Of a DNA stretch of 64,000 nt, positions 1 to 64,000 are shown piece after piece; within the stretch, counting starts at the first letter, position 1, and each line of letters opens with the position of its first letter. This stretch comes from Nothopassalora personata (lineage: Eukaryota; Ascomycota; Dothideomycetes; Mycosphaerellales; Mycosphaerellaceae). The translations under genes were made by a program, and so were the position numbers. The notes beneath the pieces were generated by a model, which was given only the letters and a program-made list of their open reading frames with translations, was not told the origin of the DNA and made no database searches. The stretch covers positions 862,573 to 926,572 of the forward strand of contig CM066297.1 in assembly GCA_033816765.1 (NCBI GenBank). Direction: 5' to 3'.

Positions 1-869
1 TTAAGAAAATGGTAAAGAAACTCAGCTCTAACATGCTATTACTCTAGAAGAACTAGGCCTAGTCTCCTTCCTCTAAAACAAGGAAGACTAGGAAAGGTTT
101 CTCTGCCTAAGAGCCACCTAACTTATGCAACTTATCCTAGTAGACAATGTCTAATAATGATGAGTATAATAAAGTAGCTTACTTAACTGTAGAAGTCTAA
201 GGCAAGTTCCCCTTATTAGAGTAGTTACTTAATTCTTGTGCTTTATCCTATATAACTAACTAGAACTGCCTCTTTAGATCTATAACTCCCTTAATAAAGA
301 AGAAATGGATTAAAGTAGGAGGTGGGCATTTGTTAGCTACTTATATTAGGACTGTAGAGATAAGTAGGAGATCTAGTAGGAAAGTTGTTTTAGAAGATGT
401 TCTGCTTATACCTAAGCTAGGGGTGAACCTAGTTTCTTGGAACTAGTTTAGTAAGCAGTTTAGTGTCTAACCTCCTTTATTTTCTCTTATATCCCCCTCT
501 AGCTAAACTGTTGTCTAGACAAGGCTTCTTAGGGGGGTTCTATTTATTAATGAGATTTCTCCTCTACTATAAGAAAGGGCACATCACTCATTATGTGCAC
601 CACTAGTAGAGAATGCCTTTATAACTGCTAAATTAGAAACTAACCTAAAACAGTGGGAGCTTTAGTATAGAAGATTTGCACACTTTGGGAAGAACTTACT
701 CTAGAATCTTTATAAAGTAATAGACTTAAAAGAACCTATTCCTGTTCCTAGGGATAGCTTCTACTAGTGTAGAGTGTGTTTAATGGCAAAGATAAAGAAG
801 TATAAAGGTAAAGTTACTAAGAGAAGACCTGAAAGACTTGCCCTTATATCTATTAATATAAGTAGTCTA

Positions 870-1217
870 TGTTACGGAACAGTGTTATCGGTGCAAATGG
901 TTGGACAACGGAGCAGGAAACCAGACGAAGCTGCAGACATGGATGCCTGGGGAGTCACGTGACAGAGCGATCAGGACTGATCGGTCCTGATCACTCTTGA
1001 TCAGTTGATCAGACTCGCTCAGGGCAGAGCAGGACAGATCACGCCAAGACATGGCACTATATAGACGACGCTTCTTTACGAGTAGATAGGAGCCTCGTGC
1101 TCAACTCATTTTAAGTATACACCATATACTGTTTGGAACCACTACCTTCATAACTGATTGAGACATCCCTGCAAAGATCCAAGCCCGAGTTGTGATAACG
1201 TACAGCGGTTCCTAACA
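870..1217 (+). repeat. Solo LTR (family S), TSD GTCTA, not RIP-mutated
   Basis: A 348-bp insertion starts TGTTACGG and ends CCTAACA. It is flanked by a perfect 5-bp duplication GTCTA (865-869 and 1218-1222) and is absent from the matching place in the inverted Copia-1 copy near 12745. The left half holds a cluster of TGATCA/TGATCAG repeats (about 966-1040), followed by a TATA-like CTATATAG near 1057-1064, as in a U3 promoter. A diverged member of the same family lies at 24658-24998 in opposite orientation. No internal element is left, so this is a solo LTR. It lacks the TAG-rich RIP signature of its surroundings, so it probably landed later or was too short to be mutated. Confidence 0.9.
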
Positions 1218-4126
1218 GTCTACTACTAACATTAAGGCTAGGGTTCAAATACTAGCTTAAGATTGTTAACAACTTCTCTAGAAAAAAGTGGACCTGTCCT
1301 CTTAAGAAAAGAGAAGATGCTCTAGTTGCTCTCTAGAACTAGAAGATTAAGGTAGAGAGGAAATCATCGGTATAGTTAAAAGCAGTTAGGCTTGATAATG
1401 TAAGGGAACTTATTGCATTAGTTAAGCAGTGGGAGAAGGATTTAGGAATTGGGCTAGAGCATACTAAGGTATACAACTCGCTCCAAAATGGACTAGTTGA
1501 AAGGTTAATACAAACCTTAGAAGACTCTATAAGGGCAATGCTTAAAGAGGCTAAGATGCCAATTGAATTCTAGCCTAAAGCACTAGAAGCCTAAACCTAC
1601 ATAAGGAACAAACTACTAAATGGTCTAGACTATAATAGGTTTAAGGTTTCACTAGATAAAGCCTTTAATAGTATTAAGCCAACTATCAACTATTTGAAGG
1701 TTTGGGGATGCAAAGCTATTGTCTACATAGACATAAGATCCTAGCCTCAATAGGCAAGAAGTGATAAACTAATAAATAGAGGCAAAGAAGCAGTGTTTGT
1801 TAGATACGTTGAAAACACAGCTAAGGCCTAGCTCTTTTAGGAACTAGACATAAAAGCTATGAAACAACATACACATGTAGACTTCTTTAAGGACTAACCT
1901 AGAGGTGATATAGATCTTTATGTTACAAAATTGAATCTATTAAGCAATGCACTAGCTAGGAGACCCTTAGGGAGGCTAAGGAAGAACATATCCTTAGAGC
2001 AACCTGTTCACTATTTAATCATTTAGTAGAGCAGCCTAGTAATAGCCTAGCTAAGAAAGCTGTTTGTACAACTTCCCTAGCCTCTAAAGAATATAGGGGA
2101 ATTTTAGAAAATCGATGAGCTAATTGAGATAAGCTTACTAGATCTCTAGGAAAAGAATGTCACTAGGACACAAGTAACTACTCTTAGATTATCCCTTAGT
2201 AAGAGGAGGGCTAACCATGATGTTAAGGGCTATGAATAGAAATAGAAAGCCCTAAGATCTATGGTCCCTATACCTAAACTAGCTACTAAAGTAGGAGAAG
2301 CAATAGACCTCTTAGAGAACCTTACTGCTTACTACTAAGCTTTCTTTACAGCTATGCAATTAGTAGATGATTTAGTACTATAGGATAGTGAATTCCTAGA
2401 AGAAGTTAAGGAGATAGCCTTTGCAGCAACTGTAGAAGTTATTGTATATAAGCAAGAGATCCTAATTCCAAGGTCCTACAAGGATGCTGTAAATAACAAG
2501 AAATAGGGACACCTTTAGAAGGAAGCAATCTAGAAGGAGCTAGATGCTCTATAGAGTAACAATACCTAGGAGAATGCTGTTCTACTAAAAGGAGCAAACT
2601 TGGTTACGTTAAGATAGGTCTTTAAAATTAAAAGAAGCATTAGTAGAGCCATTAAAAAGTTCAAGGCTAGGCTAGTTATAAGGGGCTTTTTATAGAAGTT
2701 TAGTGTTAACTTTATAGAGACATTTGCGCCTATAGTTAGATAGGACACCCTTAGGGTGTTTATAGCTATTGTGTGTAAGAAGGATCTCCATCTTCACTAA
2801 GTAGATGTGAATAATGCGTTTATAGAAAGCACCCCCTATAAAGACATCTTTATATTACCACTACTAGGAGTTAAGCTTCTACTAAACATAGTGTTTAAGA
2901 TCCTTAAAAGCTTGTATAGACTTAAGCAAGCAGCTAGAGATTAGAATTAACTCTATGTGTTAAAGCTTAGAGAGATTAGATTCACATAGTTAGAGGTGGA
3001 TCTATGCCTACTTATTTATAAGGAAAAAGAGATTATAATTCTTACATATGTAGATAACATTCCAATTGCTACACCAAAGTTGACAGATGTTCTCTAGTTT
3101 AAAAGAGAACTTAGCAAAGTCTTTAAGATTAAAGATCTTAGTGAACCTAAAAAGATCCTTAGCATAAGAGTCACAAGGGACAGGAGGAGAGGAATCCTAA
3201 AACTTAACTAGGGACACTTTGTTAGGGACAACCTTGCTAAGATAGGGATAAACTATAAGAAGGCAGCACCTACACACTCACCTATAGACAGCTATAAGGC
3301 TCTTAAACCTTTAAGCTACATAGATAAGAGGTGTGACAAGGCAGAGTACTAGAGTATTAATAGTACATAGATGTGGCTAGCAACAATTACAAGGCTAGAC
3401 ATTGCTTTTGCCCTAGGAAGGATAAGCTTATTTGTAAGTAACCTATCCACCTACTACATAAAGGCTTTAAAGAAGATTACAAGATATCTAAGGTTATATC
3501 CTAATCTTAGCCTTGTTTTCTCTAGGCATAGAGAAGGATGCCTAGTTAGATACTATAACTCTAATTATACAATAGACAAAGTAGACAGAGTCTCTATCCT
3601 TAGGTATGTCTTCTTCCTTTATAGGGCACTAGTCTCCTAGATAAGCAAGAAGCAAAAGTCTATAGCAACATCTACAATAGAAGCTAAATACATAGCTATA
3701 AATGCATGTATAAAGCAATCCCAATTCCTAGCTTTACTACTAAGGGAGATGGACTGTCTAGAGTTAGTGGGAGACTGTTCCTATTAACTAAGGATTACTA
3801 GAAACTAGGAGACTATGTTAAGCTTAAGACTAGTCTAATTAAGAGGTGACAACTAAGCTGCCCTTACCCTAGTAAGGGATGCATATGTTTATAATAAGTT
3901 AAAGTACATTAACATTGCTTACAATGCTGTTAGGAAACTTTAGTAGAGAAGGCTTATTACTATTAAGTACACCCTAACATCTAAGATAGTTGTAGATAGG
4001 TTCATAAAGCTAAAGACTAGTCTACACTTCTAGAGGTTTATAAGCTAGCTCAACCTGTTATAGAGGTCTAAATACTACTAATAGGAGAAGAGCAGACTAT
4101 GACCTCCTATATAAGATAAGTAGGAG

Positions 4127-4373
4127 TGTTAAGATGTAGCATCTTAAGGGGAGCTAACAGTTAGGTTATGATCTAATAGCCTAAGGCATCTATAATAACT
4201 TAGCTTATCGGAAGACACCTTCTCTCCCCTTTAGCTTAGATAGACATCTAACACAATTAACACATAAGTTCCTAATATATTGCTGCATGCCCTATGGCTA
4301 TTAGCTAGTTAAAGATTAATCTCTTACTCTACTCCGCTGCTAACTACGTATCCTATAAGGTCTTAACTTTACA
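4127..4373 (+). repeat. 3' LTR of Copia-1 left copy
   Basis: A 247-bp LTR starting TGTTAAGATG and ending TTTACA. It matches, in reverse, the LTRs at 9603-9849 and 14970-15216. It carries more RIP-type transitions in its distal half than the other two. It abuts the Gypsy-B LTR with no spacer. Confidence 0.85.
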
Positions 4374-4529
4374 ATTACCTTAATTAGTCCTACTAAGTAT
4401 ACTAATTACACTAATCAGTCCGTAAAGTGATTAGTGTCACGTGCGTCTAGATGATCAGTATTACGTGTCTCTAAGTAATTAGTGTTACGTGTATCTAGTC
4501 GGGGCTACCGTTTAGGCTAAACCGTAATA
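4372..4529 (-). repeat. 3' LTR of Gypsy-B with three CACGTG-type tandem units
   Basis: A 158-bp LTR matching 16678-16835. It contains three imperfect tandem units of about 25 bp, each with GTGATTAGTG followed by CACGTG or a RIP-altered TACGTG. The CACGTG cores resemble bHLH/E-box sites. Its first two bases are CA rather than TG and overlap the end of the Copia-1 LTR. Confidence 0.8.
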
Positions 4530-4620
4530 CCATCCCCCTTCTAGCCTAGCTTAGTCCCTTAAGCTTACTTATGACGAACGGTATCCTCTATGTATTCGCG
4601 TATAGCTTCTTCCTTTTACG

Positions 4621-5178
4621 ATGCCTATCCACTAACGCCCTTCTAGCACTATCCGTCGCCGCCGTCTCTACGAGTTCGTTAAATCCGCGGGAGAAGTCAT
4701 AGTTAAGAAATGCTTAACGTGTGAAAAGTATAGTCGCGTGTGTAAGGTGCACATTCGTTCCGGGAAGTGTAGTGAGTGTCTTCGTCGCGGCCAAAGGTGC
4801 GATGTAAGAGTAACTTAGTCGGAGTTTAAGAGGTTAGTAGATAAGAAGGCTCGTCTTCGTTAGAAAATCTAGGAATCTCGGTCCGCTTAGGAGGAGGCGA
4901 TGCGGGTTTATAAGAAGGCTCTCGAGGACCTAAAGATTGCTCGCGCGCGCGAGGAGCGCTTACGTTAGTAGATGGATCTAGTAGATCGTCGCGCCGAAGA
5001 AGCGATTTCCGTCGAGGAAAGGGAGTTCGAGGAGTAGAAGATAGAAGAGGCTTCCTTGCTTCCTTCGGATATCCCTTATAAGGGTCTAGCTCTTAACTTG
5101 TTACTAGGCACATAGGGTGCTATTAAGGGTCTCGGTAACGAGTTCTGGGAGGTGCCCGAATTACTTCCCGCGGGTTGA
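4621..5178 (+). pseudogene. Antisense accessory gene of Gypsy-B: Zn2Cys6-like plus coiled coil
   Basis: A single 185-codon frame from ATG 4621 to TGA 5178, interrupted only by TAG/TAA codons of the RIP type, on the strand opposite to gag-pol and between the pol chromodomain and the 3' LTR. Six cysteines at residues 31, 34, 41, 50, 53 and 60 (first Cys codon at 4711) have the spacing C-x2-C-x6-C-x8-C-x2-C-x6-C, which is exactly the Gal4-type binuclear zinc cluster pattern. They are followed by a long Lys/Arg/Glu-rich helical stretch (about residues 65-135) that looks like a coiled coil. No intron is needed. A DNA-binding role is inferred from the motif only. Related genes occur at the same place in Gypsy-A (31880-32830) and Gypsy-C (20219-21290). 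Confidence 0.7.
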
Positions 5179-8100
5179 CTTATGGGTCTTTTCCTTATAG
5201 TATTCTCGGATCTTTTGTTAATAGTTTTGTAGGTTCTTTTCTAGTTCCTAGGTATTTTCTAATTCGTCGTATCCTTTCCATTTAACAAGGTATCGCTAAC
5301 CTTTCTTGTCTAGGATTCTTTTGACTTCGAATTCGTTTTCTGCTTCCGGCTCGAAATGGAAGCTCTCCTAGTAAGGTGTTTCGGCGTCTATAGGTTCCAA
5401 CTTAGAAATGTGGAAGACTAGGTGGATTTTCGCGTTAGGTAGTAGTCGTAGGCGGTAGTTAACTGGTCCTATAACTTTGTCAATTAAAAATGGTCCGACC
5501 TTAACGTAATCTAGTTTCTTAGTCTATCTTCTTATTCTTAAGTTTTTTGTAAGGAGATAGACCTTATCCCCCTCTTTTAGTAGAGGTGCCATTTTTCTTA
5601 TGTCCTACCGTTGTTAAGACAGTTTTTATTATGCATCTTCGATCGCCTTACGTGTTTCTTTATGCACTTCCTTAAGAGTATCCGTCGTCACGATTGCTCT
5701 TTCGGCTTGTAGGTAGGATCTAGGTATTCTAAATAGGTTAGGATCTTTACTAAAGTTCGTATAGAATAGTGTCGTTGAAGTTGTCTCTAATTTGTAATTG
5801 TTTAGTGCAATCTGCGCTATTAGCAGTAATGAAACCTAGTTGTCTTATGTATAATTGATGTAGTGTCGTAGGTATTGTTCTAGCGTTTAATTTATCCTTT
5901 CGGTTTATCCGTCTATCTCCGGATAATATGCTATTAACAGCTTATGTTTAATTCCGATCGTTCCTATAAGCGTCTTCTAGTAATTTGATGTAAATAGCTT
6001 GTCTCTATCCGTTATAAACGCTTAGGGAAATCCGTAGTATCGGATAAGTCTATCTAGTACGAGGTATCCGAGCTACTCTACATTATATGTCTCTAATGTA
6101 GGAATGAAGTGTGCGTACTTTGTAAGTCTGTTAACTATAACTAGTATTATGTCGTATGGTTGTTTCGTAACTTAATCCTTTAACGGTAGGAGTTTCGTAA
6201 TAAAGTCTATTATAACTTCGTCCCATGGTTTTGTCGGTAGTGTCCTAAACTGTAGGTAACCGTATTTTATATGTCTCGCAGCCTTGTTTCGTTAGTAGTA
6301 TACGCATTGTCTAATGTAGCGTAACACCTTAAGTCTTATCTATAGAAATGAGAAACTGCGTTGTATTAGGTATATTGTTTTCGAAGTTCTAGGGTGTCCA
6401 TAAGTTAGTCCGTTGTAATGTTGTCGTATGTATTCTTCTTCTCGATCCTTAGGTACTTAGTATTTCCCTTACGATATAGGGAATTGTTCGTCCTTGTCGC
6501 CTAGTATCCGTACGATGTTATTAAATTCTCTCGTGTTTACACTAAGACTTCCGTCGAGGTTTATCTTCAATATTTTATGTTGCACTAGTTCTTTTCCTTC
6601 TATGTAGTTGCTTCTTTAGCTTGGAGCGTCGGCGCGGCCATTCTCTCGTCCTAAAGTATATGATATTTCGAACTTATACTGTCCTAGCAGCTCCGACCAG
6701 CGGGCTTGCCTTCGGGTAAGTTCTTTCGTCGTCGTAAAGTACGTAAGATTCTTATAGTTAGAAAGAATCGTTAACTTCGGTAGGCCCTCGACATATACTC
6801 TCTAATTTTGCATAGTAGCAACAATGGCTAGAAGCTCTTTGTAATAGATGTCGTAGTTCTGTTCCGCTATAGTCATTTTCCGGGAGTAATAGGCTACTAG
6901 GTGTCTCTACCTATCGTGTGTCTATGTTAGACATACGTCTATTGCTATATTAGACGCATCGGTCTCGATGTAGACTTCCTTGCTACTATCGAATAGTCGA
7001 AGCGTAGGGGCTAAAGCGCATTGTTCTTTAAGTTTCTTAAATGCTTTAATCTGTTCTTTTCCCTATTTCTAAGTAACGTCTTTTCTCGTAAGTATCGTTA
7101 TTAGTGCTGCTGTAAGGGGCAGCCCAGTGGCTAACCCCTACATGTGGCCTTGCATGTGACATGCGGTCGCGACCGGCTGCCAAGCCGCACGTGACACGCA
7201 TGAGTACACCTTGCGACGCGCGATGCGTCTTGAAAAAAAGGCAAGAATTAGTTCATCTACGACTGGCAGGTCGTGGGCGTGCTATACATTGCGACATCCC
7301 CTTAACAGCTGCTGTCTTTACGTAGTCCTTAATGAATTTCCGGTTGTAGTTCGCTAGTCTAAGGAATAATTGTACATCCTTAACTGTCTTTAGTTCTAGC
7401 TATTCTCTAATTGACTGTGTCTTCGTAGGGTCGATCGTTATTCCTATAGTACTAATAATAAAGCCTAAGAATTTAACTTCTTTCTTATAGAATTCGCATT
7501 TCTCGGGTACTGTCTTCAATCCTAACTACGTAAGTCGTTCGAAGACGTCCTAGACTTGTTTTATGTGCTCCTATAGGGATCCTTTTGTATAGACTAGTAT
7601 ATCGTCTATGTAGGCGATAACGCATACGTCGAGTAGGTCTCTAAGTGTTTCGTTAACAAGGTCCTAGTAAGATGCGGGTGCGTTAGTTAACCCCATTAGC
7701 ATAACTAAGAATTCGTAGAGTCTGTATCTTGTTCTAGAAGCGGTTTTCTATTCTTCTCCTTCTACTATTTATATAGCATAGAAGGCATCTCGTAGGTCAA
7801 TCTTCGTGTACTAGTCCGATCCGGTTAATCTATCTTATGCTTCTTCGATGTTAGGTAGCGGGTATCGGTTCTTAATCGTGATCTCGTTTAACTTCCTATA
7901 GTCTTATACGAGTCGTAACTTCCCGTTTGCTTTTAGAACGAACATATATAGAGTTCCTACACTTAAGGTAGATCTTCTTATCTATCCTTTAGCTAGCTTC
8001 TCCTTTAGCTATTCTCGTAGGGTCTATAGCTCTTTCTTAGACATTTAATATAGGGGTCCCTATAGAGGCTCTTTCCCTAGCTAAATGTTAATCTTGTAAT

Positions 8101-9597
8101 TCTATAGGCGGTGCTTAGGTAAGGCGGTTTTACCTCTCTCCTCTTTAAAGAGTTGCGACCACTTGCGATACTCCTTAGGAATACTTAACTCTAAGATGTT
8201 AGTATTCTTCGATGGTGCGTTACTTCTATTACTTCTAGTAACTTCGTAACCCGGCGGCCCTACGCTAGTGTCTATCCCGGTCGAAGGTAGTTCTTCTATC
8301 CTTCTATTCGGCGTAAGCTATATCTCGTTTAGCTGTTTCCTTACCTTATCTACTAGTGAACGCTACTACTACGTAGGCTAAATGTCGATAACGCAATCGC
8401 ATTCCCTAAATGTAAGTACTCCTCTTCTCTAGTCGATTACTAGATTGTGCTTTCTTAACTAAGGCATACCTAATACTATGTTATAACTAGCTATATTAGT
8501 AACATCTAAGGTAATATTCTCGTAGTACTGTTAGATAGCTAGTAGTAATAGTGTCGTCTCCTATTCTACGCTAGGTAACGATAATCCGTTTACCGCGATT
8601 AACTCGTAACCCTATTTCTTCTTTAGGGTAGCTGACCCGTTTCTTCTTATAAAAGACTCGGAGATAAAATTCCCCGCTACTCCTAAGTCGATTATGACAC
8701 TAGTCTTATGTCCGTTAACGATTGCTTATGTCTAGAAAACTGTGCTTAATGTCGATGCGTGAGCCTAAGTATTGCATAACTCCCTTTAGTCGCTTATTCC
8801 TAGGGAGCTAATCCTTTTCCTAAATAGTATGTAGTTCGCTATGCTTCGTGCCTAGAGGCTTCGGCTAGAACCTATAGCCCGTTGCCCTATGTCTACACTT
8901 GTAGTCTATTGCGTTCCTAGATCTTCTACGTTTCTAAGTAGAGAGCCCGTACGTGCTATACTACTGTTCGTAGTTCGTTTAAGACGAAAGTTCCTACTAG
9001 TGTTAGGTATCCGTTACCTGTTATTCGGCTTCCTATAGGTAGTCGTTCTATAACGGCGGTTACTAGATTCTCGGTTGTCTCTATAAGTAGGTATCCCTAG
9101 GCTATGCCTCGTAGGGTGTCGAGTGTCTTGTTAAACTTAATAGAGTGTAGCCTCCTTCGTCTACCTATCTTAGGTAGGAATTCCTCGTACCTTTTTTATA
9201 GGTAGATAATTATGTCGTACAGTTTCTTAGGTACATCTACCGTGAAGGTAAGTTGTTCGTTATCGTCGTTAATGTCGCTCTCTTCTCCTTCGGAGGAATC
9301 TTCTTCGCTTAATTCTTCCGGATCCTATTCTTCCTTAATAGTATTTAGCCCGGTAGTTTCTTAACTTTCTTCCTATGGTTCTAGTGACTATAATCCGTTC
9401 CATCCTAGGTCCTAATTTTCCTTGTCGCTTCCATCTTCGTCGAAGTAGGATTCGTCGATGTCTACTTCTCGGAGCGTGGCGTTTTGCCTATACGTCGCTC
9501 CTAGGGTTCCTTATAGTTACTAAGGCTAATACCCTACGCCTAACTTCGCGGCGTAGTAAACTTAACACGAGTCTTAGTAATAGAATCGCTAATAAAG
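5179..9597 (-). pseudogene. Gypsy-B pol (RT, RNase H, integrase, chromodomain), RIP-mutated
   Basis: Minus-strand Ty3/Gypsy polyprotein with many TAG stops. The reverse transcriptase keeps an intact YIDD catalytic motif near 7600-7611. Integrase follows at about 5600-6600. The C-terminal end (complement of about 5240-5345) reads like a chromodomain, with a YLVKWKGY motif and a following EN-T-E pattern, placing the element among the chromoviruses. The protease region lies around 8300-8760. The solo LTR at 7111-7307 splits the RT/RNase H part. I see no open frame long enough to be functional. Confidence 0.85.
7111..7307 (+). repeat. Solo LTR of the Gypsy-A family, TSD GCTGC
   Basis: A 197-bp LTR starting TGTAAGGGGC and ending CCTTAACA, flanked by perfect 5-bp duplications GCTGC at 7106-7110 and 7308-7312. 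It matches the reverse complement of the Gypsy-A LTRs (31395-31591, 37890-38088) and is closest to the unmutated 37890 copy. Unlike the surrounding Gypsy-B pol it shows almost no RIP-type change, so it postdates, or is too short for, the mutation of its host. Confidence 0.92.
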
Positions 9598-9602
9598 GCT
9601 TC

Positions 9603-9849
9603 TGTTAAGTTAAGACCTAACAGGATACGTAGTTGGCAGCGGAGTGGAGTAAGAGATCAATCTTCAACTAGCTAATAGCTACAGGGCATGCAGCAATATA
9701 TTAGGAACCAATGTGTTGATTGTGTTAGATGTCTATCTAAGCTAAAGGGGAGAGAAGGTGTCTTCCGATAAGCTAAGTTATTATAGATGCCTTAGGCTAT
9801 TAGATCATAACCTAACTGTTAGCTCCCCTTAAGATGCTACATCTTAACA
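9603..9849 (-). repeat. 3' LTR of Copia-1 right copy
   Basis: A 247-bp LTR in reverse orientation, beginning TGTTAAGTT on the plus strand and ending CATCTTAACA. It differs from the 14970 LTR mainly by C-to-T and G-to-A transitions. Confidence 0.92.
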
Positions 9850-12800
9850 CTCCTACTTATCTTATATAGGAGGTCATAGTCTGCTCTTCTCCTATTAGTA
9901 GTATTTAGACCTCTATAACAGGTTGAGCTAGCTTATAAACCTCTAGAAGTGTAGACTAGTCTTTAGCTTTATGAACCTATCTACAACTATCTTAGATGTT
10001 AGGGTGTACTTAATAGTAATAAGCCTTCTCTACTAAAGTTTCCTAACAGCATTGTAAGCAATGTTAATGTACTTTAACTTATTATAAACATATGCATCCC
10101 TTACTAGGGTAAGGGCAGCTTAGTTGTCACCTCTTAATTAGACTAGTCTTAAGCTTAACATAGTCTCCTAGTTTCTAGTAATCCTTAGTTAATAGGAACA
10201 GTCTCCCACTAACTCTAGACAGTCCATCTCCCTTAGTAGTAAAGCTAGGAATTGGGATTGCTTTATACATGCATTTATAGCTATGTATTTAGCTTCTATT
10301 GTAGATGTTGCTATAGACTTTTGCTTCTTGCTTATCTAGGAGACTAGTGCCCTATAAAGGAAGAAGACATACCTAAGGATAGAGACTCTGTCTACTTTGT
10401 CTATTGTATAATTAGAGTTATAGTATCTAACTAGGCATCCTTCTCTATGCCTAGAGAAAACAAGGCTAAGATTAGGATATAACCTTAGATATCTTGTAAT
10501 CTTCTTTAAAGCCTTTATGTAGTAGGTGGATAGGTTACTTACAAATAAGCTTATCCTTCCTAGGGCAAAAGCAATGTCTAGCCTTGTAATTGTTGCTAGC
10601 CACATCTATGTACTATTAATACTCTAGTACTCTGCCTTGTCACACCTCTTATCTATGTAGCTTAAAGGTTTAAGAGCCTTATAGCTGTCTATAGGTGAGT
10701 GTGTAGGTGCTGCCTTCTTATAGTTTATCCCTATCTTAGCAAGGTTGTCCCTAACAAAGTGTCCCTAGTTAAGTTTTAGGATTCCTCTCCTCCTGTCCCT
10801 TGTGACTCTTATGCTAAGGATCTTTTTAGGTTCACTAAGATCTTTAATCTTAAAGACTTTGCTAAGTTCTCTTTTAAACTAGAGAACATCTGTCAACTTT
10901 GGTGTAGCAATTGGAATGTTATCTACATATGTAAGAATTATAATCTCTTTTTCCTTATAAATAAGTAGGCATAGATCCACCTCTAACTATGTGAATCTAA
11001 TCTCTCTAAGCTTTAACACATAGAGTTAATTCTAATCTCTAGCTGCTTGCTTAAGTCTATACAAGCTTTTAAGGATCTTAAACACTATGTTTAGTAGAAG
11101 CTTAACTCCTAGTAGTGGTAATATAAAGATGTCTTTATAGGGGGTGCTTTCTATAAACGCATTATTCACATCTACTTAGTGAAGATGGAGATCCTTCTTA
11201 CACACAATAGCTATAAACACCCTAAGGGTGTCCTATCTAACTATAGGCGCAAATGTCTCTATAAAGTTAACACTAAACTTCTATAAAAAGCCCCTTATAA
11301 CTAGCCTAGCCTTGAACTTTTTAATGGCTCTACTAATGCTTCTTTTAATTTTAAAGACCTATCTTAACGTAACCAAGTTTGCTCCTTTTAGTAGAACAGC
11401 ATTCTCCTAGGTATTGTTACTCTATAGAGCATCTAGCTCCTTCTAGATTGCTTCCTTCTAAAGGTGTCCCTATTTCTTGTTATTTACAGCATCCTTGTAG
11501 GACCTTGGAATTAGGATCTCTTGCTTATATACAATAACTTCTACAGTTGCTGCAAAGGCTATCTCCTTAACTTCTTCTAGGAATTCACTATCCTATAGTA
11601 CTAAATCATCTACTAATTGCATAGCTGTAAAGAAAGCTTAGTAGTAAGCAGTAAGGTTCTCTAAGAGGTCTATTGCTTCTCCTACTTTAGTAGCTAGTTT
11701 AGGTATAGGGACCATAGATCTTAGGGCTTTCTATTTCTATTCATAGCCCTTAACATCATGGTTAGCCCTCCTCTTACTAAGGGATAATCTAAGAGTAGTT
11801 ACTTGTGTCCTAGTGACATTCTTTTCCTAGAGATCTAGTAAGCTTATCTCAATTAGCTCATCGATTTTCTAAAATTCCCCTATATTCTTTAGAGGCTAGG
11901 GAAGTTGTACAAACAGCTTTCTTAGCTAGGCTATTACTAGGCTGCTCTACTAAATGATTAAATAGTGAACAGGTTGCTCTAAGGATATGTTCTTCCTTAG
12001 CCTCCCTAAGGGTCTCCTAGCTAGTGCATTGCTTAATAGATTCAATTTTGTAACATTAAGATCTATATCACCTCTAGGTTAGTCCTTAAAGAAGTCTACA
12101 TGTGTATGTTGTTTCATAGCTTTTATGTCTAGTTCCTAAAAGAGCTAGGCCTTAGCTGTGTTTTCAACGTATCTAACAAACACTGCTTCTTTGCCTCTAT
12201 TTATTAGTTTATCACTTCTTGCCTATTGAGGCTAGGATCTTATGTCTATGTAGACAATAGCTTTGCATTCCCAAACCTTCAAATAGTTGATAGTTGGCTT
12301 AATACTATTAAAGGCTTTATCTAGTGAAACCTTAAACCTATTATAGTCTAGACCATTTAGTAGTTTGTTCCTTATGTAGGTTTAGGCTTCTAGTGCTTTA
12401 GGCTAGAATTCAATTGGCATCTTAGCCTCTTTAAGCATTGCCCTTATAGAGTCTTCTAAGGTTTGTATTAACCTTTCAACTAGTCCATTTTGGAGCGAGT
12501 TGTATGCCTTAGTATGCTCTAGCCCAATTCCTAAATCCTTCTCCCACTGCTTAACTAATGCAATAAGTTCCCTTATATTGTTAAGCCTAACTGCTTTTAA
12601 CTGTGCTAATGATTTCCTCTCTGCCTTGATCTTCTAGTTCTAGAGAGCAACTAGAGCATCTTCTCTTTTCTTAAGAGGACAGGTCTACTTCTTTCTAGAG
12701 AAGTTGTTAACAATCTTAAGCTAGTATTTAAACCCTAGCCTTAATGTTGGCAGTGGACTACATATGTTAATAGATACAAGGGCAAGTCTTTTAGGTCTTC

Positions 12801-14950
12801 TCTTAGTAACTTTGCCTTTGTACTTCTTTATCTTTGCTATTGAACACATTCTGCACTAGTAGAAGCTATCCCTAGGAACAGGAATAGGTTCTTTTAAGTC
12901 TATTACCTTATGAAGATTCTAGAGTAAGTTCTTCCTAAAGTATGCAAATCTTCTATACTAAAGCTCCCACTGTTTTAGGTCAGTCTCTAATTCAGCAGTT
13001 ACAAAGGCATTCTCTATTAGTAGTGCACATAATAAGTAATGTGCCTTTTCTTGCAGTAGAGGAGAAATCTCATTAATGAATGGAACCCCCCTAAGAAGCC
13101 TTATCTAGACAACAGTTTGGCTAGAGGGGGATACAAGAGAAAATGAAGGAGGTTAAACACTAAACTGCTTGCTAAACTGGTTCTAAGAAACTAGGTTCAC
13201 CCCTAGCTTAGGTATAAGTAGAACATCTTCTAAAACAACTTTCCTGCTAGATCTCCTACTTATCTCTATAGTCCCAATATAAGTAGCTAACAAATGCCTA
13301 CCTCCTACTTTGATCCATTTCTTCTTTGTTAAGGGAGTTATAGATCTAAAGAGGCAGTTCTAGTTAGTTATATAGGATAAAGCACAAGAATTAAGTAACT
13401 ACTCTAATAAGGGGAACTTGCCTTAGACTTCTATAGTTGAGTAAGCTACTTTATTATACTTATTATTATTAGACATTGTTTTCTAGGATAAGTTGCATAA
13501 GTTAGGTAGCTCTTAGGTAGAGAAACCTTTTCTAGTCTTCCTTGTTTTAGAGGAAGGAGACTAGGCCTAGTTCTTCTAGAGTGATAGCATGTTAGAGCTA
13601 AGTTTCTTTACCATTTTCTTAAGTTCCTCTATAAAGGACTTCTCTCTTAGTGTTCTTCTTAAAGATAGTAGTAGAGATCTTCTCTTCTTAACATGTGTTA
13701 CATTCTAGGAGGATAGTGCTTAGGAATGAGATCTAAGGACCTTCTTTGCCTTAGAGAGACTAGGGCAGTCCTTAATGAGATAGTCCTTCTTACAGAGAAG
13801 GCAGGAAAGTGATCTTACCTAACCTAAGGGCCTAACCTAGGTGGCTGCTATACTATACTTAGCCTTAGAGGGATTCAATCTGGCCTCTTAAGCCTTAAGG
13901 ATCTTTAAGGTCCTTTTATAATCTATCTTTAGCTGAGCTATAATAGTATTCCTAGCTATATAGTAGTTAGGTAGTAGTGAGCTTAAAAGCTAGGTCATTC
14001 TTACATTAGCTTTCCTATAGTACTAGCCCTCTGGGTTAACATCGGCAATCCTCCTTCTAAGAGACACTAGGTGTGCCTATGCAGATCTAATGGTGAATTC
14101 TTCACTTATCTCAAAGTTCATAAACTGTTTTGTGAGCTTATGTGTATAGGTTGGCAATACCTAGCTATACTTGTTCTAGAGATGTACCTATATCTTAGCA
14201 GCTTTTCTAGATTCGTAAGAGCCCTTAAGCTTAAATTCATCTTCTTCTATGATCCTACTTAGGATACTGAAGTTGCAAGCTGCATTTTGTTTTGTCTATG
14301 TTAGTGCATTAAGAATCTCTTTAATCTTAGTCTGTTTCTAGAGTTTTAGGTTCTTGCCCTTAATGTTGTTAAATGACACTTCTAACAGGTTATCAATTGT
14401 AAAGAATGCTAACTAGCTCTCTATCTTGTATCTCTAAAGGTTAAACCATCTCTTCTAGTTGTCTCTCCTAAGAATTGGGATTTTGGTTCCCTTCTCTTCT
14501 CCTTTCTCTTAGTAGGAATCTATAGTGAATTAAATGTAATAAAACAAGGTGTATATGCTTCAAAGTCGTGGCTTAGGTCCTGCTAAGGCTTTTAGTGTAG
14601 AATAGTAAGGTTCGTAGGTGTAGATACCAAGGCCTACTTAGTAGGGTAAAGAAAGAGCGGTATAGTCTCGGAGCTAGGACACAGGTCTATCTCTCCTAGC
14701 AGAGTTCCAAATAACTTACTTAAAGTCCTTCTTAATAGTATCTCGATGCAGTTCTGCCTGTAGAGTGTCTTTAAGGTATTAGCTTATAGTAAGCCGCATA
14801 GAGTCCTTTTCTAGATTACCTATTACTTAGTATCAAACCAAGCTCCTTAATAGGACAGATAGGGTAGACTTCTGCTTCCCAGATGTTTTCTGCTATAATA
14901 GTAAGGGATACAAGTAACCTGTACTAATATAGGTTGCTCTTACTTCTGCA
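9850..14950 (-). pseudogene. Copia-1 gag-pol, RIP-mutated
   Basis: Minus-strand Copia polyprotein: gag near 13600-14950, GAG-pre-integrase about 12750-12950, integrase core about 12050-12720, reverse transcriptase about 10880-11500, RNase H 10336-10605. The 89-codon RNase H piece (complement of 10336-10605) is identical at the protein level to the one at 3371-3640. Stops are nearly all TAG. The short plus-strand open frames at 11228-11410 and 14071-14262 are shadows. Confidence 0.88.
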
Positions 14951-14954
14951 CAAA

Positions 14955-14969
14955 CCCGGGCTTATAACC
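14955..14969 (-). other. Copia-1 primer binding site, internal tRNA-iMet type
   Basis: Directly inside the 5' LTR the minus strand reads GGTTATAAGCCCGGG. This is complementary, with one transition, to the anticodon-loop region of initiator tRNA-Met (GGGCTCATAACC), the half-tRNA primer known for Copia elements. Confidence 0.65.
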
Positions 14970-15216
14970 TGTTAAGTTGAGACCTAACAGGATACGTAGT
15001 TGGCAGCGGAGTGGAGTAAGAGATCAATCTTCAACTGGCTAATAGCCATAGGGCATGCAGCAATATATCAGGAACCAATGTGTTGATTGTGTTAGATGTC
15101 TATCTAAGCTAAAGGGGAGAGAAGGTGTCTTCCGACAAGCTGAGTCATCGTAGATGCCTTAGGCTATCAGATCATAACCTAACTGTTAGCTCCCCTTAAG
15201 ATGCTACATCTTAACA
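14970..15216 (-). repeat. 5' LTR of Copia-1 right copy
   Basis: A 247-bp LTR, the least RIP-mutated of the three Copia-1 LTRs seen here. It keeps many CpA and TpG sites that are lost in the other two. Confidence 0.92.
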
Positions 15217-15221
15217 GCTTC

Positions 15222-16677
15222 TATAACTATTTCGAGACTCGGATTCGATCTCGTAGTCAACTCTTCGTATTATTATATTAAACTATCGTAGTTGGTTCTT
15301 CGCATTAAATGGAATAACTACCATTTACTGCCTATAGTATCCTCTTCGTCCTTCTAAGGGGTCTAGGAGAGGCGTCGTGCTTCCGTTACTAGCTCTCTCC
15401 CCTACTCTCCGAGTACAGTCGGTATCTCCTCGAGATCCAACGCTACTCTCAGATTTACTAGTTTAGGGTTGCATTATTTTAAATTGCTCGCGGCGCACTA
15501 TATTCTTACCGCGGCAATCCCGTACTATGTGACCTTCCTTACTATAGGCATAGTATGTAAGTTTTCCTTTTCCTTTAAAGGGCTTTCCGTAGCCCCTACT
15601 CTTATCGATCCTCCGTCCTCGTTAGGTAACGTCTAGTTCCATTAGCTATAGTCTATAGTAGGGCTAGCTTTGTCGTGAGAATTCTCCCTTCGTAACGTAT
15701 CCTCCTAAGGGTCTACGATCCGGAGCGTATCCTACTATACCTCCTACTTTAGAGTCGTATTTCTTTTCCTAGTGTCGTTCCTAGAGCTAGTTATCGATGT
15801 TAATCGACGCCTTTATTAGCTCTTCGAGGTTAGTAATCTGTCCCCCGTGTCTTATTAACTCGTCCTTAACGGAGTCTTTAAGTCCACGTCGGAACATAGT
15901 TATTAACGCCGTCTAGTCCTATCTAGTGATTTATCCGTATTCTTCGAATTTGGCGGTATACTCTAAAGTAGACGTCTTCTGCTTTAGGTGTTAAATGATT
16001 CGTATAGCCTATTAGACTTCGTTCGAGGTTCTAAAGATTGACTTTATCTTATCTTTAAAGAGGGTATAGCTCCTAAACATTCTAGTGGGGTCTAATCGTC
16101 CTATACCTTTAAGGTATTCCTTAAGGTAAGGTTCGATCTAGTTCTGCGCACTTCCGCGAAGGTACGTAATAGCGAAGATAGTTCTTTTATCGGCATCGAC
16201 TAGGTTGAACATAAGATACATATCTATCTAATTGATCTAGTCGTCGAACTTAGCCCTGTCTCTATAGAAGAGGTCTAGCTTAGTAGCCTTAACGTCGTTC
16301 TTCCTTAGAGTAGGCTCGTTATCGTTATTAGACTCATCGTTCTTCGTAGTAGTCTATTGTAGTAGCGCACGGCGGATGCTTCCTACTTTGCTAGGGGCGG
16401 GTGTTCCCCTACTAGCTGCTTAAGTAGCGCTTATCCTAAGGGCGTTTAAAGTGTTATTGTCTCGTTCTAGGGCTATTCTCAAAGGAGAGATAAGTTAAGT
16501 CACGTAGCGGTATTCTTTAGAGAGGCTAAAGCAAGCTAAGCGAAGATGAATAATTGGAATAAGAGTTGTATTCTAATTAGTGAGATAGTAACATAAGTTG
16601 AACGCATTAGAACCATAAGGGTTTCTAGCGTTCCTAAATATAAAGGAGATTCGCGGCGTAGAGCCTATAGCTTAGTA
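15222..16677 (-). pseudogene. Gypsy-B gag, RIP-mutated
   Basis: Minus-strand retrotransposon gag region between Copia-1 and the Gypsy-B 5' LTR. A zinc-knuckle remnant lies near 15510-15560: the first two cysteines of the expected C-x2-C-x4-H-x4-C have become Tyr (TGC to TAC), while the His and last Cys remain. A very similar gag segment is found at about 62925-64000 in Gypsy-D. Confidence 0.8.
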
Positions 16678-16835
16678 TGATCACCTTAATCAGTCCTACT
16701 AAGCATACTAATTATACTAATTAGTCCGTAAAGTGATTAGTGTCACGTGCGTCTAGATGATTAGTATCACGTGTCTCTAAGTGATTAGTGTTACGTGTGT
16801 CTAGTCGGGGCTACCGTTTAGGCTAAACCGTAACA
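16678..16835 (-). repeat. 5' LTR of Gypsy-B
   Basis: A 158-bp LTR beginning TGATCACC and ending CCGTAACA on the plus strand. It holds the same three tandem GTGATTAGTG/CACGTG units as the left LTR. The following bases (TTAAG...) are mid-pol sequence of Gypsy-C. Confidence 0.85.
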
Positions 16836-19830
16836 TTAAGTATACGATTAATCTCGTTAAAGGAAAGAGACCCCCTTTTAAGCCGCTATCCTACTAGTCC
16901 TTAACTAAGCTAGAGGCCTTAAAGGAGTACCTTACGTAAGTAATGGAGAAGGGGTGGATTAGACGATCCGTAAGCGAGGCGGGTGCGCCTATCCTATTCG
17001 TACTAAAGAAGAATAGTACTCTTAGGCTCTATGTAGATTATAGAGACCTAAATGAGATTATAGTAAAGAACCGGTACCTACTGCCCCTAATTAGTAAGAC
17101 CTTAGAGAGCTATAGGGCGCTAGGCTCTTTACTACAATCGACCTATAGGATGCCTACTACCGTATTCCTATTAAGCGAGGAGACGAGTGGAAGACTGCGT
17201 TTCGCACGCGATACGGTTACTACGAGTACTTAGTTATGCCTTTTAGGTTAACTAACGCACTAGCTACCTTTTAGGGGTACATTAATAAGGCCCTTACTAG
17301 GTTAGTAGATAACATCTACGTAGTCTACCTAGATAACATCCTTATCTACAGCGTAACGCGTGCGGAGCACGTGCGAGCCGTACGCGCGGTACTAGAGAGG
17401 CTACGAAAATTCGCCCTGTTTACGAACCTAAAGAAGTGTAGCTTCTTCTAGGAGAATGCCGAGTTCATAGGATTTATCGTAAGTGTCGTAGGCGTATCGA
17501 TAGATAGGAGTAGGGTAGCCGCAATCGAGGAATAGCCTACGCCTACGAGTTTTTATAAGGTTCAATTCTTCCTAGGATTCTATAACTTCTATAGGCGCTT
17601 TATCGAAGGGTACTCGAGGATTGCAAAGCTATTAATAGACCTACTGAAGGGATGTAAGAATGGTAAGAAGCAAGGGCCTCTTATATAGTCCGCTTGCGAG
17701 GAGTAAGCGTTCTAACGGCTAAAAGCTAGGTTCCTCGGAGCACCTATCCTAAGGCACTTCGATCCTTCGTTACGTACGAGGGTTAAGACGGATGCCTTAG
17801 GTTTTGCGATTGTAGGCATTATCTCTTAGCTGTTTAGGACTAAGTAGCATCCAATTACCTTCTATTCTCGTAAGATAATACCTACCGAGTGCAATTATAA
17901 GACCCATAATTAAGAGCTACTAGTAGTAGTAGAGGCATTTAAGCATTAGCGACCGTACCTCGAAGGCGCATCGCATACGGTTTAGGTACTAGTCGACTAT
18001 ACGAACCTGTAGGGTTTTATGATAGTAAAGTAGCTAAACGGGAGGTAAGCTCGATAGGCGACGTTTCTACAATCTTTCGACTTTGTAGTAGAGTATAGGT
18101 CGGGGAAGAGTAACCTAGCCGATACGCTATCGCGACGTAGTAACTACGTACGCGTAGCGTAGTAGACGTTAAACTTGCTTCCTACGCTATAAAGTAAGCT
18201 GTCTTTCTAGAAGGAATCCCTATTAAGAGAGGACGAGCCTATAGTAAGGCGCGTAACCGCTACCTACGAGAAGATGTAGGATAAAGCGACGACAATAGTA
18301 GTAGTAGCCTACGAGCCGTAGGGGACCCGATCGCTACTAGTAAGAGTGTGCGCTATAATAATGTAGGGCGGCCTAGGTAGACTACTTACACTACTAATGA
18401 AAATCGTGTAGGGGAGAGACGATAGGTACGTCGCATACTTATCGTAGGCGCCTAGCGAAGGGGACGCTAAGGACTAGTATATAAAAGACGGGTTAGTCTA
18501 TCGCGGGAACGCAATTGTAGTACCCGAAGACTATGTAGTAAGAGCATAGCTACTCTATATGCATTATAACGACCTACTAGTAGGGCACTTTAGTAAGGTA
18601 AAGACTAAAGAGCTACTGCGACGTTATTACTAGTGGGAATCACTAAGTAAGGATGTAAGGGAGTATGTTAGAAACTGTAGGGCTTATTAGACCTCGAAGG
18701 CGAGGCGCTATCGACCCTACGGCGAGCTATAGCTACTACCTAGGCTAGACGGTCTATAGTAGGAAATCACTATAGATTTCATTACGGACCTACCGCTAAG
18801 TAAGCGAGGAGAATGCGTTTATGATGCGATCCTAGTAATCGTTAACCGCTACTCTAAAATGAACTTATACATTCCTATAACTAAGACATACATAGCGGCG
18901 GAGCTTACGAGGATCTTACGAGACGAAGTCGTGCGGCATTATAGTATGCTAGCGGGCATAGTAAGTGACCGCGGGTTAGTGTTTACGAGTAAGTTCTAGA
19001 GTAACTTCTACTTCGAGGCGTAGGTAAAGCGTAAGCTGTCTATAGCTTTCTACCCTTAGACTAACGGCTAGACCAAGAGGGTAAACTAAACCTTAGAACA
19101 GTACCTTCGTTATTACTGTAGCGAGAACTAGACAGAGTAGGCTAAGTAGCTAGCTGTTACTAAATTCGTATGTAACAATAGCGTCTACCCTACGCTACGC
19201 ATAAGCCTATTCGAAATAGCGCATAGTTAGAGACCTAAGATTGCCCTAACACCTATAGGATCTCGAGGCGAGATTTGGGAAGGGGAGGTACTAGTAGCGG
19301 TAGACTTAGTTAACCGTATACGAGAGATGCGCGCTACGCTTACGAAGCGTTAGGAAATCGCAGTAGCCGATTAGACTCGCTACTATAACAAGACTTATAA
19401 GGCTAAGAGCTATTGCGTAGGCAACATAGTCTTATTATCTACGAAGAACCTAAGGTTAGCATTACCGAAGAAGAAGATAGGTCCGAAGTTTATTAGACCG
19501 TACCGCATTGTCGACGCTATCGGTTCGTAGGCGTACCGCCTAGTACTGCTAGCCGACTTAAGAATTTATAATGTATTCTATGTATCCCTCCTTGAGCCGT
19601 ACGCGGGCAGCGAGAAGGATGGAGGCACCATAGCTCTCGCTAATAAGTACGGGGAATATAAAGTAGAGGCAGTACTAGGAAAGCGTAAGCATAAGGGTAA
19701 AGTGTAGTACCTAGTGCGATAGAAGAGCTAGCTAGAAGAGTATAACAGCTAGGAGCTAGCATAAGGACTCGCGAATGCTACGCGTATAGTAGCCAAATAT
19801 AAGGCGTTAGCGAAGACGGTATAAGCCGGC
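16836..19830 (+). pseudogene. Gypsy-C pol, RIP-mutated, RT motif lost
   Basis: Reads RT (the 16943-17233 fragment has [16 protein letters not shown], shared with Gypsy-A), RNase H (about 17700-18130), integrase zinc-binding and core domains (about 18500-19150) and a C-terminal chromodomain (about 19655-19790, with EYKVEAVLGKRK). The RT catalytic site near 17320-17350 reads YLDN instead of YLDD, a G-to-A change. Many TAG codons interrupt it. Confidence 0.85.
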
Positions 19831-20218
19831 GGAAGGATCCGCGAAGGCTACGCGCATAGTAGCCGAATATAAGGTGCCTACGAAGGTAGTATAAGGCGCT
19901 AAAATGAGGGCATAGGTTATGCATTTAGACCTTAACCCTTCGGTAGCTAGATATAAGGACCTCTACCCCCGATAGTAAACTTAGCTATAACTAGCATAGA
20001 AGATACTAACCTATAGTGTCTTCTATCGGACTAAAAGGCTCGCTTACTTAGTCGAGTAAACACCCCCGATAGTAACAACATTAGAGAGGGAGGTAAGGAG
20101 AGAGAAGAGTAGAGAGAAGAGTATTCATTTTAAAAATAAACTTTTATAGGCGCACTACGGCGCCACGTAGATAGAACATAGGCGCGCAGTAGGCGGCTAA
20201 TATACGCGGAGCGCGCGA

Positions 20219-21290
20219 TTACTCGTTATTATCCTCCTTATTATCCTCCTTATTATACTCGCCCCGTAGGGCTAGTAGTAAGAAGGCCCTATTGGCCGCG
20301 GTAGTATCGATGTTTCTAGCCTATAGGAACTATAACTACGGTTAGCATAGGACACGTATACGACACGTATAGTACTTACAGCACGGCCGAGCTCGAAGAG
20401 CCTATTAAGGGCCCTATTCTACTCTTACTATAGAACTACGGACGTAGTAGCGGCGGCGGAGGAGGGGGTAGTAGCAGTGGAGGCGCCGGCGAAGCGTACG
20501 CGGGTGTCCCCTATACGCTTATTCTTATAGGTAGAGAACTGCCTCTTAGCCTAGGAGGAGGTTAGCTAATTCATATAGGGAGCGATAGTACGCCGCACAT
20601 AGTAAGCGTAGGGAGCGCTAGCGAGGCGTAGCACTTACCTCTAGGATCTACTCGCCTAGCTAGGTATAGAGCTCGTACTACTAATCTAGAGCATCCTACT
20701 CTTATTTAGTAATAGGGTTACTAGGCCCCTAGATAAGCTCATCGCGCTAGGCGCGAGCGGCGCGTAGGCGAGCTACTAGCTACGCGATAGCGACGCTATT
20801 ATTACTAACGTAGGGGTGCCTAATGTCTCTATAGCGCCTACACTTCTTAAGTAACTCGCCGATAGTAATACTATTACACGTATCCTACTCGTCTACTATA
20901 CTATTAGTAAGCGTATCGTAAGCGAAGAGCGTAGCGAATACTCACTAGCTACGAAGTATAGTAGATAGCGTATACACATCTTAATGTCGGTACCTAGGCG
21001 CCTAGCTAGTAAGGACTTAGGGGTCTACGGCCCTAGTGCGCTAAACTTGCGCTTCGCTAGCGTGTCTAGTGCGCCGAGCGCGCTAGACATCTATACTAGT
21101 AGTGCTAGTAATGGTGTTAGTAGTGCTAATAGGCCCCCTATAAGGGCCTCCTAGTAGAGCTAGTCTTAGATAGCTTCCTCTAAAGCTATAGTAGTGCTAG
21201 CGGGTTGCTAGGTAGTCGCTAGCGAGGAGCTAGTAGATCGCTAGTAGTGCGGGTGTAGTGCGCTACGAGAACGTAGTGTAAGGAAAAAAG
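20219..21290 (-). pseudogene. Antisense accessory gene of Gypsy-C with three introns
   Basis: Minus-strand gene opposite to gag-pol, homologous to the plus-strand gene of Gypsy-A. The shared block begins at ATG 20979. Introns are predicted at 20896-20945 (50 nt, GTGAGT, TACTAAT branch), 20551-20638 (88 nt, GTAAGT, GCTAAC branch, CCTAG end) and 20321-20379 (59 nt, GTAAGT, GCTAAC branch). Removing them keeps one frame that matches Gypsy-A on both sides of each junction, for example KNKR/KHKR after intron 2 and AxNIDTTAA after intron 3. The stop is TAA at 20219-20221 after an acidic KEDNKEDNNE tail. RIP has removed several cysteines (C-x2-C now C-x2-Y). The true start upstream of 20979 is not resolved. 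Confidence 0.65.
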
Positions 21291-21505
21291 AAGGAAAAGG
21301 AGGGAGAGGGTACGCTTCTTAAACCCTCGAGTTAGTTAACCCGGCAACTACAACTTCACACCTACCTACACTACGATAACGACACGCACGAGACCCGTAG
21401 GCGGGTCGCATAGTAACGGAATCTACGAGAAGTAGATAGATCACTTACATAGAAATCTCCTAAAGCCGCGAGCTAAGGGTAGCTCGGCCTAGAAGGGGAG
21501 GTAGT

Positions 21506-21703
21506 TGTAAGGGCAGCCTATAGCTAACCCTTATATGTAATACGGCTATGCCCGGCTTAGTATACCGCACGTGACGCGCATACGTACACTAGGAGACGCG
21601 CACAGCGTCTATAGAAGAAAGTAGGCTTTAGTTTATCTACGATTAGAAGATCGTGGGCGTGCTATACATTGCGACATCCCCTTATAGTCTTACGGCCCTA
21701 ATA
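21506..21703 (+). repeat. 3' LTR of Gypsy-C
   Basis: A 198-bp LTR from TGTAAGGGC to CCCTAATA. It is related to the Gypsy-A LTR but ends in an extra segment (TCTTACGG...) shared with the LTR at 61774-61971. Confidence 0.88.
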
Positions 21704-23437
21704 GAATCCTATATGCTACTATATGTCCGCCCTTATAGAGAACTTTTTAGACTTAGTGTAATTGTCGTTATGTTTGTATGCTTTATATCTAAACCTCCTC
21801 ACATTTCTTAAGTCTATCTCTTTAATATTAATGCCTAGGTCCTTCTTAAAGTTAATCTATAGTACATTTTTTGTTGTTAAGTTAAAGAGGCGGTTCGTAA
21901 TATAGCATGCAAAATCCATAGCCTAGGGCTAGAGGTTCTATAGTAAGCTAGAGTCTATAAGCATAGCTCTAGCCTTGTTAATAATAACTTTATTCGAAGC
22001 TTTAGCAATTCTATTCTACTTAGGTGTGTATAGTAATGCAAAATCCTATCTAATTCCTTTATGTTAGGCATGTATTCTAAGTTCAATGTTGTTAAATTCC
22101 CTACTACTATCTAAGAACTAGATCTTAGGTTTCTTCTTATAGTGGTTCTACATTATAGTAAGCTAAGTCTTAATTGCTATTAGAGCATTACTTTTCTTTA
22201 GAAGTAGTAAGCACTATCTTATCCTAGTTTTAGTACACGTAAGCATAAGGCAATATGCGTAACTATTATAAGAGAGTAGAGTGATTAGACTAACTAGGTT
22301 AGCATGGATTTTATCTAATACCTCTAGTGTAGGTCTCCTAGGGATTCTTAAAACAACTCTTTATAACCTTATAAGCTTACAAGTCTCATAGTGCCCTAAC
22401 TCTATAGTATTAATATCTTCTAGGCCCTTAACTGCTTCTTTTATAGCATTGAGTAATGTGCTCCTAATATACCTAAGCCTTTAATGCTATCTAACTATGT
22501 TAGTTCTTAGCTTAGTAAATGTAAGAGTAGCAAGTCCTTTTAGTGCTAATCTGTCTTTATCCTTCCTAGAACCCCTCTTTACCCTAAGGTTCCTAAAGAC
22601 AATAACATTTTTCATTATCTTAACTAAGCCTATAGGCTTGTCCTTCTAGAATAGCATTTTAGATAGTCTATCTAGGTAAACTCTATGTTTCTTATATAGG
22701 AGTTCTGTAGAGATTAGTGTCGCATCTAACTCTAGTGAGTAAAGCACATTACGAAGGAGGAGGGTGGTCTCTTAGCTAAGATGCTTCTTTATAACCTACT
22801 CTAATTCTCCTTTAGTCGTAAGAGATCCTTACCTAACGGCCTATAAGAAGTATACAGGCCTTAGTCTTAGCCTAACATTCTAAAGGTCTACAAGATTATT
22901 ATAGATATAGAAGGATGTGCCTATGTTATAGACTTTGTCTATTAACATTAGGTTTAATACGGTAGCTACTGTCCTTCCTATGTACACTAGTTATGTAACT
23001 ATAACAGCTACTCTAGACCTCCTATGTACTTATCTCTAGTCCCTATTACTGTTAGAGCTATGCTCCTAATTAGATGATAAGTCTAACTAGTTATTAATTG
23101 CTGCAGCAATCCTCTTCCTAGGGGATTTACTGCCCTTCACCTTCTTTACCCTGTCCTTTAGGGTGTCTTTACCCTTCTTAGACCTGTTCCTAGGATTCTT
23201 CTCTAGATACTGCTTATAGCAGTTCGCGTTAGTGTGCTTATGTAAGCACTATATACACTGCTTATTATTATTCTTGCTTAAGAATGCTCTAATAAAGCCA
23301 TTGCTAGGCTTGTAGGTAGTAGGTACTTACTCCTTCCTAAGAGTTATAAACATTCTCTCTAGGGTAGTTAATTCTAGGGGATTGTTATGTCTCTATGTCC
23401 TAAGCTATTCGACATAGTTTAGACCTTTAATAAAGTA
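21704..23437 (-). pseudogene. Copia-A gag end, protease and integrase, RIP-mutated
   Basis: The minus strand shows a gag zinc-knuckle remnant near 23210-23280 (CxxC and His retained), a GAG-pre-integrase region about 22350-22480, and an integrase core at about 21880-22330 with DSSREFNN followed by a TPK-NRIAKASNK block typical of Copia integrases. TAG stops throughout. Confidence 0.78.
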
Positions 23438-23442
23438 CAATC

Positions 23443-23648
23443 TATCACGATCCAAGCGTGCACCGGCGCTGCAGCCTAATTAAACCTAAGGTAGCAGCGG
23501 CTAAGAATTAGGTGACATTGATTAGTCACCTATAGCCTTTCCATAAGCAGCCCTTTCAATTCTAGCTTAGACACATACAATCTACTATCTACTTTTAAGA
23601 TACCTTTATAAGCCCATTTCATGACTTCCAACCACTTGTAACGTAATA
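23443..23648 (+). repeat. 5' LTR of Copia-B
   Basis: 206 bp, matching 30752-30957. It differs by RIP-type transitions such as TATCACG for TGTCACG. Confidence 0.92.
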
Positions 23649-23660
23649 GTTATGAGCCCG
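23649..23660 (+). other. Copia-B primer binding site, internal tRNA-iMet type
   Basis: GTTATGAGCCCG lies immediately after the 5' LTR. It is the exact complement of the anticodon-loop segment of initiator tRNA-Met (GGGCTCATAAC), as in Drosophila copia half-tRNA priming. Confidence 0.75.
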
Positions 23661-26600
23661 ATAGGCGCTCACTAACGTTCGCTGCACAAAACGAAGCCCT
23701 AGAGCAGATTTTGCATCGTCATCAAAAACCAGTAGGATCTATTATTATCCTATCAACAACTATTGCACAGCAGTGCAGTGACCCTAGTGGACCTATAGGA
23801 ACTTTCATTAGGCCTATTAACACCGTTATAGCGACTACCGAGACACCCGGTGGTACCGGTGCTTTGCCGTACGCTACTATCGTTCTTAAGAGTTATGACT
23901 AATGGGACAAGTTTAACCGTCAGTTAGAGCTCTACGCTAAGTCTCTAAACATCTAGAAGTATGTGGATCCGAACGACACTACTGCCGAGCTAATAGAGCC
24001 GGTGTACTTAACGTTCGAGCAAATCCAATTAGCATACACTGCTAAAGACGCTACGGCTAAAGATAAGGAGCTTATTAAGCTCCGCTAGTTAGACGCCGAC
24101 CGTAGGTAGCGGATGTATAACATCTTTACGTCCGCAAGGTCCAAATTGGTCACCTACCTAATTAGGACTACTATAGAGCTAGGCTAAGAGCTTATGCATG
24201 GGAAACGCACTCTTAGAGGCAAGTACTAGGCTCTAAAGACACAGTATAGACTAGACGACATGCTGCGTAAGCGACAACTCACACTAGAGCTAAATAGGCT
24301 TTAGAAGAGCTAAGCCCGAAGGATTAACGACTAGTGCTTAGACTAGCTAGTATTGTAGACTAAGATACTAGATTGCAACTACGCTAAGTACGGAGACCTA
24401 GCACGACACTTCTTACTCGCAATATAGTAGAAGTAAGCTCCTACCTATAGAGCATTACTGTATAACGAGTAGAAGCGTAATAAGCTCTCTCTTAGTAAAC
24501 TTACTAAGCGATACCTCGAATAGATACGCGATACTACCCTAGTTACTAACAGCGGTCGATCAGTCTTTACAACCTTCGTAGGCGAGCTATTAGCCGAACA
24601 CGATCCTCTAGAAGTCCTACCGACCCTAGCACCTACAGTAGGCATAGGGGGTAGGAATGTTGCGGTTGGGCCTTGTCCCTCGTCACGTGGGTGGCCTAGG
24701 AAGTGTCGATCCTCGATATGTCTCTAAAGTAGTGTGAACGAGAGTTCACTACAAGGTTGCAACTTAACACAAGAGTGTTGATTTGAGTTGAGCACGAGGC
24801 TCCTATCTACTCGTAAAGAAGCGTCGTCTATATAGTGCCATGTCTTGGCGTAACTGATCAGACTGGGCAGACTGATCACTGAGCAGACTGAGCGAACTGA
24901 TCACTGAGCTGATCAGTCTGAGCGAAGTCGACCTGCTCAGTTTCGGTCCTTCCCGAAGAATGAGTGGCTGTGGGTTCTTCCTGAACCGAACCGTAACAAG
25001 GAATAACAATAACACGCGTAGCCGTAGCCGCGGCGACAAGAGCCGTGACCGTGGCAATAAGGACAACAAGAGTAGTGATAAGCTAAGCGGCTGCTGGAAC
25101 ATTACCGGCGAGCCTAAGGATAACTGCTATAAGAACCTCTATTTATGTGATGTAGTCAACCCTAAGAAGCGTCCATTAAAGGATTAGCGCTCGGAGCAGT
25201 GGAAGAAGTACTAGAAGCACTTCATTAACTACTGCTTAGGCGATGATAGTGAACGCTTACTAGGTGTTCTAAACCGCAATGGCCGTACGGATGAGGAACG
25301 AGATAAAGCAATTGCTAAGGGCAAAATAGCACCGCACGGCTTCACTAGCCTTACTGTTCTTTCAAGCTCAATTAGCATACTAAGTGTCAACTTTAGGGAT
25401 TGCTAGGTCTATAACAACTGTTTAGACACCTATATAATTAACCATTATAACTAGTAAGGGGTAGAGTTCATTACTAAACGCCTAACCACCTTAGAGATCT
25501 AGGCTAGAATGACAACCTTTCTAATTGCCGTATTAGGGCGTGTTCACATAAAAATACAGGGGTATTCATTCACATTGCTAGATGTTGCCTACTACCTAGG
25601 CTTTTATGTGAATGTCATTTCCTATGCCCGTATAGAAACAGCCGGACTCTAGTGACATGGCCGCACCAATTTAGTCTACTATAACGACTCTAAATTGATG
25701 GACCTCTACCGCCCTACTAGCACAATCCCGTTCTTCAAGGTGGTTACACCGCCTTAGTTAGAGATAGTCTATAAATGGCTATCGAGCAATAATGGGAGCA
25801 TCCTACTAAAGATTACTAAAAAGCAGCGCGCAGCGCACTTTATTAGCACAATTAGCAAGGGTGATACTATCTAAACACCGCCTATTTAGGACTCCAACGG
25901 CGACCGTACCGTTATAGCAGTAATGAACAGCACAGGGGGTACTAAAGGTGTAGTAACGTCTAGTAGGACCCCTATTAAACACCGTAAGCTCTTAGGCCGC
26001 CAGTGGCACTAAATCTTCGGCTATATTAGCGCTAAACGCATTAACTAGCTTCCGTTTAGAGTTGAGGGGGTAGTTATTAACCCTAATGCACCTAAAGCAC
26101 CCCTCACTGCACATTATAGAGCATGTAGCCTAGCTAAGGCATATAAAGTGTTTAACAGGACTAAGCCAATTAGGGCAATGACTCCCTATAGGCACGTAGC
26201 CATGGATTTAGCTAAGTTTACACTAGCATACAATGGTAATCGTTACCTGGTTCATTTCTACGATTTGGATACCTACGGGCACTTTCAATTCACTATTAAG
26301 AATAGGGACTAACCATTAGTATTGGCTTGCTTTAATAGCCTGCTTAGCTTTATCAATTTTATTGGGCGTAGGTTTGTTTGCTTCTATAGCGATAATAAAG
26401 TAGCTATTAGTATAGCCTTCCGCTTAACCATTAACAACAATTAAATTGCGTAGTACAACACTACTAACTACGCGTCTAACTAGGACCTAGTAGAACGAGC
26501 GGGCGGCGTCATTATTACGATGTCTCGCATAATCCGCATTTATGCTCGCCTGCCTAAAAAGCTCTAGAATGAATGCATAGCAGCTGCCGTCTATATTCTC

Positions 26601-29350
26601 TAGCGGTTACTAATCTAATTAAAAGGCTGGAAGACTCTCTTCGAATTGGCAATAGGCAGGGTACTAAATGTGGGCCACATAGTAGTGTACGGCTGCCTAG
26701 CCTACGTGTACATTCATAGCACTACTCAACTAGGCAAGACTAAGAAGCTTAAAGAACGAGCACTCATCGGATACCTTGTAGGCTACGACTCTACTAACAT
26801 CTATAGGGTGTAGGACCTATCGAAAGATAGGGTTATGCGGGTAAAGGACGTCCTCTTTAATGAGACTACGTTCTACGACCTATCAATTCTCACTACTAGT
26901 TACTTAACCCCTATTGAGAACATCGTAACAGTAGAACCGGCTAAAGAGCCTAAACAGTACTACGACCTATATATAGCTCACTATAAGTAGGACACAGCAT
27001 AGGCCGAGGGGGTGGAAGAATAGGCTTAATAGTAGCCGCTCTATTAAAACCCTCGTTAACACGCCCATTAACAATTACTACTTAGGCATGAACTATACTA
27101 GCCACAACACCGAGCGCTAGCAACATTCAACCAACCTGAAGGTAACAGCAGTTTCTAGCTACTTGATTAGCCGTCATTAAATGACGCTGTAACCCCTGCA
27201 CTTTCACGAGACTAGGTCAAATCCGGGGTCGAACTAGCGACTAATGAGAGTATAGAGAACTCTAACTACAACAACAACGCGGTAAACAACAGTGACGCGT
27301 CTAAACAACAGTACATTAACATACTGTAATAGCAGTTAATAGATGCCCTTATAGAGGAAGATCGTAAGGAGCTTATAGTAGATGCTTCGACGACTTTAAA
27401 TGTCGCTACCGCTCCGCCTCCAATCCCCTTCGAAGAACTTAGCTAAATAGATAACTTTTCCGCTAACACTAATTACGCCCTTACCGGATCCGGCAAGAGA
27501 CTTAGAACGGCCTACTTCTACTATACTCTACACAATATTATAGTTGCTAACGTTATTATTAGCTAGATAGCGGGCATCCGCTAGAGACCTCGTTATCTAG
27601 GCCGTAAGTACTACGATGTCCTTCGATCCGAACGTACACGCAACTTCTCTCCTCTACGCCGTATTAACACTATTACGTCGATGCACCGCAATGACCTTCC
27701 GCCCGAACCTCTAAACTACCGTACCGCTATAAAGTACCGCTTCGCCTAACAATAGCGTGAAGCTATAGCTAAGGAGTTTGCTAAGGCAATCTCTACTAGC
27801 ACATTCAAATGGGCAACTTAGTAAGAGAAGGATTATAATGCTTAGCAAGAAGAGGAGGGACTTCAGCCACTACTGCCGCTAAAGTGGGTGTACAAGTATA
27901 AGCTAGATAAGCATAGCATACTAAAGAGCTTTAAGGCCCGGCTATACGCAAGAGGCGATCTATAGGGCATACACTTAGATACATACGCCGCCACACTACT
28001 AGTAAGCATGTTCCGCCTCTACTATACTATAGCCGCGAGCTTCGACCTAGAAGCTAAACAGTTTAATGTTGTAAATGCCTTTCTAAATTCGGACCTGCCG
28101 TATACTATGTACCTATAACTACCTCCTAGAATCGAACGCAATAGTTATACTCTTAAACTGGTTAAGGCCCTCTACGGACTTAAGGAATCCCCTCTCCTTT
28201 AGTACAACTGTCTTACTGCAACGCTTGCCTCCCTAGGCCTAGTTCCCCTATTAGACTCTAAATGCATCTACTATAACGATAAGGTTATGTTCTTCTTCTA
28301 CGTAGACGACCTAGTTATGCTCTACTATCGTAAGAACAAGGCCTATGCTACATACATTAAGCACCGGCTTCTTAACGTATACAAGATGCGCGAGCTCGGA
28401 GACCTGACCTAGTTCTTAGGGATTAAGGTAACACGAGACCGGTAAAAGAGACTGCTATAGCTCTTATAAGAGGACTATATTAAGAAGCTCGCCGCTAAGT
28501 TTAGCATATCTACTAGCGTACGTAAGACAACAGTACTAGTGGATTAACACCTCGACTAGATAGTGCCTAAGGGCTATGTTATAGATGCTATAAAGATCCT
28601 TACGTACTAACAGCGCATTAGGTCTCTAAACTTCGTAGTAATACACATACGCCTAGACATCGCCTTCTCCTTATTAATGCTCTCGCAGTACCTAACTAAG
28701 CTAACGGATACGCATCTAAAGCTTACGGATTAGTGCCTACGCTACCTCCTAGAGACTAAGAACCTCTGCCTTGTGTATAGCGCTAGTAAGCACATTACTA
28801 GCCTACATAGTCAACCTAAACATCTCGGCAAGAACTATGAGTTCTTCGGCGCATTAGATGCCTCCTACGGCATAAACGTCGATAGGACTAGCTCTAGCGG
28901 ATGGATCTTTATACTGTTCGGCGGACTAGTCGATTACAAAGCCTCTAAGTAGATCACTGTTACTAAGTCCTTAACCGAAGCCGAACTCCTTAGCCTATTA
29001 TAAGCGGCATTAGAGCTAATCTAGTAGGAACGCATCTTCGCCGAGATCTATCTCGAGTTCAACTAGTGCATATACCTGTACTATGACAACACCTAGACTA
29101 TTCGACTTGTTAACTAGTAAGGGTAAAAGCTTAACACTAAGCTGCGCTATATTAACATCCATTACTATTAGCTCCGCTAGAGAGACTAACGAGGAGATAT
29201 CGAGATTCGGTATCTTAACACTAACGACATGCCTATAGATAGGCTTACTAAGCTGCTGCTACTACAAAAGTATAAGCACTTCGTAAAGCTACTTAATATA
29301 GCTAAGGAAGGCGTAGATCCACGCTCCTTAGCGCCTACTGTAGATGCTAA
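23661..29350 (+). pseudogene. Copia-B gag-pol, RIP-mutated
   Basis: Gag spans about 23711-25200 once the solo LTR 24658-24998 is set aside. It includes an Arg/Gly/Asp-rich stretch near 25015-25075 and a Cys-containing remnant of the zinc knuckle near 25095. Integrase lies at about 26080-26830, ending in a typical Copia IN-end motif (GYLVGYDS near 26770). Reverse transcriptase lies at about 27880-28450 with intact YVDDLVM near 28297-28320. RNase H lies at about 28850-29250. Stops are mostly TAG/TAA. Confidence 0.85.
24658..24998 (-). repeat. Solo LTR (family S), reverse orientation, TSD AGGAA
   Basis: A 341-bp insertion in Copia-B gag from TGTTGCGG to CCGTAACA, with perfect 5-bp duplications AGGAA at 24653-24657 and 24999-25003. 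In reverse orientation it shares with the LTR at 870-1217 a core of about 65 bp around the TATA-like CTATATAG, and a dense cluster of TGATCA/CTGATCAG elements upstream of that core (24858-24930). The open frames crossing it (24803-25102, 24960-25187) are artefacts of the insertion. Confidence 0.9.
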
Positions 29351-30360
29351 CACTAGCCGCATTACCTTAGGGGGTAATGATAACGCTTAAGATGCGTAGG
29401 CCTACTACACTAGTAGCTCTTCTCGATAGTTACTAGTACTAGGCTTTGACTACAGGACTCCTCTTCTCGGCGCATTACAGCATGCACGACATAGTAATTA
29501 GCCACCACTAAGCGCTGCTTCCATTATGCCTCTCCTTCCGCATTCGGATAGATGCGACTTCCCTTTTATCCTTTTTATGCCAAAACAGGAAGGAACCAGT
29601 AGCAGGACTACATAAAAACACCTCTTCAGTTCTAAACCCTTCCTCTTTCTTCAACTAACATAGACCGGTAGAGGCTGTATAGTATGTTCGGCACTACTGT
29701 CTCCTCTACCGGCTCCGTACTACCGCCTAGCGCCGCTAGCGCCGCTACCGCTAGAGCAAGCGTCTACTATTCACCGGCGCTGCCCTAGCACCATTATTAC
29801 TAGGTGTTTCTCGGACTCCCATTGGCCCATAGCAAAAGGACCGGAAACACCCCTATTACTAGCAGCGGTGTAGCGTATAAGCACCTATAACGGCGTAGCT
29901 AATCACAGGCGCCGAAACACCATTAACCTCGCTACTAGCAGTATTACTATCACTACCTCCGTTACTATATTACAACGATCGTTATAACATCATCGATGCC
30001 TCCATTATCGCCCTTACCTCACTTAGAGATAGCATCTCTACCCGCTAGGCGTGCAGCACCTGCAGCACTACCGTCGCTAGGATTACCCTTACCCTAAGCA
30101 AAAAGATAGGCCTTTATAAGCTATGAAGACCTTTCATTAGGCAAAAGAGTTCCTACTAGGACGTAGCTAAATAGTAATCTCTACCTAAGGCAGGAAACGG
30201 AGCTCTCTAAGACCGTGACCGAAGTTATATATACGCGGTTATTAGATAGTAGTAAGGCACCCCAATTGCCGAAGTAATAGCGTACTATAACACCTAGGAT
30301 TTTAATTAAGAATAATGGAGCGGACATTGAAGCGGACGATAGGCTAAGCAATAAATTCAG
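29351..30360. other. Copia-B region after RNase H, no recognised gene
   Basis: About 1 kb between the end of pol and the tRNA-like block. It has CAC/TAC-rich low-complexity stretches (29700-30090) but I recognise no coding frame. It may be a 3' extension of the element or a degraded extra ORF. Confidence 0.5.
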
Positions 30361-30475
30361 TAGATATAATAACCCCTAGGACTCGAACCTACAACCTCAC
30401 ATGTCCGTTAAAATGTAGGGAGATAGCACGCCTTGCCGTTTAGTGCTATAAGAACAGCTTAGCCACCCCACCGGA
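30361..30475 (-). repeat. tRNA-like block with Pol III A and B boxes
   Basis: On the minus strand a perfect A box TGGCTAAGCTG (complement of 30455-30465) is followed 65 nt later by a perfect B box GGTTCGAGTCC (complement of 30379-30389). The T-arm around the B box almost pairs (4 of 5), but the acceptor ends do not pair, so this is not an intact tRNA. It could be a tRNA-derived SINE or a tRNA pseudogene inside Copia-B. No TTTT terminator follows closely. Confidence 0.45.
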
Positions 30476-30751
30476 CAAGATTCACATCGTTTAGAACCTA
30501 TTATATAGGTTAACTATAGTGTGAGGGACTTGGTGAGATTGTAAATAGGGATGTAAGGCTAGGACAATAGCCTCACCTAAAACACTGACTTAGCGCCCTA
30601 CTATGTAGCTCACAATGGAGCTCTAACAAGCACGTAGTAACGAAGCCTAACGTTATGAGGTGGGTGGGTAGGGTAATAGGTGGTGGATGGGGTGCACGCG
30701 ATTACATGCAATTAGCTCATTCACCTACAAGCCGCACGAGCTAAGGGGGTG

Positions 30752-30957
30752 TGTCACGATCTAAGCGTGCACCGGCGCTATAGCCTAATTAAACCTAAGG
30801 CAGCAGCGGCCAAGAATCAGGTGACATTGATTGGTCACCTACAGCCTTTCCATAAGCAGCCCTTTCAATTCTAGCTTAGACACATGCAATCTACTATCTA
30901 CTTTTAAGATACCTTTATAAGCCCATTTTATAACTTCTAACCACTTGTAACGTGATA
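30752..30957 (+). repeat. 3' LTR of Copia-B
   Basis: 206 bp beginning TGTCACGATC. It is less RIP-mutated than the 5' LTR except at its outer end (GTGATA). Confidence 0.92.
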
Positions 30958-30962
30958 CAATC

Positions 30963-31389
30963 TATAGATGCTATCTAGGAGGACAAAAAAGGATTTAAGC
31001 CTTAACTTGTCATTAACTAGGGAAGATCTAATAAATTGCTCTATAGCAGTCTTATTATTATTCACCTATGCTTAAAAGTCTTTATAGTACTTTAATATAT
31101 TAGGTCTTGTAGCATCTAGTTTAATGTGCCTAACTGCCTTTAGAGTGTTATATAGATTAATTGTAATAACTAGCTTATATGTTGCCTTAATTAAATTATA
31201 CAATTCCTTAGCTAACTTGTCTATATCTCTAAAGTTTAGCCTTAGGGTAGAATCTAATCTAGCTATAATAATGCTATATGCTTGCATATCCTCTTTCTTC
31301 TATCGCTTGTAGACAGCTTTATATCCTACACTACTAGTAATGTCCTAAGGGGCTTTATTCTAGGCAGTCTTATCTTAGACATTCTTAGT
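30963..31389 (-). pseudogene. Copia-A gag, middle piece
   Basis: Between Copia-B and Gypsy-A. The minus strand encodes an open 71-codon piece (complement of 31072-31287) resembling Copia gag (an LNFRDIDKLAKEL segment with helical, basic character). It joins logically to 38094-38494 upstream and 23437 downstream once the two insertions are removed. Confidence 0.7.
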
Positions 31390-31394
31390 TACAT

Positions 31395-31591
31395 TGTTAA
31401 GGGGATGTCGCAATGTATAGCACGCCCACGACCTGCCAGTCGTAGATGAACTAATTCTTGCCTTTTGTTCAAGACGCATCGCGCGTCGTAAGGTGTACTC
31501 ATGCGTGTCACGTGCGGCTTAGCAGCCGGTCGCGACCGTATGTTACATATAAGGCTACATGTAGGGGTTAGCTACTAGGCTGCCCCTTACA
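31395..31591 (-). repeat. 3' LTR of Gypsy-A
   Basis: 197 bp. Its outer half (31395-31500) is nearly unmutated, whereas the inner half (about 31510-31591) carries RIP-type changes relative to 37890-38088. Confidence 0.93.
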
Positions 31592-31764
31592 ATTGCCTCC
31601 CCTCCCGTGCAAGCTGTCCTTAGCTCGCTAGTTGCTACGTAGAGGCTCCTATGTACTTCTAGAACTATAGTTGCTATGTAGCCCACATGCGGGTTGCGTG
31701 CGTGTCGTTATGTAGGTGTAGGTGAGTGAGGCTTAGTTACTATGCCGACGCAGCTAGTTAGGGG

Positions 31765-31771
31765 TATAAAA
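31765..31771 (+). promoter_or_regulatory. TATA box of the Gypsy-A antisense gene
   Basis: TATAAAA, about 110 bp before the Ser-rich open frame that leads into the zinc-cluster exon, and on the same strand as that gene. It suggests the antisense gene has its own promoter just inside the 3' LTR. Sequence evidence only. Confidence 0.5.
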
Positions 31772-31879
31772 CTCTAGCCTAACCTAGCCCTTTCTTAGCA
31801 CGCTCCCTAGCTCATTACCTTCGCTACACCACCACCACGCACCCGCACCGCACCATTATCGCAAGCGCCTCGCTAGCAT

Positions 31880-32830
31880 TATTATCATCATCATTTCTAC
31901 CGTGCCCTCCTCGCCGCCATTCTCTAGCCGCTCCGCCTCCTCTAGTAGCACTAGTAGCGATAGCACCACTAGCGCCGTAGAAGACGAGCGCCGCTAGGCG
32001 GCTCTAGTGCGCGACGCCCCTAGAACGCCTAGTGGCCGCAAGCGACTAGCATTACCCTCGTAGCTATTAACGCCCTCGCTAGCCACTAAGCTCTCGTAGA
32101 GAATTAACATGTGCATGCGGTGCCTCCCGTACTTCGTTAGGGGTAAGTCTCTACGCGTGTCGCCTGCAATTCGTATGCTAACCACTTGCTAGACGAGGCC
32201 GATAACTGTAATAGTGTTACTACCGGCGAGCTCCTAAAGAAGTGTAGCCGCTGTAGGCGTAGCAAACACAGCTACGTGCCTAACACTAGCCACGCCATCG
32301 CCTCGCTAGTGAGCCGCCTACGCGCCGCGCGGTCCTAGCGCGACTTCCTTACGGCTATAATAGGCTAGGCGCCTATAGACCTCTAGTAGTAGGAGCTAGT
32401 AGAGTAGATCCGCCTATATGCCTAGCTAGGCAACGACATTAAGGAGGTAAGTCGCTACTTCGCTCGTGCGAGTCGACTACTACTCGCCGGGGAGGGCTCT
32501 AGTGCGTCCCCTATGCTTCGGCTGACCCTTCCTATAGGCCATTAGGCAGTTTAATGCCTATAAGCATAAGCGTGCCGGGGAGACCCGCATACGTGCCTCC
32601 GCCGCCGCCGCTACTACTGCCGCCGCCCCTGCCGCCGAAGCCCTCGCGCTCTAGTAGGAGCAGAACCGCGCCCTTAATGGGCTATTTGAACTCGGCCGCG
32701 CCGTGAGTCGCATGTTCCTCGCCTACGTGTACCCTACTAACCGTGGTCCTAGTTCCTGTAGGCGTAGAACATCGATACTACCGCCGCCGACTAGGCATTC
32801 TTGCCTAAGTCACTACGTGACGACAACTGA
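31880..32830 (+). pseudogene. Antisense accessory gene of Gypsy-A, three introns, Cys6 motif
   Basis: Plus-strand gene opposite to gag-pol. A Ser/Thr/Arg-rich N-terminal part, broken only by TAG codons, leads into MCMRCLPYFVR (ATG 32109). Predicted introns are 32143-32192 (50 nt, GTAAGT, GCTAAC branch, CTAG end), 32447-32537 (91 nt, GTAAGT, GGCTGAC branch) and 32703-32761 (59 nt, GTGAGT, TACTAAC branch, GTAG end). All three removals keep frame and match Gypsy-C. The spliced cysteines are spaced C-x2-C-x11-C-x11-C-x2-C-x6-C; the last is now Tyr (TAC from TGC). The second half, KKCSRCRRSKHS, resembles the second half of fungal zinc clusters. Helical Arg/Glu/Gln-rich sequence follows, then TGA at 32828. 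The first ATG is not certain. A DNA-binding role is inferred only. Confidence 0.68.
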
Positions 32831-32959
32831 GGCGCTCGCCTTACACGCTACTCGCGGGCTCCTCGCCTACTACTACTCTACGTAGCCCCTGGTAGGCGCG
32901 CCACTCTTTAGCTTTTGTTTTGTTTATAGTTGAGAAAAGTTTTGTTTATGCTCTAGTGC

Positions 32960-35900
32960 TAGTCTCATTTACTTCTCCTTTACGCCTTATAGTCGGCTAC
33001 TATACGATCCGCATTCGCGAGGCCCTCCGCCGGTTCCTAGCTGTTGTACTCCTCTAGCTAGTCCTTCTACTAGACTAGATACTGCAGCTTGCCCTTGCGC
33101 TTACGCCTATCTAGTACTGCCTCTACCTTATACTCTCCGTCCTCATTAGCTAGAGGGGGTACGGGTCCATCCTCATTGCTACCGATATACGGCTCGAGGA
33201 GAGAGATATAGAAGACGTTATAGAGCCTTAAGTCGGCTAGTAGCGCTAGGCGGTACGCCTACGAACCGACAGCGTCCGTAATGCGGTATAGGCCGATGAA
33301 CTTCGGACCTATCTTCTTCTTTAGCACTACTAACTTAAGGTTCTTCGTTAACAACAGGACTAAGTTACCTACGCGGTAGGTCTTAGCTTAGTAGGTCTTG
33401 TTGTAGTAGCGAGCCTAGCTTTCTGCTGCAGCCTTCCATCGCTCCTCGAGTGTAGCGCGTAGTTTTCGCATACGACTCGTAGCTGTTACCGCTGCTAGTA
33501 CTTCCCCCCCCCTAGGTCTCGTCTCGAGATCCAGTTAGTGCAGGGGCAATCTCAGGTCGCTAACCGTGCGCTATTTCGAACGGACTCATCCGCAGTATTA
33601 GGTAGATGCTGTTATTAGCTACGAATTTAGCAACTGCAAGCCACTTAGCCCACTTAGTTTAATTGTTACTGCAGTAATAACGAAGGTATTGTTCGAGGGT
33701 TTGGTTTGCCCTCTTAGTTTAGCCGTTAGTCTAAGGGTGAAAGGCCGTGGATAGCTTACGCTTTACACGCGCCTCGAAGTAGAAGTCACTCCAAAACTGA
33801 CTAGTAAAGACCGGACCTCGGTCGCTCACTATGCCTAACGGGACACTATAGTGTCGCACGACTTCGTCTCGTAGGAGCCTCGCAAGCTCCACGGCTGTGC
33901 AAGTCTTCGTCGTCGGGATGTATAAGCTCATTTTTAAGTAGCGATTGACTATTACTAGGATCGCATCATACACGCAACCGGCTCGCGTACTTAGAGGTAG
34001 GTCCGTAATAAAATCTATAGTAATTTCCTACCACGGTCGCTCCGGTCTAGGAAGCGGTTGCAGCTCGCCGTAGGGTCGATAGCGCCTCGCCTTCGAACCC
34101 TAGTAGGTTCTATAGGCTTGGTCGTATTGTTTCACGTCCGTGCTAAGTGAGTCCTACTAATAATTACGTCGCAACAGCTCTTTAGTCTTAGTCCTTCTAA
34201 AGTGACCCGCGAGGACGTCGTCGTAGTGCATGCGAATTAGATGCGACCTGATTGCGTGATCCCTAGGTACTACGATCGCGTCTCCGCAGTACATAAGGTC
34301 ATCCTTTACATGCCATCCCTTAGCGTCCCTCGCGCTTAGCGCCTACGCTAAGCATGCGACACACTAGTCGTCTTACTACTGCGCAATCTCTATCAAGAGT
34401 AGGATCAACTCACCCGTCGAGCTATAAGCTTAACCCTGTATCACTGTAGCGCACACTGCTACTAGTAAAGACGGCTTATCTTAATGGGGAAGGTCACCTC
34501 TCCGCACTACCATCGCCGCGCCTATGTCGCCCTACATCGCCTCGTAGGTGGTAAGCACGCGCTTCACCGTCGGCTCGCTTATCCCTTCTAGAGACTCCTT
34601 CTAGAAAGACAGCTTACTTTATAAGGTAGGCAGCAAGTTCGAAGTTTATTGCGTTATAGCTACGTAGTTACTGCGTCTCGAAGGCGCGTCGGCTAGGTTA
34701 GTCTTACCCGGCTGATGCTCTACTATAAAATTAAAAGACTATAGGAACGTAGCCTATCGAGCTTACCGCCTATTTAGCTGCTTTACTGTTATAAAGCCCT
34801 GTAGGTTAGCGTAGTCGACTAGCACTCGCACCGCATACGTAGCGCCCTCTAAGTATGGTCTCCAATGCTTAAAAGCCTTAACTACTGTAAGTAGATCCTA
34901 ATCGTGCGTCTCGTAGTTACACTTAGCTAGTATCATCTTACGTAAATAGAACGCGATAGGATGCCACTTAGCACTAAACAATTGGGATATAATACCTACG
35001 ATCGCGAAACCTAAGGCATCCGTCTCGACTCGCGTACGTAGCGTAGGATCGAAGTGCCTAAGTATTAGTGCACCTAAGAATCCGGCCTTAAGCTATCGAA
35101 ACGCCTACTCTTTGCTTAAGGTCCACGTGAGACGGCCGTGCTTCTTGCCGTCCTTAGATCCCTTTAGTAGGTCCGTTAGGGGCTTGTAGACCCTTAAGTA
35201 TCCTTCTATAAAACGCCGGTAGAAGTTGCAAAACCTAAGGAAGGACTAGACCTTATGAAAGGTCGTAGGTGTAGGCCATTCCTCGATAGCGGCTACCCTG
35301 CTCCTATCTATCGACACGCCTACGGCGCTTACGACAAACCTAAGGAACTCTACACTCTCCTAGAAGAAGTAACACTTCTTAGGGTTTACGAACAGGGCAA
35401 ACTTTCGTAGCCTCTCTAGCACCGCGCATACGGCTCGCACGTGTGCCTTACGCGTCTCGCTATAGATGAGGATATCATCTAGGTAGACTACGTAAATGTC
35501 ATTAACTAAGCCGGTTAGCGCCTTGTTAATATACCCTTAAAAGGTTGCCGGTACGTTAGTTAACCCGAACGGTATTACTAGGTACTCGTAGTGTCCGTAT
35601 CGCGTGCGAAACGCAGTCTTCCACTTATCGCCTCGCTTAATAGGGATACGATGGTAGGCGTCCTTTAAATCGATTGTAGTAAAGAACCTAGAACCTAATA
35701 GCCTATCTAGCGTCTCGCTGATTAGGGGTAGGGGGTATCGGTTCTTTACTATAATCTCATTTAGGCCTCTATAATCAACACAGAGCCTAAGAGTGCTATT
35801 CTTCTTTAGCACGAATAGGATAGGCGCACCCGCCTCGCTTACGGACCGCCTAATCCACCCCTTCTCCATTGCTTACGTAAGGTACTCCTTTAAGGCCTCT

Positions 35901-37870
35901 AACTTAGTTAAGGACTAGTAGTATAGCGGCTTAAAAGGGGGTTTCTTTCCTTTAACGAGATTAATTGTATGCTTAACCCCGTCGGGCATCTTGCGCTTCG
36001 CCTACTTATTAGGTGCGTATACATCTCGGAAGTCTACAAATTCTTTAGGCTACGAGGGGCCCTCTCCTTTAGGTACTGCTGCAGCAATAGCCCGAACACT
36101 TATCGCATAAACCTGCTTTAAGCTCTCGAGATCCTTAAGGAACTCGCGTGCGTCACGCTACTAAACCGTAGGCGTCTCTACACCGTAGTACTACTAGTCA
36201 TCCTTATCGGCCTTTACTATCCGATTACGATGCCGCTAGGGTCTACCTAAAATCACTAATAGCCTACCTATAGGTACCGCGTAGTAGATGGCGTTACTCA
36301 CGCGCTCTACTCCCGCGTTATTAGCGAGTCGCAGCTGAACCGCAAAGGCGCCGTAGCAATACCCTAGCTTATGCGTATACGACTCTAACTTCGGTAGCCT
36401 TACCCTATTAATAGGTTGTATTTAATGTCGGAGTATATACTTATACGATACTAGGCTAAGATCCGCACAGTTATCTAGGAGAAACGTGGCCTCGCGAAAG
36501 CCCTTACGAGTCTCGACTGCGCCTCGCAAGTGACGCGCTAGACACGCATCTACTCGCCTTAAGGGGTCGACTTTAGGAAAACTCGGACTTAGGAGCGACC
36601 TACTTATGGTCCTCTGCCTTTTCCCTAGTCGCTACGATAGACACACATCCACTCGCCTTAAGGGGTCGACTTTAGGAAAACTCGGACTTAGGAGCGACCC
36701 ACTTCTAGTCCTCTGCCTTTTCCCTAGTCGCTGCCCTTCTTAGTTAGAGCCTTCGTAGCGTCTACCCTACGAACCGCTTACGCGCTACGGTCCTTCCATA
36801 GGTGCCTATTCGGGCAATCCGTCTTAATGTGACCCTTCTTATAGCATCTATAGCACTCCGCTTTAGTCCTATCGAAGGTTATAGACAATCCGCCGGCGTC
36901 CCGCTAGTAACTCGCACCCGGGTCGCGCGACGCCTAACTATGCTTCTACTGCTTCGAGCTACGATCGCTTCGCCCTTAGTCGCCCTTAGTCTCTCGCCTA
37001 CGGCGACTATGCTGCCCGCGGTCGTGCCCTCCGCTACTACGCTCCGTGCTTTTAATGCGCGAAGCTAGGATTACTAGTTCCTCTCTAGTTGTTAGGATGT
37101 TATGAAACTTAACGATTGCGGACCGTAGGCTAGGCGTAAGCTTAGCGAGCATATGTCGCACGCGTTGCGCCTCCGTATAGTCCCCTAACTAATCCTCTAT
37201 AACATCTAGCTTAGTCGCAAACTAACGCACTGTCTAGTTGTCCTTCTGTTTTACCGCCTTATACTCTAACATTACGTTAAGCACGCGGTTCATAGGATCA
37301 CCGTATACGTCTCGACAGAACTCCTTAAAGTCCTAGTATGTATACCCTTTAAGGTTAAGGACGCTATAGTTAGCGTACCATCGCTTACTTGCCTCTCCGC
37401 TTAGGTACATAACCCCATACAGGACCTTTGACTCGTTCGTCGCATACGTGCCGCCTAAGAGGGTAAAGACAAGAGAGAGCTCCCTTAGGAATACCCGTGC
37501 TTTCTTAATCGAGTCCCCTCTAAAAGGCGTAGGTTCTTTAAGACGCAAACGTGTCGTATGCGATGCGACCGCGTCTCGAGCTGCGATATCATCGTTAGTT
37601 ACTATAGATAGAGGAGGGGGAGGGGGAGTAGGGGATAGTTCTCCGCCGGGTTCGCCCTAAGGGTCCGCCGGCGGCACGCTTACGTCCCGCAAGATCTCTA
37701 ACTGTTTAATCTCCCTCTATATCTCCTTCTCCTTAACCTCTACCCGAAGGGCATCCCTCCTTACGACTAAGGCTACACGCCTCGCTTGTTGCTAGGCCCT
37801 AGGGCTTAGGTGAGCCGCAGGCGTAGCGCTGCTGTCGTCGCGTTCGGACTCTATAGCGTGTATAGATTGC
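32960..37870 (-). pseudogene. Gypsy-A gag-pol
   Basis: Minus strand. Gag lies at about 36800-37870 (LKEPTPFRGDSIKKARVFLR near 37545, then a zinc knuckle CYRCYKKGHIKTDC near 36810-36860). RT lies at about 35400-35990 ([16 protein letters not shown] start at 35869; catalytic YLDDIL intact near 35465-35500). RNase H lies at about 34650-35200. Integrase lies at about 33650-34250, including the 33731-33973 open piece with VSDRGPVFTS. The chromodomain lies at about 32990-33160 (EYKVEAVLDRRK). Stops are RIP-type TAGs. The near-duplicate of about 95 bp at 36560-36640 and 36640-36735 is a local tandem duplication between gag and protease. Confidence 0.85.
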
Positions 37871-37889
37871 AACGAAGAGAAGAATTAGA

Positions 37890-38088
37890 ACTGTTAAGGG
37901 GATGTCGCAATGTATAGCACGCCTACGACCTGCTAGTCGTAGATGAACTAATTCTTGCCTTTTGTTCAAGACGCATCGCGCGTCGCAAGGTGTACTCATG
38001 CGTGTCACGTGTGGCTTGGCAGCCGGTCGCGACCGCATGTCACATGCAAGGCCACATGTAGGGGTTAGCCACTGGGCTGCCCCTTACA
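37890..38088 (-). repeat. 5' LTR of Gypsy-A
   Basis: 199 bp, close to its unmutated state and almost the same as the solo LTR at 7111-7307. Confidence 0.93.
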
Positions 38089-38093
38089 TGCAT

Positions 38094-38494
38094 CTTAGGG
38101 TTGATTATAAGCTACCCTGTTTAGAGCGTACTTTAGGTCAACCTAGTCTAGATTATAGATTACGTATCTAACTAGATCCTTCTCTAGCAGTGCGCTAATT
38201 AGCATAGATTTCCATGCCTAGAACTACACGCCTTTCCTAAGTACCTAGTTGTCCTTAGCGGATCTTACTAGGTTACTAGAGGTGTTGTTTCTAAACTCTA
38301 TACCTAGTCTAGCTCTTTTAGATGCTATATTACGGTACTAGTGCTTAGTCCCGATCTCCTGCAGTAGTTCTTAAATCGATTAGGTAGTTGTCCGTAAAAC
38401 AAATGTAGGGTCGAGTCTACTAGTAAGGTAAGCTAATCCTTAATAGAGCTTCGATGACGATTTAGGTTTTAAATTGGATAGGCAGAGGAGCACT
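38094..38494 (-). pseudogene. Copia-A gag, 5' piece
   Basis: Minus-strand sequence between the Copia-A primer site and the Gypsy-A insertion. The frame reads as a gag N-terminal region with TAG stops, including an EKDLVRYVIYNLD-like stretch near 38160. It continues at 31389 after Gypsy-A. Confidence 0.65.
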
Positions 38495-38507
38495 CGGGCT
38501 TATAACC
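38495..38507 (-). other. Copia-A primer binding site
   Basis: The minus strand reads GGTTATAAGCCCG directly after the 5' LTR, the same internal tRNA-iMet complement as in Copia-1. Confidence 0.65.
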
Positions 38508-38683
38508 TGTTATAATTAGGTATTTGACGAGTACAAGCTTCTAGATTAAAACGATAGGGTAGATTAGTAACCCTTATAAATTGCCACAAGGTGTAAGACT
38601 ATCTAGCTACAGAAAACAGTGTGATATAGTGTGTGTGTGCTAAGTCCTGACTAACATAGACCTTGGTCACCTGATTCACAACA
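38508..38683 (-). repeat. 5' LTR of Copia-A; left edge of the gene island
   Basis: A 176-bp LTR (TGTTATAATT...TTCACAACA on the plus strand) with a short GTGTGTGTGTG run. It is similar along its length to the more heavily mutated LTR at 60833-61006 in the same orientation. The sequence from 38684 (ATTTC...) is single-copy-looking. Confidence 0.85.
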
Positions 38684-39803
38684 ATTTCTTCACGAACAGC
38701 AGTGGGTCTATATTGAATAGGGATTCGATAGGCCTCCGAGGGCTGAATTTTGGAGCTTTTCAAAACCTAAGGCACCCTTTCATGCCTTGTCTCGGCCAAC
38801 GTTGCCTCGCAGGATAAATCTCACCCCGGCAAGCACAGCTGTTCGACCACCCGAGCTCGCGCCCGATTGCGTATTCACTGCATATTAGCATCGCTTTCAA
38901 GGTGGTCGGGCACTACCGATAGCCATGGACAAAAATCACGCTGACAGTGCCGGATTCGAAAGAGACGCGTGCGGTCATGTGAGGCTGGAAGTGTCTGCTT
39001 ACGGGCGATGTGACCGCCCATGTCGAGCTGATTGTCGCTATCCACACGGCGATGACCTCCCCGTCCGCTCTCTCCCACCAAGTCCACTTCCCTGATGAGC
39101 CCCAGTTCGCCGACCGAGCCCCAGTTCCTCAGGCAATCTATTGAAAACTCAATTTTGAGTGCTTTAGGGTACAACGACTAGGTCTGCGGCCCGCTGGAGT
39201 GCCTCGCTTCTTGCCTAGGAAACATAGGGTAGGGTTCTTCAGGTGCACTTTATTAGATCGTTTCGTGGTGTTGAAGCTCAGTCTAGAGATGCCCGTTCGT
39301 GGCAGCCACTCGGCCACGGGGCTGTGGCTACATCGTGAACATATAACACTATCGGTGGTGTTTTAAGGCCTTGACAGCACAGACGCGCGCACTATCAAAC
39401 CCCTACAACACCGTGGTCTCCAATTCATACTGTACTGGGATCAAAGAGGCGAATCTGAAGAATCCGCTGGATTACGATCGGGCCCAGGGTGGCGTGTGCA
39501 CCTGTAGCTCAATCAAAGTGCTGGGGCGCGAGCGGCGAATTGGGGATTGAATGGGCTGTTCCTGGCAGTAACGCATGCCGACGACTGTGGCCAAGCAATT
39601 GCGTGTCTTCGCCAACCTCTGCCTTTGTGGGCTCCGGTGCAACCTGGACTGCCCCAACCATGTCCAAGTCCATTTGCTCGAGCCTTCGATCGCCCTCTTC
39701 TGTGAGACACAGCTTGCGTGGCCAGACATGGGCCTGCAAAAGGGATCGGAGGCGATGCCCGTGCAACGGCTGCATGTCGGTCTGGTGAGAGTCGCCATGC
39801 AGG
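38684..39803. other. Intergenic, no supported gene
   Basis: Non-repetitive sequence between the Copia-A LTR and the promoter of the small secreted protein gene. Several overlapping open frames of about 100 codons exist on both strands (38875-39174, 39472-39814), but none shows a recognisable domain or a convincing start, so I call no gene. Confidence 0.5.
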
Positions 39804-39810
39804 TATAAGT
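39804..39810 (+). promoter_or_regulatory. TATA-like box upstream of the secreted protein gene
   Basis: TATAAGT, about 150 bp before the ATG at 39959. It is followed by a pyrimidine-rich stretch and an A-rich leader (CAACAAACGACAAAATC), the usual layout of a highly expressed fungal gene. Confidence 0.5.
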
Positions 39811-39958
39811 ACATTTCCTCTCTTGACGTCCCTTCGCTATCTTTGCATCAAAACTCTGCCATCGCTATCAAGGCCTCACGACCCGGCCATTTCATTCGCT
39901 ACAACACTCACACCTTAATACCGAACGATCAACAAACGACAAAATCTTAACCGCCAGC

Positions 39959-40265
39959 ATGCAATTCACCTCCATGATCACTCTTGCCTTCGGGCTCGTG
40001 GCCTCTGCATCTGCCGCCAATGTCTCCGCACCATCATACAGCAACAGCACCGTCCCAACATACCAAGCCAATGGTACCTCCACGGGCTCCGCAAGCCCAA
40101 GCGGTACTGGTGCTAGCCGCATTGGCAACTCTACTTTCAAGGGCAGTGCCAACAGGCTCTCTACCGGTGCTCTCGGCCTGGTCGTGGTTGGCGGTCTCGC
40201 GATGGTAAATCTCATAGTAACCTCAGAGGCAGTGGACGACAGCTAACATGTCTCAGGCTATATAA
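39959..40265 (+). CDS. Small secreted, probably GPI-anchored Ser/Thr/Asn-rich protein
   Basis: ATG at 39959 with a 20-residue signal peptide ending ASASA. A short Ser/Thr/Gly-rich middle follows with several N-x-S/T sites (NVS, NST, NGT, NST), then a hydrophobic tail. I predict a 52-nt intron at 40205-40256 (GTAAAT donor, GCTAAC branch, CTCAG acceptor). Splicing replaces a polar tail by a tail ending GLAMAI and TAA, giving 84 residues with a C-terminal hydrophobic segment as expected for GPI attachment. Unspliced, the frame runs to 40246 (95 residues) and ends in a charged stretch. A cell-surface role is inferred. No family is recognised by sequence. Confidence 0.7.
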
Positions 40266-42413
40266 GACATTGTCTAAGTGTTGTTGCGTTTGAGTATTGT
40301 TTGACGGATTAGCATCGCGATGGGCCAGCACAATACCACTAGAGTTTCACAGTACGGCGTTGGAGGAGGATGATGGCATGCTGACGCAACAACAAAGGCA
40401 TGTAAGACCTAGAGAAGGCGAACTGTTCGCCATTTGGGATCATCGGGCATGATGCCTGGCACTTGTAATTGTAAAGGCGCGCCGATGGAAGGCTGTCTCA
40501 GCAGCATGAGGCATGGCTCCAATCGTTGAGCATTGCCCACAGGCTAGATTAAATCAGATGGGCAGATGTAAATACCGTGTTAATGTCAGCAACATTTACT
40601 GCAATGTCTCTTGTTTGTCACTATGTTCCGTGGCTACGCCGCGACGGAGCTTGAGCTAGGCACGGCCGGATTCCTCACCAGGATCTCAAACTCCTTTCCA
40701 TCCTTGCACTCAACACAATATCCCGCGCTTTCGCGAAGCAAGCACATCAAGAACATTATTGGAGGGCCATTCCCTTTTAGAGCTCAAGGGCAGCATTTGA
40801 GTCCGTGCAATCCCCCGTCAGTGAATCGATTGGCTACATGGCCCTACAAGCGTGCAAACAGGGAGTCCACTGCCGATTCTCTCAACGCCTACAGGTGGCG
40901 ATAACTACGGGACCAGGTATCTCAGCTTTAAAGTACTCAGAATGAGCCTAGGTTTTAAGGTTCTATGGCGAATTGCAGGACCTCGTACCCTCTGCTTTTT
41001 GAGCCCCTCTTGGGAGGTCGATTTCCTCGAAGCAACTAGAGCAGAATTGCAGAATCTGGAGCTCTTAGTTGCCTCCTTTGGTTTGTTTACCTGGTCAATA
41101 GCAGAAGACTACCTGGTCGTTAGTATTCGGCCCTACCGGTCTGCAAAGGTACTGTATGCCAATAGTGCGACCCACATGCCACCTTGGGCGGCCCCATCGA
41201 CAGTCCAGGCCTTTACACACGAGACGAATAGAGACGCCGGAAATGCAAACTGGATTTCCGGTCCATCAGCATCGACCATCATACCGCCTAGACACCTGCA
41301 ATACGAGACCACAGCGGCCGAGACTCTGTCCAGACTTATCGTGCGCAAGAGCAGTCCTGCGAATGCATGCATCGCGTCGTGTATGCCATCGCCAATTCCT
41401 GGACCCGAGCTTCTGATGGAGCCGCCGCAGTCTGACAAAGTCGGTCGCAACATCGCATGAGCATGGATCTATTCTTGCCGAATGCAGCCATTCCGCGGCA
41501 GGCTACTCGACTTCCTATAGATAAGTCGCCCGGAGAGCGTCAATCTGGAGCTCATCGATCGCATCTGTTCCGGATGAATAGCCGACTATGGAAGATGAGT
41601 TGCCTGCAGTTCATCATGCGGTCCACCCGAGATCGACGACAAGCACTGGACACAAATTGACTCCTTTTGCCATTCCGCTCTGATATCCTCACACAAATCA
41701 GAAGCTCCAGAAGGTATCGCAGCCATTGGCAACCTGACGTTGCAAGCACCGAGTTCGATATCGGCCTTCTCCTGGAAAAAGTCATCGGTTGATTCAGCTC
41801 CGCCCAGCGGTCTTGACACGGTCAACGTTGTCCTCATCTTCGCATTCATGATTCAAGCGATGTCTTGCGCCTCCGCGGCACACCTCGACCTGGACCGGCA
41901 GCGTCCGGACTGCATGTGACACGTAACAACCCGCGTCGGGATTGACACGTGAAGTCATGATATGCAAGGTACCGGCAAAGGCTCACGGCGGCAAAAGCGG
42001 CTCTGCTATCAGCTGTCTGCTTGTAACGCCTCGCCACGGCGACGTCAGACTGCGAACCTTGGATGATCGAACGCGCCATTTCAATGGCGCGTTGGCTGAA
42101 TCCTGTTTCGTCGTCATCCGTGCTCGCAGAGAGGATATACAGCCCTGCACAATTGACGGGTGTTGTGCCGGGCTGTCAGAGGATCTTGCGACCACCTGTG
42201 ATATGAGGCCCCCGCAACGACGAACCTTGCCGACCTGAATCCACACTTACACCCGAGGCCGAGAGTGTGACGATTCGTAGGCAGGTAGGAAGGTAGGCTT
42301 GCGCTTGTGTTCCGTTCAGTCCTGCGTCTCGTTTCTTCCTGCTGCGAAGTAGTATATTTCGTTCACCTTGAACTCTTTCGTGTCTTCGAGCGTGTGTGCT
42401 GTTGCAAAAGAAC
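40266..42413. other. Intergenic, no supported gene
   Basis: 2.1 kb without a recognisable gene. The longest frame (plus strand, to 41460) has no good ATG near its start (GTG at 40852; first ATG 40942) and no domain. Minus-strand frames at 41133-41453 and 41586-41849 could be exons of an unknown or decayed gene, but I cannot join or identify them. 5' UTR and promoter of the acyl-CoA synthetase gene lie in the last few hundred bases. Confidence 0.45.
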
Positions 42414-44407
42414 ATGGCGGGTAAAGTCCATCATGCATCGATCTTGACCTGCACGATACTAAAGCTCAACAGCCACGATTGCAGCAGTGGCCGCAGGCAC
42501 AGCAGCCGCCGCCGCATACTTGGATGCAAAGTACCACATTCGGTCAGATCTGAGCAAAGGTGGTCTTGACAATGCCAACGAAGACGCACAGAGGTACATT
42601 GCCCAAAGAGTAGCGCAAGGGAAATGCACGCTGTACCATTACATTGAAGAATGGGCCGAACAGGATATCCCAGGGCACCTTTTCTTGGAGTACCAGGATC
42701 GATCGTGGACTTACAAAGAGTTCCATCAAGACTTGCAACGAGTAGGCAACTGGCTCATGAATGATCTTGATGTTGCAAAGAACGAAATGGTAGCTATCAG
42801 TGGGCCCAACAGTGCAGAGTGGATCAAGCTATGGATGGCGTTGGATGGGATTGGAGCATGCCAGAGCTTCGTCAATCACAACCTTGCCGGCAATGCTCTG
42901 GCTCACTGCGTTAAGGTCTGTAGTCGAGGTGACGGAGGCACAGATCTTCAAGCTGACAAAATTGCAGCTTTGTGAGCCACGTTATGTCATCGCGGATCGA
43001 GACACTATTGATAAGATGGAGACCACAAGGGAGGAGCTCGAGAAAGCAGGCATTACGATCGTTTACTTCGACGAAGCACTGTTCGCGTCGATGCGGGACA
43101 CCACACCAATACCTCGAGAACGAACCGCGAACATCGGACCGACGGATACTCGAAGTCTCATCTACACGAGCGGCACGACAGGACTGCCCAAGGGCGTGAT
43201 CATGGTCAGCGGACGATCAGTCAACACTGGACGATCGATGGCGAAGCTGCTCAAGCTCAAACGGTCTGACAAGTTCTACACATGCCTCCCACTGTATCAT
43301 GGAGCCGCACAAGGTCCATGTACTTCGCCTGTACTTGCTGCTGGGGCATCAATGACATTAGGCAAGAAGTTCTCGCACAAGACTTTCTGGCCGGAGGTAC
43401 ATCGTAGTCAGCCTACCATCTTGCAGTACGTTGGCGAGCTCTGCCGGTACCTGATCAATGCTCCAGTACACCCTCTCGAGCGACAGCATGTCATTCAGAT
43501 GGCGTGGGGCAACGGCATGAGACCTGATGTCTGGGAGAGGTTCAGGCAAAGATTCAATATACCAATCATCCACGAACTTTATGCTGCGACAGATGGCCTC
43601 GGAGCGACCTTCAACTGGAACTACGGCGACTTTGGCAGGAGCGCGATCGGAGTACGAGGTGCGCTTTGGAACCGAGCGATGGGTGACAGGGAAGTACGAG
43701 CAAGGATAGACCCAGATACTGAAGAGATCGTCAAGGACAAGGATGGTTGGGTGGTGAGAAGCGGTGTCAACGAGCCGGGAGAGGTCATCCACAAAGTGGA
43801 ACCCGCGTTGAAAGAGCTTTCGTTCAAAGGATACTTCAAGAATGACGGCGCTTCCGAGAAGAGGTGGTTGCGAAACGTCTTCGAGAAAGGCGATCTGTGG
43901 TTCAGAAGTGGAGATGTCATGAGACAAGACGCTGAAGGAAGAGTCTTCTTCGTGGACAGGTTGGGTGACACGTTCCGGTGGAAGTCTGAGAACGTCTCTA
44001 CGAACGAGGTGTCAGACGTCCTGGGCACATTTGAGCAGATCGCCGAGGCCAACGTGTACGGTGTGGCAGTACCGAACGCCGACGGACGATGTGGTTGCGC
44101 GACAGTGGTGTTGAAGGAAGGTCTGATGCCGGAGTCAATAGACTGCGCTGCGTTGGGTCGATTCGTGACGGAACGACTACCACGATACGCTGTGCCGTAC
44201 TTTCTACGAGTCGCACCGCAACTGGCATACACTGGTACATTCAAGATCCAGAAGGGCCAAGCGAAGCGCGAAGGTGTCGATCTGGATCTAATCGAGAAGG
44301 CCGAGAGTAAAGATAAGGTGTTCTGGCTGCCTCCTGGTGAGGCACGCTACAGGCCATACACGAGAGACGACTGGAATGCATTGCAGACGGGAAAGGTCAA
44401 GCTATAA
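42414..44407 (+). CDS. FAT1/FATP-type very long chain acyl-CoA synthetase
   Basis: Activates long or very long chain fatty acids to CoA esters, coupled in this family to uptake or peroxisomal use. Exons are 42414-42420, 42485-42915 and 42968-44407 (625 residues). The ATG at 42414 has A at -3 and G at +4. The first coding exon is only 7 nt and its intron ends GCAGCAG, so a tandem acceptor could add or drop one Ala. Intron 2 (52 nt) joins HCVK to LCEPRYVIAD. Visible motifs are an Ala-rich N-terminal membrane segment, AMP-binding YTSGTTGLPKGV (P-loop type), and the family signature around FRSGDV, VDRLGDTFRWKSENVST. The C-terminus is VKL, close to but not a canonical PTS1. A related side-chain CoA ligase is possible. 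Confidence 0.9.
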
Positions 44408-44590
44408 CGATGACGAAACACGAGCCAATATGATGATGGATTAGATCATGATACGACAGCGATATGAGATAACAGCACATGCTGGGCCATCTTGGCAGTC
44501 CAGCAGACGTAGCTTTTCTTGAACCCCTAACTCGCAGGAGATCCCCACCCTCTTACTGCCCATTTCGTGTTCGTACCCTAAATCCCCAGC

Positions 44591-44848
44591 TCATGCGTTC
44601 TCGTTGCGCACTAGCACTTCTTTCTCCTCGTCGTCCCTATAGCCGACCCCGTAGCTGGGACGATCGCTTTCGTATCTTGCTAAAGCTTCAATGTCGCTAT
44701 GATGCTCAGGCCCTAGACCGAAATATGCCTCTTTCAGCCTCACGACGAAGATCGCCACGAGGAAGCAGCAAGCGCATATTGCCAGTGCTAGAATTATCAG
44801 CAATGGAAAGCTGAGAGGCTCTTCGCTAGCGCTGCAGGTGGAGAGCAT
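44591..44848 (-). CDS. Small single-pass membrane protein, unknown
   Basis: 85 residues from ATG at 44848. Residues about 14-37 are strongly hydrophobic (PLLIILALAICACCFLVAIF), flanked by a basic residue on the C-terminal side. An acidic, Tyr/Glu-rich tail follows. Layout suggests a type III or tail-type membrane peptide with a cytosolic C-terminus. It converges with the acyl-CoA synthetase gene, with 183 bp between stops. No family recognised. The clean hydrophobic block argues that it is real, but length is modest. Confidence 0.5.
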   Translation of the reverse strand: MLSTCSASEEPLSFPLLIILALAICACCFLVAIFVVRLKEAYFGLGPEHHSDIEALARYESDRPSYGVGYRDDEEKEVLVRNENA

Positions 44849-46513
44849 GTTTGCTGTGGATCGGGAAGAGTTTCGTACGTATTTATATGAGGTCTGGTTG
44901 TGTTAGCACAGTCACTGACATTGTCATGCAGGCCGGCTTACAAGCAATGAAGACGCTGTCGTGAGATCTGAAAGATTGACTGGACTGGGACATGAGTCCG
45001 CAGAGATATACATTCTGTCGTGTAGCACATAGTCGCTACTGTGCCGCATTTACGCATGGTACTTCGAGCACCAGGCTGGGCCTCATGTCACCGGAAAGCT
45101 TCACCGGAAGTCTTGGCGGCGCATGCATGGTACTTCTGTACATGTGTCTGAGCTTGAAGTTAGCTCCACCATCGGAAGACTGCGACACACTATCGCCCCG
45201 TTACCTCGCACGATGCTTAGAATATGCGACAGACAAACGTGTACAGCGGTAACCATCGAATGTGCTTCGGTCAGGCTCTAAAGCCTGGATAGTTGCGCTC
45301 AGCTTCAACAGCAGGGACATACGTTGAGCCTTGCAGGAAGAAAAGATGATCTCGCCGCAGCCACTCGGTTCGGGTACCATAAGGGCACCAAAATGCTAGC
45401 GTCGTCATTCTGGACGAAGTGTCTGGCTCCAGCTGCCATGGCCTCGCTTTCTTCTACAAGACGGATGATTCCTCCACTTATCGACGGATCGACTCAGGGA
45501 ATCAGCCTACTAGGAGCTGCTCTACGTGCGCTCGAATCAGCATGAAGTTGAAGTGATTGATTGACGCATTGATACTCGATCGCCACGCTCGAGTCTCGAA
45601 GCTGAATCCTGAGTCAATTCAAATAGTAGCTGACCCGATGATCGTGTAACCGATGCTCGACAGCCATGACGCTCCCTTCGGAGGTGGAGCCTTATGCTCA
45701 ACTCAGGCCCAGCATCTGTCCGGCCTGCAACGAGGTATGCGATAGCCTGCTGGCTGTGTTCACGTTGTCTGATTCAGACCAGATGACATCTCCGTCGACA
45801 AAGGTAGAGCTCAGTCACTTCTTCTGCGGCCGAAAGTGTCCAGTGCCGGTCCTAAACACGCTGTACTCGAAACCTACTGCCGGACTCCGATACACTGCGC
45901 CGCGAGATAGCTACGCAAGGAAAGCCTGCGGGCGAAGGGCGTGGGCCAACGACAGGGTTGGGTATGCAAAGGGTTAGCTAGCACGTTGAAAGGTAAAAGC
46001 AGGGTTATACCGTCCGTGGGCCCTTCCCAACTTTGCTTGGGCTACAGCAAATATCGATGCTATCAGCTAGAGGGCCCATCAAAGTTTGAGTGGTGACTAA
46101 GATCGGAGCCGTCCTCTCCCCGACTTCACGCGGCCGGCATCGAACTCTCCTTGCTCACGACCTCACACCTGAAGCATTGCAGCACAATCCTGACCAAGGG
46201 TCACGTGAGAGTGGGCGCCTCCTCGACTCCTGGTCTTGTGGCGCGGGAGGCACACACACACAGGACACAGGACGGGACGGGCCGGCGCCGAGCCCCACTG
46301 GGGCTTGTATCTGCAGCCGAAGCATGGATCGAACCATGTTATGATGATTTGCACGACGAACCCAATCGTCCCATTATGACAGCATGCTCCTGGCTGCGTC
46401 CGCAATCTTTCTGATGCCGTCGCCCACGCAGCATCCGCACCACGAGACCGGGAAGCACACCGTGGGACGACGTGGACGGCAGTAGGTCGACAGCGGAGAG
46501 GGCACCGGCGGCG
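44849..46513. other. Intergenic, weak ORF only
   Basis: 1.66 kb before mevalonate kinase. A 103-codon ATG frame at 45666-45977 contains CPAC-x4-C and CGRKC cysteine clusters but no known domain; I rate it about 0.2 as a gene. A (CA)6 run lies at 46251-46262. The rest shows nothing I can support. Confidence 0.4.
46251..46262. repeat. (CA)6 microsatellite
   Basis: Six CA units, followed by GGACACAGGAC, about 250 bp before the mevalonate kinase start. Confidence 0.9.
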
Positions 46514-48088
46514 ATGGCGATGCACGAACGCCCGACGACGGACGGCGGGCATGCCCATGGTGCGGTCGACGCCGACGCCACACGTGACGTGCGCAATGGC
46601 GAGCGCAGAGTGAGCGCTGCAGCATCGCCAACGCGAGACGCCGACGTGCAACCCGACGCGTCCATACCAACGACCAATGGCCACGCGCGGATCCCCTACC
46701 ACAAACGCAAAGAGTCGAATCCCCTCGCACCGCCCTTCATCGTCTCGGCGCCCGGCAAGACCATCGTCTACGGCGAACATGCCGTCGTCCACGGCAAGGC
46801 TGCAATCGCCGCCGCCATCTCGCTCCGCTCCTACCTCCTCGTCACCACCCTCTCGAAATCGCACCGCACCGTGTCACTTCGCTTCACAGACATTGGCCTC
46901 GACCACACGTGGAACATCGCGCATCTGCCATGGGAGGAGTTCGCGGCGCCGGGCAAGAAAAAGAGGTACTACGACCTGGTCACCACCCTCGACCCGGAAC
47001 TCATCGAAATCATGCAACCACATATCGCGACTGTGAGTCCGAACGAGCCACCGGAAAAGCGGAAGATCCACCAAGGCGCCGCGAGCGCCTTCTTGTACCT
47101 TTTCCTACACCTAGGCAGTGAGCGCAGTCCCGGATGTATATACGCCATGCGATCGTGCATCCCCATCGCAGCGGGCCTCGGCAGCAGCGCGAGTGTCAGC
47201 GTCTGCATCGCGGCCGCGCTTCTGGTGCAGTGTAGGGCGCTATCAGGACCGCATCCCGATCAGCAGACGAACGAGGCGGAAGACCAGCTGGAGAGGATCA
47301 ACCGGTGGGCTTTTGTGGGAGAGATGCTGATCCACGGCAACCCCAGTGGCGTGGACAACACCGTGTCGACGAATGGGCATGCCGTGCTCTTCCAACGGAA
47401 AGACTACAGTAAGCCGCCGTCGGTGACGATCCTGCGAGACTTCCCCGAGCTACCTCTGTTGCTGGTAGATACATGTCAGGCAAAGTCCACAGCCGCAGAA
47501 GTCGCCAAGGTTGCATACCTGAAGTCGCTACATCCGGCCGTGGTGGAAAGCACACTCGACGCCATCGATGCCATCACACGATCTGTCCATGACCGCATCA
47601 CGAGCGATGACTTTGATCCGGCGGGGCGAGAGAGCATCACGCATCTCGGCGAGCTCATGTCCATAAACCACGGCCTTCTGACGAGTCTGGGCGTATCGCA
47701 TCCTCGACTCGAGCGATTACGATACCTCGTCGACCAGTCCGGCATTGGATGGACGAAGTTGACGGGCGCCGGCGGGGGAGGTTGTGCTATCACCTTACTC
47801 AAGCCAGAATCCGAGCCAAACGGATCGCAGCTGATCGGCGAGTCAACATATCCAAAGCCTTCCGAAACCACACCCCTGCAGCGCCTCGAAGAGCAACTAG
47901 AAGAGGAGGGGTTCAAGAGGTACAAGACAACCCTGGGTGGTGATGGAGTCGGCATCCTATATCCTGCAGTCATCCATGACGAGGAGATCGACCAGGACAT
48001 GTTTCTGACTGCTGCTGATCGAGAAGCGGTCGAGGACTTGATCGGGGACCATCATGATCGGGATGCCTGGAAATACTGGCGACCGTAG
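46514..48088 (+). CDS. erg12: Mevalonate kinase
   Basis: Phosphorylates mevalonate with ATP, an early step of ergosterol and isoprenoid synthesis, in the cytosol or peroxisome. GHMP kinase family, 524 residues, no intron. I start at ATG 46514 because the open frame upstream begins at a GTG; ATG 46520 is an alternative. About 75 low-complexity residues precede the core. Motif 1 is SAPGKTIVYGEHAVVHGK (catalytic Lys and Glu). Motif 2 is PIAAGLGSSAS, the ATP loop. GNPSGVDN holds the catalytic Asp. Motif 3 is KLTGAGGGGCA. The N-terminal extension is longer than in yeast Erg12. No other sterol gene is next to it. Confidence 0.95.
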   Translation: MAMHERPTTDGGHAHGAVDADATRDVRNGERRVSAAASPTRDADVQPDASIPTTNGHARIPYHKRKESNPLAPPFIVSAPGKTIVYGEHAVVHGKAAIAAAISLRSYLLVTTLSKSHRTVSLRFTDIGLDHTWNIAHLPWEEFAAPGKKKRYYDLVTTLDPELIEIMQPHIATVSPNEPPEKRKIHQGAASAFLYLFLHLGSERSPGCIYAMRSCIPIAAGLGSSASVSVCIAAALLVQCRALSGPHPDQQTNEAEDQLERINRWAFVGEMLIHGNPSGVDNTVSTNGHAVLFQRKDYSKPPSVTILRDFPELPLLLVDTCQAKSTAAEVAKVAYLKSLHPAVVESTLDAIDAITRSVHDRITSDDFDPAGRESITHLGELMSINHGLLTSLGVSHPRLERLRYLVDQSGIGWTKLTGAGGGGCAITLLKPESEPNGSQLIGESTYPKPSETTPLQRLEEQLEEEGFKRYKTTLGGDGVGILYPAVIHDEEIDQDMFLTAADREAVEDLIGDHHDRDAWKYWRP

Positions 48089-49347
48089 GAGACGCCTTGA
48101 AAACATCTTGCACCCTACACTAATCACTGGGTCTCAACCTTGGTGTATTGATGCAGCCTTCGGCCAGCGTGCCGACTGCAAACGGGCGACCTGATGGATG
48201 TTCCATCTTTGTTCGGCAGCACCAGCCGGCGGCCATACACGACGTCGGCTCCCAGACCGAAGCACATCACATTGGACCTCCAAGGCGTTCAACTATCGCG
48301 ACGTTCTCGTGTAAGACTGGAGAAGTCCTTGTGGGCACTTTTGAGCATGTTTATGCGTGTGAGACCAGCATTCTGTACGTGCGGACGGCTATTGCGGGAC
48401 CGGGAACCAGGATAAGCACGGAGCAATCCTACGCGTATTGTATGCTAACACCATTGCAACACATAGTATTACCCTATAATTACCCTATAACTTCTCAGCG
48501 AGGGGCGCCATCGTGGTTGGCGAGCGCAGATAGTTTGGCGGCGATTACCCTTAATCAACGATGAGCTTGAATCCATTACCCCATGCGAAAGCGATGCGAG
48601 TGGAACGTGAACATGCCGCATGCCGACAATCGGCTTGTTTCGGGGTCATCAATCCCGCGTATTGCATGAACGCACAGCTTTCCAATGACTCTCCAGAGCG
48701 ATGCGGCGGTATAGACGTTGCGAAATCGAACCGGAACTGGCGAGTGTACTGCGAATCCTGGTCGAAAACAGAGCATGGGTCCGGACCAGCTTCCGATTCG
48801 AGGCTGGATTCACGAATCGAATCGAGCGGAGCGGAGAGCTGACCTCCATGCACAACATCACGGCTTCGAGCAAATTTCTCTTCATGTGATTGGAACTAGG
48901 GCGTGCGCGGAAGAAATGCAGAGATAAGTATGAGACCATGCCTGACGCCCTTCCCATCAAATCATCACACGCCTTCTCTCTTACAAGAGAACACACCATA
49001 AATGATCTCCTTCCTCCCGTTCGTCCTATCTTGACTCTTTGCATTGTTTGTGGTGCTTACGAGACCGCAGATTTGGCATTTAAGTTGAGAGAGAGGCGAG
49101 CTTCACGAACTCCTGCTGCTGCTGCTGCTATCAGGCTCCAAATCTGCCGGACTAGCTGCTGTTCTAAAGAGATCGTTACGGTTCTTCATCATTGTAGACA
49201 TCTTCACCCGACACCTTACGCGCCAACGGCACGAGGACATCTTTCACTCTTGAGCTCGCCAACATCTGCCTTGGTCAGGCCGGAACCTCATTCATTAACA
49301 CCCCCCCGGTCCTCCTTCACGCTCCAACAAGACAAACACCATCCAAG
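48089..49347. other. Intergenic
   Basis: 1.26 kb between mevalonate kinase and the dehydratase gene. Overlapping short frames on both strands have no domain. A (CTG) run lies at 49113-49129, and a pyrimidine-rich leader runs up to the ATG at 49348. Confidence 0.5.
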
Positions 49348-50647
49348 ATGGGTGCCCAACGCCTCAAGAGTCCACCTCAACAGCGCCCATGGCGCCAGAC
49401 TCCCCTGATCGAGTCTGTCAACCTGTCAAAAGCAGCGGGCTGGTACGTTCCATCATCTCCCTTTCCCCTTCTCCCCTCGATATCACCCAACGGATAGTAA
49501 GCCGTAGAAGCAGAATCTTCCTCAAGCTCGACAACCTGCAGCCCTCGGGCTCCTTCAAGTCTCGCGGTCTGGGCAACCTGGTCTTCAAGAGTATGGAACG
49601 CGCAGAACACCCGGAGAAAGTCCACTTCTTCTCCAATTCCGGAGGGAATGCGGCGCTGGGGTGTATCAGCGCTGGGAAGTTTGTGGGGAGGCCTGTTACT
49701 GTAAGTGCGAAGCGAAGCGAAGCCATCAGCAGTGACCGCTCGAGAGAGGGTTCATGCTGACATGCCTTCAGGTGGTCACACCCATGACCACAAAACCCCA
49801 CATGATCTCCAAACTCTACGCCGCCGGCGCGAAAGAAGTCATCCAACACGGCCCCGGCATCAAAGAAGCAGGCGACTACATGCGTCAGGTCGTCATCCCC
49901 AAAGCCGCCGAGCGAGGAGAAGAACCCATCTACGTCAGTCCCTTCGACCACCCAGACATCTGGGACGGGCATTCAACCATGGTCGACGAAATGCAGCAAC
50001 AATTCTCCGATCTGGGAGAAGACGCCCCGGACTGGGTCATTTGTAGCTCCGGCGGTGGAGGCCTCTTCGTTGGTCTGATGCAAGGAATTGAGGACCAGGG
50101 CCCGGAATGGGACAAGACGAAAGTTCTGACGTGTGGGACGCATGGTGCTGACGCGTTGACGACGAGTCTGGCGAAGGGGGAGAATACGACCCTGCCGAAG
50201 ATTACGTCCATCGCGACTTCTCTTGGTGTTGCGAGAGTCAGTGATCGCGCTTATGAGCTCGCTGTGCAAGGTCGTGCAGACGGGAAGGTCAGAAATGCGG
50301 TCCTGACCGACGCCGAAGCGGCTATGGGATGTTGGCGTTTCGCCGAGGATGAGAGGCTTCTGGTCGAGCCGGCGTGCGGTGTCAACATTGCGCTTTGCTA
50401 TGGCAACAGGTTGAAGAAGGCGCTCGGACGACCTGTCAGACCTGATGAGAAAGTCGTGATCGTGGTCTGCGGGGGCTCGAACGTCTCGACGGCGATTGTG
50501 GAGGGTTGGAGAGAGGTGTATGGCGATGTGGATTGTGTGCATGGGTATAGAAGGGATTCGGTGGTGGCGAGCGACGGGATTGCCCCGGGATGGACTGTGC
50601 CCATCGGCGGGCATGCGAGTGGACATCATAGGTTGAATGAGTACTGA
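49348..50647 (+). CDS. L-serine/threonine dehydratase, PLP-dependent
   Basis: Deaminates L-serine (and usually L-threonine) to pyruvate (or 2-oxobutyrate); fold type II PLP enzyme like yeast Cha1. Exons are 49348-49442, 49511-49700 and 49772-50647, 386 residues. Intron 1 (68 nt, GTACGT) must end at an AAG acceptor (49510) to give NLSKAAGC joined to RIFLKLDNLQ; another AAG at 49500 would add three residues. Intron 2 (71 nt, GTAAGT...TTCAG) is clean. PLP lysine in SGSFKSRG; substrate loop SNSGGNAA; phosphate loop SSGGGGL; C-terminal VVCGGSN. Family-typical length apart from a slightly longer C-terminus after the conserved core. Confidence 0.92.
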
Positions 50648-51369
50648 GCTGATGTAGTCTTTCGGGTTTGTGGTGCGAAGGTTGGGTAGTATCATGATGA
50701 ATGTACGACATTGTTGATCCGCGTTGTCAATCAGCTCCGTGGAACACTTTGCTGTGGTTGGGTCGTACATGCAAGCCAGTAGAGCTGCCGTGTTCTCGGT
50801 GGCTGCCAGCTCCCCGATCAAACCCATCGAAGAAGGTGATCAAGATGTGTTTGGTTTTTGAGAGATCCGTCAGCCATTGTTACGCTGACGGTCACCTTGT
50901 GAAATGCGACACTCGTCTTAAAGGACGACTTCGTCCAGAAGAGGCCATTGCGTGTGTCGACCAGGCTGGTCGCGGCTATAGAGAGCCAGCCACCTGTACG
51001 ACGTACCTTCCTATCGGGTTCAAAGATGCAAGAAATCAGTGAGGATTTTTCGCATTCATCGCTCGTGAACGGGGTGGGTTTTCGAGTCCACTGTCGCACA
51101 TCCTAAACCAGAATGTCGGCGAACAAAGAAGTCGAGAAGAACGTCCAGATCCAAGAGCCGGTCAGTCCGGCCGACCTTGGCCAAGTTCAAGACCTCCCTC
51201 GAGCTCAGCTTCAACGGAGGCCATACTCTGGATTTTACGGCAGCGGCGAAGCGCAGTCGGCGCTCAAGCATAACGGAGTCCACGGACTTTTCAATCGGGC
51301 GCTTCTCCTTCGAGCAGCCTGAATTCTCTTATAGTTTGGCACATCTTGGAAAAGCATGCGAGGTGTCAT
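50648..51369. other. Intergenic; possible tiny ORF
   Basis: Holds a 65-codon ATG frame (50845-51042, CAAGATG context) with four cysteines and no recognised domain, rated about 0.25. From 51113 the sequence leads into the transporter relic without a recognisable N-terminal transporter segment. Confidence 0.4.
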
Positions 51370-52181
51370 CGCAAGACAACCGTCGCCGCAGGGCGGCGCC
51401 TTCACGAACAAGCTCTCCTGGCGATGGTGCTACTACATCAATTTGCCAACCGGGGCTGTCACAATCGTCTTCATCATATTCCTACACAAAGAGACAGATC
51501 GCCATCGCGCGCAGATCTTGCAATCCGGTTGGAAGAATAGGTGGCTCAATTTGATCTAGAAGTTCCGATGGTACGTCGCGCGCTCGAGGGCTGGCTGATC
51601 AATACTGACAATTTCTCAAGGTCCTCTCCGTGGTTATATCCTCCACGCCGACTGGACTGGTGTCATAGTATCGATAACAGGCTACCACATCCCATTCGCC
51701 ATTCTTTCGTCTGTGATGATGGCGATAGGTACCGGATTGATCACAACATGGACCACTCAGCACCGACGCTGATCAGTGGATTGGATACCAGATTATCGCC
51801 GGTTTGGGAATCGGCTTTGGCTTGCAACAGACCATGCTTGCAGCTCAGACATGCCTGCGCAGGGAGATATGCCGATCGCCACCGCATTCGTCATCATTCG
51901 TGTCAGTATCTCAGAACGTCTTCGCAAATAGGCTGGTGGCTGGGCTGGTTGAAGTTGTCCCGGAGCTGGGTCCTCAGGTGGTGCTCGAAAGCGGCGCGAC
52001 AACTCTGAGTAATGTTATCGAGGAGTCGTTGTTGCCTGGCGGCAAGGTCGTCTATGATGACGCATCGATCGGGACATTCTATGTTGCGACTGCTCTAAGT
52101 GCGATGTCGATTTTAGGATCGGCAGCTCTTGAAAGAAAGAGTATTCGAGCCCAGGACGTCCATACAGCGACCATGGCGTGA
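51370..52181 (+). pseudogene. Relic of an MFS (DHA2-type, 14-TM) drug transporter
   Basis: Pieces of a multidrug MFS transporter in different frames. GGAFTNKLSWRWCYYINLP (about 51390-51450) marks the segment after the fifth or sixth helix. GYHIPFAILSSVMM (about 51685-51725) is followed by DQWIGYQIIAGLGIGFGLQQ (about 51774-51832). MPIATAFVII (about 51868-51898) is in a neighbouring frame. VSVSQNVFANRL then returns to the earlier frame, and the C-terminal end is at 52181. Missing are the N-terminal helices and the central loop. The frame changes within family-conserved blocks cannot be explained by introns of normal type, so I call it a decayed gene. Confidence 0.8.
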
Positions 52182-52549
52182 CCGCGTAAGGACTTGTGAA
52201 GCGAAGGATCAGCGGTAGCAGATGCAAGGCCCTCGTGCATTGCATCTTGCTCGAACCTCCGGGAGGTGGCTTCATGCGAGTTTTTTTTATTGTGCTTATG
52301 AACTATGAATGCTGCAGCGGTACCGAGGGCCACCCGTACGTTACTAGACTGCGACGCTGAGATGTATCTTTCAACGCCTGCCGTCCCTGTCATCATGATC
52401 GTCACGGAATGATCACTGTTTGCTCCTGATACGCCCAAGTCCGTATGCTGATACTCAAAAACTGATTCCACCCATTTGCGCCTAGCCATCCACATGCGTT
52501 TTTCCCTGTAGCATAACACCGTCGCGAATGATTGCTGATTCCGGCAGGA
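52182..52549. other. Intergenic
   Basis: About 370 bp between the transporter relic and the convergent methyltransferase gene. A short T8 run occurs near 52282. No gene seen. Confidence 0.5.
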
Positions 52550-53747
52550 TCATCGCGATTTGCTGCGTTTCGAAAGGCTCGCCTTGGGTACTTCCTCCTC
52601 ACTTCCACTCCGCGGGCTCAGGCTGAGCCGGTGATCCTTGCCCCTGAAGATGTGTATGCCGATATCAGTGGCCCAGTCAGCATATCCTGTGCCAGGTGCG
52701 CCAGGCAAGGGCAGTCTCATACTTCCTTCCTCAGTCAAGCCCGCGTTCTTCATCAGATCGAAGAAGGCTGCTTCGCTATCGTGTCGGGTCTTGGTGGATA
52801 CCACGATGACTGCCTTCGGAGATCTGTTGATCAGAGTGACGAGTATGCCCACGAACGGTTCCAGAGTGTCCGTGTTGTATGTGCATTCCGACACGATGAT
52901 GAGATCGTTCTTACGTGTCTGCAGCTTCTCGGGTAATGGTTCCAGCCAATCGAGTGGCTGAAAGCGCACTTTCGAAGACATGGCGGGCCTCATCCGTGCG
53001 ATGTTCGCGTTGATGAGTTCTGTCACTTCCGGAAGGTCCGTGAGCAACACGTCTGCGTCTGGGATTGACTGCGCGACGCTGATGCCCACGGTTCCGCACC
53101 CGGCGCCTAGCTCGATGACATTCAGTCTTCGGTACGTTGCCGAGATCATTACATACTCCAGCAGTGGCAGTGTCGCCGGGTTCTCGAGGGAGATGATCTG
53201 GTCGATGTGTTGTGCCAATACCTGGCTGCCATCCCACAAGTGCCTTGCAATGCTGTCTCCGGCATCTTCGAGCAGTGACAGCGGCCGCTCGGCTAACGAT
53301 GTGAACCTTCTCTCGACGCGATGGCCCGAGTCGAACTGACCTCTGGTAGGGTCGATTGTGCCGCTCCAGACGTCGACGATGGGAGGCAGGAAGCGGTGTG
53401 GTTGGGCATTCTTCCCTTCTCTTGCTTCCACATGTACGCATGCGGGCCACTCGATGTCTTGGCGGGAAAGGTCGAAGGACATGTTGGCGGAACGTGCGCC
53501 GCCTGGCCATTGGATCCTCTTCCGCAGGTAGATGTCGCCATCCTCGTCCACGTCTCGCAAAGTCACGATCAGATCCAGGTCATTCGGGAAGAAGGTCTCG
53601 CCAAGATCGGTGGTGACGGTGATGACGGCTTTGAACAAGACCGTGCCTCGGTCTACGTGAATCTTGGGCGTCTTGAGGAAACGAACTGCACGATGTCAGC
53701 ACCGCTGGTCATGTCCGTACAGAGCACGCTCACGGACTGTAATGCAT
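52550..53747 (-). CDS. Seven-beta-strand protein methyltransferase, FAM86/METTL21-like
   Basis: SAM-dependent, probably protein-lysine, methyltransferase of the Methyltransf_16 group. The open frame alone begins at TTG, so I looked upstream: ATG at 53747 with a 10-nt first exon (53738-53747) and a 52-nt intron (53686-53737, GTCCGT donor, GCTGAC branch, GTGCAG acceptor) gives MHYIRFLKTPKI in frame with the rest. Total 381 residues. Motif I is VIELGAGCGTVGIS (SAM-binding glycines), then LLTDLPEV, and DLIIVSECTYN, the post-motif typical of this group. The N-terminal beta-rich domain precedes the Rossmann fold. A basic Ser/Lys/Arg tail ends the protein. Substrate cannot be told from sequence. Confidence 0.85.
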
Positions 53748-54258
53748 GGCTCCCGGCTCCGCTGTGGTGCTCACCCAACGCCGTCCAGCCACCACGCGGG
53801 TAATGTTGTGGGAGACGAGGAAAGGGAGGGTATGTTGGAGATGCTGCGCATGCTCGGCGGCTCATGCTGCTACAAGGCACTGCACATTTGCCGTCACTGG
53901 TCGTCCAGCTGAAGTTTCGACGAGACACGTCGGTGTGTCGTTGCTGCAGGTCGGACGTCCAAAGCCGCGTCTAGACCTCCCTGCGGCTGTTGCCAGCGCC
54001 CCGGAGCTCGGGTCGGCGGTAGTTCGAGGCGACGATCCTTGCAGCGCGCGGCGGCTCGGGGCGTGCCTTGTGGCTGGAACGAGCGATCAACGAAAGTGAC
54101 ATGTGAGTGAGCAAGCTGCAGTAGGCATGTCGGGTGGGAGGCACCGCTTCAGGCATCAGAATACTGGGGCCATATTGTCGTCGAGCACACCTCCTGTGCT
54201 GCTGCTTCGTCTCTTGGTCACTCTTTCTTAGTCGACCTAGGCCAACGGGCCATGAACG
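53748..54258. other. Divergent promoter region
   Basis: 510 bp between the divergently transcribed methyltransferase and F-box-like genes; presumably holds both promoters. No repeat or RNA gene seen. Confidence 0.5.
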
Positions 54259-54855
54259 ATGCATCTTCTCACCCTCCCATACGATATGCGATACCTCATT
54301 TACCAGCACCTCTTCCCGCCCAGCAAACAAGTCTACATCCAAGCACTTGGCTGGAGGCTCTACGTCAGGCTTCCGAGGAGTCAGACGATATGCCCCCCTC
54401 TACTCAGGACGTGCCACCAGTTGCACCAAGAAGCCGGCGAGTTCCTGTACAACAGCTATCTTTTCAACATCATGGGACGGAAAGGCGACTGCTTAGCGAC
54501 TTACGATCAGTTCGTGAGAGCTTTGACCCGGCACGCCACCGGCGAGGTTCGTGTTGATGCTTTCAGCAATGGCGCACACGCCTCAACAATGTGTATCTCT
54601 GTGCACACTGGCAATGGAAAGGTGGCGATCCTGGAAAGGCGAGCTCGTGGTGTGCCGATGCCGATCTCAAGCATCAAACGGGAAGTCTCGGAGCGGGCAA
54701 CTACTGCCTGCATGTTGAGAATGATGGGGCATCACTGTCATAACATGTTCCCCATGTTGGCAACGTCTGTGTTACTGGCAGTCACTGCAGCCCTTCTGGC
54801 ATGGCTCTTCCAGCTTGGTTTCGCGACTAAGGTATTGACATGGCTGCCGATGTGA
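54259..54855 (+). CDS. F-box-like protein with C-terminal membrane segment
   Basis: 198 residues, single exon from ATG 54259. The N-terminal LTLPYDMRYLIYQHLFP followed by a CPPLLRTCHQLHQEA block is the layout of the abundant fungal F-box-like/2EXR families, in which a short leucine-rich domain is followed by RxCRQIxxEA. A hydrophobic segment near residues 163-190 (MLATSVLLAVTAALLAWLF) may anchor it in a membrane. Role unknown; F-box members recruit substrates to ubiquitin ligase, but this group is poorly studied and that is only family-level inference. Confidence 0.7.
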   Translation: MHLLTLPYDMRYLIYQHLFPPSKQVYIQALGWRLYVRLPRSQTICPPLLRTCHQLHQEAGEFLYNSYLFNIMGRKGDCLATYDQFVRALTRHATGEVRVDAFSNGAHASTMCISVHTGNGKVAILERRARGVPMPISSIKREVSERATTACMLRMMGHHCHNMFPMLATSVLLAVTAALLAWLFQLGFATKVLTWLPM

Positions 54856-55404
54856 TAGAAACAAGGTTCTATCTGGCTAACGAGGCTTTCATAACGCAAA
54901 CAGGAGAAAGCGAGCGTAGCGACTGCGTCCACCCTCTCCTGCTTTGCGGTCATTGCTTAGGGCTGTGGCAGTCCTCTTTGGTGGTTGTGGACAGAAAGAA
55001 AGGAAGAATGAGTGTCCCAGCCGACGAGGGAGTCTTTTGTACTTGTAGATTTGCTTTCGTGAGGCCACGTCGCGGATAAAGCGACTCGAAGCCGCGGAGA
55101 GCGAGCCGTTTCTTGCTGAGGATGACAGGCATGTGCGTGATGTGACTCTACATTTAAGGTCACGGGTGAATTAGTTTGCAGTCGTTGCTGCAGCCATGTG
55201 CTTCCATCAAGATCTCACCGCAATCAGAAAGCGTTCCCATTCGATCATGAGAAAGGTCGTTGGCGGGCTTTGGGCCCGTTCCGTCCATTGCCTTGATGTG
55301 AACAATTGGTAGAGGGGCCTGGCAGACTGTAGGGCAAGCTTTGATGCTGGTGGGCTGGCGACGATCTGCAAGAAGTCCTGTGGTTGATAGGTCGTTTCAG
55401 ATGC
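54856..55404. other. Intergenic
   Basis: About 550 bp between the 3' ends of the F-box-like and monooxygenase genes (convergent). No gene or repeat that I can support. Confidence 0.5.
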
Positions 55405-56789
55405 CTACAACTTCGCATAAATCTCATCAAACCTCTCATCCGCCACAGCCATCACATCTGTACCGTAGATCATCTTCTGCACATCTGCGTCGGCCCACTT
55501 GTCCGGCACTGGACCCTTGCCGCCCTTCAACGCGGCAAACTGCCGATCTCTTTCCTCCTTCGCCTTTCCATCTCCAAGATGTAGCGCTCGTCCACTGGCA
55601 GCCGCGAGCTCAACAAGTTGATATGCGCGATCCCTTCGTACTTCCTCGTAGACCTTCAAGGCCTTCGTGATATCTTCGGGCCTGGTGCTCGGCAGTTTGG
55701 AGAGCACGACACTGAGGACAGCGCCGTCTTCGATCGCTTGCGCAGCGCCCTGTCCGAGATGAGGTAGTGTGGGATGGCATGCATCACCGACGAGTGCGGT
55801 TTGCTCGTGGACCCAGGTGGGAAGAGGCTCGTGAACGCGAAGTTTCCATTCGCATACTTCGCCATCCGGGACGAGGTCGAGCATACGGCGGACTTTCGGA
55901 CAGAAGTCGCCAAAGACTTCCATCATTTGTGGCTTGCTCCCTTTCGTGGTGTATGTAGCTGAGGGACCTGCCGCAAAGTTCACATCCGGCTGAACTGTGC
56001 TGAGGTTGTAGATCTGCTTCGATGCGACCGGGTAGGCGATGATGTGGCGTTTCTCCCCGATCCAGCGTGTGACCATCTCACCATCGATGAGTTCGAGGAG
56101 TTCGGGGTCGTGCTTCATTTGCTCGCGGGTGAGCATGATCCGATAGGCTGCTTGGCCCGTGTCGACAATCTCGGCTTTGATGTCCTTCAAGCGAAGCAGC
56201 TGGTCTCGCGCCGTTGACTTGATTCCGTCGGCAGCCAGCAAAACGTCGCATTTGACCTCATATGGCTCACCTTCGCGAGGTACAGCCGTGAAGGTAGGGT
56301 AGGGACCATACACCTTCACCTGGTGAGCTGCGGTCTTGAAGTGGAATTTGATCGCTTTCTCCTTCTTGCAGCCTTCGTACATCGATCCCGCCAACGAAGA
56401 CCTATGGCCGACCATGTGAGGATATGTGTATGTCGAGCGGATGTATTTGAGATCGACATGTGCAAGCTCGGCGTCCGTGGAGCCTTGACGGATGCTGGTC
56501 TCTTTGAGGTCGACTGCCTCCTTCTCGATATCGGCCCAGACGCCGAACCTGTCCAGTATTCGAGCCATGTTGGGCGCCAGTTGGATGCCAGCTCCCACGA
56601 AACCGAGATTCGATGCTGTCTCGTACACATCTATATTCTTGAAGCCTTTCTTGGCGAGAGCTAGGGCAGTGGCGAGACCACCCATTCCTTTTCGTGTTCA
56701 GCGTGTGCTCATCGCGTATGGTGAGAAGACCACTGACCTGCGCCGAGAATGGCAATCTTGATGTCTGTGACATGGTTTGGCGGTGCCAT
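55405..56789 (-). CDS. Salicylate-hydroxylase-like FAD monooxygenase with PTS1
   Basis: Group A flavoprotein monooxygenase, NAD(P)H-dependent hydroxylation of an aromatic acid; salicylate 1-monooxygenase is the closest class by motifs. Exon 1 is 56738-56789 (ATG at 56789), the intron 56688-56737 (50 nt, GTCAGT...AAAAG) and exon 2 55405-56687; 444 residues. Splicing completes the dinucleotide motif ILGAGMGGLATALAL. Later motifs are DVLLAADGIKSTAR (DG motif) and LVGDACHPTLPHLGQGAAQAIED (GD motif). The C-terminus AKL is a canonical peroxisomal signal. Substrate is not certain: 6-hydroxynicotinate or other aromatic acids are alternatives. Confidence 0.9.
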
Positions 56790-57636
56790 TGTACCTTCCC
56801 GCTTGTCTATGTCGTTGCGAATGTGGTTCTCGGGGTATGCTGTGATCCAGACTTTGGAGACGCTGACCTACAAATACTCGGCCGTCTCCATCAGCAGCGA
56901 TGTTAACATCTGACCCGCAAGTGCCGTCGCGTCAGGACCGGCACATCAGGACTGCCCGCGTGAACGTTGCTCCCTGCCACACGGCAAAAGATGTCGGTGT
57001 TTTGGGAAGAGCTCTCCCTGGGACGGTCTAAACTCAACAAGGCAGTAGCACTAATGGTGCGCGCGTGGAGCACGGTCGGATGGGGAGCACGGCACTATGA
57101 AATCAGCCTATTGCCTAGGTGCGGGAGGTCAATATTTGACGCAGGCCCCCTAAGTTTACTGGGGGGGGGCGGGGCTCGCCGTGCCATCACCCACCGTGCT
57201 TCGCGCGCAAGACTTCTTGCGGGGCTCGTGGCCCGTGGCTCGTCGAGGAGGGAGGCATATACATACATACCGGCCAGCCGTACCTACGCGCCCTCCGTGA
57301 GAAGAGCAGATGCCCTCCACAGTGTCCATGTCGAACCGTCGCTTCGGCCGAAGAAAAGCCGATGGTCGGCGGTGGACGGTGGAATTTCATTCTCGTGAAG
57401 CCCGGCCCGACAGTTCCTCCGTGCGGCGAAGCGGGGGAGGGGGCGGGGGGCAGAGGACGGGGGGCGGCGGTCCGCTCCTGCCACCCACCAGAATGACGGC
57501 GCGCAATGGCAAATGGCAGCGACCATGCCAAGACATGTCCAGCTTGTAGGCCAACACCCTCGGCGGCCGGGGGCACCCACCTCTGATCCTTCGATACGCT
57601 CGTGGGCCGGTGACACACACACCGCTCGTCCTGGCC
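56790..57636. other. Divergent promoter region, G-rich
   Basis: About 850 bp between the divergent monooxygenase and NADH dehydrogenase genes. It contains a G9 run at 57161-57169 and a dense G-run cluster at 57433-57464. Open frames here on both strands are GC-rich artefacts. Confidence 0.5.
57433..57464 (+). promoter_or_regulatory. Predicted G-quadruplex motif
   Basis: Four G runs of 5, 5, 6 and 6 bases separated by 1, 1 and 8 bases fit the G-quadruplex consensus. It lies about 200 bp before the likely start of the NADH dehydrogenase gene. Confidence 0.6.
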
Positions 57637-59182
57637 ATGCAGACGCTTCGGCGGAGAGCGCTGGGCAGCCAGACGTCGCCATGGCTGACGGCGACGGACT
57701 CGCTAGCCGCGAAAGCGAGCATGGCACGAAGCCAGAGACGCGACTTGACGTCGGCGCAACTTGACTAAAGCAGAGACGGAAGAGAACGAGTGGTCGTTCT
57801 GGGCTCCGGATGGGCTGGCTTCACCTTCTCTCGCGCCCTGGACCCCCCAAAAGTACCAGATGGTCGTCGTCAGTCCGCGGTCATACTTCGTCTTCACCCC
57901 ACTGCTAGCGGGCACTTCGGTGGGCACACTGGAGTTCCGCACGACGCTGGAGCCGGTCCGATCGTTCCAAGCTCGCGCCCACGGGGCCGAGTTCTTCCAA
58001 GCCTGGGCGGACCAGATCGACTTCGAGACGAAGAGGCTCACCGTCGAAGAGGCGGTCGAGGACCCCGCGCCGGCGAGGGCTCTGACCGAGAGCGTGAACG
58101 AACGCACGGCGGCAGAGCAGCGGAAGCAAGTCGAGCAGATGGAGAGCAAGAAAGGAGGACTGTTCGGGATTGACTGTGATAAGCTGGTCATCGCCATCGG
58201 ATGCTACGCTCAGACGTTCAACACCCCTGGGGTGAAAGAAAATGCATACTTCTTGAAAGACGTCGGCGATGCGCGGAGGATACGGAATCGCCTGTTGTCA
58301 TGTTTCGAGTTGGCCGCCCTGCCCACCACCCCAGAGGAGATGAAGAAGAACTACCTCAACTTCGCGGTGGTAGGCGGAGGGCCGACCGGCATTGAGTGGT
58401 CTGCGGAACTATATGACATGGTCCACGAGGACATGAAGAGACTCTACCCGGAGCTGATACAGTACGTCAAGATCACGGTTTATGATGTCGCTCCACAAGT
58501 TCTCAGCATGTTTGACAGGAGCTTGGGGGATTATGCGATGAAGACCTTCCACCGCAATGGAATCGACATCAAGACGAGCCATCACATCGAAGAGCTGCGT
58601 CCTGGCGTTCCGACAGGCAAGGAGCCACCTACAGGAACCAAAGGTGGCGATTCATTGTACACACTCAGGGTGCAGGAAGAAGGCGAAATCGGTACAGGTA
58701 TGGTCGTGTGGTCGACGGGACTGATGATGAATCCCTTCGTCGAACATTCACTGGCCGAGAAGGTGAAGCTCCACGAGCGAAATCATGGACTTGTGACCAA
58801 CGGCCACCTCCAGGTCCAGGATAAGGAAGGCAAACCAATCCCGGACGTCTACGCGCTCGGCGACTGCGCAGTCCTGGAAGGCACAGCATACCCAGCCACA
58901 GCTCAGGTGGCCTCGCAGAAAGCAAATTGGCTGGCCAAGCAGCTGAACAAAGGCACCATCGCGCAGAATGAATTCAGATACAAGGACCTTGGAGTCATGG
59001 CATATATCGGCAACCAGAAAGCCATCATGCAGAGCGGCGGCAGTGGCATCATCGGTCGAATAGCCTGGTTGATCTGGCGAGGTGCATACTTAACGAAGAC
59101 CGTGTCTTTGAGAAACAAGCTTCTGATACCTATTTACTGGACGATCAACTGGTTCTTTGGACGAGATATTAGCAGGTTCTGA
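57637..59182 (+). CDS. External alternative NADH dehydrogenase (NDH-2), apparent frameshift
   Basis: Non-proton-pumping mitochondrial NADH:ubiquinone oxidoreductase (NDE type). The FAD-binding GSGWAGF is in the frame of 57790, whereas everything from KYQMVVVSPRSYF to the stop is one base out of phase. A C6 run at 57843-57848 would restore the frame if it were C5. Downstream is fully open: AVVGGGPTGIEWSAEL (NAD site), YALGDCAV and a C-terminal WTINWFFGRDISRF membrane-binding end. No EF-hand seen. The N-terminus is also uncertain: an Arg/Ser-rich presequence (MQTLRRRALGSQT, ATG 57637) is in frame but meets TAA at 57766. A 99-nt intron 57675-57773 (GTCGCC...AAGCAG) would bypass it. Recent lesion or sequence error. 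Confidence 0.8.
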
Positions 59183-59905
59183 TGTCGCACCAGTATGCCA
59201 TCGCGGTAGGGGCCAATCGATGTAGACGTAGAGCGGTTCATAACTGTGACATATCCCGACTTGTACCTGATACACCATGCATGTGCTTGCCGCGGGCGCT
59301 CGTAATTTCCCACAAGAATCAACTCCCTGTGTCTCCCCTGGTCTTCGAGCTCTTAGTCAACAACCGCAGGCGGTCTCAGCAGCAAAAGGACGACCGTCCT
59401 TGGCTTGAATGCTCAAAAGTCATCTGGGAGGCCGAGCCTCCGAGGAAAGTCTTGCTCATTCGCCGTAACCGCAAGAGTCCTTCTCATACAGCCACCGAAA
59501 GCAAGCATTACGGCAAATTGTGCCACACGACCAAGAGCACTTGTCACGAGACAGCGAACTTCAGGTTATATATTAAGCTTACGCGCCCGTAACCTGGATG
59601 GAGAACCTGTGGTCAATATAGCCTGGATCCAAACCTTCACAACGACACATTCAATCCGCACATGCTTTCCAACCCTCGGCAACACACGGCTGTCACTTCG
59701 CGACTTGGAGTCTCTTTTACCCGCGACGTGGCCTCGCGGAAGCAGGGCAGCAAGTATAAAAGAGGATACCCCCTCCATGTCCCACATTCTTTCTTTCTCT
59801 TCACGACAATAAGGAACGGGTCTGTGGCGGTGGTGATCATGTACCAACTGACTGCCACAGCCACAGTCCCTACCAAATCACTGCGAAGCGGGAGAGAGCG
59901 AGCTG
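59183..59905. other. Intergenic
   Basis: About 720 bp after the NADH dehydrogenase gene. Overlapping frames on both strands (59182-59592, 59405-59847) without domains. Nothing supported. Confidence 0.45.
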
Positions 59906-60060
59906 TGGTTATTCATTCATCTACGTTGAAGCCCAAGCATCCAAGCTCTTAATTGGCCGTAGTTATTATTCATCCACGTTGAAGCCTAAGCATCCAAGCT
60001 CTTACATTGGCCGTGGTCATTCATTCATCTACCCAAGCCTAAGCTCTTGATTGGCAGTAG
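59906..60060 (+). repeat. Tandem repeat, about 53-bp unit, three copies
   Basis: Two near-identical units with period 53 (ACGTTGAAGCC starts at 59923 and 59976), each holding CATCCAAGCTCTTA and TTGGCCGT. A third, shortened unit (about 60022-60060) follows. It lies at the right edge of the gene island. Confidence 0.85.
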
Positions 60061-60074
60061 TTGTTTGTTCATTC

Positions 60075-60832
60075 TTTTTTTGTCGCCTAGGCTGCGGTGA
60101 TCGCATTGAAGCCCCTAGTTGGCTATTTGATTCTTGGTTGTTTAGTGAGTTGGAGAGTGTATTTAGAACTGCTATTCGCCGTTCTCGTCCTAGCCGTACG
60201 GGTTATTGAACGCGTCGGTGATTGCGAAGTTGGCTTGTTGAGGTGTGTTCTCAGCCTGTTGCTTTGTCCACCATTTAGGTACAAGCTCGGGGTTTCTCTT
60301 GAAGCAGACAGGTCCGTGTTTGCGTTTGCAGAACGAGCACTTGTTGCGGCCGTCGCTATTAATGTTGGCAGTGCGTGCGATGATGCTCTAGGGCTTGTTT
60401 TGTATGTCGAGTATAAGGAGCTAAAGACGCTCGTCGTCTCGTAACATAGTATAGGCTTTGTCGAATGTAATGTCCTTCGAGTTAATAGCGAACATCTAAG
60501 CGAGTGTAGTATAGTATAGTGCAACGCCTACTCCGAGAATAAGAAAGGCGCGCTTGTCGGATATAAGCTCTAGATTGCTAAAGCTATTAATGCGGTCGTT
60601 GAGGGTCTTTACCTTGGTAATATAGGCCTTAAGGTCCTTGCCGTCGTACGCCTAGGTTAGGTTGAAGAGCTCGCGCTAGGCGGTAAAGAAGGCAGTCTCT
60701 GTATCTAGCTAATAGAGTGTCTTAAGCTTTGCTATCAGCTTGTATCTATCGTTAAAGTCCTTAGCTAACAGTTTGTTCTTAACTTCGTCCGTAAGGGTAA
60801 GGGTAATATAATTAGCGGCATTAGCTACCTTG
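60075..60832 (-). pseudogene. Copia-C gag fragment
   Basis: The minus strand encodes a Copia gag (UBN2-like) with a zinc knuckle C-x2-C-x3-H-x3-C (CSFCKRKHGPVC, complement of about 60310-60345) and PELVPKWW after it. The portion nearest the LTR (60440-60832) carries several RIP-type stops; the zinc-knuckle portion is nearly clean. The pol part is missing: the element ends near 60075-60180, next to island sequence. Confidence 0.8.
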
Positions 60833-61006
60833 TGTTGTAAATAGGTATTTAACGAGTATAAGCTTCTAGATTGAAACGATAGGGTGGATTAGTAACCCTC
60901 ATGAATTGTATAAGGTGTAAGACTATCTAGCTATAGAAACAGTGTAATACATGATGTATGTACTAAGTCCTAACTAACATAGCTACTAGTTACCTAATTT
61001 ACAACA
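60833..61006 (-). repeat. Copia LTR, same family as 38508-38683
   Basis: 174 bp from TGTTGTAAAT to ATTTACAACA (perfect 10-bp inverted ends). It matches the Copia-A 5' LTR along its length with many RIP-type transitions. It lies directly upstream of the gag fragment on the minus strand. I see no obvious target duplication, and no GGTTATAAGCCC primer site follows it. Confidence 0.8.
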
Positions 61007-61773
61007 CTCCCCCTTTAGACTAACTACTATAAAGGCAGCCTAATTAACTTAATATCACCTATATTGCTATATTAGTCTCGAACACCTTTACTAGCTTTAG
61101 ATACTAGGTTCCTCGTTGTAAGTAAGTATATAATAAGGATAGGGATCTTGTTAGATCTACTTATACAAGAGATCTTTATAGACCTACTTTTAAGCGTATT
61201 ATAGCCTTATCTTTCCGCTTTTAGAAGTAAACAGAAGGTTCTCTCGGCTTAAGAAGGCTCTTATAGCTAGGTAGTAGCGTATATACCTTATAGGTATACA
61301 TAAAAGAAGCTAGTTCTTTACTAAGTAACTCTCTCTACTTTATACTACTTTATATCTCTCTTGCCCCCTTCTAGACTACTATACACACTTATATATACTA
61401 GTAACTACTACATATATACACTCTTAAAGCTTCTTAAGAAGCTTTAGTAAGGTATATATATGTAATAATGATTTAAGGGTGTTTACTAACTTATAAGTAG
61501 TATTATAGTAGATATTATTAAGTAGACTCCTATGAACTAATTTAGTAATATTAGCAATATCTTTAGTAGTAGAACTAGCTCTAGTAATAGTAACGATCCT
61601 AATAAGCGTCCTCCTAGTAATAGTAGAAAGGGCCTACCTATATCTAGTAAGATCTCTAAGCGTAAGGCCCTTATTAAGGCACTTAGACTAGTTAAGCACA
61701 TTATCGACAGGAAGCGCAAGATTACTAAGAGGAATGTAACCTTATAGCTTACTATAGTATCTCTTAAGGTTAC
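61007..61773. other. AT-rich repeat-like DNA with a truncated frame
   Basis: RIP-like, TAG-rich sequence. A plus-strand frame from ATG 61531 (with TAG stops) encodes a Ser/Asn- and Lys/Arg-rich stretch and is cut by the Gypsy-D LTR at 61774; I cannot name it. TATA-like repeats (TATATATA) occur at about 61380-61460. Confidence 0.45.
61425..61446. repeat. Perfect 22-bp palindrome
   Basis: TAAAGCTTCTT followed directly by its reverse complement AAGAAGCTTTA, in an AT-rich stretch about 85 bp before the truncated frame at 61531. It could be a hairpin or dimeric binding site. Confidence 0.8.
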
Positions 61774-61971
61774 TATAAGGGCAGCCTATAGCTAACCCTT
61801 ACATATAATGCGGCTATGCCCGGCTTAGCATACCGTACGTAACGCGTATACGTACACTAGGAGACGCGCATAGCGTCTATAGAAGAAAGTAAGCTTTAGT
61901 TCATCTACGATTAGAAGATCGTAGGCGTGCTATACATTACGATATCCCCTTATAGCCTTACGGTCCTAACA
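61774..61971 (+). repeat. 5' LTR of Gypsy-D
   Basis: 198 bp, starting TATAAGGG (RIP-altered TGTAAGGG) and ending CCTAACA. It is closest to the Gypsy-C LTR at 21506-21703, with which it shares the 3' extension. Confidence 0.88.
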
Positions 61972-62004
61972 GTTCTAAAGCTTCCCCTCGTTATAATCTA
62001 TATA

Positions 62005-64000
62005 CGCTATAGAGCCCGATCGCGACGCGTACGACGGTGAGTCGCCTACGCCCTCCCTAAGTCCTAGAGCATAGTAGTAGGCGCGTCGTGTAGCCTTAGT
62101 TACGAGAAGAGAGGCCTTACGGGCTAAGATTAAAGAGTAAGAGATATAGCGGGAGATCGAGCGGCTAGAGATCTTACGCGCTATAAGCGCACCGCCTCTA
62201 GAGCGTATAGGAGGGAGGAGAGAAGATTACCTCCCTACTATAACCCCTACCTCTGTCTCTATAACTACTAACGATAATATTGTAGTACGAGGCGCGGCCG
62301 TAGCGTATACGATGCGACCGAGTCTAAAAGAGCCGACGCTTTTTAGAGGGGATTCGATAAGGAAGGTAAGGGTATTCCTTCGGGAGCTCTTACTTATCTT
62401 CGCCCTCTTAGGCACTATGTACGCGATAGACAAATTAAAGGTCCTATATAGGGTTATGTACCTTAGCGGAGAGGTAAGCGAGCGATAGTATACTAACCAT
62501 AGCGCCGTTAACCTTATAGGGTATACATACTAGGACTTTAAGGAGTTCTATCGAGACGTATGCGGCGATCCTATAAATCGCGTACTTAACGTTATATTAG
62601 AGTACGAGGTTACGAAATAGAAGGATAACTAGATAGCGCAACAGTTCGCGACTAAGCTAGATATTATAGAGGACTAGTTAGGTAACTACTCGGAAGCGTA
62701 ACGTATACGCTACCTACTAGTAAAGCTTACGCCTCGCTTATGGTCCGCTATCGTTAGCTACTATAATATCCCTACGACTAGAGAAGACCTAGTAGTCCTA
62801 GCCTCGCGTATCGAAAGTACCGAGCGCCGAGGTAGTAGCGGAGGGCACGACCGCGGGCAGTATATACGTCGTAAGCGTAAAGCTAAGGACGTACATAAGC
62901 GGGCCGATCGCCTAAAGGAACACCCGCCCCTAGCGAAGTAGGAAGCATCCGCCGTGCGCTACTACGATAGACTACTACGAAGGACGATAAGTCTAATAAC
63001 GATAACGAGCCTACTCTAAGGAAGAACGACGTTAAGGCTGCTAAGCTAAACCTCTTCTATAGAGACAGGGCTAAGTTTAACAACTAGGTTAATTAGATAG
63101 ATATGTATCTTATGTTTAACCTAGTCGATGCTGATAAAAGAACTATCTTCGCTATTACGTTCCTTTGCGGAAGCGCGTAGAACTAGATTAAACCTTACCT
63201 TAAGGAATACCTTAAAAATATAGGACGACAAGACCCTACCGGAATGTTTAGGAGCTACACCCTTTTTGAAGATAAGATAAAGTTAATCTTTAGAACCTCG
63301 AACGAAGTCTAATAGGCTATACGAATCATTTAACACCTAAAGCAAAAGACGTCTACTTTAGAGTATACCGCTAAATTCGAAGAATACGGACAGATTACCG
63401 GATAGGACTAGACGGCGTTAATAACTATGTTCGGACGTAGGCTTAAGAACTCCGTTAAGGACGAGTTAATAAGATACGGAGGAACGATTACTAACCTCGA
63501 AGAGCTAATAAAGGCGTCAATCGACATCGATAACTAGCTCTAGGAACGGTACTAGGAAAAGAAATACGACTCTAAAGTAGGAGGCATAGTAGGATACACT
63601 CTAGATCGTAAATCCTTAGGGGGATACGTTGCGAAGGGGGGATTCTTACGACAAAGCTAGCCCTATTATAGACTATAGCTAATAGAACTAGACGTTACCT
63701 AACGGGGACGGAGGATTGACAAGAGTAAGGGCTACGGAAAGCCCTTTAAAGGAAAAGGAAAACTTACATACTATGCCTATAGTAGAGAAGGCTATATAGC
63801 GCGGGATTGCCGCGGTAAAAATATAGTGCGCCGCGAGCAATTTAATATAATGCAACTAAAGGTAGGCAAATCTAGGAGTAGTATTAGACCCCGACAATTT
63901 AACTATACCTAGAGAGTAGAGGAGAAGGATAGTAACCGGGTTATGACGCCTCTCCTAGACCCCTTATAAGGACGAGGAGGATACTATGTTCAATAATATA
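62005..64000 (+). pseudogene. Gypsy-D gag, chimeric and RIP-mutated
   Basis: Capsid-type gag region interrupted by TAG codons. The stretch downstream of about 62925 is nearly base-identical to the complement of the Gypsy-B gag (about 15500-16430). Confidence 0.75.

What the first reader, a model, noticed from the sequence alone, without database searches (positions are those of the whole stretch)
31880..32830. Antisense, intron-bearing Cys6 gene inside a Gypsy chromovirus
Between the chromodomain end of pol and the 3' LTR of Gypsy-A, on the strand opposite to gag-pol, lies a gene with a Ser-rich start, a six-cysteine motif (C-x2-C-x11-C-x11-C-x2-C-x6-C after splicing) and an Arg/Glu-rich helical part. 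Three introns of 50, 91 and 59 nt with GTAAGT/GTAAGT/GTGAGT donors and CTAAC or CTGAC branch sites each preserve the frame. Introns can survive retrotransposition only if the gene is antisense to the genomic RNA, which is what the layout shows. Antisense ORFs in this position are known from some plant Gypsy lineages; I do not know of one with a zinc-cluster product and introns in fungi. A role in controlling the element or its host's transcription is speculation.
Basis: partly seen in the sequence, partly recalled or inferred. Interest (0 to 1): 0.92.

Follow-up and report, generated by a model that had tools for sequence, protein, structure and literature searches.

The report
Spliced antisense gene in fungal retrotransposon
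A jumping gene of a fungus carries, written backwards near one of its ends, an extra gene with introns for a cysteine-rich protein; the copy in this window is mutated to death, but intact copies exist elsewhere in the genome and the protein has been preserved by selection, which suggests that the jumping gene uses it.

Summary
Between the chromodomain end of pol and the 3' LTR of a Ty3/Gypsy element lies an antisense gene of four exons (31893-32830). The window copy is a RIP-killed pseudogene: no start codon, 14 internal stops. In the same genome 24 copies have an open exon 2; one read in full (L067) encodes 245 aa with C-x2-C-x11-C-x11-C-x2-C-x6-C. The introns lie at the same places in a second family, also in this window, and in divergent copies. 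Constraint between families is strongest in the claimed frame: 82 amino-acid changes against 109 expected, 0 of 1000 shuffles as low; one reverse frame shows a weaker signal. No copy analysed has lost an intron by splicing, as an antisense gene predicts. Pfam, PDB and protein searches gave no relative; PF00172 was not matched. Antisense genes at this position are known in fungi: brtn of Boty-like elements. Introns and a Cys6 product may be new. Function is inferred, most likely an accessory regulator; there is no transcript evidence.

The parts
31395..31591 (-). 3' LTR of element A (gag-pol on the - strand), TG...CA
   Evidence: 197-nt direct repeat, 94%; 12 differences, all transitions
37892..38088 (-). 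5' LTR of element A
31390..31394 (.). probable 5-nt target-site duplication TACAT; partner TGCAT at 38089-38093
   Evidence: read directly
31592..31892 (+). leader and putative promoter/5' UTR of the antisense gene; its first ~15 nt are purine-rich on the - strand (probable PPT)
   Evidence: similarity to family B runs from the LTR to about 31723; promoter and PPT roles inferred
31893..32142 (+). exon 1 (Ser-rich N terminus, first C-x2-C); start codon position reads ATT in the window
32143..32192 (+). intron 1, 50 nt, GTAAGT...CTAAC...TAG
   Evidence: 53 nt at the same position in family B
32193..32446 (+). exon 2, 254 nt in families A and B: C-x11-C-x2-C-x6-C and helical part
32447..32537 (+). 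intron 2, 91 nt, GTAAGT...CTGAC...TAG
   Evidence: 88 nt in family B
32538..32702 (+). exon 3 (basic, then Ala-rich and Gln/Glu-rich)
32703..32761 (+). intron 3, 59 nt, GTGAGT...CTAAC...TAG
   Evidence: 59 nt in family B
32762..32830 (+). exon 4 with stop codon TGA 32828-32830
32112..32275 (+). six-cysteine stretch (residues 74-111 of the intact product, interrupted by intron 1); sixth Cys codon is TAC in the window
32965..33132 (-). 3' end of pol: stop codon 32965-32967 and chromodomain (its limits carried over from L062); pol and antisense gene are tail to tail, 134 nt between stops
   Evidence: PF00385 E 1.5e-16 on the same ORF of L062
35537..35872 (-). reverse transcriptase piece of pol
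   Evidence: PF00078 E 8.9e-16; Ty3 gag-pol chain in the PDB E 5.9e-28, best chain RT/RNase H E 1.2e-28
20219..21267 (-). the same gene in element family B (opposite orientation): exons 21267-20946, 20892-20639, 20550-20380, 20320-20219; introns 53/88/59 nt (start of exon 1 arbitrary)
16836..21684 (.). element family B: pol similarity 16836-19807, LTR and adjacent leader similarity 21364-21684, gene B between

Best explanation
[quoted passage not shown] Shown by sequence: four exons and three introns, exon 2 open in 24 young copies and the whole gene open in the one full-length copy read, conserved as a protein between element families, kept with its introns through many transpositions, killed by RIP in older copies. 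Inferred: it is transcribed by RNA polymerase II from a promoter in or next to the 3' LTR, spliced, and translated into a protein of about 245 residues with a Ser-rich N terminus, a six-cysteine (probably zinc-binding) module and a basic helical part. The genomic RNA is the other strand, where the introns are not recognised, so they are copied into every new insertion. The protein most likely works in the nucleus as a small regulator of the element (transcription, silencing or integration), as HBZ/APH proteins do for HTLV and as proposed for the TRP28 antisense proteins of plant Retand elements.
For: Gene real: 30 of 30 A places and 30 of 30 B places keep frame and intron lengths. Stops are RIP: 14 of 14 internal stops of the window copy align with Gln in L067; 82 of 88 C>T/G>A changes (94 differences in all, 31890-32860) are at CpA or TpG. 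Intact copies: 24 of 150 scored exon-2 matches have no stop, all 24 beside an open pol C terminus; 24 of 27 copies with open pol C terminus have open exon 2. Selection: 82 amino-acid differences against 109 expected (0 of 1000) for A against B; three further pairs also 0 of 1000. In one search four of the other five frames show nothing and one reverse frame a weaker signal (92 against 108, 0 of 1000). Cys columns: 360 of 360 cells of the 30 A and 30 B places are Cys or Tyr, 35 of 36 in six sequences that include divergent copies, as expected if RIP turns Cys (TGY) into Tyr (TAY). Antisense precedents with nuclear regulators: passages.
Against: No transcript data. No relative among candidates from about 5.8 billion proteins, Pfam, NCBIfam or PDB. 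A cysteine module does not prove zinc or DNA binding; in family B columns 104 and 111 are Tyr in 30 of 30 copies, so Cys there is inferred; the exon-2 model is of low confidence (pLDDT 57). One copy with open pol (C5:4244072, 1408 aa) shows no gene match in the lists, so the gene may be dispensable, at least in trans. By spacing, 24 of 26 young gene-bearing copies carry a deletion of 36 codons (three were fetched), so that part is not strictly needed. Exon divergence (195/506) is only slightly below intron divergence (81/197): constraint is moderate. The transversion test by codon position gives p 0.03, 0.04 and 0.09 for A against three copies and no significance within the B group.
Confidence: 0.42

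Rival explanations
1. The product is a structural or nucleic-acid-binding helper of the particle (a second nucleocapsid or packaging factor, or an aid to nuclear entry or integration) rather than a regulator of transcription.
For: Cysteine module, basic and helical stretches; conserved together with pol in two families.
Against: A protein made from a separate, spliced antisense mRNA is not obviously matched to gag in amount or time; spacing is not that of a CCHC knuckle (C-x2-C-x4-H-x4-C, recalled).
Confidence: 0.25
2. The product counters host defence (RIP, quelling or heterochromatin), which is strong in this genome.
For: The 60 A and B places analysed are heavily RIPed (TA/AT 2.4-3.5, against 0.46 in intact L062), so a defence pressure exists.
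Against: The copies were RIPed all the same; no match to any silencing suppressor family in Pfam or NCBIfam.
Confidence: 0.15
3. A captured host gene carried as a passenger, with no use to the element.
For: Introns and a gene-like leader suggest a cellular origin; open pol copy C5:4244072 shows no gene match.
Against: Shared by two diverged families with protein-level constraint and introns kept in place; a passenger would decay.
Confidence: 0.13
4. The antisense unit acts mainly as RNA (dsRNA or siRNA with the convergent pol transcript) and the reading frame is incidental.
For: Tail-to-tail layout with pol, stops 134 nt apart.
Against: Constraint is on amino acids and strongest in one frame; the in-frame deletion and kept splice phases also point to protein.
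Confidence: 0.05

Closest known systems
brtn of Boty-like retrotransposons (Botrytis cinerea, also Sclerotinia sclerotiorum; Zhao et al. 2011, not held: known here through passages of PMC8365987, PMC7264820, PMC4227169 and PMC5987419)
   Same: Fungal Ty3/Gypsy element whose gag-pol has RT, IN and CHROMO; additional gene antisense to gag-pol between pol and 3' LTR.
   Different: Sequence of BRTN was not available, so homology, introns and cysteine motif could not be compared. The passages read mention no introns or cysteine motif of brtn.
Antisense aORFs of plant Gypsy elements (Grande, RIRE2, Retand/TRP28; PMC7264820 passages and section 5, PMC11963269 passages)
   Same: Same position and orientation; conserved in most copies; TRP28 predicted to bind DNA; Grande protein nuclear.
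   Different: Retand is a non-chromovirus lineage; the word 'intron' occurs 0 times in both texts; TRP28 (PF04195) was not among the Pfam matches here.
HBZ / APH antisense genes of HTLV-1 to -4 (PMC10186651, passages)
   Same: Antisense gene at the 3' end, promoter in the 3' LTR, spliced mRNA, small, mostly nuclear protein (analogy for how it may work, not kinship).
   Different: HBZ is a bZIP protein, not Cys6; here there are four coding exons, and no promoter or transcript has been shown.
Zn2Cys6 fungal transcription factors (PF00172)
   Same: Six cysteines; the half C-x2-C-x6-C with basic residues (CGRCRRSKHSC) resembles one half of the cluster (recalled).
   Different: Other half is C-x2-C-x11-C; no PF00172 match listed at E up to 10.

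Membership tests
Ty3/Gypsy chromovirus (element) | Ty3-type RT and a chromodomain at the C terminus of pol | tested here: met
   PF00078 8.9e-16 on the window piece and PF00385 1.5e-16 on the L062 ORF; PDB hits RT/RNase H 1.2e-28 and Ty3 gag-pol 5.9e-28
Ty3/Gypsy chromovirus (element) | LTRs TG...CA with 5-nt target duplication | tested here: met
   197-nt LTRs; flanks TACAT / TGCAT, equal but for one RIP-type difference; solo LTR at 7111-7307 with GCTGC on both sides
brtn-type antisense gene | Antisense to gag-pol, between pol and 3' LTR of a fungal chromovirus | tested here: met
   description of brtn. That the host is a fungus is inferred (RIP, short introns)
brtn-type antisense gene | Sequence homology to BRTN | not testable with these tools
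   No BRTN sequence at hand; three protein searches found nothing at E <= 10; Zhao et al. 2011 not held
Zn2Cys6 zinc cluster (PF00172) | Spacing C-x2-C-x6-C-x5-12-C-x2-C-x6-8-C (recalled) | tested here: not met
   C-x2-C-x11-C-x11-C-x2-C-x6-C in the intact copy L067
Zn2Cys6 zinc cluster (PF00172) | Match to the Pfam profile | tested here: not met
   Not among matches at E up to 10 for the full protein or the Cys fragment; HMMER's filters drop most matches above about 0.1
Retand TRP28 antisense protein (PF04195) | Match to the Pfam profile | tested here: not met
   Not among matches (same caveat on filters)
HBZ-like antisense regulator (works like) | Spliced antisense transcript from a 3' LTR promoter | not testable with these tools
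   No RNA data; splice sites are largely kept

The most novel reading that the evidence does not exclude
Fungal chromoviruses carry a previously undescribed family of intron-bearing antisense genes whose Cys6 product is a trans-acting regulator of the element: a transposon parallel of the HTLV antisense regulators, with four conserved coding exons kept through reverse transcription because they lie on the strand that is never packaged.
Probability: 0.3. Interest if true: 0.8.

Novelty: new variant of a known kind. Interest (0 to 1): 0.62.

Why it matters
Introns are normally erased when a gene goes through an RNA intermediate, so a multi-intron gene kept in place through many rounds of retrotransposition in two diverged families is a clean natural demonstration that strand alone can protect them. 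Antisense accessory genes of LTR elements are known from plants, fungi and retroviruses, but the passages read call the function of those in retrotransposons unknown. Here a single genome holds intact young copies, an in-frame deletion variant and many RIP-killed copies (92 exact hits of one RIP-mutated 21-mer), so transcription, splicing and the role of the protein become directly testable.

Tried and rejected
Read-through translation as a mere chance open frame: rejected by frame-dependent constraint and by intact copies. Protein searches with the X-masked window protein (7997 candidates scored), with an X-masked alignment of A and B copies (7997 scored) and with the intact L067 protein, residues 68-237 (1322 candidates): nothing at E <= 10; how many fungal proteins the database holds is not known. 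Pfam matches were all below cut-off for the gene product: Ribosomal_60s, Cu2_monoox_C, Rpn3_C, UL92, NEMO; NCBIfam HrpA E 3.7. PDB chance matches: L8 E 4.1 and a hexosaminidase E 6.6, TetR E 1.1, none for the Cys fragment. Scans of viral and prokaryote contigs with exon 2: 9 and 83 pattern hits, none confirmed. Fold of exon 2 alone: pLDDT 57, not searched further. A third element in the window (61833-62891) is the LTR and gag end of a B-like copy; no gene was found in the 9.9 kb fetched there. L068 loses similarity after exon 2 and was used only up to there. The bacterial promoter scan was not used. The host species was not identified; that it is a fungus is inferred.

The transversion test by codon position was weaker than the reshuffling test: p 0.014 for the two window copies; p 0.03, 0.04 and 0.09 for L067 against three other copies, and p 0.15 to 0.46 within the B group. 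One reverse frame also showed a signal (92 against 108 with B, 94 against 111 with L070, both 0 of 1000; BLOSUM 4 and 9 of 1000); I read it as the echo of the frame that shares third positions, without a separate test. The N-terminal Ser-rich part does not align between families and was left out of all selection tests.

Full report
What is there. The window lies in a 54.5-Mb genome of 40 contigs; that it is a fungus is inferred from RIP, short introns and the element. Element A runs from 31395 to 38088 with 197-nt LTRs, TG...CA ends and flanks TACAT/TGCAT. Its gag-pol is on the minus strand, with a Ty3-type reverse transcriptase (window piece) and a C-terminal chromodomain (tested on the same ORF of copy L062), so it is a Ty3/Gypsy chromovirus. 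On the plus strand, between the 3' LTR and the pol stop at 32965, lies the gene of the finding: exons 31893-32142, 32193-32446, 32538-32702 and 32762-32830.

The window copy is dead, and how. It has ATT at the start position and 14 internal stops. Against the intact copy L067 it has 94 differences over 31890-32860; 88 are C>T or G>A and 82 of these lie at CpA or TpG, the signature of RIP. All 14 internal stops align with glutamine in L067. The two LTRs differ at 12 sites, all transitions.

Copies. A DNA search scored 40 of 492 candidates and gave 41 matches. The 30 fetched places (the window among them; 29 distinct gene sequences) keep introns of 50, 91 and 59 nt and the frame, with 12 to 17 stops including the terminal one; single donors vary and intron 2's AG is lost in one copy (L007). 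One more fetched copy (L064) has the same intron lengths. A 21-base piece of exon 2 occurs 120 times with C or T at one base and 92 times with T alone. A protein search with the X-masked exon 2 scored 150 of 491 candidates; 24 have no stop in exon 2. Four of these were fetched: L067 is full length, and L062, L065 and L066 share a 167-nt deletion that removes 36 codons and intron 3 and joins exons 3 and 4; it is in frame where the whole gene was read (L062). No more than 1 difference separates any two of the four over the aligned gene. A DNA search with L067 scored 40 of 319 candidates: 2 full-length unmutated copies (one is a base shorter) and 11 deletion copies are among them.

The young elements. 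A search with the last 169 residues of pol scored 150 of 1609 candidates; 27 have no stop, and 20 of those lie in open frames of 1220-1408 aa. All 24 copies with open exon 2 lie beside such an open pol end, and 24 of 27 have open exon 2; two more carry the 21-base piece in its unmutated form, and one (C5:4244072) shows no gene in the lists. By spacing, 24 of the 26 gene-bearing ones carry the deletion. These young copies are nearly identical, so they count as few lineages, not as 27 independent events. In L062 the roughly 85 nt of 5' LTR that could be read match its 3' LTR exactly.

A second family and divergent copies. Element B in the same window, in opposite orientation, has the same gene at 21267-20219 (minus strand) with introns of 53, 88 and 59 nt at the same codon phases and an exon 2 of the same 254 nt. 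The 30 B places fetched keep these intron lengths, with 20 to 22 stops including the terminal one; exons 3 and 4 vary by multiples of three, and in 24 of 30 the third donor reads AT in place of GT, again RIP-like. A search with B scored 150 of 499 candidates down to 69% identity, none free of stops. Of three divergent copies fetched, L069 and L070 have all three introns at the same places; L068 follows through intron 1, exon 2 and into intron 2 and then diverges.

Selection on the protein. For 174 alignable codons from the end of exon 1 to exon 4, A (L067) and B (window) differ at 202 bases and 82 amino acids. Relocating the same changes at random, with RIP context kept, gives 109 on average, and 0 of 1000 trials reach 82; L067 against L070 and L069 and B against L070 also give 0 of 1000. 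The plus-strand frames shifted by one and two give 114 against 113 and 128 against 117. Of the three reverse frames, two show nothing and one shows a weaker signal (92 against 108, 0 of 1000), which I take as an echo of shared third positions; the picture repeats with L070. The N-terminal Ser-rich part was left out because it does not align. Against this: divergence of exons and introns is similar (195/506 and 81/197), so constraint is moderate, and transversions alone give p 0.014 to 0.09 between families and nothing within the B group.

The product. L067 encodes 245 residues: Ser-rich start, C74-x2-C77-x11-C89-x11-C101-x2-C104-x6-C111, then basic and helical parts. In the 30 A and 30 B places all 360 cells of the six columns are Cys or Tyr (columns 104 and 111 are Tyr in 30 of 30 B copies); with the divergent copies 35 of 36 cells of six sequences, one being His. 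TGY to TAY is what RIP of the other strand does. No match to PF00172, TRP28 or any Pfam, NCBIfam or PDB entry at a meaningful level, and none among the scored candidates of the large protein database. A fold of exon 2 alone shows helices at low confidence.

Why the introns survive. The genomic RNA of an LTR element is the sense transcript. Introns of an antisense gene read there as their reverse complements and are not spliced. In the 68 places analysed (30 A and L064, 30 B, 4 intact, 3 divergent) no intron is lost cleanly; intron 3 is missing only where a deletion also took exon sequence, and L068 diverges before it. This is the expected outcome for an antisense gene.

What is known. Zhao et al. 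2011 described the antisense gene brtn in Boty-like elements of Botrytis cinerea; the paper is not held and I saw it only through passages of papers that cite it and one section of a review. Plant Gypsy elements (Grande, RIRE2, Retand) have antisense genes at this place; the Retand protein is thought to bind DNA and may regulate the element (passages). HTLV antisense genes are spliced and encode mostly nuclear proteins that repress the 5' LTR (passages). A survey of LTR elements in fungi has no occurrence of 'antisense' (passages). In ten searches of the paper library I saw, by titles and abstract openings, no report of an intron-bearing or Cys6 antisense gene in a fungal LTR element; most subscription papers are not held, so this is weak evidence of absence.

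Verdict. A real, intron-bearing antisense gene conserved as a protein in two chromovirus families of one fungus: near certain as a gene (about 0.95), most likely an element-encoded accessory regulator (0.42), a new variant of a known kind. Transcription, splicing and function are untested.

Noticed in passing
window 7111-7307: Solo LTR of family A (98% to the 5' LTR at 37892-38088), flanked by GCTGC on both sides.
   Followed up: partly
window 23445-30957: Another probable LTR element with 204-nt direct repeats (94%) and an ORF at 26049-26312 that looks like a Copia integrase (label recalled, no search).
   Followed up: no
window 36536-36732: Tandem duplication of 98 nt in the gag-pol region of element A.
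   Followed up: no
window about 33505 and L062 about 2490-2557: The integrase part of pol changes frame near a G run in the window copy and in L062, while 20 of 27 young copies have a long open pol frame of 1220-1408 aa.
   Followed up: partly
L062, L065, L066: 167-nt deletion between short GCCGAC repeats removes 36 codons and intron 3 and fuses exons 3 and 4 in frame; by spacing it is in 24 of 26 young gene-bearing copies, 3 of them with a further 66-nt loss.
   Followed up: yes
G000:C5:4244072-4244578: Copy with open pol frame of 1408 aa but no gene match in the lists.
   Followed up: partly
L070: The fourth cysteine position reads His (CAT) in this divergent copy, the only one of 36 cells not Cys or Tyr.
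   Followed up: no
G000:C6:4422440-4423489: Second full-length unmutated copy of the gene, one base shorter than L067 and absent from the open exon-2 list; sequence not read.
   Followed up: no
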